NCBI GenBank assembly: GCA_017429525.1
Contig: JAFROT010000001.1
Span: forward strand, 1 to 57,407
Source: Bacteroidaceae bacterium
GTDB lineage: Bacteria; Bacteroidota; Bacteroidia; Bacteroidales; Bacteroidaceae
DNA: 57,407 nucleotides
Reading direction: 5' to 3'
Every line of letters starts with the position of its first letter. Position 1 is the stretch's first letter. Under the pieces are notes generated by a model. That model was not told where the DNA came from. It did not search any database and was given only the letters and a program-made list of their open reading frames with translations. A program made the position numbers and the translations under genes. This document shows, one piece after another, positions 1-57,407 of the stretch.

Positions 1-54
1 CTGATGTCGATGGTCAGCATCGTCATGGCAGGCTTGACCATTGCCTTCTCGTAA
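1..54 (+). CDS. 3' end of a truncated upstream gene, probably membrane protein
   Basis: The first 17 codons of the window are open in frame 1 and close with TAA at 52-54. They read as a hydrophobic tail rich in Met, Ile, Val and Ala (LMSMVSIVMAGLTIAFS), which looks like the end of a last transmembrane helix. The rest of the gene lies outside the window, so the family cannot be named. The following gene starts 115 bases downstream and a palindromic spacer repeat lies between them. Confidence 0.4.
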   Translation: MMSMVSIVMAGLTIAFS

Positions 55-91
55 GAAGGCCAAAACAAGCCCCGACAAGCTCACCCCAACA

Positions 92-312
92 GCCTCACCC
101 CCAGCCCCTCTCCAAGGGAGAGGGGAGTATATACCATCAAAGGATAGGGAACTGTTAAATCACTTGATTATGAAAAAGATATTATTTCCATTTCTCCTAT
201 TCATTCCCGTTTTATCCCTCTTCGCAAAGGTATCTACTCCCGTCTCCCCTTGGAGAGGGGTCGGGGGTGAGGCTTCTTCTTTCTCTTCTTGGAGAGGGGG
301 CGAGGCTGAGGC
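92..312. repeat. Inverted pair of palindromic spacer repeats, one arm inside the GH92 gene
   Basis: A GC-rich element at 92-128 contains a perfect 9-bp hairpin (CCCCTCTCC at 105-113, GGAGAGGGG at 117-125). A near-identical inverted copy lies at 236-273 and a degenerate third copy at 282-312. The first copy is upstream of the GH92 start at 170. The other two are translated in frame, just after the signal peptide. The element resembles REP-like intergenic repeats. Confidence 0.75.
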
Positions 313-2497
313 ATCAGTTGGTAAGGCTTCTTCTTCAGATTATACCGTTTATGTCAACCCTTTCATCGGCACGCAGACTGATGAGTCGGGCGCGCTGAGT
401 GGCAGTACTTTCCCAGGCGCTACGCTCCCGCAAGGGATGGTGCAGCTGAGTCCTGAGACGGAGCAGATGGTCACTTGGGATCCCTGCTGCGGTTATGATT
501 ATAACAAAGACAAAATCTATGGTTTCACACACACGCATCTGAGCGGTACTGGTTGTACGGACCTCATTGACGTGAGCCTAATGCCGGTGGCAGCAGAGGT
601 CACACCCGAGCAACTGAGTGCTGCCGATTTCAGTCAGCACTACAGCCATGACCAAGAGCGCGCACGCCCTGGCTACTATCAGGTCCTGCTGCAGGAGAGT
701 GGCGTGAACGTAGAACTCTCGGCTACCGTACGCACAGGCATTCACCGCTACACCTTTGCTGAGGGGCTACCGCAGGCGGTGGTGCTTGACCTCGACCGCG
801 GGACCTATCGCGGAGAGGCTTACTATTCGGGACGTCGCTCCTACGATATCATCCAAAGCCAGTTGCGCTTTATCGACGATCACACAATCGAAGGCTATCG
901 CGTCATCACCGGTTGGGCTAAGTTGCGCAAAGTCTATTTTCGTGCCGAGTTCTCGCGCCCGTTCAAGAGCCGCTTGCTCATGGACGGCGGCCGCAATGCC
1001 GGCGGAAGCGACGTCATCAACGGCCGCTGCCTGCGTACAGCACTCTGCTTCGACCCGTCCGAGGGTAAGGAACTGACCATTAAGGTTGCCATCTCGCCTG
1101 TCGATAGCGAGGGGGCGCGCAAGAATATGCGTGCTGAAGCTGCAAGCTGGGACTTCAAAGCATTCGTACAAGCAGCCCATGACACCTGGCAGAAGGCCCT
1201 CTCCTGCATCGACATTGGAGGTACCGATGACGAGAAGATCATCTTCTACACCGGCCTTTATCATGTTCTCATGCAGCCTAATACGATGAGTGACGTCGAT
1301 GGTCGCTACATGACCACCAACTTCGAAATCAAGCAGATGCCAGCAGGGCAGGCTTACCATAGCACCTTCAGCCTTTGGGATACATTCCGTGCTGCACACC
1401 CTCTCTACACGCTTATCGCTCCTGATGTTGCTGCGCAGTTCGTACGCGACATGATTCTCCATCACGAGACCTACGGCTACTTGCCTATCTGGGATCTCTG
1501 GGGGCAGGACAACTACTGCATGATCGGCAATCACGCTATCCCCGTGTTAGCGGATGCCATTTTAGCCGACTTGCCCGGCATCGACGTCGAAGCAGCCTAT
1601 AAGGCTATGGTCGAGAGCAGTACGCGCAGTCATCCCAACTCACCTTTCGAGGTTTGGGAGCAATACGGCTATTACCCTCAGCCGCTGCAGAACACAAGCG
1701 TGAGCATCACCCTCGAGCAATGTTTCGACGATGCTTGCGTGGCTGCCGTTGCCAAGAAACTCGGGCGCACCGAGGACTACGAGCGCTTCTATCGCCGCAG
1801 CCTGTTTTACAAGAACCTCTTCGACTCGGCAACCGGTTTCTTCCGTCCAAAGGACGAGCAGGGAAAATGGATGGAAGGCTTCGACCCGCTCAGCTACGAA
1901 CAGCCCTGCTTTGTCGAAGGTAACGCGTGGCAGTATATGTGGTTTGTGCCTCACGACCCGCAGGGGCTCATCGACCTCTTCGGTGGCACGAAAGCTTTCC
2001 TGAAGAAACTCGACGAGAACTTTACGCTGACCGCCACGAGCGGTGAGGTCAACGGTAATGCAAGCGGTTTCATCGGTCAGTATGCTCATGGCAATGAACC
2101 CAGTCACCACACCGTCTACCTCTATTCGTTTGCAGGCCGTCCCGAACGGACGCAGGAACTTGTCGACCAGGTGCGGCGCGAGTTCTACCGCGCTACGCCC
2201 TGCGGTTATGCTGGCAACGATGACTGCGGTCAGATGTCCGCTTGGTACATCTTCTCGTCACTCGGTTTCTATCCCTTCCACGCAGGTGCCGCCGAGTATG
2301 TCATCGGAACGCCTTTGTTCAAGAAAGCCACGCTCCATCTCGCAGGCGGCAAGGATTTCGTTATCACAGCACCCCGAAAGACGCCTGAGCGCGTTCATGT
2401 CAAGGCCGTTCGGCTGAATGGCCGTGCCCTCAAGACGCACACACTGACGCACCGCCAAATTATGAACGGCGGCTCGCTGGAGTTTGTGATGAAATAA
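170..2497 (+). CDS. GH92 alpha-mannosidase, secreted
   Basis: This is a glycoside hydrolase family 92 exo-acting alpha-mannosidase of about 775 residues. The family is calcium-dependent, inverting, and trims mannose from host or yeast N-glycans and mannans. The ATG at 170 is preferred over an earlier in-frame start because it begins a clear signal peptide (MKKILFPFLLFIPVLSLFA). The mature part opens with the typical VNPFIGT block. The two signature motifs are intact: HGNEPSHH with the catalytic acid Glu near residue 643, and GNDDCGQMSAWY near 682-693 with the acidic pair of the base site. Odd feature: residues about 23-55 are low-complexity (SPWRGVGGEASS) and are encoded by palindromic repeat DNA, so they look like an in-frame repeat insertion rather than part of the fold. 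No SusC/SusD pair is adjacent. Confidence 0.93.
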   Translation: MKKILFPFLLFIPVLSLFAKVSTPVSPWRGVGGEASSFSSWRGGEAEASVGKASSSDYTVYVNPFIGTQTDESGALSGSTFPGATLPQGMVQLSPETEQMVTWDPCCGYDYNKDKIYGFTHTHLSGTGCTDLIDVSLMPVAAEVTPEQLSAADFSQHYSHDQERARPGYYQVLLQESGVNVELSATVRTGIHRYTFAEGLPQAVVLDLDRGTYRGEAYYSGRRSYDIIQSQLRFIDDHTIEGYRVITGWAKLRKVYFRAEFSRPFKSRLLMDGGRNAGGSDVINGRCLRTALCFDPSEGKELTIKVAISPVDSEGARKNMRAEAASWDFKAFVQAAHDTWQKALSCIDIGGTDDEKIIFYTGLYHVLMQPNTMSDVDGRYMTTNFEIKQMPAGQAYHSTFSLWDTFRAAHPLYTLIAPDVAAQFVRDMILHHETYGYLPIWDLWGQDNYCMIGNHAIPVLADAILADLPGIDVEAAYKAMVESSTRSHPNSPFEVWEQYGYYPQPLQNTSVSITLEQCFDDACVAAVAKKLGRTEDYERFYRRSLFYKNLFDSATGFFRPKDEQGKWMEGFDPLSYEQPCFVEGNAWQYMWFVPHDPQGLIDLFGGTKAFLKKLDENFTLTATSGEVNGNASGFIGQYAHGNEPSHHTVYLYSFAGRPERTQELVDQVRREFYRATPCGYAGNDDCGQMSAWYIFSSLGFYPFHAGAAEYVIGTPLFKKATLHLAGGKDFVITAPRKTPERVHVKAVRLNGRALKTHTLTHRQIMNGGSLEFVMK

Positions 2498-2508
2498 AGG
2501 TGGGGATT

Positions 2509-2625
2509 CTCGGCGACTGAATCGCCGAGCGCTATCGAGGGGGGTGAGGGAATCTCGGCGACTGAATCGCCGAGCGCTATCGAGGGGTAGAGGGATTCAT
2601 GGCAAGGGAATCGCCGAGCGCGATG
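2509..2625. repeat. Tandem hairpin repeats after GH92 gene
   Basis: Two nearly perfect 34-base copies start at 2509 and 2554, a 45-base period. Each contains the hairpin CTCGGCGA-ctgaa-TCGCCGAG and then GCGCTATCGAGGGG. A degenerate third copy at 2595-2625 keeps AATCGCCGAGCGC and runs into the 3' end of the minus-strand gene. The hairpins lie between the convergent GH92 and LRR genes and may help end transcription, but they lack a T-run. Confidence 0.8.
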
Positions 2626-3165
2626 TTACTTGCAGGGCTTGACCTTGACGGTCTTGCCGTTCTTCAGTCGGATGACGTAAACGCGGCTGGCATCTTGCAT
2701 ATCATCTTGCGGGATGCCAGCTGTGTCGTAGACCTGCTCGGCTGCGAGTTCACGCTTAGGGGAAGAGACGGTGGTCGTCGTGCCCCCGTCGATAGTCGTC
2801 TTGAATGCTCCAATTTTAGCATTTTTGAAAGCGTCGAAGGAGATATAGATGACAGACTGTGGAACGAAGAGCGTCTCAAGCGTTACCCCGTCGAAGGCAC
2901 CGGCGCAGATGCGCGTGACGCCATCGGGAATGGAGAACGACGATTCGCTGCGTCCCGCAGGATAGCGGACGAGCATACTGGGCTGCTCTTCAAATTTATA
3001 GCGTGCATAGAGGACTCCGTCCACAGTCATCAGTTCCATCTGGTAGTTGATGAAGACGTGGTCGGTCGGATATTTATCGGCCTGCTCGATGACTGTCTGT
3101 GCCGTTTGTGCGACAGCGCTTTGGCAGAACACGATGAGGATGATGGTAAGGAGTAATTGTTTCAT
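2626..3165 (-). CDS. Small secreted leucine-rich-repeat (BspA/LRR_5-like) protein
   Basis: A 179-residue exported protein with signal peptide MKQLLLTIILIVFCQSAVAQ. The middle (about 75-120) carries one or two BspA-type repeats, visible as FSIPDGVTRICAGAF and LFVPQSVIYISFDAF. This fold is used in Bacteroidetes surface proteins for binding. The C-terminus (VYDTAG... YVIRLKNGKTVKVKP) resembles the short C-terminal tails of Prevotella secreted proteins of the Por-secretion type, but it is too short to be sure. The protein is much smaller than typical BspA proteins. Its ATG overlaps the stop of the preceding gene by four bases (ATGA), so it is the last gene of the GH3 operon. Substrate or partner unknown. 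Confidence 0.65.
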   Translation of the reverse strand: MKQLLLTIILIVFCQSAVAQTAQTVIEQADKYPTDHVFINYQMELMTVDGVLYARYKFEEQPSMLVRYPAGRSESSFSIPDGVTRICAGAFDGVTLETLFVPQSVIYISFDAFKNAKIGAFKTTIDGGTTTTVSSPKRELAAEQVYDTAGIPQDDMQDASRVYVIRLKNGKTVKVKPCK

Positions 3166-4436
3166 AGTCTTTGATGTGATGATTCGGGGATGAGTAGTCG
3201 GAGCGTCTCCTCAATAAGTTGTCGGCAGTGGGAGGGGATGATGATGTGGTGGTTGCCGATGGGGGCGGTGAGGAAGTAGCGGGCCTGCTCGGGTTCGGCG
3301 AGGCGGATGATCTGCTGTGTACGGCAGAGGCCGGGCTCTGACTGGCTGGTCGTGAGTTCGCCTTCGCTGGCGAAATAGCGGCTGAGGTCGGGTGCCAGCT
3401 TGAAAAGGGTCACGGGGCCAGATGGCATGAACCCCCTGATACCTACGCCAATGCCCGATTCGAAGTGCGTGTCGAGCTCGTAGCGTTCGACCATATTGAG
3501 TGGAATCGTGCAATGCGCGAAGAGGAGGGTGCCCGTTTCGGGGTCGATGCGGGCAGGGTTAGCCTGGAAACCTGATACGCCAGTCAGGGCGCGGGCTACA
3601 GCCATAGAGAGCATTGCGGGGACATCGCCCTCGCAGCCGGCAATGAAGCCCTCGGCATTGAGGCGCGCGAGCGCCAGGCAGCCTGTGTTGTGGAGGGCGC
3701 TGAGGAGGTCAAAGCAGCGGATGGTGAAGCCGTTCAGGGCGTGGCGCTCGACGATGGTGCGCAGAGCCGTGTAGATGCGCTTAGCGCCGCCAAGGTAAGG
3801 AGATGCCTCGGATGAGGTGGCTGATGGCGAATACAATTCATCAGTAAGCGACGGGACTGCGGGCTGGAGGGGATCGGCGTGAAGGGGGTGCTCGGTCAGA
3901 GCTTGGAACTCGTCAATGACCTCTTGTATGGGGAGCCTTACGAGCTCGATGCCGAGGTGGCGACTCACGAGGGCCGGGTCGACGTGGCTGGAGATGAGCC
4001 AGTCGGAAGGCTCGCCGATGACGCCGAGGCGCTGTCCCCGCAGGCTCGTTATGGCCTGTTCGGCTTTAGCGAGAAGGGCGATGCGGGCGCTGATGTAGGC
4101 TGGCGTTCCGTGCAGGATTTCGCCTTGCAACCCTTGTTGGCGGAGGAAGGAGAGAATCTCCATAGCTGCAGCAAGTGAGTTGCTGCTGCCGGAGGTCAGA
4201 AGGCGGAAGGGACGCGAGCCCTGTTGCAGAAGCGTTGGCAGCAGGCGACGGAATAGACCTTCGGTTCCGCCCGTTCGGACGTAGATGAGGTCGAGGTCGT
4301 GGGAGCCGTAGTCAGCATAGTCGTTGCCACGGAGCGTGTAGTCAATGTCCAGACTATCAAGGAAGAGGCGCGTGGCGGTGGCCACGGCCTCTTCGTTATG
4401 CAGTTGGGAAGTGAGGGTAAAGATAGCGATTGACAT
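3162..4436 (-). CDS. Fucose/arabinose isomerase-like protein
   Basis: A 424-residue cytoplasmic protein with no signal peptide. The overall layout fits the L-fucose/L-arabinose isomerase-like superfamily: an N-terminal Rossmann-like half (IYVRTGGTEGLF, LLTSGSSNSLAAAMEIL), a middle piece with RLGVIGEPSDWLISS near residues 138-152, and a C-terminal half with FAHCTIPLNMV and GFMPSGPVTLFKLAPD. Bacteroidetes genomes carry many such uncharacterised relatives. I see the family resemblance but cannot point to a full set of Mn-binding residues, so isomerase activity is an inference. It follows the GH3 gene by 10 bases and overlaps the LRR gene by four, so the three are probably one transcript. A role in handling the sugar released by the GH3 enzyme would fit. 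Confidence 0.6.
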   Translation of the reverse strand: MSIAIFTLTSQLHNEEAVATATRLFLDSLDIDYTLRGNDYADYGSHDLDLIYVRTGGTEGLFRRLLPTLLQQGSRPFRLLTSGSSNSLAAAMEILSFLRQQGLQGEILHGTPAYISARIALLAKAEQAITSLRGQRLGVIGEPSDWLISSHVDPALVSRHLGIELVRLPIQEVIDEFQALTEHPLHADPLQPAVPSLTDELYSPSATSSEASPYLGGAKRIYTALRTIVERHALNGFTIRCFDLLSALHNTGCLALARLNAEGFIAGCEGDVPAMLSMAVARALTGVSGFQANPARIDPETGTLLFAHCTIPLNMVERYELDTHFESGIGVGIRGFMPSGPVTLFKLAPDLSRYFASEGELTTSQSEPGLCRTQQIIRLAEPEQARYFLTAPIGNHHIIIPSHCRQLIEETLRLLIPESSHQRL

Positions 4437-4446
4437 AGGGCAGGCG

Positions 4447-7032
4447 TCAGTCTTGAATGTTCACTTCCAGGCGTTTCAGGTCTTCAGGGCGCGAACTGGT
4501 GCCGTAGAGCAGTTCGTAGCGGCCGGAGTGGGCGCAGACGGTGTTGGTCTGCGGGTTCCACAGCTCGAAGGTCTTGGCAGAGAGCGGCAACTCGACATGA
4601 ACGCTCTTGCCGGCTTTGACGTCCACGCGCTTGAAACCACGGAGCGAGCGCAGCGGGCCCTCAGTGTCGCTGAGGTCGCGGACGTAGAGTTGCAGCACTT
4701 CGGTGCCGTCGCGGTGCCCAGTGTTCTTGATGTCCACGGAGAGCGTGCCGTCGAACCCGCCGTTCATCTTCAGCGTAGCCGTGCCCACCTCGAAAGTCGT
4801 GTAGCTGAGGCCGTAGCCGAAGGCGTAGAGCGGGTCGGAGAAGTAGCGGTAGGTGCGTCCCTTCATCGAGTAGTCCTCGTAGTCGGGCAGCTGTTCGCTG
4901 GTGCGGTAGAAGGTGACGGGCAGCTTGCCGCTGGGATTCGTCGTGCCGAAGAGCACGTCGGCCACAGCCGTTCCGCCTTCCTGACCGGGATACCAGGCCT
5001 GCAGGATAGCATCGCACGACTGCGTTTCGGGCGTCAGTGCGATGGCCGAGCCCGAGCAGCAGACGAAGATGACGCGCTTGCCAGCAGCTTTCAGCGCTTT
5101 CAAGAACTCGCGCTGCACGCGGGGCAGTTCGATGTTCGTGCGGTCGCCGCCACGGAAACCATCGATGTTAACAGGCATTTCCTCGCCCTCAAGAGCCGGG
5201 GAAATGCCGCCGACGAACACTACGGTCTGGATGCCTTTCAGCTGATTGATGACGGCTTGATAGTCGATGGGCAGTTCCTTGGCGACGTCAATTTTGAGGT
5301 CAGCGCCCCACGTCTTGACGAATTGGAACAGCACCTCAATCAGGTAGCTCTTGCCCGCCTCGGCCTGGATGACGGTGCGGGTGGGGGTTGTGCGCCAGGT
5401 GTGTTGACGCTGTTTGCGCTCGCCGTCCACGTAGACCTCGAAGTGGCCGGTGCCCTCAACGTTGACGACGTATTCGCCAGCCTCACGCGGCGTGAAAGTC
5501 GTCTCGTACTTGGCCGAGAAATCCTCCAGCGCCACGTTGGGTGCGAAGTTGTGCATGCCTGCCGTTGTCACGGCCAAGGGGTTGGTATAGAACTGAGTCG
5601 TCACGGCTTTGCCCTGGCGCTCGGTGTTGTTCCAGAATGTGCCACGCAGACCACGATGGCCAGCAACTGCACACTCGGTGGCCAGACGGCTGTCCATGAC
5701 CAGCTCGTTGGTCAGGTCGCAGCCGCGCAGGTAGGTCAGTTTCTTCTGCTTGGCACAGATGCCTTCAAGGATGGTCACGGTGTGGTTCGGCGTGCCGTTG
5801 TAATTGCCCCAGAGCATCGGCGTGTTGTCTGCGTTCGGGCCGATAACGGCGATGCGCTCGCTGCCAGCTCGCAGAGGAAGGACGGCGTTGTCATTTTTCA
5901 GCAGTACCATCGTCTGGCGGGCCATCTCGAGGGCCTTCAGAGCACTCTCTTTCGTGGACATGGCCGAGTACGGAATCTTGGACCACTCGACCAGTGCTGG
6001 ATCGTCCATCTCACCGAGGTCAAAGCGTCCTTCGAGGAGGCGGCAGACATGCTTGTCCACTTCGGCCTCAGTGATGAATCCGCGTCGCACGGCCTCGGGG
6101 ATGCTGCGGTAGACGTAGCCCCAACCGCACTCGACATCGGTACCAGCCAGTGCACCAACGGCAGCCGCATGAACGGCGTCGCTGCTCGTCTTGTGGTTCT
6201 GGTGGAAGTCGCTGATGGCACCGCAGTCACTGACGACCAGATACTGGAAGCCCCAGTCGTTGCGCAGGATCTGATTGAGGAGGCGTGAGTTGCCGCAGCA
6301 AGGCTCGTCGTCCAGGCGCTGGTAGGCGCACATGACCTCGCGTACCTTAGCCTCCTCCACCAGCGTCTTGAATGCAGGCAGATAGGTCTCGTAGAGGTCG
6401 CGCAGGCTGACATCGGTCAGGTTGGCGGTGTGACGCGTATATTCGGGACCGCTGTGCACGGCGTAGTGCTTGGCGCAGGCCCACAGCTTGCGGTACTTGG
6501 ACGACTCGGGACCCTGCAGTCCGCGCACGACCTGTGTGCCCATGACAGAGGTCAAATAGGGATCCTCGCCGTAGGTCTCCTGTCCGCGTCCCCAGCGCGT
6601 GTCGCGGAAGATGTTCACGTTAGGCGTCCACACCGAGAGGCTGTGGAATTTCTCGTCCTCGCCGCCCAACTCGTGCATGCGGCGATTGTACTGAGCGCGG
6701 AATTCCGTGCTGGCGACGTCAAACACGCGGTAGACCATCTCGGGGTTCCAGGAGGCTGCCATGGCAATGGGCTCGGGGAAGACCGTTACATTGCCTTGAT
6801 TGGCGGCGCCGTGCAGGGCCTCGCTCCACCAGAAGAATTTCTTGATGCCCAGTCGGGGGATGGCAGGGCTCTCGTCCAGCATCAGCTGGGCTTTCTCCTC
6901 GAGCGTCAGACGCTGGCAAAGGTCGGCGGCACGTTCGCGGGCACTCAGTTCGGGATTTTGGTAGGGCAGTTGCTGAGCAGAAGCCCCAGTGGCCGTGCAA
7001 AGCAGGACGACCATTAAGAGGAATTTTTTCAT
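4447..7032 (-). CDS. GH3 beta-glycosidase with PA14 insertion (beta-glucosidase/beta-xylosidase type)
   Basis: An 861-residue secreted glycoside hydrolase family 3 enzyme, a retaining exo-acting enzyme that removes beta-linked glucose or xylose from oligosaccharides. The start at 7032 is chosen over one 12 codons earlier because it begins the signal peptide MKKFLLMVVLLCTATGASAQ. The N-terminal barrel shows FFWWSEALHG, RWGRGQETYGEDP and KHYAVHSG, and the nucleophile Asp269 in VVSDCGAI. A PA14-like domain interrupts the second domain at roughly 455-600 (FWNNTERQG, FEVYVDGERK). A fibronectin III-like domain ends the protein. The WWSEALHG block is typical of xylosidase/arabinosidase-like members, so beta-xylosidase is as likely as beta-glucosidase. 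It is the first gene of a three-gene minus-strand operon with a good -7 element upstream. Confidence 0.93.
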   Translation of the reverse strand: MKKFLLMVVLLCTATGASAQQLPYQNPELSARERAADLCQRLTLEEKAQLMLDESPAIPRLGIKKFFWWSEALHGAANQGNVTVFPEPIAMAASWNPEMVYRVFDVASTEFRAQYNRRMHELGGEDEKFHSLSVWTPNVNIFRDTRWGRGQETYGEDPYLTSVMGTQVVRGLQGPESSKYRKLWACAKHYAVHSGPEYTRHTANLTDVSLRDLYETYLPAFKTLVEEAKVREVMCAYQRLDDEPCCGNSRLLNQILRNDWGFQYLVVSDCGAISDFHQNHKTSSDAVHAAAVGALAGTDVECGWGYVYRSIPEAVRRGFITEAEVDKHVCRLLEGRFDLGEMDDPALVEWSKIPYSAMSTKESALKALEMARQTMVLLKNDNAVLPLRAGSERIAVIGPNADNTPMLWGNYNGTPNHTVTILEGICAKQKKLTYLRGCDLTNELVMDSRLATECAVAGHRGLRGTFWNNTERQGKAVTTQFYTNPLAVTTAGMHNFAPNVALEDFSAKYETTFTPREAGEYVVNVEGTGHFEVYVDGERKQRQHTWRTTPTRTVIQAEAGKSYLIEVLFQFVKTWGADLKIDVAKELPIDYQAVINQLKGIQTVVFVGGISPALEGEEMPVNIDGFRGGDRTNIELPRVQREFLKALKAAGKRVIFVCCSGSAIALTPETQSCDAILQAWYPGQEGGTAVADVLFGTTNPSGKLPVTFYRTSEQLPDYEDYSMKGRTYRYFSDPLYAFGYGLSYTTFEVGTATLKMNGGFDGTLSVDIKNTGHRDGTEVLQLYVRDLSDTEGPLRSLRGFKRVDVKAGKSVHVELPLSAKTFELWNPQTNTVCAHSGRYELLYGTSSRPEDLKRLEVNIQD

Positions 7033-7065
7033 ATTAGTTATGTTAATCGTATTGGTTTTCGGTTG

Positions 7066-7073
7066 CAAAGATA
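7066..7073 (-). promoter_or_regulatory. Bacteroidetes -7 promoter element for the GH3 operon
   Basis: On the minus strand this reads TATCTTTG, matching the Bacteroidetes sigma-ABfr -7 consensus TAnnTTTG. It lies 34 bases upstream of the GH3 start. No clear -33 TTTG is visible at the expected spacing. Confidence 0.6.
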
Positions 7074-7170
7074 AACCTTTTCAGCGAGACGACCTTCTAC
7101 TTTTGTCTCTTTTTGTTTTGAATTTACGATTTCTCAGACTTTTACAGCGGAGGGGCGCTAAACGCTGTGT

Positions 7171-7259
7171 CAAGTTGAGTTAAGTTTCGGAAGTAATGAA
7201 TATGTTAAGAATTAGCCCCTACGGGGTTTGAGCTTCCGAAACTTCAATCAAGTTGAGTT
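7171..7259. repeat. Inverted repeat flanked by 11-bp direct repeats
   Basis: A 12-bp inverted pair, AAGTTTCGGAAG at 7182-7193 and CTTCCGAAACTT at 7233-7244, encloses a small CCCCTACGGGG hairpin. It is flanked by the direct repeat CAAGTTGAGTT at 7171-7181 and 7249-7259. The layout resembles a very small inverted-repeat element with target duplication, although four bases (CAAT) separate the right arm from the right direct repeat. It sits in the divergent spacer between the GH3 operon and the next gene. Confidence 0.6.
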
Positions 7260-7273
7260 TTTTGGCATTTTCC

Positions 7274-7304
7274 TTGGCCGTCCCGCCGTTTATGCTTACC
7301 TTTG
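7274..7304 (+). promoter_or_regulatory. Bacteroidetes promoter for the SGNH hydrolase gene
   Basis: TTGG at 7274-7277 is followed after 19 bases by TACCTTTG at 7297-7304. Both the sequences and the spacing match the Bacteroidetes -33/-7 promoter. Transcription should begin near 7311, leaving a leader of about 25 bases before the ATG at 7336. Confidence 0.75.
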
Positions 7305-7335
7305 CAGTGAAATACTATCAAAAATCAGATGGTCA

Positions 7336-8214
7336 ATGAAAAGGTTATTATGGATATTCGTGCTCAGCCTGGTCGTGGGCAGCACGGTGGCACAGGAGCT
7401 TCGCACGCTCCGCGTGTTGGCGATTGGCAACTCATTCTCGGAGGACGCCGTGGAGCAATACTTATGGGAGTTGGGTCGCGAGGCAGGCTACAACCTCGTC
7501 ATCGGCAATGCCTATCGCGGAGGTTGGAGTCTGGCCGCCCATTGGAAGGACGCGTCGACCAGGGCGGCCGACACAGAGTATCGTAAGGTCGTCAACGGTC
7601 AACGGACGAACATGGGTAAGCGTGCGATACGTGATATCGTGACCGACGAGCCTTGGGACGTCATTACTTTCCAGCAATTGAGTCAGCAGGCAGGGCGAAC
7701 GGGCAGCTATGAGCCCAGCCTCAGTCTGATGATTGGCTATGTCAAGGCTTTGGCACGCGTGGACTCGGTGCGACTGGGCTTTCATCAGACTTGGGCCTAC
7801 GCACAAGACTCTGACCATCGCGGCTTCGCGCTCTACGACCGCAATCAGTTCCGCATGTATGCCAGCATCGTCGCGGCAGTGGAGGATGCGATGCAGGAGC
7901 ACCGCGATGACCTCTCGTTCTACATCCCCACGGGTACAGCTATCCAGAACGCTCGTACGACATCGCTGGTGGCGCAGGCTATCGGCGAGGGCGAGCCCGT
8001 CAACCGCGAACTGACGCGCGATGGCTACCACCTTAATTACGTGGTCGGCCGCTATATCGCAGCTTGTACGTGGCTGGAGGCCCTCACGGGCGTCAGTCCT
8101 GTAGGCATGAAAGCGCGTCCCAAGGGTATGAGTCCCAATCAGGCTTATTTCGCGCAGCAAGCCGCTCATGCCGCCATCCTTGTTCCGGTGGCCGTTACGC
8201 CGATTGAGGAGTAG
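7336..8214 (+). CDS. Secreted SGNH/GDSL hydrolase, DUF4886 family
   Basis: A 292-residue protein of the SGNH hydrolase superfamily, Bacteroidetes DUF4886 type. The ATG at 7336 is preferred because it lies downstream of the promoter and starts the signal peptide MKRLLWIFVLSLVVGSTVAQ. The nucleophile block is AIGNSFSEDAVEQYLWEL and the C-terminal catalytic pair is in DGYHLNYVVGRY (Asp-x-x-His). The block VITFQQLSQQAG lies in between. Members are thought to deacylate carbohydrates or act as lipases, but substrates are mostly untested. The GNAT gene starts 67 bases downstream on the same strand. Confidence 0.8.
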   Translation: MKRLLWIFVLSLVVGSTVAQELRTLRVLAIGNSFSEDAVEQYLWELGREAGYNLVIGNAYRGGWSLAAHWKDASTRAADTEYRKVVNGQRTNMGKRAIRDIVTDEPWDVITFQQLSQQAGRTGSYEPSLSLMIGYVKALARVDSVRLGFHQTWAYAQDSDHRGFALYDRNQFRMYASIVAAVEDAMQEHRDDLSFYIPTGTAIQNARTTSLVAQAIGEGEPVNRELTRDGYHLNYVVGRYIAACTWLEALTGVSPVGMKARPKGMSPNQAYFAQQAAHAAILVPVAVTPIEE

Positions 8215-8281
8215 ATCCTTTCGATGCTTTTCATTTTCCTACTTTCAGCTTTCGCCCTATTCGCTCTTCCACTTTCTCCCC

Positions 8282-8818
8282 ATGCTCTATTCAATTCGTA
8301 AATCTACGCTTGAAGATATCCCCGATCTGCTTCGTCTGGCGGAGGCCGCACGCGGCATTATGCGTAGCAGCGGTAATCTGGGGCAATGGGTTGGCGGTTA
8401 TCCGTCGGCCGATGTCTTTAAGGCTGATATCGAGCGAGGTTGCAGTTATCTGCTGACAGATGTCAAGGGGCTGGCAGCAGGGACATTTGCGTTCATTCCC
8501 AGTCCCGAGCCAACGTACGCAGCCATCTATGATGACGCGCTGCCTGGAGGTGAACTGATTCACGGGGCTTGGCTTGATGATGAGCCCTACTATGTCGTTC
8601 ATCGCATTGCCAGCCTGCCTGAGTGCCACGGCGTAATGCGTGCGCTCCTGGATTTCTGCTTCAGGCGTACCTGCAATCTCCGCATCGACACGCATCGCGA
8701 CAATCGGATTATGCAGCACCTGCTGGAGCGCTACGGATTCACGCGCTGCGGCATCATTTATCTAAATAACGGCGATGAACGGCTGGCTTATCAGAAGCAT
8801 TTGGCATTAACTAGTTAG
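8282..8818 (+). CDS. GNAT family N-acetyltransferase
   Basis: A 178-residue cytoplasmic acetyltransferase of the GNAT fold. The ATG at 8282 (MLYSIRKSTLEDIPDLLRLA) is the real start: the earlier in-frame codons translate the spacer and are rich in Arg, Phe and Ser. Family features are the N-terminal strand with ...IRKSTLEDIPDL, a central beta segment near YYVVHRIASLPECHGVM, and the C-terminal LRIDTHRDNRIMQHLLERYGF, which in GNATs closes the acetyl-CoA pocket. The substrate cannot be read from sequence. Confidence 0.85.
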   Translation: MLYSIRKSTLEDIPDLLRLAEAARGIMRSSGNLGQWVGGYPSADVFKADIERGCSYLLTDVKGLAAGTFAFIPSPEPTYAAIYDDALPGGELIHGAWLDDEPYYVVHRIASLPECHGVMRALLDFCFRRTCNLRIDTHRDNRIMQHLLERYGFTRCGIIYLNNGDERLAYQKHLALTS

Positions 8819-8827
8819 CGATTGGCC

Positions 8828-10261
8828 TCATTCCCAGCATTCTATGGCATCAGCCGTGCCGGGCAGGAGATTGCGATGGAAAACAGGGCTGTCTACGCCG
8901 CGACGCTTTTGGCTGCGGTAGTCATCGAGCAGGCGGAACGCGTAGTGACCGAGGGCGACTATTGCGACGAGATTGCAGGTGGTGAGGAGTGCCATGAAGA
9001 GGTCGCCGAGACTCCAAACAAGATCAAGCGTAGCGAGAGCACCGAATACGACGAAGACTCCGCCAGAGAGCAACCGGTAGATGGTCATCACACGGCGGTC
9101 GTTGGTGAGGAAACGGACATTGGCCTCGCCATAGTAGTAATTGCCGATAATGCTGGAGAAAGCGAAGAGGAAGATGGCAACCGCCACGAAGAAAGGTCCT
9201 GCCTGGCCAATCTCGCTCTGCAAGGCAGCCTGCGTCAATGCGATGCCGTTGAGCTCGGGAGTCGTGTAGAGTCCGCTGAGGAGGATGATGAAAGCCGTGC
9301 ACGAGCAGACCAAGAGCGTGTCGGTGAAGACGCCGAGAGCCTGAATGAGGCCTTGCTTGACTGGATGGCTGACAGCAGCAGTGGCCGCTGCGTTAGGTGC
9401 GCTGCCTTCGCCCGCTTCGTTCGAGAAAAGTCCGCGCTTAATGCCGATCATCATTGTGGCGCCGAGGCTACCGCCCGCCACTTGTTCGATGCCGAAAGCG
9501 TCGACTATAATCAGTCGCAGCACGTGAGGAAGCTGCTGGATATTTAATGCAATGACTACGATGGCGAGAATGAAATAGCCAATGGCCATTACGGGCACTA
9601 AGACGGAACTGACACGAGCGATGCGACGAATACCACCGAACACGATGAGTAGGGTAAGCGCGGCGATAGCCAGGCCTACGTGAAGGGGCGACCACCCGAA
9701 AGCCTCGTGAGCGGCGCTGCAGATGGTATTGGCCTGAATGGAGTTATAGGAGAGGCCGAACGTCAGCGTGATCAGTACGGCAAAGAGCACCGACATCCAG
9801 CGGCCCGAACGGCGTAGCCATGCAAAGCGACTTAGGGGCAGGCCGCGACGGATGTAGTAGGCTGGTCCTCCGATGAACGACTCCTCATGGCGCTGCTTGA
9901 ACAACTGTCCGAGCGTCGACTCAACGAAAGCCGTGGCTGCCCCGATGAGGGCAATTAACCACATCCAAAATACTGCCCCCGGGCCCCCCACGGCGATTGC
10001 CGTGGCTACGCCAGCAAGGTTGCCAGTGCCCACGCGCGTAGCTACTGAGACGGCAAATGCCTGAAACGAAGATACATGCTTGTGATGGCGCTCGGAGGAC
10101 ACGGAGCTGTCGGTGAGCAGGCTGAACATCTCACCAACCATTCGGAACTGTACGAAACGCGTGCGCCACGTGAACCAGAGGCCGCAACCGATGAGGGCGG
10201 CAATCAACACGTAAGCCCAGATGGCGTCGCCCAACTGGATAAGGAAGTCGACAAGCGTCAT
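8828..10261 (-). CDS. AGCS family sodium:alanine/amino-acid symporter
   Basis: A 477-residue inner-membrane carrier of the alanine-or-glycine:cation symporter family, importing small neutral amino acids with Na+. About ten hydrophobic segments are visible. Family motifs include the N-terminal GCGLWFTWRTRFVQFR, SVATRVGTGNLAGVATAIA near residues 70-88, and SNEAGEGSAPNAAATA near 280-295. Length is normal for the family. It follows the DUF5009 gene by 13 bases on the same strand, so the two are probably cotranscribed. The Na+-coupled assignment rests on family membership. Confidence 0.93.
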   Translation of the reverse strand: MTLVDFLIQLGDAIWAYVLIAALIGCGLWFTWRTRFVQFRMVGEMFSLLTDSSVSSERHHKHVSSFQAFAVSVATRVGTGNLAGVATAIAVGGPGAVFWMWLIALIGAATAFVESTLGQLFKQRHEESFIGGPAYYIRRGLPLSRFAWLRRSGRWMSVLFAVLITLTFGLSYNSIQANTICSAAHEAFGWSPLHVGLAIAALTLLIVFGGIRRIARVSSVLVPVMAIGYFILAIVVIALNIQQLPHVLRLIIVDAFGIEQVAGGSLGATMMIGIKRGLFSNEAGEGSAPNAAATAAVSHPVKQGLIQALGVFTDTLLVCSCTAFIILLSGLYTTPELNGIALTQAALQSEIGQAGPFFVAVAIFLFAFSSIIGNYYYGEANVRFLTNDRRVMTIYRLLSGGVFVVFGALATLDLVWSLGDLFMALLTTCNLVAIVALGHYAFRLLDDYRSQKRRGVDSPVFHRNLLPGTADAIECWE

Positions 10262-10274
10262 AGGTTGACTTTTG

Positions 10275-11372
10275 TTAGACTTTTAAGAAAATGCGATGAC
10301 GATAAAGCACATAAAGTAGGAGCCAGCAGACAGCGATGTAAGCGGCAGCCGAGAAGAATGGCTGCGACTGTTCGGGCAGCAGGCCGATGAGCCCGCCACA
10401 GATCTTGTCGGCCGTGAACTGGACGTTAATGAACTTCTGCGCCAGATAAATCGTAATGGAGTTGAGGCCGATGACCGTGAAGAAGGGTGTCCAACGGTTC
10501 CATCCGCGTACGTCTATTATATAATAGAAGATAGCGAAGAGAGCAAGGCTGTAGGCTGCCACGACAAGGACGAACGTACTGGTCCACAACTTCTTGTTAA
10601 TGGGGAAATCGAGACTCCAGAGCATTCCTATGGCGAGCAAAATGCCTGCGGCAATAAGCATGGCAACCACTTTTCGGTTGGGCGTCAGCGATGGGCGCTG
10701 TAGCTGTACCCATTGGCCTGTGAACATGCCGAGCAGCGCGGTAGCGATGGCGGGTATCGTGCTGAGAATACCTTCGGGGTCAATGTTTCCATAGATGAGA
10801 CGACCAGGCAGGAGGATGCGATCGATGTAGCCGACGATACTGCCTTGAGCGCTGTAGACGTCCTGCCCCATAGCGTCGGGGGCGGGGATGAAGCGTACGA
10901 CGAGCCAGTAGCCTACCAGTAGCGCCGCCGTGATGAAAGCACGCGAACGCGTTGATGTGTGCAGGTAGATGAGCGCTCCGAACATCCAGACCAAACCGAT
11001 GCGCCCAAGAACACTGGCATAGCGCGCATCGGCGAAATTCCAATGCTCGAGCAGGCCATTGTAGATCACGCCTAGTAGGACGAGCGTCAAGCCGCGGCGG
11101 ATTATCTTCCAGTGGATGGCGCCTTCGCTGCGCCCCGAGTTTCGCTGTTTTTTCAGCGAGAAGGGGAAAGCGATGCCGGCGATGAATAGGAAGAGAGGGA
11201 AAATCGTGTCGTGATGAGCAAGGCCATGCCACTCGACATGAGTCATTTGCACGGCGAGTGCATCGGTGAAAGTGCCCGGGAACCAAGTGGCAAGGGCCGC
11301 GATGAGGGCGGAACCGCCCATGATGAAAAACATATCGAAGCCGCGGAGGGCATCAAGAGATTGTAGGCGCAT
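10275..11372 (-). CDS. DUF5009/NagX-like multi-pass membrane protein
   Basis: A 365-residue membrane protein with about ten hydrophobic helices, beginning with MRLQSLDALRGFDMFFIMGG. This N-terminus is the hallmark of the DUF5009/heparan-alpha-glucosaminide acetyltransferase-like group, found next to carbohydrate genes in Bacteroidetes and related to NagX. The helix carrying HVEWHGLAHHDTIFPLFLF near residues 45-63 holds the conserved His-Asp of the acyltransfer site. It may transacetylate amino sugars across the inner membrane or act as a transporter. The family's activity is not settled. It heads a two-gene operon with the AGCS symporter. Confidence 0.8.
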   Translation of the reverse strand: MRLQSLDALRGFDMFFIMGGSALIAALATWFPGTFTDALAVQMTHVEWHGLAHHDTIFPLFLFIAGIAFPFSLKKQRNSGRSEGAIHWKIIRRGLTLVLLGVIYNGLLEHWNFADARYASVLGRIGLVWMFGALIYLHTSTRSRAFITAALLVGYWLVVRFIPAPDAMGQDVYSAQGSIVGYIDRILLPGRLIYGNIDPEGILSTIPAIATALLGMFTGQWVQLQRPSLTPNRKVVAMLIAAGILLAIGMLWSLDFPINKKLWTSTFVLVVAAYSLALFAIFYYIIDVRGWNRWTPFFTVIGLNSITIYLAQKFINVQFTADKICGGLIGLLPEQSQPFFSAAAYIAVCWLLLYVLYRHRIFLKV

Positions 11373-11494
11373 CGTTTTGAGAATTTTGCGTTGAAGGTTT
11401 ATTGCTCTTCGGGTAAAGAGCGAGCAAACTTGAGCGTAGAGTTTATGGTTGAAGGTTTATGGCTTATGACGGCGTTGCATACGTTTACAAGGGG

Positions 11495-11502
11495 CAAAGT
11501 TA
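11495..11502 (-). promoter_or_regulatory. -7 promoter element for the DUF5009-AGCS operon
   Basis: On the minus strand this reads TAACTTTG, matching TAnnTTTG. It would give a leader of about 115 bases before the DUF5009 start. The spacer contains a repeated TGAAGGTTTAT at about 11391 and 11451. Confidence 0.45.
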
Positions 11503-11587
11503 GTGTTTTTTGGATAAAAAACGAGAAAAGGGAAGCAGAAAAGTAACTTTTTGCCCTCAGATGGGACGTTTTCTTTATGATTCTTTG

Positions 11588-11595
11588 TACTTTTG
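11588..11595 (+). promoter_or_regulatory. -7 promoter element for the outer-membrane barrel gene
   Basis: TACTTTTG matches the Bacteroidetes -7 consensus. It ends only eight bases before the ATG at 11604, so transcription would start almost at that codon. Either the mRNA is nearly leaderless or translation begins at the ATG at 11625. Confidence 0.5.
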
Positions 11596-11603
11596 CGGTC
11601 GAA

Positions 11604-12317
11604 ATGCGAAACAAATTGTTAATAATGGCCTTCGCGTTGGGCATGTGCTATTCGGCGAAGGGGCAGGAGAAGGCTGAACTGACGCTGGGCACTGATGTGG
11701 TCAGCGAATATGTCTGGCGTGGCCTGCAGTTGGGAAGTGCCAGCTTTCAACCGACCTTAGGTGTGAGCTGGAAGGGTTTGAGCCTGACGGCTTGGGGGAG
11801 CGTGGGGTTAGTCGATAAGAACGACGCTCGCGAGATAGATCTCATCGGGGCTTACACGACGGGCAGCCTGAGCGTGGGCATCATCGACTATTGGTGCACG
11901 GACCCTTGTCCACAGTATTTTCGTTATAAGGCTCATGAGACGAGCCATGTCTTCGAGGCCTTTGTAGGCTATGACTTCGGTGTGCTGAGCCTCTCGTGGC
12001 AGACGAATTTCGCTGGAGCCGACGGAAGGAACAAGAGCGGTCATCGGGCCTATTCGTCCTACTTCGAATTGGCAGCCCCCTTCCATTTCGTAACCTGCAA
12101 CTGGCAGGCCTCGCTCGGCATAGTGCCGTGGGCAACAGATTATTATGAGGCTTCTAATTTCACGGTGACCAACATTAGCCTCAAGGCGACCAAGGAGATC
12201 CGATTCACGGATATATTCGGACTAGACGTGTTCGCTCAGTTGACGGCTAATCCCGAAGCCCGTAATGCGCATTTCGTGGCGGGCTTGAGTTGGAAATTGA
12301 GGAATGGAAATAATTAA
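11604..12317 (+). CDS. Outer-membrane beta-barrel protein of unknown function
   Basis: A 237-residue exported protein with signal peptide MRNKLLIMAFALGMCYSAKG. The mature part is a run of alternating amphipathic strands with aromatic ends (VVSEYVWRGLQLGSASFQPT, LSLTAWGSVGLVD) and ends in GLSWKLRNGNN. The SEYVWRG opening is typical of small Gram-negative outer-membrane channel-like proteins of the TIGR02001 type. No enzyme motif is visible. The ATG at 11604 gives the best signal peptide, although the nearby promoter would leave little leader, so 11625 is an alternative. The PSD-like lipoprotein gene follows by about 25 bases. Confidence 0.65.
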   Translation: MRNKLLIMAFALGMCYSAKGQEKAELTLGTDVVSEYVWRGLQLGSASFQPTLGVSWKGLSLTAWGSVGLVDKNDAREIDLIGAYTTGSLSVGIIDYWCTDPCPQYFRYKAHETSHVFEAFVGYDFGVLSLSWQTNFAGADGRNKSGHRAYSSYFELAAPFHFVTCNWQASLGIVPWATDYYEASNFTVTNISLKATKEIRFTDIFGLDVFAQLTANPEARNAHFVAGLSWKLRNGNN

Positions 12318-12342
12318 TGGACAAAGGACAATGAAAAATGAT

Positions 12343-13611
12343 ATGAAACGATTTAATATATTTTGGATTTTAGTTCTGTGCCTGCTCGGAAGCTGTGGCT
12401 TCGTGGCGTGTACGGACGATGACGAGATTGTTGTACCGGTTGAGGACCGACATACAGAAGCTACCCGTGCGCTGATGAATATCTGCGCAACGAACAGCGA
12501 GGTGAAGGGCTTGCTGGAGCATGCGATAGCGCAGGCGGCATCAATCAATCCCGACCGTGCCTACAACCCAGCGCAGACGTTGGATGAATTCTACGACTTT
12601 GTTGACTGGAACGTACGTCAGTTGCCTTGGGATGTGATGCCTACGATGGCACCGGGCGAATATGGAAGTTCACTTTATGGACGTACGGACCAGGGCATTG
12701 GCTATTTTTGGTTCATTGTGGATCAACCGCTCGACGAATTGCGCGACCGTGGTTTCTTCTATCCTACTGTGGAGTTTGTGGAGCCTTTTGCGTCTTGGCT
12801 GACCACATATACTCAGTCTTGGGGCAGCTTTCTGGACACCGAGGAGAGCTGGAATGATACCTATTATAATATGGTGCGTGACGATCCCGATTGGGGCTTA
12901 ACCGAGGGCTGGTATGGCGAAGGCAATCAATGGCGCACGTTCAATGAATTCTTCGCGCGTAAACTGGTATCGCCTGACGTACGTCCAATTGCTGACACCG
13001 AGGTGGTCGCGCCCGCTGATTCCTACCCGAAAGGCTTATGGACCATCGATGAAAACAATCAGATTGACTATCCCAAAGATCTGCAGGTGAAGACTGCACG
13101 TCTCTCAGATATAGGTCAGCTTATTGGTCCTGATTCTCGCTATAAGGATGCTTTTGCAGGAGGAACGCTCACGCATACTTTTCTTGATGTCAACTGCTAC
13201 CACCGTTACCACGCGCCCGTCGATGGCGTGCTGCGTGAACTGCGTCGCATCCCTGGCGTGGCGGCAGGCGGTGGCTATACGCTTTGGGATGACTCGGAAA
13301 AGCTTTATTATTACGTCAATGACCTTGGATTCCAAATGGTTGAGACGCGCGCCTGTGCAATCTTCGAGACTGATGACTTCGGACTTGTAGCGATGCTGCC
13401 GGTTGGGATGTCGCAGATCTGCAGTGTCAACTGGGTGCCCGAACTGCATGTCGGTCAGCGTCTGCAGCGTGGCGATGAGATGGGATTCTTCCAATTTGGA
13501 GGCTCTGACATTATCCTGATTTTCCAGCGTGGCGTGGACGTCGAGATAGTTCACGACGGCAGCCTAACCCTTATGGGCGAGCCTTATGCGCGGTTGAAGC
13601 GGGCTTCATGA
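12343..13611 (+). CDS. Phosphatidylserine decarboxylase-like lipoprotein
   Basis: A 422-residue protein of the phosphatidylserine decarboxylase superfamily, but built as an exported lipoprotein. The ATG at 12343 starts a signal peptide (MKRFNIFWILVLCLL) with a lipobox Cys followed by acidic residues (CTDDDE), a pattern that in Bacteroidetes can direct lipoproteins to the cell surface. Family motifs in order are FNEFFARKLV near residue 205, VVAPADSYPKG near 223, NCYHRYHAPVDG near 285, and FGGSDIILIF with Ser388 where PSD proenzymes self-cleave to form the pyruvoyl group. The canonical GST is GSD here. The roughly 130-residue N-terminal extension is not part of classical PSD. Bacterial PSD normally works on the inner leaflet, so the substrate of this exported form is unknown. 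Confidence 0.75.
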   Translation: MKRFNIFWILVLCLLGSCGFVACTDDDEIVVPVEDRHTEATRALMNICATNSEVKGLLEHAIAQAASINPDRAYNPAQTLDEFYDFVDWNVRQLPWDVMPTMAPGEYGSSLYGRTDQGIGYFWFIVDQPLDELRDRGFFYPTVEFVEPFASWLTTYTQSWGSFLDTEESWNDTYYNMVRDDPDWGLTEGWYGEGNQWRTFNEFFARKLVSPDVRPIADTEVVAPADSYPKGLWTIDENNQIDYPKDLQVKTARLSDIGQLIGPDSRYKDAFAGGTLTHTFLDVNCYHRYHAPVDGVLRELRRIPGVAAGGGYTLWDDSEKLYYYVNDLGFQMVETRACAIFETDDFGLVAMLPVGMSQICSVNWVPELHVGQRLQRGDEMGFFQFGGSDIILIFQRGVDVEIVHDGSLTLMGEPYARLKRAS

Positions 13612-13690
13612 GAGTCAGTATTTCATCTTCCGTCAATAATAAAAATGGATTAAAAAGAATAAAAAGAAAGGTCGGTTCAGATATTCTTCG

Positions 13691-13698
13691 TATCTTTG
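13691..13698 (+). promoter_or_regulatory. -7 promoter element for the first PP2C/kinase gene
   Basis: TATCTTTG matches TAnnTTTG exactly and lies 30 bases upstream of the ATG at 13729. The -33 region is not obvious (GGTCGGTTC lies nearby). Confidence 0.6.
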
Positions 13699-13728
13699 CA
13701 CCGAAAAAGCAAAGAATAACGCCGAAAA

Positions 13729-16152
13729 ATGGATTTTAAAAAGAGGTTGAATACGTCTGTAGCCATGCGGACTACGTTCCTGGTGTTGCTGATGATCGCA
13801 ATCATCTTAATGGTGTTTGCGTTCTGGCAGTCACATCAGGTGCGCACGGTTGTGGTCTCCGAGGTTCAACGTCAGGCCAGTCGTTCTATGGACAATGCCA
13901 TTGGTACCATCAGCGACCGACTCTCGGATGTCGAAACCGCTTTGGAGACAACAGCAGGCTATGCAGATGTCTTTGCCAAGGATGAACAATCATGTTATCA
14001 GCTGATAGAGCGACTGATCACACATAACAATGACATCGCTGCGGTGACGCTGCTCTATCGCAATGAATTCTTCCCAAAGCAAGGCCGGTACTATGCGCCT
14101 ACCGTCTATCGCGATTATGAATCGAAAAAAATATTCACCGATGAGATAGGTGGTCCCGAACACGATTTCTGCTACTTGGAGACCGATAGCAACTGGATTT
14201 ATACCAATAAGTTGCGTCGAGGCTACTGGTGCTTGCCTTATTTGGATTCGATGTCGACCAAGCGACCGATGGTCACTTATTCTGTACCTCTCTACGAACC
14301 TGATAGTACCATCTACGCTGTGCTTTGTGCCGACGTCGACCTGAATTGGGTCAAGGGTATCATGGACGAGGCCAAGCCTTATCCTTACTCGCGCGTGAGT
14401 GTCGTCAGTCGCGACCAACGATATATCTGCCATCCCGACTCGTCGTGTATTCTCAATGTCAATGCCTTAGAGTATGCACAGCAGAAGGGCGGTCGGAAAT
14501 CGTTGGAATTGGTTCGACGCATGCTTCGCTGGGAGCGTGGCAGCGACACAATGAAAATAAACTTCTTGGCTTCTCCCACTCTCGAAGGTGCGTCGGATGA
14601 CGGCAACGAAGCTGATTGGGCAACAGGGACCGTTGTCATTTATTATGCTCCAGTTGATCATGTGATGTGGTCCGTCAGTTTCACTATTCCCGAAAGTAAG
14701 ATATTCGAGACTCCCAACAAGCTGAAGAACAATATGCTGTTGACGTTCTTGTTCACGCTCTTGGTGGCGGCTGTCCTCCTGTATGTCATCATCCATCGTG
14801 AGTTGCGACCGCTGAAGGATCTGGCTGACTCGACGCGTGAAATGGCTAAGGGACGTTTTGATGTTCCGCTTCCTGTCATCAGTCGTAGCGATGAAATCGG
14901 TCATCTGCGGCAGTCGTTCTCGGATATGCAGATCTCTCTCGCGCATTATGTCAGCGAGTTGCAGCAGACGACTGCTCAGAAGGCGTCGATGGAGAGCGAA
15001 CTGAAAGTGGCCAGCAGTATTCAGATGTCCATGCTGCCCAAGATATTCCCGCCTTATCCCGAGCGCGATGATCTGGAAATCCTCGGGCAACTGACCCCTG
15101 CCAAGGGCGTCGGAGGTGATATCTACGACTTCTATATTCGCGACGAAAAACTCTTTTTCTGTATCGGTGACGTATCGGGAAAAGGCGTACCTGCGGCACT
15201 GGTCATGGTGGTGACGCGAGCGTTGTTCCGCACGATCTCTGCTCATGAGGCATCGCCCGAGCGGGTGTTGGCACAAATGAATGAAACCCTTTCAGAACAG
15301 AACGAATCGAATATGTTTGTGACGCTGTTCATGGGCGTCCTCGACCTGCCAACAGGGCGTTTGCGTTGCTGCAATGCCGGACATGATATTCCGCTTTTGG
15401 TTGGCAATCAAGTTGCTTTCATGCAAGTCGATTCGAACATTCCTCTGGGCGTGATGGAATGGAAATATACGGCGCAGGAAATGCTCATCCAACCGCAAAC
15501 GACGGTTTTCCTTTACACCGATGGCGTGACCGAGGCCGAGGACGCCACTCATGGGCAGTTCGGTGAGCAACGCATGCTGGAGGTCGCGCGTCAGTCGCTG
15601 GCTGATGGGCAGTATCGTCCAGAAGCTCTGCTGGTACGTATGCAGGAGGCTGTTAGCCTGTTCGTTGATGGTGCAGAGCAGAGCGATGACTTGACGATGC
15701 TCGGCATCCAATATACTAAGGAACAGCGTGCTGTTCGGCTGCAGCGCGAGATAACTCTTCCCAATGATGTGCAGACGGTGCCGCAGCTGGCAGCATTCGT
15801 CGATGGCGTCTGCGAGGAGTTAGGCTTTGATATGTCGACGACGATGCAAATGAATCTGGCTCTTGAAGAGGCTGTTGTCAATGTAATGAACTATGCTTAT
15901 CCTGCCGGTACACGGGGCGATATCCATATTGAGGCACAAGCAAATGACGTACGGCTGAAATTCACGATCACCGACAGCGGCACGCCCTTCGACCCCACTG
16001 CGAAAGAGGATATCGATACGACCCTCTCGGCCGAGGACCGACCCATCGGAGGGCTTGGCATCTTCCTCGTGCGCGAGATGATGGATTCAATCAACTATGA
16101 GCGTGTCGATGGACAAAATGTCCTGACGCTACGCAAGAAACTTGGTAGTTGA
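13729..16152 (+). CDS. Membrane sensor with HAMP, SpoIIE/PP2C phosphatase and RsbW-like kinase domains
   Basis: An 807-residue partner-switching regulator. A transmembrane helix at about 13-33 is followed by a dCache-like extracytoplasmic sensor at about 40-325, a second helix at about 335-356 and a HAMP domain at about 357-410. A SpoIIE/PP2C serine phosphatase at about 430-650 has metal-binding acids in VGGDIYDFY, GDVSGKGVPAAL and QSDDLTML. An anti-sigma-type ATPase (RsbW/SpoIIAB fold) at about 665-803 has an N-box in LALEEAVVNVMNYAYP, a G1 box in DSGTPFDP and a G2 box in GGLGIFLV. By analogy with RsbU/RsbW, the phosphatase would dephosphorylate and the kinase phosphorylate a STAS protein, so both opposing activities sit on one chain. 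The next gene is a close paralogue that lacks the HAMP. Confidence 0.9.
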   Translation: MDFKKRLNTSVAMRTTFLVLLMIAIILMVFAFWQSHQVRTVVVSEVQRQASRSMDNAIGTISDRLSDVETALETTAGYADVFAKDEQSCYQLIERLITHNNDIAAVTLLYRNEFFPKQGRYYAPTVYRDYESKKIFTDEIGGPEHDFCYLETDSNWIYTNKLRRGYWCLPYLDSMSTKRPMVTYSVPLYEPDSTIYAVLCADVDLNWVKGIMDEAKPYPYSRVSVVSRDQRYICHPDSSCILNVNALEYAQQKGGRKSLELVRRMLRWERGSDTMKINFLASPTLEGASDDGNEADWATGTVVIYYAPVDHVMWSVSFTIPESKIFETPNKLKNNMLLTFLFTLLVAAVLLYVIIHRELRPLKDLADSTREMAKGRFDVPLPVISRSDEIGHLRQSFSDMQISLAHYVSELQQTTAQKASMESELKVASSIQMSMLPKIFPPYPERDDLEILGQLTPAKGVGGDIYDFYIRDEKLFFCIGDVSGKGVPAALVMVVTRALFRTISAHEASPERVLAQMNETLSEQNESNMFVTLFMGVLDLPTGRLRCCNAGHDIPLLVGNQVAFMQVDSNIPLGVMEWKYTAQEMLIQPQTTVFLYTDGVTEAEDATHGQFGEQRMLEVARQSLADGQYRPEALLVRMQEAVSLFVDGAEQSDDLTMLGIQYTKEQRAVRLQREITLPNDVQTVPQLAAFVDGVCEELGFDMSTTMQMNLALEEAVVNVMNYAYPAGTRGDIHIEAQANDVRLKFTITDSGTPFDPTAKEDIDTTLSAEDRPIGGLGIFLVREMMDSINYERVDGQNVLTLRKKLGS

Positions 16153-16232
16153 GCGTTATTGAAAGTTGAAAATGGCAAAAAAAGAAATCGCTCACGGCGT
16201 GTTAAGAACCTAACCGATAGTTGTGCTCTAAT

Positions 16233-18482
16233 ATGAAGGCCTTGGATTTACAGATGTCGCAGAAACAATTCACCTCTTGGCGCAAATCGCTACAGAGGCG
16301 ATCTACTTTGGCCATTATCATTACGGCTGCCGTGCTCATCGAGACGACTGCCGTCGTGCAGTATCTGTTTGCCCGAAAAGGCATTCGTGAAGAGGTCCAG
16401 CATCGCGCCCAATCCGAATTGCATGCCAAGAGTCTGGAGATCCGCAAGCTGATGGTCGAAGTGGAAGCCTCAGTGAAGAATATGGCTTGGGTCATAGAGC
16501 AGAATCTGCAACACCCCGATTCTGCGTTGGGCGTCTGCCGGCATCTGTTGCAGAACACGCCCTCGATAACGGGCTGCGGAATAGCCTTCGAGGCCAACTA
16601 CTTCCCTCAATATGGCCGATGGTATGAGCCGTATATTGTCCGGCAGGCTGACGGACGTTTCAAGTATTCGCAGATAGGTTCTGCCTCGCACGATTATTTG
16701 CAGTCGGAGTGGTTCGTGAAGACTAAGGAAAAGAACGGCGGCTATTGGTCGGAACCTTACTATGACGATGCCGGCGCTCGCATGATGCTCTGCACCTATA
16801 CCTTCCCGTTGCACGACACGAGGGGCCGTACGGTAGCTGTCTTAGGCGCTGATGTCTCGTTGGACTGGCTCGGCAAAGTCATTAATGCCAAGCAAATCTA
16901 TCCCTCGTCATATAATATGATGATCTCGCGTGAGGGCCAGATTATGGCCTGTCCCATCGAGAGCCTGGTCTTGCGGACCAATATCCAGCAAGCCACGGAG
17001 AAGATGAAGGATACGAGCGTCAATTCCATCAATCGGAACATGATGGCGGGGCGGAAAGGGCAGACCGTGGTGAGAGACGACAAAGGCCAGAAGAACTATG
17101 TCTTCTATGCCCCTGTGGAGGGTGAGACGGGTTGGTCGATGGCTGTCGTTTGCAGCGACCGCGAGATTTACTATGGCTTACGCCAGGTAGGATTCAACTT
17201 ACTTATGCTGATGCTCGTCGGTTTGGCTCTGATGGGCTATATCGTCTGGCGTATGATTCGCGCTTTCAATCGCTATCAGGAGTTGAATACCTCCAAGGTC
17301 TCTATGGAGAACGAACTGAATATAGCCAGTCACATCCAAATGGCGATGCTGCCCAAGATCTATCCTCCTTATCCCGACCGCAAGGACATCGACATCTATG
17401 GCCTGCAGAAACCTGCCAAAGCGGTGGGAGGTGATATCTACGACTTCTATATTCGCGACGAGAAGTTGTTCTTCTGCATCGGCGATGTCTCAGGAAAGGG
17501 CGTACCGGCATCGTTGGTGATGGCGGTGACTCGTACACTGTTCCGTGTGGTTTCAGGCCACGAGTCTGCCCCCGACCGCATCGTCGCTCAGATCAACGAG
17601 ACCATTACCGAGGGCAACGAGTCGAATATGTTCGTGACGCTGTTCGTGGGCGCGCTCGATCTGCCCACGGGACGTCTCCGCTATTGTAATGCAGGTCATG
17701 ACGCGCCGCTGCTCGTAGGCGACGGAGTGGGGGCCTTGCCCTGCGTCTCCAACATTCCCGTAGGTATTATGTCCGACTGGAAGTTCCAGGGGCAGGAGAC
17801 TTTAGTGTTGCCACAAACGACAATCTTCCTTTATACCGACGGCTTGACTGAGGCCGAAAACGATTCGCACGGCCAGTTTGGTATGCAGCGCGTGCTGGAG
17901 CAGACTCAGCAATCGCTGGCAGCTCACGAACAGGCGTCCACTCTCTTGCTCAACCGTATGAATCGTGCCGTGAGCGATTTCGTGAACGGCGCTGAGCAGA
18001 GCGACGACCTGACGATGCTGGCGATTCAATATACGAAGCAACAGCAGGAGGTGCGCCTCCGCAAAGCCATCACTCTCCCCAATGACGTGCAGACGGTGCC
18101 GCAACTATCCGCGTTCGTCGACGAAGTCTGCGAGGCTTTGGCCTTCGATATGTCAGTGACAATGCAGATGAACCTGGCCCTCGAGGAGGCTGTCGTTAAC
18201 GTGATGAACTACGCTTATCCGGCAGGCACCCAAGGCGATGTCCACATCGAGGCGCAAGCTAATGACGTTCGACTGAAATTCACGATCGTAGACGATGGCG
18301 TCCCCTTCGATCCTACGGCCAAAGAGGAAATCGATACGACCCTCTCGGCAGAGGAACGGCCGATTGGTGGCCTTGGCATCTTCCTCGTGCGTGAGATGAT
18401 GGATTCGATCAACTACGAACGCGTCAACGGGCAAAACGTTTTGACGCTCCGCAAGAAACTTGCAGAGACAGCAGAGAATTAA
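16233..18482 (+). CDS. Membrane sensor with SpoIIE/PP2C phosphatase and RsbW-like kinase domains (paralogue 2)
   Basis: A 749-residue paralogue of the preceding gene, 80 bases downstream. The ATG at 16233 is chosen over an upstream TTG; another ATG lies at 16254. Helices at about 29-50 and 322-345 bracket a Cache-like sensor with the pattern GYWSEPYYDDAGARMMLCTY. There is no HAMP: a short coiled linker leads into SpoIIE/PP2C (about 375-590; VGGDIYDFY, GDVSGKGVPASL, QSDDLTML) and the kinase domain (about 605-745; EEAVVNVMNYAYP, DDGVPFDP, GGLGIFLV). From the phosphatase on it is almost identical to paralogue 1, while the sensor is very different. This suggests duplication with sensor exchange. 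A STAS gene follows by 39 bases and is its likely substrate. Confidence 0.9.
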   Translation: MKALDLQMSQKQFTSWRKSLQRRSTLAIIITAAVLIETTAVVQYLFARKGIREEVQHRAQSELHAKSLEIRKLMVEVEASVKNMAWVIEQNLQHPDSALGVCRHLLQNTPSITGCGIAFEANYFPQYGRWYEPYIVRQADGRFKYSQIGSASHDYLQSEWFVKTKEKNGGYWSEPYYDDAGARMMLCTYTFPLHDTRGRTVAVLGADVSLDWLGKVINAKQIYPSSYNMMISREGQIMACPIESLVLRTNIQQATEKMKDTSVNSINRNMMAGRKGQTVVRDDKGQKNYVFYAPVEGETGWSMAVVCSDREIYYGLRQVGFNLLMLMLVGLALMGYIVWRMIRAFNRYQELNTSKVSMENELNIASHIQMAMLPKIYPPYPDRKDIDIYGLQKPAKAVGGDIYDFYIRDEKLFFCIGDVSGKGVPASLVMAVTRTLFRVVSGHESAPDRIVAQINETITEGNESNMFVTLFVGALDLPTGRLRYCNAGHDAPLLVGDGVGALPCVSNIPVGIMSDWKFQGQETLVLPQTTIFLYTDGLTEAENDSHGQFGMQRVLEQTQQSLAAHEQASTLLLNRMNRAVSDFVNGAEQSDDLTMLAIQYTKQQQEVRLRKAITLPNDVQTVPQLSAFVDEVCEALAFDMSVTMQMNLALEEAVVNVMNYAYPAGTQGDVHIEAQANDVRLKFTIVDDGVPFDPTAKEEIDTTLSAEERPIGGLGIFLVREMMDSINYERVNGQNVLTLRKKLAETAEN

Positions 18483-18521
18483 GAGTTAAGAATAATCATA
18501 GAAACTGAATTTATAGCAAAA

Positions 18522-18824
18522 ATGAAAACAACGATTCAAGAGCAAGATGGCAACCTCGTCGCCATCTTTGAGGGACGGCTCGATACGGCCGCTGCTCCTC
18601 AGTGCGAACAGGACTTGAAACCGCTTAACGACTGTGCAGGGCATGACATCGTGCTCGATTGCACGGCTTTGGATTACATTTCATCGAGCGGCCTGCGTCT
18701 GTTCCTCGGCGTTCTCAAAAATGCCAAGCCCAAAGGCAGTCATGTCTTCATCACGGGCATGAATGCTGATTTGCGCAATGTCTTTACGATGACAGGGTTC
18801 ATCAATCTGTTTGAGTTCAAGTAA
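18522..18824 (+). CDS. STAS-domain anti-anti-sigma-type protein
   Basis: A 100-residue single STAS domain of the SpoIIAA/RsbV type. The beta-alpha core is visible, with FEGRLDTAAAPQ, IVLDCTALDYISSSGLRLF and the C-terminal FTMTGFINLFEF. Ser55 in the YISSSGL loop aligns with the serine phosphorylated by RsbW-type kinases; the usual Asp before it is replaced by Ser54. It follows paralogue 2 closely and should be that protein's, and perhaps paralogue 1's, phospho-target. No sigma factor gene is nearby, so the downstream effector is unknown. A strong terminator follows. Confidence 0.93.
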   Translation: MKTTIQEQDGNLVAIFEGRLDTAAAPQCEQDLKPLNDCAGHDIVLDCTALDYISSSGLRLFLGVLKNAKPKGSHVFITGMNADLRNVFTMTGFINLFEFK

Positions 18825-18858
18825 ATTGTAGGACCCGTACAGAACATCGGCACGTAAA

Positions 18859-18899
18859 AAAGGGGGAGGGCGATTCGTTATGAATCGCCCTCCCCCTTT
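18859..18899. terminator. Perfect 18-bp hairpin, bidirectional terminator
   Basis: Left arm 18859-18876 and right arm 18882-18899 are perfect reverse complements around a five-base loop (GTTAT). A-rich and T-rich ends suit termination in both directions. It lies between the plus-strand STAS gene and the minus-strand lipoprotein gene, which converge here. Confidence 0.93.
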
Positions 18900-18922
18900 A
18901 TGTTGCAAAAACTGCGGTCGGT

Positions 18923-19723
18923 TTAGTCGAGGAGGCTGTTGCGAGCGGCGGCAATCTGCTCCTTTGCGGAGTCGAGCTGAGTCTTGAGCTCAGATACGTT
19001 GGTAGCGTTGATGACGGTAAGGGGATCGAAAGCCTCGGCCACGGGAATAATCTCGGGGTCGTACTGCGTCAGGCGGTTGATGGCATCCTGAATGAGGATG
19101 ATGCGGAGCGAGACGTTGGAAGCGGCATCGTCGTCGAAGGCGGTCAGGAACTTGTCGGTGTTCTGAGAGATGACATAGAGCTGCTCAACGAGTGAGGTAG
19201 CTACAATCTGCCAGAAGAAGTTGATGCGGCCGTTCTGGTCCATGGCGTTGTACAGCTCTTCGGTAGCCTCGTAGATGTTGTCTGTGTTCTCAATAGCCTT
19301 GAACGAAGGATCGTTGATGTCAACGAGCAGCTTAGCAATCTCGTTCTCATAATCCTGGGTGGGCATTCCATAGAGTTCGGCAATCTCCTTGTCGACCTGC
19401 ATGGCGCTGAGTACGCGGTACTTCTCGGCGAGTGTGGTGGTCTCTTCGGCGATGCTGGCTTCGAGCAGATAGTTGGGCTTCACCTGCATCTCTTCTTCGG
19501 TGAGCGTGATCATGCCGTCCTTCTTGCGAATGGGCAGCTGCTTCATCTTACCGATTTGTGAGGCCAGACTGTCGAAGTTCTGCTTGATGCTGGCTTCCAG
19601 CTGCTCCTGCTCGAAGCTCTTGACGGTGTCGACGTTCTCAGTGGTCTGAGCGGTCTTGTTGCCTCCGCAAGCTGCGAAGATCATTGCTGTGAGAGCCACA
19701 GCGAGAAATGAAAGTTTCTTCAT
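18923..19723 (-). CDS. Lipoprotein of unknown function, helical
   Basis: A 266-residue lipoprotein with signal peptide MKKLSFLAVALTAMIFAAC; Cys19 is the lipidation site, followed by GGNKTAQ. The rest is highly charged, rich in Glu, Gln and Ala, and predicted to be mostly helical (EQEQLEASIKQNFDSLASQI, SELKTQLDSAKEQIAAARN). The layout resembles periplasmic helical-bundle lipoproteins of Bacteroidales. No enzyme motif is visible and I do not recognise the family. It stands alone on the minus strand, 100 bases downstream of the ABC transporter gene. Confidence 0.7.
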   Translation of the reverse strand: MKKLSFLAVALTAMIFAACGGNKTAQTTENVDTVKSFEQEQLEASIKQNFDSLASQIGKMKQLPIRKKDGMITLTEEEMQVKPNYLLEASIAEETTTLAEKYRVLSAMQVDKEIAELYGMPTQDYENEIAKLLVDINDPSFKAIENTDNIYEATEELYNAMDQNGRINFFWQIVATSLVEQLYVISQNTDKFLTAFDDDAASNVSLRIILIQDAINRLTQYDPEIIPVAEAFDPLTVINATNVSELKTQLDSAKEQIAAARNSLLD

Positions 19724-19823
19724 TTTTTTGTGAGATTAAAATGTTAATAAAGTTATTTCTTTGTTTTTTCGTTTTCCCGATATTTCTTTGCTGAAATGGG
19801 TCTTACAACCTGAAGTCGGCGCC

Positions 19824-22745
19824 TTATCCGTTATCTCGCCGCAGCCAGCGTCCAGGACAATCGGTAAAGAGCAGCACTCCGACGCCTATGCACATCAAGA
19901 GTAGCACGGCGATGTTGAACCAGAGAGTTTTAATATGCCACGTGCCGAGTATCTTCTCGCTGCTGTAGAACGGTGCACGGCCGACGTGGTTTTGCGGTGT
20001 CAGGAACACAAGTCCCGCCCGCGGAACGATATGGTCGTCAATGATGTCGAGCAGACGCGCTTGGTCTGCGCCTGTGACGAGGTCTTCGAGTTTCAGGTTA
20101 TAATTGTCGCGCTTCAGTTGCAGCACGCTCTCCTTGCCCTTCGTGCGCAGGAGGTCTGCCATCATGCGGTCGGCCTGCAGGGTCAGCGTGTTGCCGCGTT
20201 GCGTCAAGAGCTTTTCGGCTCCTTTCAGATAGGCATGCAGGGGCTCGTAGCTCTCCTCGCCCGAGTAGGTGTCTATGCCGCAGAAGGAGGCCAGTCGGGG
20301 CAGGTTCGTACGGATCACGCGCATGTGAGCGGGGTCGATGTCGAGGCCGCGCTTCTGCTCGTCCTTCAACGTCTCGAGTTGCGACTGCAGTTCATACGTG
20401 AGGCCGGCTAAATGCCACTGGTTCTCGTATTTCAGTTTGTCGATTCCGAAGAAGGGCTGCTCGTAGGCGTTGTCCGTGAACGACGTGACGGCCAGAGCCT
20501 CGTATGCCCAGCGCGAGGGGATTATGTCGCCGATGACAGGGACGTTGCCTGTCGTGCTCTTTGGCGTAAGGTCTGAGAAGCTGACGACCAAACCGCACAG
20601 CAGAATCTGCGGTATCAGCAGGATAGGAATGCTGATATAGATGGCTACGACCGAGCTCAGGCATTGCGAGAGCAGCAGTCCGACGAGATTAGACAGCAAT
20701 GCGGTGACGAATAGGATCAACCACCAGACAAGCGTCAGTCCGTGCAGCCCCATGATGGCGTTGCCGATGAGGATAAACAGGAGCGTCTGAATGGCTGAAA
20801 TGCCAGCGAGATAGATAATTTTGGACCAGATGTAGCTGCTGTAGGAGAGGCGAAGGAACTTCTCGCGCTTGAGCAGGGCGCGATCCTTGATAATCTCTTC
20901 AGCGCTTCCGCTCATGCCGATGAATGTAGCTACGATTACGGCCATGAAGAAGTAGCTGACCAGATTCTTGTTGTTCATCACGCTGTAGCCTTCGGGTGGG
21001 GCAAAGCGTGTCAGCATGGCACAGACGATGGCCAGCAGGGGTGCTTCCAGCAGCGTGATGCCGAGATACTGTGCGTTCGTGATTTTCGTGCGGAAATTGC
21101 GCTGCAAGAAGATGACGAACTGCTTCAGTCGGTTGGGGCGTCGCTGGTCGGAGGGCGGGACGTCGGTCACTTCGGGTTCGGGTAGTTCGGGACGGTTCTT
21201 CAGGTAGAGCGTGTGCCATTCCTGTGGCGTCATCTTGCGTTCGTCTGAGAGTTCGCCGCTGCCCGTCAGAGCGCGCTCGTCGATGATGTTGAGGACGATC
21301 TCGGGGTTGACGTTGCCACAAGTGGGGCAGGCGCTCGTCTCGGCATCGGCGTAGTCGGCTGCTGTCTTGAAATAAGAGATGGCGTCGATGGGGTTGCCAT
21401 CGAACACGGGATAGCCTCCGCGGTCGAGTAGCCACAGGCGGTCGAAGAGTTTGTAGACATCGCTCGATGGCTGGTGGATGTTGACAACGATGAGGCGTCC
21501 CTTCAGCGTCTGTTCCTTCAACAGGTTGATGACCCGCTCGGTGTCGGCCGACGACAATCCCGATGTCGGTTCGTCAAGGAACAGCACGGCGGGTTCGCGT
21601 ATCAGTTCCAGGGCGATATTCAGTCGCTTGCGCTGTCCGCCGGAGATATATTTATTGATGGCTGAGCCTACTTTCAGGTCCTTGGCCGCGTCGAGCCCTA
21701 AATCTTTCAGCGTCTTCATGACGCGGGTGTCCAGCTCGTCGGCCTGCATTCCTTCGAAGCAGAGCCGTGCCGTGAACAGCAGGTTCTCATAGACCGTCAG
21801 TTCCTCGATCAGTAAGTCGTCTTGCGGGACGAAGCCAATGAGTGCTTTCGCTTCGGGCTCATCGATGCTATGTCCGTTGATGGTGATTGTGCCCTCCTGC
21901 GGCTTGAGCGTGCCGTTGAGAATCGACAGGAGCGTCGACTTGCCTGTTCCCGAGCCTCCCATGATGGCCAGCAACTCGCCGCCCTGCAGGTCGAAGCTCA
22001 GGTCGTGCATGCCGTTGTCGCTACCTGGGAAGCGGAAGTTGATGTCGCGTCCGCAGAAAGTGACTCGATGGCGGCTGTTCGCGCCCTCGTGCCGACGCGT
22101 GTTTGAGCTGTTCCCCTCCTCATGTGTATCGACGATGGTTGAGTAGTAGACGGGTCGGCCCGTACGCCCTTTCAGCACGCTGCTCTGCAGCCACACTTGA
22201 TAGGCACCCGAGAGGACGGGGACGTCGTTCAGCGTCACGGTGTCCGTGCCCGTGTAGGTGAACACGAGTTGTCCCGTACGCTCGTCGTACAACGTCTTCA
22301 GTTGGCCGTCTGTATCCTCCAGTTGGTGGAGGCGCACGTGCTGCGTGCTGCGTCCTTTGACGAAGTCGATGTAGTCCGTGAATGTCTCGCTGTCGACGCC
22401 GAAGCGCTCGGCCATGACGCTGAACATCGGGTGGACGCTATCGCCACGGATTCCGCAGAACTCCAATATACGCAGTAGGAGCATCCAGCCCTCGTGGGCT
22501 TGAATCTTGCCTTGCAGGTTCTCGCAAATCTGTGCGACTACGGCCTGCGGATCCAGTTGGTCGGTCAGCTCGTAGGCGCCGCGCATATCGCTGTAGAGGT
22601 CGAGATAGTTCTCGACACCTCGCACGCCGAAATGATGACGCAGGTAGCTCGCCAGCATCGTTCGTGCTCGCGACTCATCCACCTGTTCTTCCTTGCCGAA
22701 CAAGGCGAACAGACTTAGGAAGCTGGAGAGGATGATATCATTCAT
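19824..22745 (-). CDS. ABCG-like ABC transporter (ATPase fused to ABC-2 membrane domain)
   Basis: A 973-residue half-transporter with the ATPase before the membrane domain, as in ABCG/White proteins. The start is taken at 22745 (MNDIILSSFLSLFALFG), ten codons after a weaker upstream Met. An N-terminal helical region (about 1-120) resembles TerB-like domains, but this is uncertain. The ATPase (about 225-480) has Walker A GGSGTGKST near 263, signature SGGQRKRL near 367 and Walker B VLFLDEPTSGL. At least six membrane helices lie between about 580 and 750, followed by a long soluble region and a last helix near the C-terminus. Family members export lipids or hydrophobic compounds. Substrate unknown; a role in exporting the NRPS product is possible but unsupported beyond proximity. 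Confidence 0.88.
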   Translation of the reverse strand: MNDIILSSFLSLFALFGKEEQVDESRARTMLASYLRHHFGVRGVENYLDLYSDMRGAYELTDQLDPQAVVAQICENLQGKIQAHEGWMLLLRILEFCGIRGDSVHPMFSVMAERFGVDSETFTDYIDFVKGRSTQHVRLHQLEDTDGQLKTLYDERTGQLVFTYTGTDTVTLNDVPVLSGAYQVWLQSSVLKGRTGRPVYYSTIVDTHEEGNSSNTRRHEGANSRHRVTFCGRDINFRFPGSDNGMHDLSFDLQGGELLAIMGGSGTGKSTLLSILNGTLKPQEGTITINGHSIDEPEAKALIGFVPQDDLLIEELTVYENLLFTARLCFEGMQADELDTRVMKTLKDLGLDAAKDLKVGSAINKYISGGQRKRLNIALELIREPAVLFLDEPTSGLSSADTERVINLLKEQTLKGRLIVVNIHQPSSDVYKLFDRLWLLDRGGYPVFDGNPIDAISYFKTAADYADAETSACPTCGNVNPEIVLNIIDERALTGSGELSDERKMTPQEWHTLYLKNRPELPEPEVTDVPPSDQRRPNRLKQFVIFLQRNFRTKITNAQYLGITLLEAPLLAIVCAMLTRFAPPEGYSVMNNKNLVSYFFMAVIVATFIGMSGSAEEIIKDRALLKREKFLRLSYSSYIWSKIIYLAGISAIQTLLFILIGNAIMGLHGLTLVWWLILFVTALLSNLVGLLLSQCLSSVVAIYISIPILLIPQILLCGLVVSFSDLTPKSTTGNVPVIGDIIPSRWAYEALAVTSFTDNAYEQPFFGIDKLKYENQWHLAGLTYELQSQLETLKDEQKRGLDIDPAHMRVIRTNLPRLASFCGIDTYSGEESYEPLHAYLKGAEKLLTQRGNTLTLQADRMMADLLRTKGKESVLQLKRDNYNLKLEDLVTGADQARLLDIIDDHIVPRAGLVFLTPQNHVGRAPFYSSEKILGTWHIKTLWFNIAVLLLMCIGVGVLLFTDCPGRWLRRDNG

Positions 22746-23069
22746 TTCGTTGTGCTCGTACGCGCGTAGGCGCACGCTACATCACATATTCAGTCGGCAA
22801 ATGTATAGATTTATTCTGACCCGACCATCAGTCTTCAAGTTAAAAAATCTGAAACGCCCCCTTTTTTCAGTTCATCGACACGTCGACTGTCGAGGGCGAC
22901 AGTTGGGAACGTGAAGGGCGGCGAGCTTCTCCACGTCTAAACGCGTTGGCGAACAGGTTAGGAGGAAAGACTTGAAAGATCAGGATGAATTCAGCTTTTT
23001 ATCAGGATAAAAATGGTTTTTTGTCAGGATGTTGAAGGTGGATTACCATGGTGGTCCACCTCGTCCGAC
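22746..23069. other. Intergenic stretch without genes
   Basis: I see no credible gene here. It contains three TCAGGAT motifs. The longest context is TTTTTATCAGGATAAA at 22996-23011, which recurs at 38233-38247 downstream of the MATE gene. The tandem repeat array begins at its right end. Confidence 0.5.
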
Positions 23070-23223
23070 CGTATGTAAAAGGCGATACGTCCGTATGTGT
23101 AGGGCGACGCGTCCGTATGTGTAAGGCGATGCGTCCGTATGTGTAAGGCGATGCGACCGTATGTGTAGGGCGATGCGACCATATGTGTAGGGCGATGCGA
23201 CCATATGTGTGGGTCGATGCGAC
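23070..23223. repeat. 22-bp tandem repeat array, seven copies
   Basis: Seven contiguous 22-base units of the form CGTATGTGTAGGGCGATGCG(A/T)C start at 23070, 23092, 23114, 23136, 23158, 23180 and 23202. The outer units are most diverged. There are no spacers, so it is not CRISPR. The array ends seven bases from the stop codon of the phosphopantetheinyl transferase gene. Confidence 0.95.
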
Positions 23224-23229
23224 CACTCG

Positions 23230-23952
23230 TTAGTTCTTGAGCCGACAGGCAGTGAAGGCGAAACGCAGGTCGGCGCTGATGGCCGTCATGAAGTGAAAGC
23301 GTGGATGGAGGAGGGGGTAGGCAGATGCGTCTTCATCGCTGAAGGGAAGAATGGATGGGAGCTGTTTGAGAATGAGCGAATTGGCACTGTCGTGGCTGAG
23401 ACCTGTGAGGGCACTCGGCTGAAGGCCGATGAGGAGAGATGGGAGGTCGTCGGTCAGTCCTGTCCCCAAGCATTTGAACGCCGCTTCCTTCATCGTCCAC
23501 AGACAGGTGAAGACGCGCTCGGGATGCTCGGCTTCGCGAATAGCCTGTTGCTCGGCAGGGCTCATCGTCAGCGGCAGCAACTGAGGGTCGTAGGCGCTGA
23601 TGGCTTCGACGTCGATGCCAACAGGAAAGCTGTCGATGACACAGGCGGCGGCTTCTGCGCAATGGCTGAGATTGAAGTGGATCTCAGAGTGGGGGAGGGG
23701 AGTGGATGGTAAGAAAGCGCTGATGAAAGGTTTGCCCTGCGGGCCGAAGTCGAAGACAGGCTTCTCCTTGATGCCGTACTCCTCCTGCAAACCTCTGCAC
23801 AGCAACAGGTAAGCAGCTGCTCCGGCACGTTGGTCTGCCTTGCGACGATAGCGCTGTAGATGGTCGCGCCGCTGGGGCGAGAGCAGGGGCCACGCTGCAG
23901 CGAGGTCGATTTCGTTTATATGTTCATTAAAGTAAATCAATCCCTGAATCAA
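23230..23952 (-). CDS. Sfp-type 4'-phosphopantetheinyl transferase
   Basis: A 240-residue enzyme that transfers the phosphopantetheine arm of CoA to a conserved serine in carrier proteins. The signature blocks are FNLSHC near residues 93-98, VGIDVEAIS with the Mg-binding Asp114 and Glu116, and WTMKEAAFK at 152-160. The length is typical of the broad-specificity Sfp/Gsp class rather than the shorter AcpS class. It lies 4 kb from the NRPS gene on the opposite strand and is the only such enzyme in the window. It is therefore the obvious candidate to activate the two NRPS carrier domains and perhaps the free ACP at 43582. The gene is monocistronic, with a 22-bp repeat array immediately 3'. Confidence 0.92.
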   Translation of the reverse strand: MIQGLIYFNEHINEIDLAAAWPLLSPQRRDHLQRYRRKADQRAGAAAYLLLCRGLQEEYGIKEKPVFDFGPQGKPFISAFLPSTPLPHSEIHFNLSHCAEAAACVIDSFPVGIDVEAISAYDPQLLPLTMSPAEQQAIREAEHPERVFTCLWTMKEAAFKCLGTGLTDDLPSLLIGLQPSALTGLSHDSANSLILKQLPSILPFSDEDASAYPLLHPRFHFMTAISADLRFAFTACRLKN

Positions 23953-23968
23953 TCATGATTATAGGCTG

Positions 23969-23976
23969 CAAAGTTA
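23969..23976 (-). promoter_or_regulatory. -7 promoter element for the phosphopantetheinyl transferase gene
   Basis: The minus strand reads TAACTTTG, a TAnnTTTG match 17 bases upstream of the start codon. A TTTTG lies further upstream, but at 11 rather than 19-21 bases. Confidence 0.5.
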
Positions 23977-24070
23977 GTTTTTTTTTGCAAAAGCCCTCGT
24001 CTTGTACGAATTTATTTAAAAAAGTCCAATAAAAAAGTGCTTTTATGAGTTTTGTTTCGAGTAAAAAGAG

Positions 24071-24078
24071 TATCTTTG
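24071..24078 (+). promoter_or_regulatory. -7 promoter element for the third PP2C/kinase gene
   Basis: TATCTTTG matches the -7 consensus 34 bases before the GTG start at 24113. A TTTG at 24051-24054 could be a -33 element, but the gap is 16 bases, slightly short. Confidence 0.6.
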
Positions 24079-24112
24079 TGCCATAAAAGAGGTCACTCTC
24101 TACCTTCGGCAC

Positions 24113-26368
24113 GTGAAAACCTTATCGAAAATAGTGCAATCGTTCAGGGAACATTCAAGTCTCTATGTCATCCTGACAGCGGCCGTGTTGCTGGAATTGA
24201 TTTCCGGCATACAGTATTATTATACCCACGGGCTGCTCGAGAAGGAGTTGGAGAGCCATGCCGAGAACGAACTGACGATGAAGGCCATCCTCATCAAGAG
24301 TACGCTCAATGCCGCAGAGAGCATTGTCAGCGATCACCTCTGGGATATACATCGTCACCTCGCGTCGCCCGATTCGTTGTTCAACGTCGCCAGCCGCCTC
24401 ACGAAGGCTCATCCGCAGTTCATCAGCTCAGCCATCGCATTGCGACCTCATTATTACCCTGGCAAGGGCCGTCTTTTCGAGCCGTGGGCCCGGCGAGTCG
24501 GTGATTCGCTGCGTGTCGAGCAGATAGGCGGCGATGATCACGACTACACCACCTTCGAGTTCTACGAGCGTGTGGTGGAGCATGACAGCGCTGCTTGGAC
24601 CGCCCCTTATATCGACGAGAAAGGAAGTGGCGGCCTGATTACCACCTACGCCATTCCGCTTCACGATGCCAGTGGCGAGTGTATAGGTGTCGTAGGAGCC
24701 GATGTAGACCTGAGTTGGATGGGCGATACGCTCAACAACCGCAATAAATATCCGTCGTCGTTCGCCCTCCTGCTGACCGAAGACGGCCAGCTGATCGCTG
24801 GCCCCAGTCCATCGAAAGTCAAGTCTGAAGAGGTGGAAGCTATCGTGGCTGCCGTCAACGACAGCTCTATTTCGCGCTGCCTGAGCAGTAGCGGTCGCAC
24901 CACAGTCATTGAATTCACGCCTCGCGTGACCGACAGGGATGCCAGCGTCTTCTATGCCAATATGAGGGGGAAGCCCCATTGGCAGCTCGTATCAGTCAAT
25001 TACGACGATGAGGTCTACGCCCACCTCAACCGTATGCGTCTGAACATCCTCATGCTGACGCTCGTAGGTCTATTGCTGCTCGGCTATATCCTCTATCGCT
25101 CGGTAGCCAATCTCAATCGGTTGCATGAAGCTTCGGAGGAGCAGACTCGCATCAACGGCGAACTGCGCATCGCCAAGAATATTCAGCAGGAGATGTTGCC
25201 CGAGTACAATCCGAACTACCCCAACCGGCGTGACCTTGACGTTTTCGGCATGCTTGAGCCGGCTAAGCAAGTGGGTGGCGACTTGTATGATTGTTTCGTC
25301 CGCGACGAGAAGCTGTTCTTCTGCATCGGCGACGTCTCGGGCAAGGGCATGCCTTCAGCCCTCGTGATGGCTGTGACGCATGCACTCTTCCGCTCGGCTG
25401 CCACTCATGAGACCAATCCATCGCGCATCATGAAGACGCTGAACGCCTCGCTCAGCGAAGGCAATGAGTCGAATATGTTCGTGACCTTCTTCACGGGCGT
25501 GCTCGACCTGCCTACGGGCCGTCTGCGCTACTGCAATGGCGGCCACGACTGTCCCTATATCATTCATGGCGCTGACGTACACGAACTTCCTGCCGTAGCC
25601 AATCTTCCGCTTGGTCTCTTCGGCGACTTTGATTATCAGGTGCAGGATGATAAACTGCCGCCTGGCGCGATGCTGTTCCTTTACACCGACGGCCTCACCG
25701 AGGCTCGCAGCTCGCAACGCGAACTCTTCGGCGATAAGCGTGTGCGCGAGACCCTCGAAAGTTTAGCCTCCGATGGCTTGACGGCAGAGCGATTGTCAAA
25801 GAATATGAATGAGAGCGTGCGCGTGTTTGTAGGCGATGCTGAGCAGAGCGACGACCTGACGATGCTGGCTATTCGCTATACCCCCGAGGCTGAACGTTCG
25901 CTTCTGCACGAGTCGCTCGCCCTTACCAATAACGTCAGCGAGGTCGATCGTCTGAGTAGGTTCGTGAAAGCTTTCACCGAGCGCATAGGCTTGGATAAGA
26001 CCTTGGCTTCGAGCCTACGTTTGGCCATCGAAGAGGCTGTCGTCAACGTGATGAACTACGCCTATCCCAAGGAGACGACTGGAACAATCGACCTGGAGGC
26101 TGACATCATGGTCCCGCCTTCGGCCGACGGCGCAGGGCAGCAATACCTATGTGTTAAGATTATTGACAGCGGCGTCGCCTTCGATCCCACCGAAGCGGCT
26201 GAGGCCGACACCACCCTCTCGGCTGAAGACCGCCCCATCGGCGGACTTGGCATCTTCCTCGTGCGCGAGTTGATGGATTCAATCAACTATGAACGCGAGG
26301 ATGGCCGCAACATCCTGACGATGAAAAAGAGCGTAAATATAAACTTAAAAACTGATAATGACAAATGA
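24113..26368 (+). CDS. Membrane sensor with SpoIIE/PP2C phosphatase and RsbW-like kinase domains (paralogue 3)
   Basis: A 751-residue third member of the family, starting with GTG (MKTLSKIVQSFREHSSLYV). Helices at about 17-38 and 310-333 enclose a Cache-like sensor. SpoIIE/PP2C follows at about 365-580 with VGGDLYDCF, GDVSGKGMPSAL and QSDDLTML. The kinase domain at about 598-745 has EEAVVNVMNYAYP, DSGVAFDP and GGLGIFLV. It is more diverged than paralogues 1 and 2 and has a short Pro/Ala-rich insert (MVPPSADGAGQ) in the kinase domain. Its stop overlaps the following STAS gene by four bases (ATGA), so the pair is translationally coupled and very likely a cognate switch. Confidence 0.92.
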   Translation: MKTLSKIVQSFREHSSLYVILTAAVLLELISGIQYYYTHGLLEKELESHAENELTMKAILIKSTLNAAESIVSDHLWDIHRHLASPDSLFNVASRLTKAHPQFISSAIALRPHYYPGKGRLFEPWARRVGDSLRVEQIGGDDHDYTTFEFYERVVEHDSAAWTAPYIDEKGSGGLITTYAIPLHDASGECIGVVGADVDLSWMGDTLNNRNKYPSSFALLLTEDGQLIAGPSPSKVKSEEVEAIVAAVNDSSISRCLSSSGRTTVIEFTPRVTDRDASVFYANMRGKPHWQLVSVNYDDEVYAHLNRMRLNILMLTLVGLLLLGYILYRSVANLNRLHEASEEQTRINGELRIAKNIQQEMLPEYNPNYPNRRDLDVFGMLEPAKQVGGDLYDCFVRDEKLFFCIGDVSGKGMPSALVMAVTHALFRSAATHETNPSRIMKTLNASLSEGNESNMFVTFFTGVLDLPTGRLRYCNGGHDCPYIIHGADVHELPAVANLPLGLFGDFDYQVQDDKLPPGAMLFLYTDGLTEARSSQRELFGDKRVRETLESLASDGLTAERLSKNMNESVRVFVGDAEQSDDLTMLAIRYTPEAERSLLHESLALTNNVSEVDRLSRFVKAFTERIGLDKTLASSLRLAIEEAVVNVMNYAYPKETTGTIDLEADIMVPPSADGAGQQYLCVKIIDSGVAFDPTEAAEADTTLSAEDRPIGGLGIFLVRELMDSINYEREDGRNILTMKKSVNINLKTDNDK

Positions 26369-26667
26369 AAACATCCATCCTTGAGCAAGACGGCTTCATC
26401 GTAGCCGTACTCGAAGGCGAACTCGATACTGCTGCCGCACAGGAAGTGGAGAACGCCCTGCAACCCTTGTTTACCAACAATGATAGGGACATCCTTTTCG
26501 ACTGTTCCCGCCTCGACTATATCGCCTCGAGCGGATTGCGCATCCTGCTGAGCATCCTGAAGAATGCAAAAGCCAATGGACACAAGGTCGTTCTCAAAGA
26601 CGTCAACGACGAAATCAAGAACGTGTTTAAACTGACCGGTTTCATCAGTCTGTTTGACTTTGAGTAG
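26365..26667 (+). CDS. STAS-domain anti-anti-sigma-type protein, partner of paralogue 3
   Basis: A 100-residue single STAS domain, the same size as the protein at 18522 and clearly homologous (LEGELDTAAAQE, ILFDCSRLDYIASSGLRILL, FKLTGFISLFDFE). Ser55 is the predicted phosphorylation site. It overlaps the sensor gene by four bases, implying fixed stoichiometry. A small hairpin (CGTGAAA-ccat-TTTCACG, 26689-26706) follows but lacks a T-run, so read-through toward the porin gene is possible. Confidence 0.92.
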   Translation: MKTSILEQDGFIVAVLEGELDTAAAQEVENALQPLFTNNDRDILFDCSRLDYIASSGLRILLSILKNAKANGHKVVLKDVNDEIKNVFKLTGFISLFDFE

Positions 26668-26769
26668 AGCCGTGATTAGTCCTTCTGTCGTGAAACCATT
26701 TTCACGCAGGAAACATCCTGATTGATTGTGTAGAATATAAATTCATCTGTAAGTCACAGCGAAGGTACG

Positions 26770-28089
26770 ATGAGAATTCAATGTATACAAGCGTTTCTTG
26801 TCGCAGCGATAGCTGCGATGACAGCCAAGGCCAATTCCTCGCCGGAAACGGCCGACAGCACGGCCAAGGAGAACACACTGAACGTGGACGCGCAGTTCCT
26901 CTCGCGCGGGGAATATCGTAAGGGCGGACTGCCGGAGAACTCGAACAGCAAAGATGAGGACTTCGCGGCTTTCCTGATGGAACGTACGCGTCTCATTATA
27001 GGCTACGAACGTCCTTACCTCGATGCCAAGATCAGCATACAACATTCCGGCGTATGGGGGCAATCGGGCAAAGGCACCGTGAACCTCTATGAGACCTATG
27101 TGCAGCTGAAGGCTCCCATAGGACTGTTTGCCAAAATCGGCAGACAGGAATTGGCTTACGATAACGAGCGCATCATCGGTAGTGACGACTGGGCGATGGC
27201 TGCCTCGTCGCACGATGTCGGCAAGTTCGGATACGAGGGCCATGGTCACAAGGTGCACCTCATCTTAGGTTTCAACCAAAACGCCGAGAACACCAACGGC
27301 GGAACCTTCTATCAGGACGGCGCACAGCCCTACAAGTCGATGCAGACGCTATGGTACCACTATGACGTGCCACGCGCCAATCTGGGCGTGTCGTTGCTGT
27401 CGATGAACCTTGGCGTGCAGAACGATGAACCCCGTCGGACACACTTCCAGCATCTGGCTGGCACCTACCTGTTGTGGACGCCGAAGTCATGGTTGTTCGA
27501 AGGCTCTTATTATCGGCAGTTCGGGCGTTCTGAGCACAATCTGCCCATCAAGGCTTGGATGGCAAGTCTCAAGATGAAATACACCTTAAATCCGCAATGG
27601 TGCTTCACTATGGGCTACGACTACCTCAGCGGTGATGAATTCTACTACGTCCGTGGTCAGGGACAGGCTGGTCTGGTCAGGCACAAGGAGATGAGGGGGT
27701 TCAGCACCCTCTATGGCTCTCACCACCAGTTCTATGGCGCTATGGACTTCTTCTATCTCAGCGCCTATGCCGACGGCTTCTCGCCAGGCCTGCAGAACCT
27801 CTACGCGGGCGTCGACTACTCACCGATTAAGGGACTCACATTCAATGCCACCTACCATTACTTGGCTACTACCGTAAGCTTGGAGGATTTCAATCGTTCG
27901 CTCGGACATGAGTTCGAATTGACGGCCAACTATAAGTTCAAGCCATGGGGAAAACTTTCTGCAGGTTATACGCTGATGGTCGGTACCGATACGATGAAAG
28001 AGCTGAAACGAACCTCTGACTCTGGTCGCCTCCAGTGGGTCTGGCTCTCGCTGAACGTCACTCCCCGATTCTTCTCGGCAAAATGGTGA
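26770..28089 (+). CDS. Alginate-export-type outer-membrane porin
   Basis: A 439-residue outer-membrane barrel. The N-terminus MRIQCIQAFLVAAIAAMTAKA is a signal peptide. The mature protein has many alternating strands with the alginate_exp pattern: LSRGEYRKG near 45, ERTRLIIGYERPYLDAKISI near 72, LYETYVQLKAPIGLFAKIGR near 100, and RIIGSDDWAM near 140, ending in a C-terminal strand with aromatic residues (PRFFSAKW). This family forms passive channels; alginate itself is not implied. It starts 102 bases after the STAS gene and ends 59 bases before the NRPS, all on the plus strand. It may let the NRPS product cross the outer membrane, though that rests only on position. Confidence 0.8.
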   Translation: MRIQCIQAFLVAAIAAMTAKANSSPETADSTAKENTLNVDAQFLSRGEYRKGGLPENSNSKDEDFAAFLMERTRLIIGYERPYLDAKISIQHSGVWGQSGKGTVNLYETYVQLKAPIGLFAKIGRQELAYDNERIIGSDDWAMAASSHDVGKFGYEGHGHKVHLILGFNQNAENTNGGTFYQDGAQPYKSMQTLWYHYDVPRANLGVSLLSMNLGVQNDEPRRTHFQHLAGTYLLWTPKSWLFEGSYYRQFGRSEHNLPIKAWMASLKMKYTLNPQWCFTMGYDYLSGDEFYYVRGQGQAGLVRHKEMRGFSTLYGSHHQFYGAMDFFYLSAYADGFSPGLQNLYAGVDYSPIKGLTFNATYHYLATTVSLEDFNRSLGHEFELTANYKFKPWGKLSAGYTLMVGTDTMKELKRTSDSGRLQWVWLSLNVTPRFFSAKW

Positions 28090-28148
28090 TATAGGCAATT
28101 CTTACCAATTCCTTCTTTATCCGTAGACATTAATTCAATTCTTTGGAC

Positions 28149-31100
28149 ATGAAAAGTTCTGCTCCCCTCTCACAATCGCAAAACGGACTTTACGTCGAGT
28201 GTATCAGCCGCACAGGCGAGGTCTGCTACAACCTACCTTATATATATGTATTGGATCATAGCCTTGATGCCGACCGCCTGTGTCGCGCCATCGAGACCGC
28301 TGTTATGGCTCATCCTACGCTCTTCACACGCATCAGCGTTGATGATACGGGCGAACCGCGTCAGTCGATAGAGCCTGAAGCCACGTTCTCGATTACCGTT
28401 GAGCGGGTTGCCGATTTCGAGCAGGTCAAGTCGCAGCTGGTCCTTCCTTTCGACATCCTCAGCGACCGCCTTTTCCGCATGCGCCTGTTCGATGACGGCA
28501 TTCACTACTATCTCTTCATCGACTATCACCACCTCATTGTAGACGGCACTTCGATGACGTTGATGCTCAACGACATCGACAGCGCCTATCACGGTCGTCA
28601 TCTTGAGCCCGAAATGCGTTCGCTGGCTCAGCAAGTGGAGGTGGAGCAGGCCGCTCGTGAGAGCGAAGCCTACGACGAGGGCAAGCGCTGGTATGCGCAG
28701 CACTTCGACTGCGCCGACACGTTCACCCAGCTGCTGCCCGACCTCGAGGAGCCCGAACGGCGCGAGGACAACCTCGTGCGGGTGCTCAGCGTGCGCCCGG
28801 CTGCCGTCGATGATTTCTGCCATCGCACGGGCATCTTCCGCAGCACTCTCTTCACAGCTGCCTACGCTTACCTCCTGGCTAAGTTCAACAACGAACAGGA
28901 GTCGCTCTTCACCACCGTCTTCAACGGCCGCAAGGACAAAGCCCTCAGCCGCACCGTAGGAATGTTCGTGAAGACGCTCCCCGTCTATTCCAAGTTCGAT
29001 GCCCAGACATCCGTGCTCTCTTTCCTGCAGGCCGCGCAGGAGCAGATGAGCGGCTGCCGCGACCACGACGCCTATTCCTATTCCGACATAGTTCATGACC
29101 TGGGCCTGCAGAGCAATTCGATGTTCGCATGGCACGGCACGCTCTTCTCCAATGAGCAGATGGGCGGGCGCCCTATGCAGACCGTGCGACTGGGCAACAG
29201 CACCCTCGATGCTTCGCTCTACCTCAAGGCCTTCATCTACGATGGCGCTTACCACGTCAAGGCGGAATACAACGCCAACGAATACTCCGCCGCGCTCATA
29301 TCACAGCTGCTCGAGAGCTACGAGGCCGTCGTCGAAGGATTCCTCTGTCATGATCTCTTGAGCGATGTTGACATCACCACGGCAGCGCAGATCGACTCTC
29401 TCGATGCCTTCAACCAGACCGACGTCGCCTACGACGACAGCCAGACAATAGTCTCGCTCTTCCGCCGGCAGGCCGCCGCAACGCCCTCTGCCATGGCCTT
29501 GGTCTATGAGGACCGCCGCTTCACTTACGCCGAGGTCGATGACCTCAGCGACCGCATCGCAGCGGCCATTGCTGCGCGCGGCCTCGCGGCCGAGGACGTC
29601 GTGTCGGTGCTCATCCCTCGCTGCGAATGGATGGCAATAGCCTCGCTCGGCGTGCTTAAAGCCGGATGTGCCTATCAGCCCCTCGACCCGTCGTACCCCA
29701 CAGAGCGCCTCAACTTCATGATGAAGGATGCCGGAGTCAAGCTGCTTATTGCCGATGCCGACCTCCGCCATCTTGTTGATGAGTATGAGGGCGAAGTGCT
29801 GCTGACCAGCGCCCTCGCGTCGCTGCCACCGGCTGGCGATCTGTCGGCCATAGAGCCGCCCACGCCTGCGTCGCTCTTCATCCTCCTCTATACGTCCGGC
29901 TCCACGGGCGTGCCCAAGGGCTGTCAGCTCACGCACGCCAACCTCGTGGCCTTCTGCCACTGGTACCAGCGTTTCTATCAGCTGAAGCCGGAGCACCGTG
30001 TCGCAGCTTATGCCAGCTATGGCTTCGATGCCAACATGATGGATATGTATCCCGCCCTCACTTGCGGCGCTTGTGTCTACATCATCCCCGAAGAGCTGCG
30101 CCTGGACCTCATCGCGCTCAATGAATACTTCGAGCGCGAGCACATCACACATGCGTTCATGACCACTCAGGTGGGCTATCAGTTTGCCACCAGCATCGAG
30201 AACCACACCCTGCTGCATCTCTCTACGGGCGGCGAGAAGCTGGCATCGCTAACCCCGCCCGAGGGCTACCATTTCAACAATCTTTATGGCCCTACGGAAT
30301 CTACTGTCTGCGTGACCGCCTATTTCGTTGACAGGAAGTTGAAAGAGATTCCCATCGGCCGACAGCTCGACAACCTGCGCATCTACATCGTAGATCCGCA
30401 AGGCCACCGTCTGCCCATTGGCGCTGCCGGCGAGCTATGGGTAAGCGGGCCTCAAGTCAGTCGCGGTTATCTCAACCGCCCCGAGAAGACAGCTGAGGTC
30501 TACATCCCAAACCCCTTCGTGAGCGAAGAACCGGAATCCCTGCGCCTGAAATATGCACGCGTATATCGCACAGGCGACATCGTTCGTTTTCTGCCCTCGG
30601 GCGACGTGCAGTTCGTAGGCCGTCGCGACGGGCAGGTGAAGATTCGAGGCTTCCGCATCGAGCTGAAGGAGGTGGAGGCCATCATTCGCGAGTTCCCCGG
30701 AATCAAGGACGCTACGGTGCAGGCCTTCGAAGAGGACGGCGGCGGCAAGTTCATTGCGGCTTACGTAGTCAGCGACAGCACCGTTGACATCGAGGCCCTC
30801 AACCAATTCATCCTCGACGAGAAGCCCCCGTATATGGTCCCTGCCGTAACTATGCAGATTGATTCAATACCTCTGAATCAGAACCAGAAAGTCAACAAGC
30901 GGGCCCTGCCCAAGCCTGAGAAGAAGGCCGCAGCGGTCGAGGAGAGCAATGTCCCGATGAACGTCCTCGAGCAGGAACTGCATTCGCTGATTGCCGGCAT
31001 TGTCAACACCAAGGATTTCGGTGTCACCACCATCCTTGGTTATGCCGGTCTGACGTCGATCTCGTCGATCAAGCTGGCCGTTCAGATCAACAAGCGCTAT

Positions 31101-34100
31101 GGCGTGGCGCTCGACTCGAAGTCGCTCGTAAAGACGGGCACGCTCCAGTCCATCGAGAATGCCATACTCGCCAATCTGCTGGCACACAAGGAAGATGCCC
31201 CATGCACGCCCGACAGCAGTGGCGGCGCTGAGCCCGTGGCAACCACTACGGCTCCGCTCTCCTATGCCCAGACGGGCGTCTATTTCGAATGCCTGAAAGA
31301 CCCGGCTTCGACTATTTACAACATCCCTTATCTCCTCACCTTCCCCGAAGGAGTGGAGGCACAGCAGCTGGCCGACGTCGTCAGGCGCGCCATAGTGGCT
31401 CATCCTGAGCTCAGCGTGCATTTCACTACACAGGGTGATGCCATTGTTCAGACCACCGACGACGCAGTGCCCGTCGGAGTGTCGGTGGCTCAGATGACCG
31501 ACGAACAGCTCCAGCACTATAAGAATGAGTTCGTGCGCCCGTTCAACCTTCAGAAGGCGCCCCTCTACCGCGCCGAGGTAGTGCAGACAGAGAGTGCCGT
31601 GCACCTGTTGCTCGACGTACACCACCTCGTCTTCGACGGCGGCTCGGCCGACCTCTTCATACGTGAGATATGCTCCGCCCTCGAAGGCGCAGCCATCGAG
31701 CGTGAGGGCTACACCTATTTCAATTTCGTGGCCGATCAGCAGGCCGCCGAGCAGAGCGACGATTTCAGCGCTGCACAGCAGTTCTTCGCCGAACGGCTGG
31801 CCACCTGCGAAGGCGCCAGCGAGATCCCGACCGACCTGCCGAAGACCGACCAACAAGGCTTCATCGGCGAGGCCGTCTGCCTGCCCGACTTCGAGCGCGC
31901 CGCAGCCTTTTGCCGTCAGCAGGAGATCACGCCCGCGCATCTCTTCCTTGCTGCCACGGCCTACGTCGTCGCACGCTACACCAACAACCGCGAGGTCTAT
32001 CTCTGCACCGTCAGCAGCGGCCGTTCCAACCTCCGCATTGCCGACACGGTAGGTATGTTTGTCAATACGCTTGCCCTCGGCCTCTCAATCGACGACGTGA
32101 GCGTAGGGCAGTTCCTAAAGCAGGTCAGCCAGACCTTCGACACCACATTGCGCCATGAGGACTATCCCTTCGCACGCATCGCCAGCGACTACGGTTTCCG
32201 TCCGGCCATCGCTTATGCCTATCAGGTGGGCGTCCTCTCGGAATATAAAGTTGGAGGCAAGCCCCTTGCTCACGAACTCCTGGAACTGAACGTTCCCAAG
32301 TTTAAGATCAACATTAAGATAGAGTCGCGCGGTGTTGTCGTGCAGTACGACGATTCGCTCTACAGCGCCCGTCTGGCCGAAGCGCTGGCCGAGAGCATCG
32401 TGGCTGTGGCCGACCGCATGACTGCCCAGGCCGACACTCGTGTGCGCCAGCTTTCGATCGTCAGCCCGCGTCAGGAAGAGGAACTCAGCCACCTGCGCCA
32501 GACGGCCACTGGCGAGGCACCCTTCCGCTTCTTCCACGAATGTATTCATCATTTCGCTGTAAAGCTGCCCGAGCGCGATGCTCTCGTCGCTGTTGATGCC
32601 ACCTACTCATATCTCGAGATGGATGCCATCACCGACCGCATCGCAGCAGCCCTGCGCCAGCGCGGAGTCGGCGACGGCGATCGTGTCGCCCTCTTGCTGC
32701 CGCGCACCAGTCGCCTCATCCTCGCGCTCTTCGGTGTGCTCAAGGCCGGAGCCGCCTACATCCCGTGCGACCCCGAATACCCGGCCGACCGTGTCCGGCT
32801 GATCCTCGACGACAGCGAAGCCCGCTACGTCATTACCACGGCTGATCGTCTCGACGCCGTCTCGCCCGAGAAAGCTATCGACGTGGAAGAGCTCATAAAC
32901 TCTCCGCTCGGCTTTGCCGCTTCGCCTAGCGAAGAACCCTCAACCCTCCGCTCTCAACCCTCAATCACCCCCGACGACCTCGCCTACCTCATCTACACTT
33001 CAGGTTCCACAGGGCGGCCCAAGGGCGTGATGCTGCACCACCGCGGCATCTGCAACTATCTCTATGGTCATCCGGCTAACGTCTTCGCCAACGCCGTGCT
33101 TACCGATGCCGACCGCGTCCTCAGCGTCACGACCATCTCGTTTGATGCTGCCTTGCAAGATATCGGTATGGCCTACTTCAACGGCAAGACGCTCGTAGTG
33201 GCCACCGAGGAGCAGGCCAATAACCCGCTCGACTTGGCGCGCCTCATCCAGGAGCAGCACATCACGATGGTCTCTGGGACGCCGTCGCGCTGGCAGACGT
33301 GGCTGACGAGCGACGACTTCTGTCATGCCATAGCCGGCGTGCGCATCTGCCGTGCCGGCGGCGAGAAGTTCTCCGACCAGCTGCTGCAGCAGTTGCGCAA
33401 CGTCACGCGCGCGCGAATATTTAATTGTTACGGCCCCACAGAGATTACCGTGGCCTCGAACAATGCGGAACTGACGCATGCCGAAATCGTCACCGTAGGT
33501 CGCCCGCAGCTCAACGTCCGCGAGTTCATCGTCGACAGCGATGGCAACGAGTTGCCTGTAGGCGTCGTCGGTGAGCTCTACATAGGCGGTCGCGGTGTGG
33601 CTCATGGCTACAACAACCTCGACGAGATGACCCGCGAGCGCTTTATCGACTACCATGGTGTACGCATCTATCGCTCAGGCGACTACGCCCGATGGCTGCC
33701 CGATGGCAATGTAGTCATCCTCGGCCGCACCGACCACCAGATCAAGCTCCGCGGCCTCCGCATCGAGTTGGGCGAGATCGAGAACGTAATGCTCAAGGTA
33801 GATGGCATCGACAAAGTCGTCATCCTCATCCGCAAGCTCGGCGGCAAGGAGCACCTCTGCGCCTACTACACTGCCGACCGCGAGATAGCCCCCGATGCCC
33901 TCAAGGCCGAAATCTCAAAGAGCCTCACGCAATATATGGTGCCGACGGCCTACCTCCAGCTCCCGGCCATGCCAATGACGCCCAACGGCAAGACCGACGT
34001 CAAGGCACTGCCCGAGCCACAGCTGGCCGTCACCTCAGCCTATGAGGCTCCGCAGAACGCCACCGAGCAGACCTTCTGCGACATCTTCGCCTCCATCCTA

Positions 34101-35462
34101 CAGATGGATAAGGTCGGCGCCACCGACAACTTCTTCGAGCTGGGCGGCACGTCGCTCGTCGTCACCCGCGTCATCATCGAGGCCGACAAAGCCGGGCTCC
34201 ATGTGGCCTACGGCGATGTCTTCGCCAACCCGACACCACGCGCTTTGGCGCGCCTCATCACGGGCGAGAGCGCTACCGATGTTCCTGACGAGGTGAGCGG
34301 CTTCGACTACACGGCCATCAACAACGCCCTGGCCGCCAACACCCTCACCGCCTTCCGCAGCGGCGAGCGTCAGCAGTTGGGCAACGTCCTGCTCACCGGT
34401 GCCACCGGCTACTTAGGCATTCACATCCTGCGCGAGCTCATCGACTCCGACGCCCCCAACATCTACTGTCTCGTGCGTGGCAAGAGCGAGGACGCTGCCG
34501 AGCGACGCCTGCGTACGCTGCTCTACTACTACTTCGCCGAGGCCTTCAAGCCTCTCTTCGGCACGCGCCTCCACGTTGTCCTTGGTGATGTCACCAGCGA
34601 CTTCGGCGAGGGCCTCGACGTGGACACTGTCATCAACTGTGCTGCAATCGTCAAGCACTTCAGCGAGGGCACCGAGATTGAAGACGTCAACATAGGCGGC
34701 GCTCGCCGTTGCGTCGATTTCTGCCTCCGTACCGGCGCTCGCCTGATCCATATCTCTACGGCCAGCACGCGAGGCCTCTGGGTCGGCGAACCGAAGGATG
34801 AGATCTTCACCGAGCAGCGTCTCTACATGGGTCAGTACCTTGGCAATAAGTATATCTATTCGAAGTTCATGGCCGAGCGCCTCATCCTCGATGCCGTGGC
34901 CCTGCACGGCCTCCATGCCAAGATTATGCGTGTAGGTAACCTCGCTGCCCGCTCTACCGACGGCGAGTTCCAGGCTAACTTCTCCACCAACTCGTTCATG
35001 GGCCGCATCAAGGTCTACAATATGTTGGGCTGCTGCCCCTACGCCATGCGCAACAAGCGCGTGGAGTTCTCGCCCATCAACGAGGTGGCGCGCGCCATAC
35101 TCCTGCTGGCCACGACGCCTGCGGCCTGCTGCGTCTTCCATCCTTATAATATCCACACGCAGTTCCTCGGCGACGTCCTCGAAGGTCTCACCTCAGTGGG
35201 CGATGGCGTCCGCTTCGTGGAGCAAGAGGAGTTCGCTGCCGCTATGGAGGCTGCAAAGGACGACCCGCAGAAGGCTCGCCAGATGTCTGCGCTCTTGGCG
35301 TATCAGGATATGGCCCATGGGCAGAAGACGACCGACGTCAACCGCGACAACGACTACACGACTCAGGTGCTCTACCGCCTCGGTTTCGCTTGGTCGCCCA
35401 CGTCGTGGGACTACGTCGAGCGTATGCTTACCGCCATCGGCGGCTTCGGCTTCTTCGAATAA
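28149..35462 (+). CDS. Dimodular nonribosomal peptide synthetase, C-A-T-C-A-T-R
   Basis: A 2437-residue synthetase; the ATG at 28149 is preferred over a TTG two codons earlier. C1 (about 1-440) has HHLIVDG at 127-133. A1 (about 440-920) has the A3 loop YTSGSTGVPKG near 580 and NQKVNKRALP near the end. Carrier T1 has Ser970 in the variant GLTSISS, where GGDS is usual. C2 has HHLVFDG at 1158-1164. A2 has YTSGSTGRPKG at 1616-1626 and TPNGKTDVKALP. Carrier T2 has Ser2002 in LGGTSL. The reductase domain has the NAD(P)H motif TGATGYLG at 2083-2090 and YxxxK at 2235-2239. Reductive release gives an aldehyde or alcohol. The leading C domain with intact HHxxxDG suggests an N-acyl starter. Dimodular synthetases with this ending make peptide aldehydes that can cyclise to pyrazinones. 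A-domain substrates were not assigned. Residues 1596-1606 look repeat-derived. Confidence 0.95.
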   Translation: MKSSAPLSQSQNGLYVECISRTGEVCYNLPYIYVLDHSLDADRLCRAIETAVMAHPTLFTRISVDDTGEPRQSIEPEATFSITVERVADFEQVKSQLVLPFDILSDRLFRMRLFDDGIHYYLFIDYHHLIVDGTSMTLMLNDIDSAYHGRHLEPEMRSLAQQVEVEQAARESEAYDEGKRWYAQHFDCADTFTQLLPDLEEPERREDNLVRVLSVRPAAVDDFCHRTGIFRSTLFTAAYAYLLAKFNNEQESLFTTVFNGRKDKALSRTVGMFVKTLPVYSKFDAQTSVLSFLQAAQEQMSGCRDHDAYSYSDIVHDLGLQSNSMFAWHGTLFSNEQMGGRPMQTVRLGNSTLDASLYLKAFIYDGAYHVKAEYNANEYSAALISQLLESYEAVVEGFLCHDLLSDVDITTAAQIDSLDAFNQTDVAYDDSQTIVSLFRRQAAATPSAMALVYEDRRFTYAEVDDLSDRIAAAIAARGLAAEDVVSVLIPRCEWMAIASLGVLKAGCAYQPLDPSYPTERLNFMMKDAGVKLLIADADLRHLVDEYEGEVLLTSALASLPPAGDLSAIEPPTPASLFILLYTSGSTGVPKGCQLTHANLVAFCHWYQRFYQLKPEHRVAAYASYGFDANMMDMYPALTCGACVYIIPEELRLDLIALNEYFEREHITHAFMTTQVGYQFATSIENHTLLHLSTGGEKLASLTPPEGYHFNNLYGPTESTVCVTAYFVDRKLKEIPIGRQLDNLRIYIVDPQGHRLPIGAAGELWVSGPQVSRGYLNRPEKTAEVYIPNPFVSEEPESLRLKYARVYRTGDIVRFLPSGDVQFVGRRDGQVKIRGFRIELKEVEAIIREFPGIKDATVQAFEEDGGGKFIAAYVVSDSTVDIEALNQFILDEKPPYMVPAVTMQIDSIPLNQNQKVNKRALPKPEKKAAAVEESNVPMNVLEQELHSLIAGIVNTKDFGVTTILGYAGLTSISSIKLAVQINKRYGVALDSKSLVKTGTLQSIENAILANLLAHKEDAPCTPDSSGGAEPVATTTAPLSYAQTGVYFECLKDPASTIYNIPYLLTFPEGVEAQQLADVVRRAIVAHPELSVHFTTQGDAIVQTTDDAVPVGVSVAQMTDEQLQHYKNEFVRPFNLQKAPLYRAEVVQTESAVHLLLDVHHLVFDGGSADLFIREICSALEGAAIEREGYTYFNFVADQQAAEQSDDFSAAQQFFAERLATCEGASEIPTDLPKTDQQGFIGEAVCLPDFERAAAFCRQQEITPAHLFLAATAYVVARYTNNREVYLCTVSSGRSNLRIADTVGMFVNTLALGLSIDDVSVGQFLKQVSQTFDTTLRHEDYPFARIASDYGFRPAIAYAYQVGVLSEYKVGGKPLAHELLELNVPKFKINIKIESRGVVVQYDDSLYSARLAEALAESIVAVADRMTAQADTRVRQLSIVSPRQEEELSHLRQTATGEAPFRFFHECIHHFAVKLPERDALVAVDATYSYLEMDAITDRIAAALRQRGVGDGDRVALLLPRTSRLILALFGVLKAGAAYIPCDPEYPADRVRLILDDSEARYVITTADRLDAVSPEKAIDVEELINSPLGFAASPSEEPSTLRSQPSITPDDLAYLIYTSGSTGRPKGVMLHHRGICNYLYGHPANVFANAVLTDADRVLSVTTISFDAALQDIGMAYFNGKTLVVATEEQANNPLDLARLIQEQHITMVSGTPSRWQTWLTSDDFCHAIAGVRICRAGGEKFSDQLLQQLRNVTRARIFNCYGPTEITVASNNAELTHAEIVTVGRPQLNVREFIVDSDGNELPVGVVGELYIGGRGVAHGYNNLDEMTRERFIDYHGVRIYRSGDYARWLPDGNVVILGRTDHQIKLRGLRIELGEIENVMLKVDGIDKVVILIRKLGGKEHLCAYYTADREIAPDALKAEISKSLTQYMVPTAYLQLPAMPMTPNGKTDVKALPEPQLAVTSAYEAPQNATEQTFCDIFASILQMDKVGATDNFFELGGTSLVVTRVIIEADKAGLHVAYGDVFANPTPRALARLITGESATDVPDEVSGFDYTAINNALAANTLTAFRSGERQQLGNVLLTGATGYLGIHILRELIDSDAPNIYCLVRGKSEDAAERRLRTLLYYYFAEAFKPLFGTRLHVVLGDVTSDFGEGLDVDTVINCAAIVKHFSEGTEIEDVNIGGARRCVDFCLRTGARLIHISTASTRGLWVGEPKDEIFTEQRLYMGQYLGNKYIYSKFMAERLILDAVALHGLHAKIMRVGNLAARSTDGEFQANFSTNSFMGRIKVYNMLGCCPYAMRNKRVEFSPINEVARAILLLATTPAACCVFHPYNIHTQFLGDVLEGLTSVGDGVRFVEQEEFAAAMEAAKDDPQKARQMSALLAYQDMAHGQKTTDVNRDNDYTTQVLYRLGFAWSPTSWDYVERMLTAIGGFGFFE

Positions 35463-35501
35463 AGCAGAATAATTTGCAACACTATCACAACCCATACAGA
35501 T

Positions 35502-36845
35502 ATGAAAACCATAGAACTTGCTGAGGCCAAACGCCTCGTCGCTGAAGGCGGGCGCCTTCCCGACGCCGAACGCCGTCAGCTGCAGCAACAGCGCCTGCAC
35601 GAGCTGGTGGCCTACGTTCGCGAGCACTCCCCATATTTCGCACGCCATTATGCCAATGTGCCTGCTGACTTCCGCCTCTCCGACCTGCCGCCGACAGAGA
35701 AGCCTACGCTCCTGGCCAACTACGACGACTGGGTGACCGACCGCCGCATTCACCTGGCCGACGTGCTCGAGTATGTCAACCGCGATGCCTCAAAGGACCA
35801 GAGCCGCTTCCTCGGCGACTACACGGCCCTGCGCACCTCGGGCTCTACGGGCAACCCCCTGCCCATGGTCCGCGACGACTATCACAACAAGATTCACGGA
35901 CAGCTCATCGGGCAGCGCCTGCTCGAAGGCGCAAATGCCGATGCCATGGACATCTCAAAGCATAGGCGCGCATCGCTCATTCACCTCTCAAACGGAGCTT
36001 CGAGCTACGGAGCCTTCCTGCGCATGAAAGCCGCCCACCCCGAGTGTGCCGACAACCTGCTCGGCATCTCGGTCCTCGAGTCGGTAGATTCCATTGTAGA
36101 GAAGCTCAATGCTTTCCAGCCCGAGACCATGGCCGGCTATCCGTCGATGATGGTGCGGCTGGCCGTGGAGCAACTGCAGGGGCGCCTGCATCTCTCGCTC
36201 AAGCATCTGGCCACTTCTGCCGAGATGCTCAGCGAGGAGAACTTCCACCTGCTGCGCGAGGCCTTCCAATGCCCCGTCGCCAACAACTACTGCATGACCG
36301 AGGGCGGCGAGATCGCCATGACCCACAATTGCCCGCATCTCCATATCAACGACGACTGGGTAATCGTGGAGCCTATCGACAAGGACGGCAACCTCATCAC
36401 CGACCCCGACCAGTGGTCAGATGCCATCCTCGTCACCGACCTGAGCAACTTCGTGCAGCCCATCATCCGCTACCGCGTCGGCGATGTCGTACGCGTGCGC
36501 CCCTCGACTTACGACTGTAGCCCGCTGCCCATCCTGCAGATCCAGGGTCGCAGCTTCGACAACTACACCATCTGCGGCCAGACGTTCAACGTCGTAGGTA
36601 TTTTTGCCAAGGCAGAGGTGTGGCCCGACCTGCAGCGCTTTCAGTTTGTCCAGACCGACAACTCCACCATCCAGGTGCGTGGCGTCTGCAAGACATCTCC
36701 CGCCGAGGTGTTACCGTCGCTCTGCGACCGCCTCAAGGCGTTCCTGGCCGAGGAGGGCTGTCCCGATGCCCGCTTCACGTGGTCGGCCGAGCCGCTCATC
36801 CACAATGAGCGTGGCGGCAAGATACCTCTCTATGTCAAACTTTAA
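35502..36845 (+). CDS. PaaK-like adenylate-forming enzyme
   Basis: A 447-residue cytoplasmic enzyme of the phenylacetate-CoA ligase (PaaK/CapK) branch of the adenylate-forming superfamily. It has the P-loop LRTSGSTGNPLPM near residues 110-122, the central AGYPSMMVRLA, YCMTEGGEIAM near 260-270 and IRYRVGDVVRVRP near 324-336. It starts 39 bases after the NRPS stop and ends 18 bases before the MATE gene, so the three form one operon. It could make the acyl or aryl adenylate/CoA used by the first condensation domain of the NRPS, or modify the released product. Family members elsewhere also act in capsule and exopolysaccharide loci. The substrate is not readable. Confidence 0.85.
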   Translation: MKTIELAEAKRLVAEGGRLPDAERRQLQQQRLHELVAYVREHSPYFARHYANVPADFRLSDLPPTEKPTLLANYDDWVTDRRIHLADVLEYVNRDASKDQSRFLGDYTALRTSGSTGNPLPMVRDDYHNKIHGQLIGQRLLEGANADAMDISKHRRASLIHLSNGASSYGAFLRMKAAHPECADNLLGISVLESVDSIVEKLNAFQPETMAGYPSMMVRLAVEQLQGRLHLSLKHLATSAEMLSEENFHLLREAFQCPVANNYCMTEGGEIAMTHNCPHLHINDDWVIVEPIDKDGNLITDPDQWSDAILVTDLSNFVQPIIRYRVGDVVRVRPSTYDCSPLPILQIQGRSFDNYTICGQTFNVVGIFAKAEVWPDLQRFQFVQTDNSTIQVRGVCKTSPAEVLPSLCDRLKAFLAEEGCPDARFTWSAEPLIHNERGGKIPLYVKL

Positions 36846-36863
36846 CCTTTACCCCTCTCTGCA

Positions 36864-38183
36864 ATGAACAACGAGGAACGGCAGAAACTGACGACCCTCT
36901 TTTGGCGATATCTGTGGTCGAGCATTCTCATCACACTCTCGGGATGCCTCGGTAACGTCGTCGATGGTATAATCGTAGGTAAGCTGATAGGAGCCGACGG
37001 CGTCAGCGCTATCAACCTGTCAAAGCCCGTCGTGCAGCTTATGATGACGTTGAGTCTGCTCCTTGCTGCCGGCGGTAGTATGCTCGTGGGGTTTGCCATT
37101 GGCAAGAAAGACTTCGCAAGAGCACGCTACGTCTACACTCACTCCGTCATTAGCAATCTCGTCATCAGTTTCATCTTCACGGTCGTAGGGCTCGTGGCGC
37201 CCATGGCCGTCGCTGCGCTCCTTTGCGACAACCCCCACCTGCTGCAGCCCACGCTGGAATACCTGCGGCCGATGCTCTATGGTGCCCCGGCCTACATGAT
37301 GATGTGGACCATCAGCGTCATGATCAGCACCGATGGCAGTCCGCGCCTGGCATCGCTGGCCATCATCGTCGATAATGCCGTAAACCTCGGGCTCGACCTC
37401 GTCTTCATCCAACTGTGCGGATGGGGTATTGCAGGCTCCTCGGCAGCGACCGTCGTAGGTCATCTGGTGGGCATAGCTATCATGCTCTACCACTACCGGA
37501 GCGCCGACTGCAACCTGCGCTTCTCGTTTCGCCACGATGCGCCGGAGGGACTCAACATCATCTCGCAGGGAGCGCCGCTGGCACTGGCCTCCGTGTGTCT
37601 CACCGTGCTTCTCTTCACCTCCAACAGCATCGTGCTCAGCACCCTCGGGCGCAACGGCATCTTCGTCTTCGCAGTGTGTATGAACCTGCTGCAGGTCTAC
37701 AACCTCTTCGTGGCAGGCACTTGCCGCACGCTGCAATCGCTCGGCGCCATTCAAGCTGGCATGGGCGATGGCGAGGCGTTCGGCCTCGTGTTGCGCAAAT
37801 CATTTGGTTTTATCACCGTGGCCATGGCCGTCATCTGCCTGCTTACGTTCGTATTCCCTTCGACCATAGCACACCTCTTCGGAGCCACTGACGAGGCCGT
37901 CGTCGCAGAGTGCTGCCGCGCCCTGCGCATCTTCGCCCTGAGCTTCATTCCTTTCAGCTATATCTACGTGCTGATGATCGTCTACAAACTCTACGGCCAG
38001 CACCGCATGGCGCTCTTCATCTCTGTGGCACTCTCGCTAACGGTCATCCCCGTGCTGTGGCTCATGGCCCGCACGGCCCCCGGCGCTCTCTGGTACAGCT
38101 ACCTCATTGCTTACCTCATTGAGGCCGCGCTCATCTTCTTCCTCCATCGGATGTGGAAGATACAATTTGTTATCAAGAACTAA
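36864..38183 (+). CDS. MATE family efflux transporter
   Basis: A 439-residue inner-membrane transporter with about 12 hydrophobic helices. The N-terminal pattern (SILITLSGCLGNVVDGIIVG, INLSKPVVQLMMTLSLLLAA) and AGSSAATVVGHLVGIAIML are typical of MATE/NorM-like proton- or sodium-driven exporters. It is the last gene of the NRPS operon, so export of the peptide product or self-protection is the likely role. A 15-bp inverted repeat follows. Confidence 0.9.
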   Translation: MNNEERQKLTTLFWRYLWSSILITLSGCLGNVVDGIIVGKLIGADGVSAINLSKPVVQLMMTLSLLLAAGGSMLVGFAIGKKDFARARYVYTHSVISNLVISFIFTVVGLVAPMAVAALLCDNPHLLQPTLEYLRPMLYGAPAYMMMWTISVMISTDGSPRLASLAIIVDNAVNLGLDLVFIQLCGWGIAGSSAATVVGHLVGIAIMLYHYRSADCNLRFSFRHDAPEGLNIISQGAPLALASVCLTVLLFTSNSIVLSTLGRNGIFVFAVCMNLLQVYNLFVAGTCRTLQSLGAIQAGMGDGEAFGLVLRKSFGFITVAMAVICLLTFVFPSTIAHLFGATDEAVVAECCRALRIFALSFIPFSYIYVLMIVYKLYGQHRMALFISVALSLTVIPVLWLMARTAPGALWYSYLIAYLIEAALIFFLHRMWKIQFVIKN

Positions 38184-38208
38184 CGACTCGTTCTACAGAT
38201 AAGTTACC

Positions 38209-38250
38209 AAATTTATCCTGATAAGTTGACGATTTTATCAGGATAAATTT
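38209..38250. terminator. 15-bp inverted repeat after the NRPS operon
   Basis: AAATTTATCCTGATA at 38209-38223 and TATCAGGATAAATTT at 38236-38250 are perfect reverse complements with a 12-base loop. A further degenerate copy (TATCAGAATAAA) lies just downstream. It separates the convergent MATE and acyltransferase genes. It is AT-rich and lacks a clear T-run, so a repeat or binding site is an alternative to a terminator. Confidence 0.6.
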
Positions 38251-38303
38251 GTAATTCTATCAGAATAAAGTCAGAAGCCAGTTCAGATTAGTAGCAACGA
38301 GAT

Positions 38304-39509
38304 TTAGCCGACGATCCATTTGCCCACCTTTGAAATGCGTTGGACGAGTGAGCAGGCGATAGCTGCGATGGCGAAGGTAGTGATAGCTGTAAGTAGGATT
38401 TCCGTTGGCGTTGTCCAGAAACCTATGCATCCTCCATCGCCCGTCCCTAACCACTCGCGGAAGAAACCGCTGACATAGACAAGCACAATCATATGGCAGA
38501 GGTACATGCCATAACTGGCTTTCGAGACTGGCACAATCACATGACTATAGAATGTTCCAAGGCACGTCCCGTTTTGTTTGTCGCGATTGCATCGCGACTC
38601 CGCTGCACTGCCAATCTTACGGAAAAGCAGCACCCAGCCGATGGCCATGAGCGCCACGCCTAAGGTGTCGTTGTACCATGGTGTTTCCCAACCGACAGCA
38701 TAGTCTACCGACCCCTCGATGGGGAAGGTGGCGCTGGTGGCATAAACGCGCGCCAGAAAACCTCCGAAACACAAAGCGAACCCTGCGAGCCACGCCGGGA
38801 GACCGATGGCAAACGTACGGCGCCACGTCAGTTGAGGCACGAAGCGACGGAAGTAGAGGCCCAGGAGCAGGTAGCCAATGAAACCGCTAATGTAGTAGAA
38901 AGCCCCATAGCCGTTCCAGCTGGCTTCGCCCCATAGTGGGTAGGCTGCGGGATTGGGAATCCCTGTAGGACCATGAATGACAAGGAGCTCGCCTCCTGAT
39001 GCGGCCTCGCGGACAAACGGGATCAGTAGCGTAAACGCCCACACACCGAGGTAGGCAAGGAGCTCACGACGACCGACGCGCTCGGCCCATGGTGAGAGCA
39101 GCGGCATCACAAGGTAGATGCCGACCAGCATATAAACGAACCAGAGATGTCCTGCGGTATAGTTGAAGTTGAAGAGGAGCGCTTGCAGGTTCTTGGCAGG
39201 CTCGCCCCAAAGGAAAGCATAGACGAGCGTCCACACGATGAAGGGCACCAGCAGACGCGACATGCGGCGACGGAAGAACGTGCCCGTGGTCGTCTGAACG
39301 GGGAATAGCAGATAGCTGGAGGCGATGACGAACAAAGGTACACATGAGCGTACAAAAGAATCGAAGAAAGAAGCCCAGAAAGCATCGCTCGCGGTGAGGA
39401 TGCGGGCTCCTTCGCCACCCAGGTAGAATGGTTCTGTCGAGTGGACGATCATGACCATTAGGCAGGCTGCTACGCGCAGGTAATCGAGCCATGGGATACG
39501 TGTAGGCAT
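38304..39509 (-). CDS. Acyltransferase-3 family membrane protein (OafA-like)
   Basis: A 401-residue multi-helix inner-membrane acyltransferase. The start at 39509 (MPTRIPWLDYLRVAACLMVM) is taken because the LDYLRV...H motif of acyltransferase-3 begins there; the His in MIVHSTEPF is the conserved catalytic candidate. Such proteins O-acetylate or acylate surface sugars or other exported compounds. About ten helices are visible. A loop near the C-terminus (AAESRCNRDKQNGTC) is encoded by a GC-rich palindrome and looks like an in-frame repeat insertion before FYSHVIVPVSKASYGMYLCH. The gene stands alone, converging on the NRPS operon and diverging from the GH51 gene. Confidence 0.85.
   Translation of the reverse strand: MPTRIPWLDYLRVAACLMVMIVHSTEPFYLGGEGARILTASDAFWASFFDSFVRSCVPLFVIASSYLLFPVQTTTGTFFRRRMSRLLVPFIVWTLVYAFLWGEPAKNLQALLFNFNYTAGHLWFVYMLVGIYLVMPLLSPWAERVGRRELLAYLGVWAFTLLIPFVREAASGGELLVIHGPTGIPNPAAYPLWGEASWNGYGAFYYISGFIGYLLLGLYFRRFVPQLTWRRTFAIGLPAWLAGFALCFGGFLARVYATSATFPIEGSVDYAVGWETPWYNDTLGVALMAIGWVLLFRKIGSAAESRCNRDKQNGTCLGTFYSHVIVPVSKASYGMYLCHMIVLVYVSGFFREWLGTGDGGCIGFWTTPTEILLTAITTFAIAAIACSLVQRISKVGKWIVG
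38580..38598. repeat. Palindromic repeat within the acyltransferase gene
   Basis: GTCGCGAT at 38580-38587 and ATCGCGAC at 38591-38598 form a perfect 8-bp hairpin with a TGC loop. The segment encodes the Cys/Arg/Asp-rich loop of the acyltransferase and resembles the palindromic spacer repeats seen elsewhere in the window. Confidence 0.6.
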
Positions 39510-39642
39510 AGTCGGGAAGAGAAAAATGGTTTGTGGATGCAAAAATAGCAAAAAAATCGTATGGGGACATATTTTAGTCCTGAAAAGAGCTGCATAAAAG
39601 GGATTTTCTGGCAGATTAAGTGTGTTTTTGAAACAGAATGTT

Positions 39643-39650
39643 TATCTTTG
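39643..39650 (+). promoter_or_regulatory. -7 promoter element for the GH51 gene
   Basis: TATCTTTG matches TAnnTTTG. It lies 50 bases upstream of the ATG at 39701. TTTTTG at 39625-39630 lies only 12 bases away, too close for a normal -33 box. Confidence 0.6.
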
Positions 39651-39700
39651 CACCTGAAAATACACTTTTACTTTCTCATTCTTTCATTCTTTATTCGATT

Positions 39701-41704
39701 ATGAGACACTATTTGCTTCTTCTGCTCTCGCTCTGCACCGCTACGGTAGCGTTGGCACAGCGTCCGATGACCGCTCCAAAGGGCGGCAAGGCCATCAGTG
39801 ATGAACTCATTGGCATTTTCTTTGAAGATATCAGTTCGTCAGCTGATGGCGGCCTCTATGCTGAACTGCTCCAGAACGGCTCCTTCGAGTACAGTCCTGC
39901 TGAGCGCGACGGCTGGGGACCGGGCACCGCTTGGCGATTCTCGCGTCCGGGCCATTCACTTGGCTACTTAGAGCCTCGCATGGACAATCCATTGAACGCC
40001 AACAATACGACCTACATGCGCATACACATCGAGCGCGTCGGCCACTACTATGATTTTGATGGTTGGACGGGCGTAGGACTGCAGAACGATGGCTTCGACG
40101 GTATCACTGTCAAGGCAGGCGAGAAGTATGATTTCTCGGCCTTCATGCGCAATGTTGAAGGTCAGCCGAAGGAGGTGCGCGTCGTTCTGATGGAGCATCA
40201 GGGTCGAGGCAAGGCCAAGGTTCTGGCAGAGACTACGCTGAACGTCGCTTCGACCGATTGGACCAAGTTCGAGGCTGTCCTGACACCCGCGGAGTCCTCT
40301 GCGCATGCCTCGTTGCAGGTGTTAGTGCTCACCACGGGAGCCCTCGACGTCGATGCACTCTCGCTGATGCCAGAGGACACGTATAAAGGTCATGGCCTGC
40401 GCAAGGATCTGGCCGAGGCGCTTGCCGACCTTCAACCTAAATTCATGCGCTTCCCTGGCGGTTGCGTCGTACACGGAGGTGGCGATGGTTTCTGGAACAC
40501 CTACCGTTGGAAGACCACAATCGGACCGCGTGAGCAGCGTCGACCGCTCAAGAACACTTGGGGCTACCACCAGTCAATGGGCCTCGGCTACTATGAATAC
40601 TTCCAGTTCTGCGAAGACCTTGGGATGCAACCCCTTCCGATTCTGCCTTGCGGTGTCTCGTGCCAAGGTACGAATGGCGGTTGGGGCATGCGCAATCAGG
40701 CACAGGACGTCGTGCCGATGAGCGAGATGGACGAATGGGTTCAGGATGCGCTCGACCTGATCGAATGGGCTAACGGCGACCCCGCCACCTCCAAGTGGGC
40801 ACGTATGCGCGCCGAGGCTGGACACCCGAAGCCTTTCAATCTCAAATATCTCGGTCTTGGTAACGAAGAGCGCATCTCTCCCGAGTTCGAGGAGCGATTC
40901 AAGTATATTTATAATAAGGTGACGGCTGCTCACCCCGAGATTGTCATTGTGGGCACGGCAGGTCCCGGTTCACATCCTGGCAACTACGACTTCGAGAATG
41001 GTTGGAAGTTGGCCGTGGAGACGGGCATGCCCATTATGGACGAGCACTATTATGAGCCGCGCGACTATTTCCTCAAGAGCCGTCAGTACGACAACTATCC
41101 GCGCGATCGCAAGACGAAGGTCTACCTCGGCGAATATGCAGCCAAGGACAAGAAACTCATTGATGCTCTGGCTGAAGGACTTTATCTGCTGCATGTTGAG
41201 CGTAACGGTGACGTCGTTTGCATGACCAGCTACGCACCCCTCTTCGCTCGCAAGGGAGCAACCAATTGGAACCCCGACCTCATCTATTTCGACAACGAGC
41301 GTCCCATCCTGACGTGCAGCTACTACGTTCAGCAGATGTTCGGACAGTCAGCAGGTCAGTACTTCTATGGTGACTGCGTTCACTTCGACGGAGATGCCGC
41401 TGGCATCGTCCAACCTCAGGAAGGTGTACATTATGGACAGAGCGTTGTCCTCAACACGAAGACGCGCCGCCTCTTCGTGAAGCTCTGCAATGCCAGCGCC
41501 GACACGAAACGTGCCGCCATCGACCTCAGCCGCTTCGGCATCAAGAAGCAGGCCGTCAAGACGACTCTCGCGGGACAGCCGGAGGACGAGAACAACTTCG
41601 ATGCTCAGCCTATCGCTCCACGGCGCGAGACTATTCGTGCCCAGAAGCGCTTCAGCATCGACCTCCAGCCCTACTCATTCGTCATGCTCGAATATCAGCT
41701 GTAA
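39701..41704 (+). CDS. GH51 alpha-L-arabinofuranosidase, secreted
   Basis: A 667-residue retaining alpha-L-arabinofuranosidase that removes terminal arabinofuranose from arabinan and arabinoxylan. The ATG at 39701 gives signal peptide MRHYLLLLLSLCTATVALAQ; earlier codons lie at the promoter. The mature part begins with the family opening ISDELIGIFFEDISSSADGG. A carbohydrate-binding-like region (about 90-225) precedes the barrel. The acid/base is Glu389 in LGLGNEERIS and the nucleophile Glu478 in VYLGEYAAKD. A C-terminal beta domain closes the protein. The FkbH gene starts 64 bases downstream on the same strand, so cotranscription is possible but not necessary. Confidence 0.94.
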   Translation: MRHYLLLLLSLCTATVALAQRPMTAPKGGKAISDELIGIFFEDISSSADGGLYAELLQNGSFEYSPAERDGWGPGTAWRFSRPGHSLGYLEPRMDNPLNANNTTYMRIHIERVGHYYDFDGWTGVGLQNDGFDGITVKAGEKYDFSAFMRNVEGQPKEVRVVLMEHQGRGKAKVLAETTLNVASTDWTKFEAVLTPAESSAHASLQVLVLTTGALDVDALSLMPEDTYKGHGLRKDLAEALADLQPKFMRFPGGCVVHGGGDGFWNTYRWKTTIGPREQRRPLKNTWGYHQSMGLGYYEYFQFCEDLGMQPLPILPCGVSCQGTNGGWGMRNQAQDVVPMSEMDEWVQDALDLIEWANGDPATSKWARMRAEAGHPKPFNLKYLGLGNEERISPEFEERFKYIYNKVTAAHPEIVIVGTAGPGSHPGNYDFENGWKLAVETGMPIMDEHYYEPRDYFLKSRQYDNYPRDRKTKVYLGEYAAKDKKLIDALAEGLYLLHVERNGDVVCMTSYAPLFARKGATNWNPDLIYFDNERPILTCSYYVQQMFGQSAGQYFYGDCVHFDGDAAGIVQPQEGVHYGQSVVLNTKTRRLFVKLCNASADTKRAAIDLSRFGIKKQAVKTTLAGQPEDENNFDAQPIAPRRETIRAQKRFSIDLQPYSFVMLEYQL

Positions 41705-41768
41705 GCCCTCAATCCCCCAGCCTTAGTGCTCGCCGAAGAATCGGCGCTTTCCTTCTATCCGTTTCTAC

Positions 41769-43538
41769 ATGCAAACATTCAACGAACTCAAAAAGGTCCT
41801 GAAGCGAGACAATTCTGCCCTGCCTACAGCGCGTGTCGCACTCGTAGGCGATACCGCGACGCAGTTGTTGGCTACCGCTCTGCGAGGTATGGCTGTGCAA
41901 CGCGGCTTTCAACTCGAGCTCTTCGAGGCTGAGTACGCACAGGTTGAACGGCAGTTCCTTGATCCAGCGAGTGAACTTAGGGCTTTTGGTGCCGACTATA
42001 TCGTCCTCTTCCAATCCACTCACAAGTTGGCAGAGCATCACAGCCTACTTGATGCTGATCGACAGGCCGTTCTGGCCGATGATCGTCTGGCTTTTGTTCA
42101 GTCGGTGTGCAATGACGAAGCTTTCAGCCGTTCCAAGATGATTTGCTTTAACTATCCCGAGATCGACGACAGCGTCTTCGGGAACTATGCCAATCGGATT
42201 GCGACTTCTCTCACGTACCAAGTGCGTCGACTGAACATGATGCTGATGGAACTGAGCCAGGCGCAGTCGAACCTCTTCATCTGCGACCTTGCAGCCTTGC
42301 AGAACAAGTTCGGACGTGACTGGCTGTTCGCGCCTAACGTTTATGTGAGCACTGAGATGGTTGTGAGCATCGATGCCTTGCCGTATGTTGCCGCCCGTGT
42401 GGTGGACATCATCAGTGCACTGCGTGGACAGGTGAAGAAGTGCCTTATCCTCGACCTCGACAATACGCTCTGGGGCGGTGTTATCGGCGATGATGGCCTC
42501 GAAGGTATTCAGCTTGGCCATGGGCTCGGCATTGGAAAAGCATTCAGTGAGTTCCAGCAATGGGTAAAAAAGCTTCGTCAGCGGGGCATTATCATCTGTG
42601 TAGCCTCAAAGAACGACGAGGCTACGGCCAAGGAACCTTTCCTTCATCATCCCGATATGGTGCTAAGTCTGGACGATATTGCTGTATTCCAAGCCAATTG
42701 GGACACGAAGGTCGACAACATTCGCACCATCCAACACATCCTCAACATCGGGTTCGACTCGATGGTATTCCTTGATGACAATCCCTTTGAACGTGCTATT
42801 GTGCGCGAGCATATTGAAGGTATAACAGTGCCTGAACTGCCCGACGACCCTGCTCTCTATCTGGAGTATCTCTACAGCCTCAACCTCTTCGAGACGGCCT
42901 CTTACAGTGTGGCTGACAAGGATCGCACTCGTCAGTATCAGGTCGAGGCGCAGCGCGTACAGCTGGCGCGTACCTTCGACAGCGAACAGGCCTTCCTCCA
43001 CTCCTTGAATATGCGCTCCGTGATTACTGGCTTCACGGCGTTCAACACGCCACGTGTGGCACAGCTCACGCAGCGTAGCAATCAGTTTAATCTACGCACC
43101 ATTCGCTACACTGAGGCCGACATCGCGGCATTGGCTGCCGACGCCTCTGTGATCGACCTTGCCTTCACCCTCGAAGACCGCTTCGGCGACAACGGGCTGA
43201 TTGCCGTCGTAGTGATGCGTCCCTTGGACGGCGATACGCTTTTTATTGACTCTTGGCTGATGAGTTGTCGTGTACTGCGTCGTGGCGTGGAGAATTTTGT
43301 CTTGAATACGATGGTGGAACGAGCTCGAGCGGCTGGCTATCAACGTCTGATTGGCGAGTACATTCCTACGCCCAAGAACCGCATGGTCGAGCATCATTAC
43401 GAGTCGCTGGGCTTCCAGCTTATGCCTGCTGATGCCGCTGCAGCCGTTTCTGTGCGTTACGAACTCTCGCTCGATGACTATAGCCCAAAGCCATGCGAAA
43501 TTGAAGCCGCCAGCTCTGACGGCAATGGTGCTCAATGA
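41769..43538 (+). CDS. FkbH-like HAD-IIIC protein (candidate glyceryl-ACP synthase)
   Basis: A 589-residue FkbH-type protein. An N-terminal region (about 1-210) is of the kind found in Bacteroides FkbH relatives. The HAD core has motif I LDLDNTLWGG (Asp229, Asp231), motif II VASKND (Ser280), a Lys in WDTKVDNIR near 314 and motif IV FLDDNPFER (Asp336, Asp337). The C-terminal 200 residues are GNAT-like. In polyketide pathways FkbH proteins take 1,3-bisphosphoglycerate, remove a phosphate and load the glyceryl group on an ACP thiol. Here the next gene encodes a lone ACP, followed by MBOAT and SGNH genes and no polyketide synthase. I infer that it charges the ACP with glycerate, or a similar C3 acid, for transfer across the membrane. 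Confidence 0.88.
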   Translation: MQTFNELKKVLKRDNSALPTARVALVGDTATQLLATALRGMAVQRGFQLELFEAEYAQVERQFLDPASELRAFGADYIVLFQSTHKLAEHHSLLDADRQAVLADDRLAFVQSVCNDEAFSRSKMICFNYPEIDDSVFGNYANRIATSLTYQVRRLNMMLMELSQAQSNLFICDLAALQNKFGRDWLFAPNVYVSTEMVVSIDALPYVAARVVDIISALRGQVKKCLILDLDNTLWGGVIGDDGLEGIQLGHGLGIGKAFSEFQQWVKKLRQRGIIICVASKNDEATAKEPFLHHPDMVLSLDDIAVFQANWDTKVDNIRTIQHILNIGFDSMVFLDDNPFERAIVREHIEGITVPELPDDPALYLEYLYSLNLFETASYSVADKDRTRQYQVEAQRVQLARTFDSEQAFLHSLNMRSVITGFTAFNTPRVAQLTQRSNQFNLRTIRYTEADIAALAADASVIDLAFTLEDRFGDNGLIAVVVMRPLDGDTLFIDSWLMSCRVLRRGVENFVLNTMVERARAAGYQRLIGEYIPTPKNRMVEHHYESLGFQLMPADAAAAVSVRYELSLDDYSPKPCEIEAASSDGNGAQ

Positions 43539-43581
43539 TAGAGTCGCTGAGCAGATCACGAATTCTCATGATATTTCAACT

Positions 43582-43818
43582 ATGGAAAGAGAAACTATTT
43601 ACAACAAATTGAATGAAATTTTTGCTGACGTACTGGACCTCGATGAGGTTCAACTGACTGATGATACGACGGCCGACGATATCGAGGAGTGGGACTCTCT
43701 GTCGCACATCCAACTTGTCGTTGCCGTAGAGAAAGCATTTGGCATCAAGTTCACTGCTCTCGAAATCATGCGGTGGAAAAATGTCGGAGCCATGGTAGAT
43801 TCTATTCTGAGCAAGTAG
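43582..43818 (+). CDS. Acyl carrier protein of the FkbH-MBOAT cassette
   Basis: A 78-residue free-standing carrier protein. The ATG at 43582 (MERETIYNKLNEIFADVLDL) is chosen because carrier homology begins there, though the frame stays open upstream into the FkbH gene. The attachment serine is Ser39 in EEWDSLSHIQ. The domain is complete and acidic, as expected of a carrier. It lies 43 bases after FkbH and three bases before the MBOAT gene. It is probably primed by the phosphopantetheinyl transferase at 23230 or a housekeeping AcpS, and it occupies the position DltC has in Dlt operons. Confidence 0.92.
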   Translation: MERETIYNKLNEIFADVLDLDEVQLTDDTTADDIEEWDSLSHIQLVVAVEKAFGIKFTALEIMRWKNVGAMVDSILSK

Positions 43819-43821
43819 TCC

Positions 43822-45270
43822 ATGGTCATTAATAGCATCACGTTCTGGCTGTTCTTTGCAGCCATGGCGTTGCCCTATTTCCTCTGTTTCAATCAGAAAC
43901 GGAGTCAGAATGTATGGCTGCTCATCGCCTCCTATGTGTTCTATGGCTGGGCTGACTGGCGCATACTGCCGCTGCTCGTTATCGTGACGGCCGTATATTA
44001 TGGACTTGGCCTTGCCATCGCCAAAAACAATCATGCCAACCCTCGTCGTGCATCGAGCCTTACTACGCTCGGTGTCGTTTCAGGTGTTGGCATCCTGTTT
44101 TATTTCAAGTATTTCGAGTTCTTTGTTCGTGAGATGGCCGGACTTTTTGCTTCATTCGGTCTGCCCGACAGCATTCGAACGCTGCACATTGTCATGCCTA
44201 TAGGCATCAGTTTCTTCACGTTCAAGCTGATGGGGTATGTCATCGAGGTCCATCGTCAGACCATTCGTCCCACACGCGATGCTGTTCAGTTCGCCACCTT
44301 CATCGCGTTCTTCCCTACGATCCTCTCGGGACCTATTGACCGTGCTGAGGCTTTCCTGCCTCAACTTGACGAGGTTCGCCATTGCCGCGTTAGCGATGTC
44401 TCCGAAGGCCTGAAGCGAGTGCTATGGGGCTTGTTCTTGAAGGTTTGCATCGCCGACGTCATCGCACCTTGGACCGATGCAGTATTCCTCAACTATCAAC
44501 ATCACAATGCCACAACACTCCTCGTGGCTGCACCTCTTTACCTTATCCAACTCTATACCGATTTCTGCGGTTTCTCGGAGATGGCGATAGGTGTGGCACG
44601 TGTCCTGGGATTGCGTGTAGCTGAGAATTTCCAAAGGCCCTTTATGGCCAAGAATGTTGCCGAATATTGGCGGCGTTGGCATATGTCGCTGACCACTTGG
44701 ATCACCGACTACGTTTTCATGCCCTTGAATATCGCCTGGCGCAACTGTGGACAGTGGGGACTTTACGCTGCAACCCTCACCAACCTTGTCGTCATCGGCG
44801 TCTGGCATGGGGCCAACTGGACCTATTTCTGGTTCGGTGTCTACCATGGCCTGCTGCTTTGCATCGTCACGGCTCTCGACAAACGCCGCAAGCGTTTTGA
44901 GAAAGCTCATCACTTGAAGAATAACGAGCCCTATATCTGGAGTCGTCGTCTGCTCACGTTCTTTTGCTTTACGCTTGGCTCTGTGCTCTTCCGTGCCACT
45001 TCGGTCACCGACTTTATTGGTACACTTGCTCGCCTTGGTCACGGCTTCGGACCTCTCTACACCGAGGAGTTCTCCAGCCTTGTCCTTTGTGCATTCCCTG
45101 CTATTACGCTGATGTTCCTGCGTGAATGGGCGGCCGAGTATGGACGCAACATTCATTTTATGCATGCGCGCGACGTTCGTCTGCGCATGGTCTCCATCGT
45201 CCTGTTGATCGTCTATATCGTCTATGCCGGACAACTCGAGGGGCAGTCATTCATTTATTTCCAATTCTGA
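43822..45270 (+). CDS. MBOAT family membrane O-acyltransferase (DltB/AlgI-like)
   Basis: A 482-residue inner-membrane O-acyltransferase of the DltB/AlgI branch with about ten helices. Family blocks are NVWLLIASYVFYGWADWR near 30-47, MPIGISFFTFKLMGYVIEV near 125-143, ENFQRPFMAKNVAEYWRRWH with His287, and GVWHGANWTYFWFGVYHG with the catalytic His329. It ends with the AlgI-like FIYFQF. Members take an acyl group from a carrier on the cytoplasmic side and pass it to an extracytoplasmic acceptor. It starts three bases after the ACP gene, which strongly suggests that the ACP-bound group is its donor. The acceptor is unknown. Confidence 0.95.
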   Translation: MVINSITFWLFFAAMALPYFLCFNQKRSQNVWLLIASYVFYGWADWRILPLLVIVTAVYYGLGLAIAKNNHANPRRASSLTTLGVVSGVGILFYFKYFEFFVREMAGLFASFGLPDSIRTLHIVMPIGISFFTFKLMGYVIEVHRQTIRPTRDAVQFATFIAFFPTILSGPIDRAEAFLPQLDEVRHCRVSDVSEGLKRVLWGLFLKVCIADVIAPWTDAVFLNYQHHNATTLLVAAPLYLIQLYTDFCGFSEMAIGVARVLGLRVAENFQRPFMAKNVAEYWRRWHMSLTTWITDYVFMPLNIAWRNCGQWGLYAATLTNLVVIGVWHGANWTYFWFGVYHGLLLCIVTALDKRRKRFEKAHHLKNNEPYIWSRRLLTFFCFTLGSVLFRATSVTDFIGTLARLGHGFGPLYTEEFSSLVLCAFPAITLMFLREWAAEYGRNIHFMHARDVRLRMVSIVLLIVYIVYAGQLEGQSFIYFQF

Positions 45271-45274
45271 AGCC

Positions 45275-46159
45275 ATGCGAAAACTCTTCATCAAAGCCCT
45301 TGTTATTCTTGCCCTTGTGGTCTCATTTGACGTTGTTGTGGGGCTAGTCTCACGGCACATCATCCAAGGACTCTCTGACAAACGTTCGCAGATAGCTACT
45401 ATCCAACAAGCTTTGCTTCGTAAGCAGGCTGACGTTGTCATCCTCGGTGCTTCGTGTGCCAAATATCACTATGATTCGCGAATCATTGCTGACAGCCTCG
45501 ATTTGAGCGTCGAGAATACGGGTGTAGGCGGAATGAATATGGTCTACACCGATCTTGTCCTGCAAGCTTTCCTCGAACGCTGCACGCCACGTATCGTGGT
45601 CGTTGATATCTATGGCCAGCTTGATCCAGGCGAAGGACGCCTGCCGCGTCTGAAACCGTTCTATGGTATCAGCCGCCCCGTGACGGCCTACTTTGATAGC
45701 ATCTCTTCGTGGCAGCAGCGTCTGAAACTCTGTAGCGCCCTTTATCGCTACAATGGTACTCTCGACCTTCTGCTTCGTCATTGCTTCAATGCGCCCAACG
45801 ATAGTCATGGCTTTGCCGAAATGGATGCTATCGATAGATGTATGGACACGGTGGAGGTCCGTCGTTTTCATGCAGATGAATCCAAGCTACCTCATCTGGA
45901 GCACGTCGTTAGTCTCTGTCGCGACCATGACATTCAGCTCGTTTTTGTCCTTTCACCTCGTCGCGAACACGATATAAGCCAAGAGCAATGGATAGCCGAT
46001 CTCTGTCGTAAGCGTGGGATTTTGCTCATCAACGAACTCCATGTGCCCGACTACTACACTGCTCCTGGCTTATTTCATGATGACTCCCACCTTAGCGCGG
46101 CAGGGGCTCATCTCTTCTCTCAGCGTGTGGCTGCATGCTTATCTGAACATCTTCGGTAG
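45275..46159 (+). CDS. Membrane-anchored SGNH protein, partner of the MBOAT (DltD/AlgJ-like role)
   Basis: A 294-residue protein with one N-terminal membrane anchor (about 4-26, KALVILALVVSFDVVVGLV) and an extracytoplasmic SGNH domain. The nucleophile is Ser60 in VVILGASCAKYHYD. Block II-like residues are in ENTGVGGMN, and the catalytic Asp-His pair is Asp269/His272 in FHDDSHLSAAG. It starts four bases after the MBOAT stop. MBOAT proteins of the DltB and AlgI type work with such partners (DltD, AlgJ/AlgX), which move the acyl group to its final acceptor. The 3' end overlaps the convergent GH53 gene by 21 bases. Confidence 0.88.
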   Translation: MRKLFIKALVILALVVSFDVVVGLVSRHIIQGLSDKRSQIATIQQALLRKQADVVILGASCAKYHYDSRIIADSLDLSVENTGVGGMNMVYTDLVLQAFLERCTPRIVVVDIYGQLDPGEGRLPRLKPFYGISRPVTAYFDSISSWQQRLKLCSALYRYNGTLDLLLRHCFNAPNDSHGFAEMDAIDRCMDTVEVRRFHADESKLPHLEHVVSLCRDHDIQLVFVLSPRREHDISQEQWIADLCRKRGILLINELHVPDYYTAPGLFHDDSHLSAAGAHLFSQRVAACLSEHLR

Positions 46160-48280
46160 TGTCAGATTCAAGTATTTGCGTGCGTTCATCCAAGTGTGGC
46201 CGCCCGTGGTGTCGAATGCCTCGTGACGTATACCGCGTTCGGTGAAGAAGGCTTCATTTTGCTTCACGGCATCATGAAGGAAATCATCGCTACCGACACC
46301 GAACCAGATGAGTGGATAGCGTTGGTTCATACGTGTCGGATTGCCAACGAGGTCACTGAAATGCTGGTTGTAGACCTCATTGGTCAGATAGGCTGCGTAA
46401 GCGCAGACGTATGCAAACTTATCCTCGAGCTTGAAGGCTGTATAGAGTGCTTCGCCGCCGCCTCGGGAGAAACCGGCAATGGCACGATGGTTGCGGTCGG
46501 TCAGCGTTCGGAAATTCTTTTCAACGTATGGCATCACGCATTGTTGCATCTCTTGCGAGAATATCTCGTAACACTTCGTGGCGGCATCAGAAGAAGGTCG
46601 TGGATTGCCTGTATTCATGTTGCCGTAAGGCATCACGACGATCATCTTCTTAGCCTTACCCTCGTGAATCAGATTGTCGAGGATGAAATTCGTTCGCCCA
46701 GCCTTGAACCAGGTCTCTTCAGTGTCGGTGGTGCCACTAACCAAGTACAGTACCGGGTACTTTGTTCGCGCACTTGCTTCGTAGTCTGCAGGCGTGTAGA
46801 CGAGCATTGTGCGCAGTTCCTTCAGCACGCTGGAGTAGTAGGTGCAGTATGTGACCTTACCATGGGGAATGTCGCGTTCGGTGTAAGGCATAGCCTCATT
46901 AGGCATCAATAGCAGACTACCCTTGAAGAGCTCATTCGGAAATAGATCTTTGTTGGCGGGGTCGTTTACGGCTTGCCCGTCGACGACGAAGTTGTAAGGA
47001 TAGATATCGGCAACCTCAGGGTGTACTGTAGCTTTCCACACTTGTTCGTCGTCATCCCAGACCATGGGAACAGTCGGGCCCCATTGTCCATTCAATTGGA
47101 CTTCTTTGGCCTGAGGCGCGAACAGACGGAAGGTTACATCACCGTTGGCTTTCACTTCAGGCGATTTCACGCTTTCAAACCAGTCCATACTCTGGCGGCG
47201 AGGCTTGCGTGGCACGTAAGGCCGCTCGGTAAATGCTTCCATAATGGCTGTTGGCGCAGCTTTGCTGTCGAAGGCGCCCAACTTATATCCGCCAGGCAAG
47301 CATTGCGGTTCCCAATAAAAGACGCCACGACAACGACCATTGGTCTGAGTGCGAGCCTCATGGAGAACGCGTGCCAATTCACGACGCCCTTCTTCCATCA
47401 CCTCGGGATGCGTCTCATCTACCTCATAACCCGTCTCTACAATCATGACGTCGCAGCCATATTTTTGGCTGACGTGGCGGATATTGGCCATGCAGTCGGT
47501 GATGATTTGGTCGGCCTTCTTGCTGTATTCTTTCAGATCTTTGGCTTTATTCTCGTTATCGTTCAACGCCCAATAGGGGTAGAGCGACATGCCTATCAGG
47601 TCCCATTTGCCTCCATATTTCTTGACAATGTCCAAGTTCCAGTCGTATAGTGATTGCTTGTGCCCGCGGTCGAGGTGTATAATGACTTGCGTCTTGGGTA
47701 GTATCTTTTTCACAGCATCGTAGCCTGCACGGATGAAACCCGCGTATTGCTTAGGATTCTTCTCGATATGTCCCATGGGCCACAGCAAGCCGTTTGCCGT
47801 CTCGTTACCCACCTGTACCCATCGCGGCTCTATACCATTTTGTTTCAACAGCGTGAGCACTTCGACGGTGTGTTGCTTGACGTCCTTGAGCATCTGCTTA
47901 TACGAGTGGTCCTTCCAGGCGGCGGGTATTGGCTGCTTGGCTGGATCGGCCCATGAATCGGCATAATGAAAATCAATCATCAGGTCCATGCCCAAAGCCT
48001 TCACACGTTGTGCCATTGCCAACACTTGCTCTTTGCCACAATCGCCGCCGCGAGGGTTCACCCAGACACGAAGTCGTATGGCGCTCATTCCATAGTCATT
48101 TTTCAGGAGTTCCAGACATTCACGTTCACGACCTTCGCGGTCGTGGAATTGCACGCCTCGCCGTTCTTGTCCAGCCAGGAAACCTACGTCGGCGCCTTTT
48201 ACAAAATCTTTCTGTGCCTCTTGGCTCTGCATCACCGTTGTCGATGCGAGCATCAGCATGACCAAAATAATTTTTTTCAT
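46139..48280 (-). CDS. GH53 endo-beta-1,4-galactanase fused to CE1 feruloyl esterase
   Basis: A 713-residue secreted two-enzyme protein with signal peptide MKKIILVMLMLASTTVMQSQ. Residues about 25-350 are a GH53 endo-beta-1,4-galactanase: acid/base Glu160 in VQVGNETANGLLWP and nucleophile Glu282 in MIVETGYE. About 370-460 is an immunoglobulin-like E-set/CBM48-type linker domain (VTFRLFAPQAKEVQLNGQW). About 470-713 is a CE1 esterase: Ser605 in AGFSRGGGEAL, Asp665 or Asp666 in GVGSDDF, and His695 in TGGHTW. Together they would cut pectic galactan side chains and remove ferulate from them. The esterase gene at 48381 lies upstream on the same strand with a 100-base gap, so the two probably form an operon. 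Confidence 0.93.
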   Translation of the reverse strand: MKKIILVMLMLASTTVMQSQEAQKDFVKGADVGFLAGQERRGVQFHDREGRERECLELLKNDYGMSAIRLRVWVNPRGGDCGKEQVLAMAQRVKALGMDLMIDFHYADSWADPAKQPIPAAWKDHSYKQMLKDVKQHTVEVLTLLKQNGIEPRWVQVGNETANGLLWPMGHIEKNPKQYAGFIRAGYDAVKKILPKTQVIIHLDRGHKQSLYDWNLDIVKKYGGKWDLIGMSLYPYWALNDNENKAKDLKEYSKKADQIITDCMANIRHVSQKYGCDVMIVETGYEVDETHPEVMEEGRRELARVLHEARTQTNGRCRGVFYWEPQCLPGGYKLGAFDSKAAPTAIMEAFTERPYVPRKPRRQSMDWFESVKSPEVKANGDVTFRLFAPQAKEVQLNGQWGPTVPMVWDDDEQVWKATVHPEVADIYPYNFVVDGQAVNDPANKDLFPNELFKGSLLLMPNEAMPYTERDIPHGKVTYCTYYSSVLKELRTMLVYTPADYEASARTKYPVLYLVSGTTDTEETWFKAGRTNFILDNLIHEGKAKKMIVVMPYGNMNTGNPRPSSDAATKCYEIFSQEMQQCVMPYVEKNFRTLTDRNHRAIAGFSRGGGEALYTAFKLEDKFAYVCAYAAYLTNEVYNQHFSDLVGNPTRMNQRYPLIWFGVGSDDFLHDAVKQNEAFFTERGIRHEAFDTTGGHTWMNARKYLNLTLPKMFR

Positions 48281-48346
48281 ATCTTTGAAACAATGATTTT
48301 TCGATTTGTCAGCTCGTCCGTTCGAGCTTTGCTTTGCATAGAACCT

Positions 48347-48378
48347 GTCAACTCGTCAACTTGTCAACTTGCCAGCTC
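48347..48378. repeat. 8-bp tandem repeat between the two esterase genes
   Basis: Four contiguous units, GTCAACTC, GTCAACTT, GTCAACTT and GCCAGCTC, fill the spacer just after the stop of the minus-strand esterase gene at 48381. It is a simple spacer repeat of the kind common between genes in this group. Confidence 0.85.
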
Positions 48379-48380
48379 CG

Positions 48381-50030
48381 TTACCGTTTCTTCCAATTCT
48401 TGTTTTTGATGGTCCACTGAGGATACATAGTGAGGTCGCCGCCGAGGAACACCGCCTCATGCTCGCTCTTACCCTTCAGCTGCCAGTCCAGCCAAGATGT
48501 TACCATGCGCGCATTGGCGCCACCGAGAGGCTGATCGTAGGTGCCTCCATGGCCACTCGTCGTGTTGTCGGCCAGTACCACGGGCACACGTTTAATAGCG
48601 TCATAGTCCATCTGTGCATTCTTCCAAGCCACGTCCGTAGTGCCACCAACGAGGTAGAGAATAGGGCCGTGCAGCGACTTCAGCGACTTAGCGCTCGCAT
48701 CAGCCATCTCCATCTTTCCCATGCCGGCATTCAGGATCAGATACGTCTTCAGTCGTGGGTCGCCAGCGTTGGCTAGCACCTGTGCGCCACCACAAGAATG
48801 TCCTGCGGCAGCTATCTTCCCGGTGTCTATCTTCTGATAATAGGGTGATTGGGCATCGGCTGCCTGCTGGCATGCCCAATCCATAGCTTTCTTAACCATT
48901 AACGATGGTGTGTGACGCTCCTTCTCGTGCTGGGCAATCATCTGCATCTCGCCGATAGCGATGACTACGTACCCGTGCGATGCCACTTCGATCAGCATCT
49001 TCTCGTAGCCAATGCTCGTGTCCATGCAACCGCCATTGGCAAACACCAGCACAGGTAATGCTGAGCGTTCGCGTGCTACGGCCATTCCCAGATTGACAGG
49101 GCGGTAGACAACGAAGTCCGTGAGCGTGCGTTCGCGCACAGCTATAGCTGTGTAGGGGCCGCTGCCGCCATATTCGGGGACCTTTATCTGTTCAAAACTT
49201 ACCGACGGGTCATCGTGATGCAGATGGCGTGCAAAGAAGGCATCCATAGCCGGTCGTGCGAATTCCATCTGCTGGTCGAAAGCCACTCCGTGTTGGCCGT
49301 GCACCTTGACGTAGTCGACAGCCGTGCCTGCACGCTGCATCTTCACTACCCAGTCCTCCGTCAGGTTAGGCCTCACGATAGGGTCTTCCCCTCCTTGCAA
49401 CACAAGGAAAGGCGTCTGGTTGTGTCCTATGTAGCCGATAGGCCACCACTCGGGATGTTGTGCCCATGGGATGTTGGGGTTGCCAATTTCAGTAGGTGGT
49501 GCACCACCCGCAGCACAAGCTACGCTGCACGACTGCTCACGCCAAGGGTCGGCGTTGTCTTTGAAGGCAGTGCTCTCGGCCGCAACGCCAGCCATTAGTG
49601 AGAGATGTCCGCCAGCCGAGTGGCCGTAGGTGCCGATACGATTAGGGTCAATGCCCAATTCAGCCGCATGTGCTTTCATCCAACGGATGGCACAACGTAC
49701 ATCCTCGATGCAGGCGGGTAGGGGAGCCTCTTGTGTCAGGCGGTAGTTCATGTTAGCCACGACATAGCCTTTCATAGCGTAGTCCACCATCATGGAGCGG
49801 TAAACGGCATCGTTCTTCGAGCCAGCGCTCCAACCGCCGCCGTGAATGATGAGAATGGCAGGACGGTCTTTTTGCGGTCCTGTTTGCGGTTGAGCCAAAT
49901 CCAGAACCGTGCTTGGTCCAACGTCAGTTCGGTAAGGTACATTCTCAGTTACCGTGATACGTCGCTCGTTCTGAGCCATCAGTGCGACTGCTGCTACGAC
50001 AGCAATGGTGAATGTTGCAATTCTTTTCAT
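48381..50030 (-). CDS. Double alpha/beta-hydrolase esterase (BD-FAE-like plus second hydrolase)
   Basis: A 549-residue secreted protein with signal peptide MKRIATFTIAVVAAVALMAQ and two hydrolase domains. The first (about 25-270) has the oxyanion motif IIHGGGWSAG, nucleophile Ser138 in YGHSAGGH, Asp216 in GGEDPIV and His247 in HGQHGVAF. This is the pattern of the bifunctional feruloyl/acetyl-xylan esterase (BD-FAE) family. The second (about 300-545) has nucleophile Ser412 in AAGHSCGGAQ and a candidate His in SGHGG, resembling dienelactone-hydrolase/PET-hydrolase-like folds. The two are distinct domains, not an internal duplication. It should remove acetyl or feruloyl groups from plant cell-wall polysaccharide, alongside the GH53-CE1 enzyme. 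Confidence 0.85.
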   Translation of the reverse strand: MKRIATFTIAVVAAVALMAQNERRITVTENVPYRTDVGPSTVLDLAQPQTGPQKDRPAILIIHGGGWSAGSKNDAVYRSMMVDYAMKGYVVANMNYRLTQEAPLPACIEDVRCAIRWMKAHAAELGIDPNRIGTYGHSAGGHLSLMAGVAAESTAFKDNADPWREQSCSVACAAGGAPPTEIGNPNIPWAQHPEWWPIGYIGHNQTPFLVLQGGEDPIVRPNLTEDWVVKMQRAGTAVDYVKVHGQHGVAFDQQMEFARPAMDAFFARHLHHDDPSVSFEQIKVPEYGGSGPYTAIAVRERTLTDFVVYRPVNLGMAVARERSALPVLVFANGGCMDTSIGYEKMLIEVASHGYVVIAIGEMQMIAQHEKERHTPSLMVKKAMDWACQQAADAQSPYYQKIDTGKIAAAGHSCGGAQVLANAGDPRLKTYLILNAGMGKMEMADASAKSLKSLHGPILYLVGGTTDVAWKNAQMDYDAIKRVPVVLADNTTSGHGGTYDQPLGGANARMVTSWLDWQLKGKSEHEAVFLGGDLTMYPQWTIKNKNWKKR

Positions 50031-50111
50031 GCTATTATAGAGATAGAGTTAGTTGTTGTTCTTCCTGTTTTATTACAGTTGCGTTTACGTTAACTTCATT
50101 CGTTTTCGCTG

Positions 50112-50119
50112 CAAATATA
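50112..50119 (-). promoter_or_regulatory. -7 promoter element for the esterase/GH53 operon
   Basis: The minus strand reads TATATTTG, a TAnnTTTG match about 80 bases upstream of the esterase start. No -33 box is clear. Confidence 0.5.
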
Positions 50120-50259
50120 ACAATTAATTTCTAAACAGGCTGAAACATTTCAAGTAAAAAACTGATTGAATCCTGATGTTTGGCGTTAAAACGCAAGATT
50201 TTGAGACGTCGAATGCACTTTTTGCCCATTCGTCTCCCCTCTAATTGGAAAAACTTTAT

Positions 50260-50267
50260 TACCTTTG
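50260..50267 (+). promoter_or_regulatory. -7 promoter element for the PorT-like barrel gene
   Basis: TACCTTTG matches the consensus and lies 85 bases upstream of the ATG at 50353. TTGG at 50245-50248 is nearby, but only 11 bases away. Confidence 0.5.
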
Positions 50268-50352
50268 CCGACGAAAAGCGGGACGAAGCATGATTCACCT
50301 TTAGCGTCTTCTTCCAACTCCATTTCGTCAATCGATTTCAATTAACTCTGAT

Positions 50353-51060
50353 ATGAAGCTACATTCGATTCTTCGCACAGCCTTTTTTGCCATTAGTTTG
50401 GTGTCCGCCTTCGCTGTTAAGGCACAGCCCGATGCTGGAACGCTCAGCCTCATCCCCAAGGTAGGCATCAGTTCATCCTCAGTCACCAATATCCCAGTCA
50501 TCCTCGTTAAGGACCCCGACATTACGATCAAGCGCTCTTTCTTCCCCGGTTCCTATATCGGCGCCGACCTCGACTATCAGGTTTCCGACCGCATGGCTGT
50601 CAGCGCAGGGCTGGCCTACTCCTATCAGGGGTGCTCTTGGCGTGATTATGAGTCGCGTAATGTTGATATCAAGGACGTCATGATCAAGCTCGGCTATCTT
50701 CATCTTCCTCTTACCGCCAGCTTCTATGCCTTCGATAACTTTGCCATTCACACGGGTTTCCAGTTCAGCTACCTCACGCATGCAAAGATGCAGGGTTCCA
50801 TCTATGATCATGCGCTCTTTGACGCCACTGGCGATAAGACTCCAGCCAAAATTGATGATAACATTCGCGATTACCTCCATCGGCTCGATATCTCAGTCCC
50901 CGTCGCAGTATCCTATGAGTTCGATAACCATCTGATTATTTCAGCGCAGTTTAACATCGGCATCACCAAGATTAACAAGAAGTCATTCCTCGTTACCGAG
51001 GATATGCGCAATCGCTCTGTCATGCTGACCTTCGGCTATAAGTTCGCCTTGAACGACTAG
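50353..51060 (+). CDS. PorT-like outer-membrane beta-barrel protein
   Basis: A 235-residue exported protein with signal peptide MKLHSILRTAFFAISLVSAF. The mature part follows the outer-membrane beta-barrel (PorT/OmpW-like) pattern of Bacteroidetes: SLIPKVGISSSSV at the start, SYIGADLDYQVSDRMAVSAG, DVMIKLGYLHLPLTASFYAF, a long loop, LDISVPVAVSYEF and the terminal strand SVMLTFGYKFALND. PorT relatives are small barrels, some required for type IX secretion, but most copies have no known role. The ResB gene begins 37 bases downstream on the same strand. Confidence 0.75.
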   Translation: MKLHSILRTAFFAISLVSAFAVKAQPDAGTLSLIPKVGISSSSVTNIPVILVKDPDITIKRSFFPGSYIGADLDYQVSDRMAVSAGLAYSYQGCSWRDYESRNVDIKDVMIKLGYLHLPLTASFYAFDNFAIHTGFQFSYLTHAKMQGSIYDHALFDATGDKTPAKIDDNIRDYLHRLDISVPVAVSYEFDNHLIISAQFNIGITKINKKSFLVTEDMRNRSVMLTFGYKFALND

Positions 51061-51097
51061 TCTAACCCTAAACTCTCACTTATCTTTTTTCACTTTC

Positions 51098-52000
51098 ATG
51101 TTGACTAAGCCCTGGACGCTCCGCGTAGGTTTTGCCATTGATGGCGTTTTGATTGCCATCGGGCTGTTGCTGACCGTAACGGTCGGGCCTGTCGTGTGGG
51201 ATGCTTTCGCTTGGCCTGTTAATGGAATTGCGATGGGCGTGTTGGTGGCGCTGCTCGTGATGATGCATGCCCTGCACCGTCGTGTCTACGTCTTTCATTT
51301 CCTGTCCACCAACGCAGCTGCCATTCCGGCCATCGCATACGTCGTCGTCCTCACCATCGTGATGGGCCTGACGCGCCAGTCTGCTGAAGGACATGGCCTG
51401 CACAATATGCTCACCTTCTGGCCTTTCGTGCTCGCTTATGTCTACCTGACAGTAGTCCTTGGATTGGTCGTGTTGCGTCGCCTTTGCGCCTTTAAGCCTT
51501 CGCAGTGGCGCCGTGATATTCCTTTCCTGCTGAATCACCTTGGCCTTTTCCTGACGCTCACTACTGCTACCCTCGGCAATGCTGATATGAAACGCGTGAA
51601 GATGATCACGTATGTCGGGCAGCTTGAGTGGCGGGCCATTAACGCTCGCATGGAAGTCGTCGAGATGCCTATTGCTATCCAGCTACGTCGTTTCATTCTG
51701 GAGACTTACGACGACGGCTCACCGCGTCGCTATGCTTCAGAGCTGGAGGTCGTGACGCGTACAGGTAAGGATTTCCTCGCCACAGTCGACGTCAACCATC
51801 CGTTGAAAGTGGATGGGTGGAAGATCTATCAGTTCGGTTACGATACAGCCATGGGCGCCGACAGCCAGACCAGCATCCTCGAATTCGTGCGCGACCCGTG
51901 GCTACCCGCTGTCTACGCAGGCATCTTTATGATGCTTGCTGGTGCCCTTCTCATGTTTTTAGGACGTAGAACGTCCCCAGGAATAAGCGCTAAAAGTTAA
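51098..52000 (+). CDS. ResB-like cytochrome c biogenesis protein
   Basis: A 300-residue inner-membrane protein of the ResB/CcsB family for system II cytochrome c maturation. Four hydrophobic helices lie in the first 160 residues (GVLIAIGLLLTVTV, IPAIAYVVVLTIVMGLT), then an extracytoplasmic domain with the ResB pattern VDVNHPLKVDGWKIYQFGYD near 230-250 and a final helix near 270-290. It is shorter than classical ResB, as usual in Bacteroidetes. The ccsA-like gene follows by 32 bases, and the two products would form the haem-delivery and ligation complex. No nrfHA or other cytochrome c gene is in the window. Confidence 0.85.
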   Translation: MLTKPWTLRVGFAIDGVLIAIGLLLTVTVGPVVWDAFAWPVNGIAMGVLVALLVMMHALHRRVYVFHFLSTNAAAIPAIAYVVVLTIVMGLTRQSAEGHGLHNMLTFWPFVLAYVYLTVVLGLVVLRRLCAFKPSQWRRDIPFLLNHLGLFLTLTTATLGNADMKRVKMITYVGQLEWRAINARMEVVEMPIAIQLRRFILETYDDGSPRRYASELEVVTRTGKDFLATVDVNHPLKVDGWKIYQFGYDTAMGADSQTSILEFVRDPWLPAVYAGIFMMLAGALLMFLGRRTSPGISAKS

Positions 52001-52032
52001 AAAACTCTCACCCTTCGCTCACCCTCCTCGTT

Positions 52033-52830
52033 ATGTCCATTTGGGATTATTTCATATACTTTGCTGTCGTGTCGGTCGTCCTATGGGCGACAGGCGCTTT
52101 CTATGCTTGGCGCGACAAGCGGAGCCGTTCTGTTTCAGTGACGGCTACGGGTCTTGTCGTTTTCCTCGCTTTCATCATCGCACTTTGGACCAGCGTTGGC
52201 CATCCACCTCTTCGCACGATGGGCGAGACACGTCTGTGGTACTCCTTCTTCCTGCCCCTCGTCGGATTGGTCGTCTATGGTCGATGGCACTATCGGTGGA
52301 TACTCTCTTTCTCCACCCTCCTCGCTACGGTCTTCATCTGCGTCAATATCTTCAAACCCGAGATTCACACTAAGACGCTGATGCCCGCCCTGCAGAGCCC
52401 ATGGTTCGCTCCGCATGTCATCGTGTACATGTTTGCCTATGCTATCATGGGAGCCGCCACGCTCATGGCCGCCTATCAGCTCTTCAAGATGAACCGTCGC
52501 CAAGTCTCAACTGAACATTCCATCTTCGAGTCGCTCGACGAGCTCGTGCGCATAGGTCTGGCTTTCCTCACTTTCGGCATGCTTTTCGGAGCGCTTTGGG
52601 CCAAGGAAGCATGGGGGCATTATTGGTCGTGGGACCCCAAGGAGACCTGGGCCGCCATCACGTGGTTCGCCTATCTCCTTTATCTCCACTATCGCCAGTT
52701 GCCGCACCAGCGGCCGCCTCTTGCACTGTGGATGCTCATCGGTGCCTTCATCCTCCTCCAGATGTGCTGGTGGGGCATCAACTACCTGCCTTCAGCCCAG
52801 GGAATTTCAGTTCATACATATAGTTCGTAA
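52033..52830 (+). CDS. ccsA: CcsA-like cytochrome c assembly protein
   Basis: A 265-residue multi-helix protein of the CcsA/CcmC haem-handling family. The tryptophan-rich WWD motif is clear in WGHYWSWDPKETWAAITWF near residues 196-214. Flanking His residues for haem coordination are present in PWFAPHVIVYMFAYA and LLYLHYRQLPHQ. About eight helices are visible. It pairs with the ResB-like protein just upstream. Its stop codon is the last host-like sequence; immediately after it the DNA turns AT-rich and the mobile element begins, so the element may have integrated at the 3' end of this gene. Confidence 0.92.
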   Translation: MSIWDYFIYFAVVSVVLWATGAFYAWRDKRSRSVSVTATGLVVFLAFIIALWTSVGHPPLRTMGETRLWYSFFLPLVGLVVYGRWHYRWILSFSTLLATVFICVNIFKPEIHTKTLMPALQSPWFAPHVIVYMFAYAIMGAATLMAAYQLFKMNRRQVSTEHSIFESLDELVRIGLAFLTFGMLFGALWAKEAWGHYWSWDPKETWAAITWFAYLLYLHYRQLPHQRPPLALWMLIGAFILLQMCWWGINYLPSAQGISVHTYSS

Positions 52831-52896
52831 TTTCAAGGAGTTACAAAATTTGAAATTAAGTTGGATTTGTTAAAGTTAATGAAATTAGAGAAAATA

Positions 52897-52918
52897 TAGG
52901 TACAAAATAGGTACAAAA
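52897..52918. repeat. Direct repeat TAGGTACAAAA x2 upstream of the integrase
   Basis: Two adjacent exact 11-base copies start at 52897 and 52908. Their position between the ccsA end and the integrase gene suits recombinase arm-type binding sites or part of an attachment site, but this is only inferred. Confidence 0.6.
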
Positions 52919-52933
52919 TTAATGATAAAGTTG

Positions 52934-52941
52934 TACCTTTG
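52934..52941 (+). promoter_or_regulatory. -7 promoter element for the integrase gene
   Basis: TACCTTTG matches TAnnTTTG and lies 29 bases before the ATG at 52971. No TTTG is seen at the -33 position. Confidence 0.6.
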
Positions 52942-52970
52942 CCATCGTTATTTCAAAACTTATTGTAACA

Positions 52971-54491
52971 ATGGCAAATTTCTTCATTAGAACAAACAAG
53001 ACAAAAGGGAGGGCTACTCTTTATATAAGAGTGCAAAAGGCATCTCCCAAAATTGATTGGCGTTATGTCAACACATATATTGTTGTTGACATTGCCGATT
53101 GGTTGAAATACTATGTGAACGGCGGTTCGTCAGATTGGAACAATTACACAAAATCTGGCAGCGTGGGTGCAGAACTGAAGGAGAAGATGGATAAGGTAGA
53201 AGAAACCGTAAATCTTCTATTCAGTGAGGGGCGAATAAAGAGCAATGCGGACAAACAAGTTATTACGGACGCTCTTTTTGAGTTGGCAAACCATGATGCA
53301 ATTAAAATGCGTGAAGAAATCCGAGAGCGCAAGCAGGAGGAGGAAAAACGTAAATTGCACGAAATTGTTAATTGTTGCGAGTGCTTTATTAAGGGCATAA
53401 AAGAGGGAACAATTAAAGACACAAGATCTGGACGCGCCTACACAATAGGAGCAATCAAGAATTGGGGAACATTTCTTGAGTATCTGAAAGACTACACAAG
53501 ACCAGGAATAACTTTTGAGGAAATTACTCCAGAATGGATTGAGCGTTTTAGGTTGTATTTGGAAAGGAAGGGTTTAATGCCGACAACCATTAACAAGCAT
53601 TTTGGAACTGGTCAGAAACTTTGTAATTATGCAGCCTTAAAAGGATGGAACAAGAACGCAGTTAGCCTTCGAGCATGGCAAATGCAAACCGTCAAGAAAA
53701 GCGAGAAACAGACGGAAATCTATCTTACAGAAGATGAATTAAATGCACTTTATGATATGAAACTCGAGGGGCAGCGTGACAAGGTTAGAGACCTTTTCTT
53801 TTTAGGTGTTTTCAGCGGGCAGCGTGTTAGCGACTTCAGCCAATTTTCACGACACAATTTCACAAAGACAGAGAAAGGAACAAACATTATTCGACTGACA
53901 CAGAAGAAAACGGGGAATAGTGTTGAGGCACCAATTCTGGACGCTCGATGTTATGAGATTTTGCGCAAATATGATTATCAATCTCCAGAAGTACCATTGC
54001 AAAGGGTAAATCTTATTCTTAAAGAGATTTTCAAAGAGCTTGCAACGTCCGTTCCTTCTTTGATGCAGGAATATACCACCGCAATGACGAGACGGGAAAA
54101 GGACGCAGAAAAGACATACCTCCGTTTGTGTCAGAAGTCCATGAATAACGAGCCTATGACAAATAACGAGCGTGCCGAATACCGACGTTTGAAACAATAT
54201 TCAAAGGAACATGACGGAGATCCCGTTTACCGAAGGGATGGACGGGGCAATATCATTAAATATAAATATGAGCTGATAACGAGCCACACAGCAAGGAGAA
54301 GTGCAATAACAAATCTGTCAAAGGCTGGAATTTTGACAGACAGGGAAATAATGGCAATATCAGGACATGCCTCCTTGGAGAATTTGGAGAAATATATTAA
54401 AACGGGGTTGAGTGAGCGAGCCGATGAAATCTTTGAGAAAGTATCAGGAGCGAAGAAAGCGAAAGAAATCAAATTCCAAAAGGAGGCATAA
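52971..54491 (+). CDS. Tyrosine recombinase/integrase
   Basis: A 506-residue site-specific recombinase that would integrate and excise this element. The N-terminal part (about 1-110) has the Arm-type look of Bacteroidetes integrases (TLYIRVQKASPKIDWRYVNT). A SAM-like core-binding domain spans about 130-220 (GITFEEITPEWIERFRLYLE). The catalytic domain has Arg near 284 in FSGQRVSDFSQF, a Lys in TQKKTGNSVEAP, His-x-x-Arg near 438 in SHTARRSAITNL, His near 464 in SGHASLENLE and the nucleophile Tyr474 in LEKYIKTG. The distance from the first Arg to HxxR is about 150 residues because of a charged insertion (about 365-430). Two small ORFs and a terminator follow. Confidence 0.95.
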   Translation: MANFFIRTNKTKGRATLYIRVQKASPKIDWRYVNTYIVVDIADWLKYYVNGGSSDWNNYTKSGSVGAELKEKMDKVEETVNLLFSEGRIKSNADKQVITDALFELANHDAIKMREEIRERKQEEEKRKLHEIVNCCECFIKGIKEGTIKDTRSGRAYTIGAIKNWGTFLEYLKDYTRPGITFEEITPEWIERFRLYLERKGLMPTTINKHFGTGQKLCNYAALKGWNKNAVSLRAWQMQTVKKSEKQTEIYLTEDELNALYDMKLEGQRDKVRDLFFLGVFSGQRVSDFSQFSRHNFTKTEKGTNIIRLTQKKTGNSVEAPILDARCYEILRKYDYQSPEVPLQRVNLILKEIFKELATSVPSLMQEYTTAMTRREKDAEKTYLRLCQKSMNNEPMTNNERAEYRRLKQYSKEHDGDPVYRRDGRGNIIKYKYELITSHTARRSAITNLSKAGILTDREIMAISGHASLENLEKYIKTGLSERADEIFEKVSGAKKAKEIKFQKEA

Positions 54492-54543
54492 ATCACAACA
54501 AAGCAGAATTACAATTATTGTCAAACTATAAAAACAAAGCAAC

Positions 54544-54795
54544 ATGGATAGTATTAAAGTAAGAAACAACGGCAACAATGCCATTAACAACGTAATTGAC
54601 TCAGCACGGAGAAACTACGAACAAGCAAAAAGACGTGAACGGTTGGGCGGCAACGTTATTTTGTGGCTTTCTATGCACGACACAAACGAGGCTCTTGAAG
54701 TCTTAAAGGAATGTGAAGAAAAAGCGGACGAGTATTCAGGTGAAATCCTGCATGACCTTTCCACTTTAATAAAAGAGTTTCAGAAAGCAATATGA
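54544..54795 (+). CDS. Small hypothetical protein of the mobile element
   Basis: An 83-residue acidic, helix-rich protein without signal peptide or membrane segment. The start of the chain is rich in Asn (RNNGNNAINNVIDSARRNYE) and the rest looks coiled-coil-like (EALEVLKECEEKADEYSGEI). I do not recognise a family. It lies 52 bases after the integrase gene, and its stop overlaps the next start by four bases (ATGA), so the pair is coupled and probably part of the integrase transcript. Confidence 0.6.
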   Translation: MDSIKVRNNGNNAINNVIDSARRNYEQAKRRERLGGNVILWLSMHDTNEALEVLKECEEKADEYSGEILHDLSTLIKEFQKAI

Positions 54796-55010
54796 GTAGA
54801 ATTGACGATGAACTTGTTAAAGGTTGCCAGAGGTATCTTGACACCTTACACGAAAGAACTTCTATCGTTGAGAAACAGCGAGAGGAACAACGGAAAGCAG
54901 AGGAACAAAGAGCAGCCAGACGGGAACAATGGTGCAAAATGCTCTACGAGTCCAATAACGGAGGCGTTTCTCTTATCATTCCTGAAGGATCTATGTTAAA
55001 CGAAGAATGA
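54792..55010 (+). CDS. Small hypothetical coiled-coil protein of the mobile element
   Basis: A 72-residue highly charged protein with a Gln/Glu/Arg coiled-coil stretch (EKQREEQRKAEEQRAARREQ). It overlaps the preceding gene by four bases and ends 27 bases before a strong terminator. No family is recognised. Confidence 0.55.
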   Translation: MSRIDDELVKGCQRYLDTLHERTSIVEKQREEQRKAEEQRAARREQWCKMLYESNNGGVSLIIPEGSMLNEE

Positions 55011-55037
55011 GCCACAAAAAACGGCTATAATTATTGT

Positions 55038-55069
55038 AAGAGTGTAGTTGCTTGCTACACTCTTTTTTT
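55038..55069 (+). terminator. Rho-independent terminator after the integrase operon
   Basis: Perfect 10-bp stem AAGAGTGTAG (55038-55047) and CTACACTCTT (55055-55064) with a seven-base loop (TTGCTTG), followed by a T-run to 55069. It ends the integrase transcript and insulates the HTH genes. Confidence 0.95.
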
Positions 55070-55128
55070 GTAAATTCTTTGAAAATTGGAAATCTTGACC
55101 AAAAAACACCAATTATTTTTTCAATCCG

Positions 55129-55159
55129 TTGCAGTATGGTTAAAGCGGTTGTAATTTTG
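55129..55159 (+). promoter_or_regulatory. Bacteroidetes-type promoter for the excisionase-like genes
   Basis: TTG at 55129-55131 and TAATTTTG at 55152-55159 are separated by 20 bases, matching the -33/-7 layout. It lies 26 bases before the ATG at 55186. Confidence 0.6.
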
Positions 55160-55185
55160 TCATATCAAACCAAAATTCAAGGAAT

Positions 55186-55503
55186 ATGAAAGCAAAAATC
55201 AAAAGAATGTTGGCTAAAGGAGATTTAGCCGAAATCGCAGGAGCCTTAAAGGAGCTCACAGAAGATGAACTTTATGAACTGATTGAAATGCTACAAAAGC
55301 ATGTTGGCGGCTCACCAGTTCCAAAAGGAGAGTATTTAACCGTTGATGAGGCAAGCCGTTATTTGAAGGTATGCCGTACAAGTTTGTGGCGATACTCTAA
55401 AATGGGTATTCTTAAGCCTCGCAAGATTGGTAGCAGAATATTGTTTGCCCGTGCTGACATTGACGAATATTTGAAGAAAGGAGGTAACCATGCAGAATGC
55501 TAA
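55186..55503 (+). CDS. Excisionase-like HTH protein 1
   Basis: A 105-residue DNA-binding protein. An N-terminal helical part (about 1-40; ALKELTEDELYELIEML) precedes a winged-helix HTH_17/excisionase domain at about 48-100: YLTVDEASRYLKVCRTSLWRYSKMGIL, then KIGSRILFARADIDEYLKKG. Such proteins direct excision by the neighbouring integrase or regulate element genes. It overlaps the next HTH gene by 14 bases. Confidence 0.85.
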   Translation: MKAKIKRMLAKGDLAEIAGALKELTEDELYELIEMLQKHVGGSPVPKGEYLTVDEASRYLKVCRTSLWRYSKMGILKPRKIGSRILFARADIDEYLKKGGNHAEC

Positions 55504-55780
55504 TAATATTCTTAACAATCTGTTCTCCGAGGCTTTGCCGTTCGTTGAAACTTGGTTGCGTGGAGTTGTCAGTGATGAAGTGCGCAAAACATTGGACGAG
55601 GAACGCCAGAAAGCGAAGCCGGAAAGAAACTTGACCAGGGATGAAGTATGTGAATTGCTGAAGGTATCAAAGGTTACACTTTGGAAGCTCACCAAGGAGA
55701 AAAAAATAAATGCAATAACCATTGGGCGGCGTGTCCTTTATGCTGAAAGTGAAGTTAAACGTTATCTGGAGGAGGGTTGA
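55490..55780 (+). CDS. Excisionase-like HTH protein 2
   Basis: A 96-residue paralogue-like HTH protein. The domain at about 47-95 reads LTRDEVCELLKVSKVTLWKL and INAITIGRRVLYAESEVKRY. The N-terminal half differs from protein 1. A nearly perfect Shine-Dalgarno (AAAGGAGGTAA) lies just before the ATG, unusual for Bacteroidetes genes. It overlaps HTH protein 1 by 14 bases, so the two are co-translated and may act as a pair or as a repressor and an excisionase. Confidence 0.85.
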   Translation: MQNANNILNNLFSEALPFVETWLRGVVSDEVRKTLDEERQKAKPERNLTRDEVCELLKVSKVTLWKLTKEKKINAITIGRRVLYAESEVKRYLEEG

Positions 55781-55782
55781 TC

Positions 55783-55899
55783 ATGGAGAAAAGAAAAGTG
55801 GCAACCGCAGGAACGACCACCACCAAAACCAATGCAAAGGTATTCTATTCTGATAATGTAGCAATGCACCTGAAATGGAAAAGTTGTATTATGTTTTAA
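55783..55899 (+). CDS. Possible 38-residue small protein
   Basis: A short ORF that begins with ATG at 55783 and ends with TAA at 55897-55899. It encodes a Lys/Thr-rich peptide (MEKRKVATAGTTTTKTNAKV at the start). It lies two bases after the second HTH gene and has a strong purine-rich site (GGAGGAGGG) at normal spacing, which supports translation. It could also be a degraded remnant of a larger gene. No family recognised. Confidence 0.5.
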   Translation: MEKRKVATAGTTTTKTNAKVFYSDNVAMHLKWKSCIMF

Positions 55900-55975
55900 T
55901 GAGGAAGTTTCAAGCAATCATTGTGCAACTTTCTTTGCTCAATCTATTGAATATTAAAAAGAGTATTTGGATTAT

Positions 55976-57028
55976 ATGCAGAACTACGATATTACAAATA
56001 TTAAAGGTTACATAAAACTACCTTTGCCCTTTATCCGGCTCTTACTTGTTAAGCCGGAGGAAACGGGAAATGTAATCAGGTATGCAGTCTATAAAATGGC
56101 CTCAAACTACGATGCTGACACCCGCAACATTTTTCGCCAGGTCCTATATGTGTATTACCAGACACATATATTTGACGTTGATTGTAACGAGTCTGCAACC
56201 GTGGAACATGTAACCTCAAAGCCTAATAGTTGCCTCCCCGATGATATTTGTAGTAAAATAGAAGGATTATGGCAGAACAACAAGCTCAGCCTTGACTTTG
56301 ATAGAAAAGGGTTTGACCATGAAGGGGAGTTCCTCTCATGGGGTGACAACCAAATATCAGAACTTGAAGACTATGCCTCAACGGACGCAACTTTTTTTGA
56401 TAAGTGTGCAACATGGTATAAGATTAGGCTGGTTTGCCTAAACATTGGCATTCCGCTTGAAGATGTAAATGTATATGAAATATCGTACAAACGTTTTGCG
56501 TCTTACAATATAGATAATGATATATTTGCGTATGTGAATAAGACTATTATTCTTCGATACTATAACAATTCAAGATCCGGGCGAATATCAGAATTAGAAC
56601 GGGTTCAATTTGCATGTTATGCGGGCATAAAGTCCATTGTTGGACTCAAGGACTATTGGAAAGCAAGTAAAGAATTGATATTGGCAAGAATGATGGGTTT
56701 AAGAAGTAGTGGCGAAATAACAACCGAAATATTAAACCGAAAAGAACGTACTGAGGCGAATAGGATATTTAAAAAGTATTCCCAACGTCGTAGATTTGTT
56801 GGATTATTAAACAAGATGCTTGAATATGGTTATATCAAGTGTTGTTTTGGTAAAAAGAAGTGCGGGTATTGTCTATCAACGAAACTGACTGAAGACGAGG
56901 TTATGGAAAGAGAATTAGAAATCGAAAGGAATAAAATATTGGCTCGTTCCAGAGTTCAAAGCGCCTCCGATAAATTTGCCCGAAAGATGCAGTTGATGAA
57001 AAGTGAAACTTTGGGTAATAGTCCATAA
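55976..57028 (+). CDS. Unknown 350-residue protein of the mobile element
   Basis: The ATG at 55976 is preferred over a TTG three codons earlier. The protein has no signal peptide or membrane helix and is basic at the C-terminus (FKKYSQRRRFVGLLNKMLEY, then IERNKILARSRVQSASDKFA). A Cys cluster (KCCFGKKKCGYCLS, near residues 290-303) could bind a metal. I do not recognise the family. Its place after excisionase-like genes and before iteron-like repeats is where replication or mobilisation initiators often lie, but no Rep or relaxase motif is visible. The direct repeats begin at its stop codon. Confidence 0.6.
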   Translation: MQNYDITNIKGYIKLPLPFIRLLLVKPEETGNVIRYAVYKMASNYDADTRNIFRQVLYVYYQTHIFDVDCNESATVEHVTSKPNSCLPDDICSKIEGLWQNNKLSLDFDRKGFDHEGEFLSWGDNQISELEDYASTDATFFDKCATWYKIRLVCLNIGIPLEDVNVYEISYKRFASYNIDNDIFAYVNKTIILRYYNNSRSGRISELERVQFACYAGIKSIVGLKDYWKASKELILARMMGLRSSGEITTEILNRKERTEANRIFKKYSQRRRFVGLLNKMLEYGYIKCCFGKKKCGYCLSTKLTEDEVMERELEIERNKILARSRVQSASDKFARKMQLMKSETLGNSP

Positions 57029-57083
57029 TTTGCACCTGATTTTGCACCAAAATTTGCACCTGATTTTGCACCAAAATTTGCAC
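57027..57083. repeat. 24-bp direct repeats rich in TTTGCACC
   Basis: Two exact 24-base copies (57027-57050 and 57051-57074), each holding AATTTGCACCTGA and TTTTGCACCAA, are followed by a partial third (57075-57083). The heptamer TTTGCAC thus appears five times with regular 11-13-base spacing, the layout of iterons. The first copy overlaps the stop codon of the unknown gene. Confidence 0.9.
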
Positions 57084-57117
57084 TCGCAAAACCCATTTAT
57101 TTATAGGCAGTTTCAAC

Positions 57118-57200
57118 AAAAACGTACATAAAAACGTACATAAAAACGTACATAAAAACGTACATAAAAACGTACATAAAAACGTACATAAAGCGTACAT
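57118..57200. repeat. 12-bp direct repeats AAAAACGTACAT
   Basis: Six exact contiguous 12-base units run from 57118 to 57189, with a degenerate seventh to 57200. Each unit holds the palindrome ACGT overlapping GTAC. The period is close to one helix turn, so a protein could bind all copies on nearly one face. No spacers, so not CRISPR. Confidence 0.95.
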
Positions 57201-57407
57201 TATAAATAATAGAATATAAATAATAGTATAAAAGAATGGCAAGTAAAGAATAGAATAAAAAGAATAGAACCTAAAATCCGCAACTATCATCCAATACACG
57301 ATTAAGGGTAGATTTATGAGTCGTTAGTAGCAGCTTTCAGTAAAAAGCAACAGCACAACATCAATATGTAGCCACCATCCCCTTACCCCACGATGCGACT
57401 TGAGGTA
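57201..57407. other. Terminal non-coding stretch
   Basis: No gene is supported in the last 200 bases. The DNA stays AT-rich to about 57340, and the final 60 bases are richer in C. I looked for a copy of the ccsA-proximal sequence as a right attachment site and saw none. Confidence 0.4.

Follow-up and report, generated by a model that had tools for sequence, protein, structure and literature searches.

The D-alanylation of envelope polymers is carried out by DltA, DltC, DltB and DltD, a ligase, carrier, MBOAT and SGNH-like set. FkbH proteins charge a carrier differently, making glyceryl-S-ACP from 1,3-bisphosphoglycerate; such glyceryl-ACP synthases serve the FK520 and tetronate pathways, and in the bryostatin loading module an FkbH acts with a dehydratase and a ketoreductase to give a lactate route. 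FkbH domains are also known in NRPS loading modules, as for suomilide, where the accessible part of the report gives a 1,3-bisphosphoglycerate origin of the glyceryl group as likely (PMC13122637). Acylation of polymers outside the cell is known to use an MBOAT paired with an SGNH protein, the acyl shuttle being on the outside; in the available sections of its description, MBOATs of the PatA/AlgI type carry a shuttle tyrosine in a C-terminal FXYXXF motif, and DltB has no C-terminal shuttle part and relies on DltX (PMC12148441). Two known glycans bear groups derived from glycerate. One is a surface glycan with a glycerate-derived group (PMC3068675), whose locus holds the fkbH-domain gene cj1302 (PMC7099621), and the other is the exopolysaccharide gellan gum, which bears L-glyceryl esters and for which the accessible text gives a glyceryltransferase activity only, with no gene named (PMC9737242). 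Searches of the open-licence literature listed no description of an FkbH-ACP-MBOAT-SGNH cassette, which may be in print elsewhere, and the papers listed for FkbH and MBOAT together concern cyanobacterial NRPS products.

In the window, by which we mean the whole 57,407-nt stretch of DNA analysed, the ORF list and our reading place FkbH, ACP, MBOAT and SGNH genes head to tail on the plus strand at 41769-46159 (Table 1). The first-pass annotation had claimed just such tight packing, and its coordinates and intergenic gaps of 43, 3 and 4 bases were all reproduced. The FkbH motifs it had read are present (DLDNT at residue 229, SKND at 280 and DDNPFER at 336), and the claimed ACP Ser39, MBOAT His329 and SGNH Ser60 and Asp269/His272 were all found in the translations.

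Table 1 Genes and predicted functional residues of the four-gene cassette, in window coordinates
Feature	Position	Strand	Details
FkbH-type protein, predicted loader giving glyceryl-S-ACP from 1,3-bisphosphoglycerate	41769..43538	+	589 aa; PF21211, TIGR01686
DLDNT, HAD DxD motif, FkbH residues 229-233	42453..42467	+	kept in FkbH rows
FkbH Cys500, SCR motif, candidate acyl-thioester residue	43266..43268	+	conservation; putative role
Acyl carrier protein	43582..43818	+	78 aa; PF00550, 41.4 bits
ACP Ser39 in DSL, predicted phosphopantetheine site	43696..43698	+	sequence reading
MBOAT acyltransferase	43822..45270	+	482 aa; PF03062, 58 bits
MBOAT His329	44806..44808	+	invariant in 8-row alignment A2
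FIYFQF, C-terminal acyl-shuttle motif FXYXXF, Tyr479	45250..45267	+	motif as given in the available part of PMC12148441
Membrane-anchored SGNH protein, predicted final transferase	45275..46159	+	294 aa
SGNH Ser60 (GAS), predicted nucleophile	45452..45454	+	invariant in 6-row alignment A1
SGNH Asp269-x-x-His272	46079..46090	+	His272 invariant in A1; Asp column mostly Asp, one Asn

The first two genes of the cassette encode an FkbH and a carrier. The FkbH-type protein scored 273 bits against PF21211 and 298.1 bits against TIGR01686, above the latter's cut-off of 146.65, and its residues 2-381 matched the solved B. fragilis protein BF1531 (3slr) at E 1e-161; no open-licence literature on BF1531 was found. 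In an alignment of the rows fetched here, which is without any biochemically proven FkbH, D229, D231 and T233 were kept in 47/47 close and 17/17 distant FkbH rows, as were S280-N282, and C500 was Cys in 45/45 close and 17/17 distant rows with a letter at that column. The active-site residues of DxD, SKN and SCR are intact across close and distant rows, in support of the first-pass annotation, which had read DxD and SKND as intact. A phosphopantetheinyl transferase gene is present in the window. Within the genome's own assembly, which is 86% complete, no second MBOAT was found, nor any further ACP besides the cassette ACP and the NRPS carrier domains.

The solved structures nearest to the MBOAT are those of DltB (8jem and 6bug, sequence E 3e-36 and 5e-36), and a fold search agreed, but the MBOAT falls far below the cut-off of the DltB equivalog TIGR04091, with 195 bits against 375. 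The acyl-shuttle motif FXYXXF occurs in 39/40 MBOATs of the FkbH-locus set and also in 25/30 control MBOATs, so it is no marker of carrier use, and the AlphaFold model gives the shuttle tail (474-482) a pLDDT below 50. The SGNH protein matched no Pfam or NCBIfam family above cut-off, in libraries that include a DltD model. Its identity could not be taken from PDB sequence matches, the sole one being an unrelated P450 at E 1.6, and fold was used instead. Its AlphaFold model, of middling quality (mean pLDDT 69.5), matches GDSL/SGNH structures including PatB and OatA; DltD was not among the 50 matches shown, which excludes nothing.

The cassette had been called Dlt-like, and this holds for its carrier, MBOAT and SGNH build. 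It does not extend to the built-in shuttle tyrosine, the DltB score or the missing DltA, and plain Dlt membership was rejected on the FkbH loader, the unreached DltB cut-off and the built-in shuttle. A true Dlt system, with D-alanine or some other amino acid on the ACP, is accordingly extremely unlikely, even with DltB as the nearest solved structure and a DltA-like ligase in one relative of the same MBOAT clade, since FkbH stands as the loader in a cassette without DltA and the MBOAT has the shuttle motif in its own chain.

Across Bacteroidota the four-gene unit is conserved. FkbH regions were fetched for 51 places, leaving out the matches in G452, G304, G343, G323, G791, G732, G672 and a second G823 piece; L096 repeats L027 and was removed, and 17 distant FkbH loci (< 47% identity) were kept outside the 47 close ones. 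ACP was present at 42/47 close loci (window included), a same-strand MBOAT at 30/47 (looked for over 4.5 kb upstream and 6.5 kb downstream), and ACP at 30/30 of the MBOAT-bearing loci. A same-strand SGNH gene was found at 24/30 MBOAT loci, a count that, like others from our local profiles, leans on its source loci, with soft absences; those profiles, among them MaoC, SDR, VOC, methyltransferase, SGNH and glycosyltransferase, were derived from a handful of these very loci. By comparison, none of 30 other Bacteroidota MBOATs had FkbH or ACP within ~1.5 kb, the reach of the control loci on each side. Three of the five loci that lack ACP (L034, L112 and L113) stop at a contig edge, but L032 and L101, with 2.7 and 9 kb left, do not. 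Among the 17/47 close loci without a same-strand MBOAT, four (L031, L034, L112, L113) reach the contig end in ~0.7 kb and seven bear a hexapeptide-acyltransferase-like gene instead; the distant loci had a same-strand MBOAT only at L091. The first-pass annotation had named a failure of the genes to stay together in relatives as the outcome that would count against it, and when this was tested they were found kept together. Presence is sporadic, with a match in 12/201 genomes of the family and in 0/12 further genomes listed for its genus.

The association was also seen from the MBOAT side. A search of 59 loci found ACP at 16 of the 17 whose MBOAT reaches 522 bits or more with the cassette profile and at 1/42 others, 16 of these 17 ACP loci being the same places as FkbH-fetched loci, with the window among them. 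In a quick MBOAT tree with many weak forks, as in our other trees, the window MBOAT falls in a 29-row clade (SH-aLRT 100) in which 25 rows are FkbH-linked, one has ACP and a DltA-like ligase, one has ACP only, and two (L187/L216 and L219) had no carrier seen nearby, so that 27/29 sampled members are carrier-linked. The named relatives are Bacteroidota and Alphaproteobacteria. Similar, partly matching sets occur in three Alphaproteobacterial records (Sinorhizobium, Rhodobacteraceae and Tistrella), that of Sinorhizobium meliloti being on pSymB. The S. meliloti FkbH relative had no Pfam match at E 0.01, FkbH_N included, and neither did the proteins at the SGNH position in the three Alphaproteobacteria.

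This conservation also bears on the surrounding genes. A 2,439-aa NRPS (28143-35462), AusA-like and C-A-T-C-A-T-reductase by domains, ends 6.3 kb upstream of the cassette; the earlier statement that the vicinity holds no polyketide synthase agrees with the annotated window genes, and this NRPS is an addition to it. Together with the phosphopantetheinyl transferase in the same window and the FkbH domains known to serve NRPS loading modules (PMC13122637, in its accessible part), it raises the alternative that FkbH and ACP supply a glyceryl starter to the NRPS or another metabolite while the MBOAT and SGNH proteins acetylate something unrelated. We disfavour this and regard it as very unlikely: ACP accompanies the MBOAT in 30/30 MBOAT loci, similar sets occur in another phylum, and the NRPS is found at full length at 0/63 related loci, which span 4-22 kb and are in some cases too short to show it. 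Partial matches of ~500-600 residues occur in L024, L088 and L091. A tie to the NRPS was rejected on this count, as was one to the flanking GH51 and GH53 genes, GH51 being present only in a near relative (L025, 95% identity) and GH53 at 0/63 loci.

Gene order, residues, folds, conservation and a carrier-linked MBOAT clade are observed here; from them we infer which acyl group is carried, which way each transfer runs and what accepts it. The cassette is probably a carrier-protein-driven envelope acylation system, for which a relay from carrier to MBOAT to SGNH protein is the best reading. A phosphopantetheinyl transferase would arm the ACP on Ser39, and FkbH would then pass a glyceryl group from 1,3-bisphosphoglycerate to it as a thioester. 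The MBOAT, using His329, would take the group from ACP at the cytoplasmic face onto its own Tyr479 in the FIYFQF tail, and the acylated C-terminal tail would present it outside. There the membrane-anchored SGNH protein may accept it on Ser60 (triad His272, Asp269) and esterify a periplasmic or surface glycan. Local profiles detected no glycosyltransferase within ~9 kb in the window, so the acceptor is not visible from it.

An acceptor that is small or a lipid (a nucleotide sugar, lipid A or a phospholipid) instead of a polymer is unlikely. In its favour, in some relatives FkbH and ACP lie near a hexapeptide sugar acyltransferase instead, one of which (L033) scored 198.6 bits against a NeuD/PglB/VioB model with a cut-off of 160.8, and 18/30 MBOAT loci are without a nearby glycosyltransferase by the local profiles. 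However, glycosyltransferases are near the other 12/30, a SASA-type carbohydrate esterase adjoins the SGNH gene in L028, and an MBOAT and SGNH pair with an outside shuttle is, in the available part of PMC12148441, the known build for outside polymers.

The donor half varies among relatives: FkbH and ACP are accompanied by MaoC and SDR, methyltransferase, epimerase-like VOC or transketolase genes, and in L218, within the same MBOAT clade, a DltA-like ligase is encoded at the FkbH position. This variation and the DltA-like relative are new here. The ligase at the FkbH position supports FkbH as the loader, and in relatives other acids seem to be used in exchange. Glycerate is the likely group of this cassette, and not the only one such systems would handle, since relatives add dehydratase and reductase, methyltransferase, epimerase-like or transketolase genes. 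The same relay could also run here with another group, if glyceryl-ACP were altered to a lactyl, O-methylglyceryl or epimeric form by enzymes encoded elsewhere, in line with the modifying genes of relatives and with L217, which has an ACP-MBOAT-SGNH set and an FkbH match elsewhere in its genome. We give this only a small chance, as the window cassette holds no modifying gene and plain FkbH-ACP-MBOAT is the commonest form (16/30 MBOAT loci).

The relatives tentatively suggest a modular surface-acylation platform in at least two phyla, with a fixed carrier and self-shuttling-MBOAT exit and a donor half swapped freely; one quick tree gave 19 donor and 9 exit changes, which are minima with no shuffled control. 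If so, FkbH alone would give glycerate, FkbH with MaoC and SDR lactate, an added methyltransferase O-methylglycerate and an added VOC epimerase the other enantiomer, while transketolase halves or a DltA-like ligase replacing FkbH would be further donors. Glycan acyl esters would then be drawn directly from glycolysis, and the ester would be predictable from gene order alone. The cassette itself may help to trace in genomes the glycerate, and perhaps lactate, esters that bacterial polysaccharides carry, with predictions checkable in S. meliloti, which bears a similar set.

In comparison with known systems, the cassette shares the TIGR01686 domain and a partner ACP with the glyceryl-ACP synthases of the FkbH type from polyketide and NRPS pathways, and the DxD, SKN and SCR residues are common to all FkbH rows fetched here, its own included, but the product would go to an envelope acyltransferase instead of a megasynthase. 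Gellan, as described in the accessible text, is a bacterial exopolysaccharide with glycerate esters of the kind that the cassette would form, and the predicted group resembles the glycerate-derived one of the cj1302 surface-glycan system, in whose descriptions, so far as available, no MBOAT-SGNH relay appears. With PatA/PatB and AlgI/AlgJ/AlgX O-acetylation it shares a predicted MBOAT catalytic His (H329), the C-terminal FXYXXF tyrosine (FIYFQF) and a separate partner with Ser, Asp and His that is modelled with an SGNH fold. The PatA/AlgI type uses an acyl-CoA donor and no carrier protein according to the available part of PMC12148441, whereas here ACP and FkbH are co-encoded and the carrier gene lies between those for FkbH and MBOAT. 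As in the Dlt operon of teichoic acid D-alanylation, loader, carrier, MBOAT and SGNH are encoded together, the carrier gene is beside the MBOAT gene and the carrier-bound acyl group would feed the MBOAT. The Dlt loader, however, is the adenylating ligase DltA and its shuttle tyrosine is on DltX, whereas the cassette has FkbH as loader, no separate DltX-type microprotein in the gaps between its genes, and the tyrosine on the MBOAT C-terminus itself. The best reading is thus of a Dlt-like carrier donor joined to a self-shuttling MBOAT.

The cassette, in which FkbH, ACP, MBOAT and SGNH genes follow one another, is real, conserved and functionally coherent, with a putative acyl group and a putative acceptor. 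FkbH of this kind is uncommon. At E 1e-40, with distant kinds counted, matches were found in 12 of 201 family genomes, 28 of 393 order genomes and 22 of 395 phylum genomes; the 12 other genomes listed for the genus had none. We examined 64 related loci (L-numbers), the window counted and one duplicate removed, and 47 carried a close FkbH (identity at least 47%). An ACP gene was nearby at 42 of these, with no ACP match at L032, L034, L101, L112 and L113, and 30 had a same-strand MBOAT gene between 4.5 kb upstream and 6.5 kb downstream. All 30 had an ACP and 24 a same-strand SGNH gene by HMM, in agreement with the first-pass annotation, by which the four genes would be kept together in related genomes. 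The SGNH gene was upstream and divergent at L015 and L037, and a weakly GDSL-like gene (score under the cut-off) adjoins the MBOAT gene at L097. L025, cut by a contig end, gave no same-strand SGNH match by HMM, and no SGNH gene was found by HMM at L022 and L027.

The 17 close-FkbH loci without a same-strand MBOAT include L034, L112 and L113, with a contig edge at the FkbH gene, and L031, with one 0.6 kb past it. MBOAT was on the opposite strand at L106, L107, L109 and L113. A hexapeptide-acyltransferase-like gene lay near FkbH, with no same-strand MBOAT, at L018, L021, L030, L033, L035, L089 and L094; neither kind of gene was found at L032, L088 and L101. A GH51 arabinofuranosidase gene just upstream of the cassette is kept (95% identity) in L025, the cassette's nearest relative, and was not found at the other 62 loci.

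Features of the window, related loci and plasmid regions
Source	Position	Feature	Remarks
Window	13729-16152, 16221-18482, 24113-26368	Three large sensor proteins	PDC/Cache, SpoIIE phosphatase and HATPase; surround an ABC transporter protein, near the NRPS
Window	23230-23952 (-)	Phosphopantetheinyl transferase	Accompanies the NRPS
Window	28143-35462	AusA-kind NRPS, 2,439 aa	C-A-T-C-A-T-reductase by domains; 1,103 bits, under curated cut-off
Window	35502-36845, 36864-38183	AMP-ligase-like protein; MATE exporter	Accompany the NRPS
Window	52971-54491	Tyrosine recombinase (Phage_int_SAM_5)	40.8% G+C vs 53.9% for the window; possible mobile element edge
L025	34-1371	GH51 arabinofuranosidase
L033, Phocaeicola paurosaccharolyticus	6437-8205	FkbH split over two open frames	Followed by MaoC, SDR and ACP open frames
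L088	6951-13582	FkbH-ACP between an adenylating-enzyme-like gene and four similar proteins on its flanks, of which the one tested is a GNAT	No MBOAT; a possible further FkbH-ACP use
L217	6524-9135	ACP-MBOAT-SGNH	No adjacent FkbH
L218	2810-9046	FkbH-less cassette relative	AMP-forming enzymes and GNAT in FkbH position; transketolase halves and another ACP just upstream
L226, S. meliloti 1021 pSymB	about 8700-10750	FkbH in two frames	Strain 2011 record matches in one piece
Rhodobacteraceae SC52		ACP, FkbH, MBOAT, 358-aa protein (GSS, DAAH), VOC
Sinorhizobium meliloti ml46 pSymB		VOC, MBOAT, 409-aa protein (DPGH), ACP, FkbH	409-aa protein annotated TonB-dependent receptor
Tistrella mobilis		FkbH, ACP; other strand: MBOAT, 340-aa protein (PSS, DGIH), methyltransferase
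Niveispirillum		FkbH, ACP, WcbI-like putative acetyltransferase, SDR	No MBOAT among listed genes

Genes beside FkbH and ACP, identified with Pfam and NCBIfam, varied between loci. The plain FkbH-ACP-MBOAT form of the window was commonest (16 of 30 MBOAT loci). MaoC-like dehydratase and SDR reductase genes occurred together at six MBOAT and three hexapeptide loci, a class I methyltransferase at three MBOAT loci and three with MBOAT on the other strand, and transketolase halves at two MBOAT loci and one hexapeptide locus; KAS III and an aldo-keto reductase were each found at one hexapeptide locus. A VOC protein, whose only NCBIfam match was methylmalonyl-CoA epimerase, under cut-off, occurred at three MBOAT loci and at more in combination. 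On a quick FkbH tree, donor type changed at least 19 times and exit type (the acyltransferase side) at least nine times. Judging from known families, the dehydratase would turn glyceryl-ACP into pyruvyl-ACP by beta-elimination and reduction would give lactyl-ACP, while methylation would yield O-methylglyceryl and a VOC epimerase would invert C2. The same route to lactyl-ACP has been proposed for the bryostatin loading module.

At L218, the place before a GNAT protein and ACP-MBOAT-SGNH is taken by a DltA-like adenylating enzyme (284.6 bits with the DltA model, under cut-off; AA-adenyl domain 315.8 vs 317.4) and a second AMP-binding protein. Its genome, G925, gave no FkbH match in the order search (E 1e-40). 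This replacement of the loader is the strongest argument that FkbH loads the MBOAT's donor.

Control MBOATs, the best 30 PF03062 matches among 296 phylum genomes, had no FkbH or ACP within about 1.5 kb (0/30). Searching 393 order and 201 family genomes with the window MBOAT gave 59 inspected loci, of which 17 reached 522 bits or more with the cassette MBOAT profile; ACP was present at 16 of these and at one (L173) of the 42 lower-scoring loci. Because 16 of the 17 ACP loci were places already fetched via FkbH, the window among them, and L160 was the single new one, the search is a test of the MBOAT clade rather than independent proof. A tree of 114 rows places the window MBOAT in a 29-row clade (SH-aLRT 100) with 25 FkbH-linked members; of the other four, one (L160/L218) has an ACP and a DltA-like ligase, one (L217) an ACP only, and two (L187/L216 and L219) no carrier nearby. 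Outside it, 10 MBOATs lie near FkbH and 75 have none nearby. Within this sample, then, one MBOAT clade is nearly always carrier-linked, and recruitment of other MBOATs seems to have happened on several occasions. In the L217 genome, about 0.29 Mb of one contig separates the FkbH gene from the ACP-MBOAT-SGNH set, which suggests that the ACP there is loaded in trans.

An FkbH relative was found in 79 of 72,556 plasmid records (E 1e-30), 40 from Sinorhizobium and 17 from Streptomyces, and five regions were inspected. Sets like the cassette thus occur in another phylum as well, in the Alphaproteobacteria SC52, S. meliloti and Tistrella. The four plasmid FkbH proteins examined retain the motifs DLDNT, SKN, DDNP and SCR; in S. 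meliloti 1021, whose record has no gene annotation, FkbH reads in two frames. Since neither the SGNH-position proteins of SC52, S. meliloti and Tistrella nor the S. meliloti FkbH relative matched a Pfam family at E 0.01, the putative SGNH labels rest on motifs and position, and the putative FkbH label on a 35% tblastn match and motifs.

The window phosphopantetheinyl transferase, the only PF01648 match in the 86%-complete assembly, could arm the ACP. With this transferase, the AMP-ligase-like protein and the MATE exporter, the NRPS probably forms a cluster for a pyrazinone or dipeptide aldehyde, richer in G+C (60%) than the cassette.

The acceptor is probably a glycan. Local profiles placed glycosyltransferase genes within about 9 kb at 12 of 30 MBOAT loci and none at the other 18, window included. 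A SASA-type carbohydrate esterase directly follows the SGNH gene at L028 (26.8 bits vs cut-off 24.8), with a homologue in the same position at L016, reminiscent of the Ape1 de-acetylase encoded alongside PatA/PatB. Precedents for glycerate on surfaces are Campylobacter flagellin, decorated with di-O-methyl-glyceric acid (PMC3068675), whose locus includes an fkbH-domain gene (PMC7099621), and gellan, which bears an L-glyceryl group (PMC9737242).

The mechanism that we adopt, and regard as fairly probable, is a relay in which FkbH would load glyceryl onto the ACP, from where it would pass to the MBOAT's own C-terminal Tyr, the SGNH protein and an envelope glycan. The window MBOAT ends in FIYFQF, which the first-pass annotation overlooked. 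In PatA, the Tyr of a C-terminal FXYXXF accepts the acyl group and is the proposed carrier from MBOAT to SGNH protein (PMC12148441). In the FkbH-locus set, 39 of 40 MBOATs have FXYXXF, L106 (FIYFQY) being the exception, and the three alphaproteobacterial MBOATs end in FIYFNF, FLYQGF and FIYAGF. Because 25 of the 30 control MBOATs carry it too, the motif is a mark of MBOAT-SGNH mechanisms at large and does not single out this cassette. The initial description as Dlt-like holds for the predicted carrier-bound donor, common to Dlt and the cassette, but not for the shuttle motif on the MBOAT itself, a self-shuttling arrangement shared with Pat and Alg. DltB, as described in PMC12148441, is without this C-terminal part and DltX is used instead; PatA and similar MBOATs have the motif and, in that account, an acyl-CoA donor and no carrier (PMC12148441). 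With a shuttle motif on its MBOAT and a predicted carrier donor, the cassette therefore pairs a Dlt-like donor with a Pat/Alg-like MBOAT. It is neither a Dlt operon nor a plain PatAB system; we read it as a hybrid whose donor half can change.
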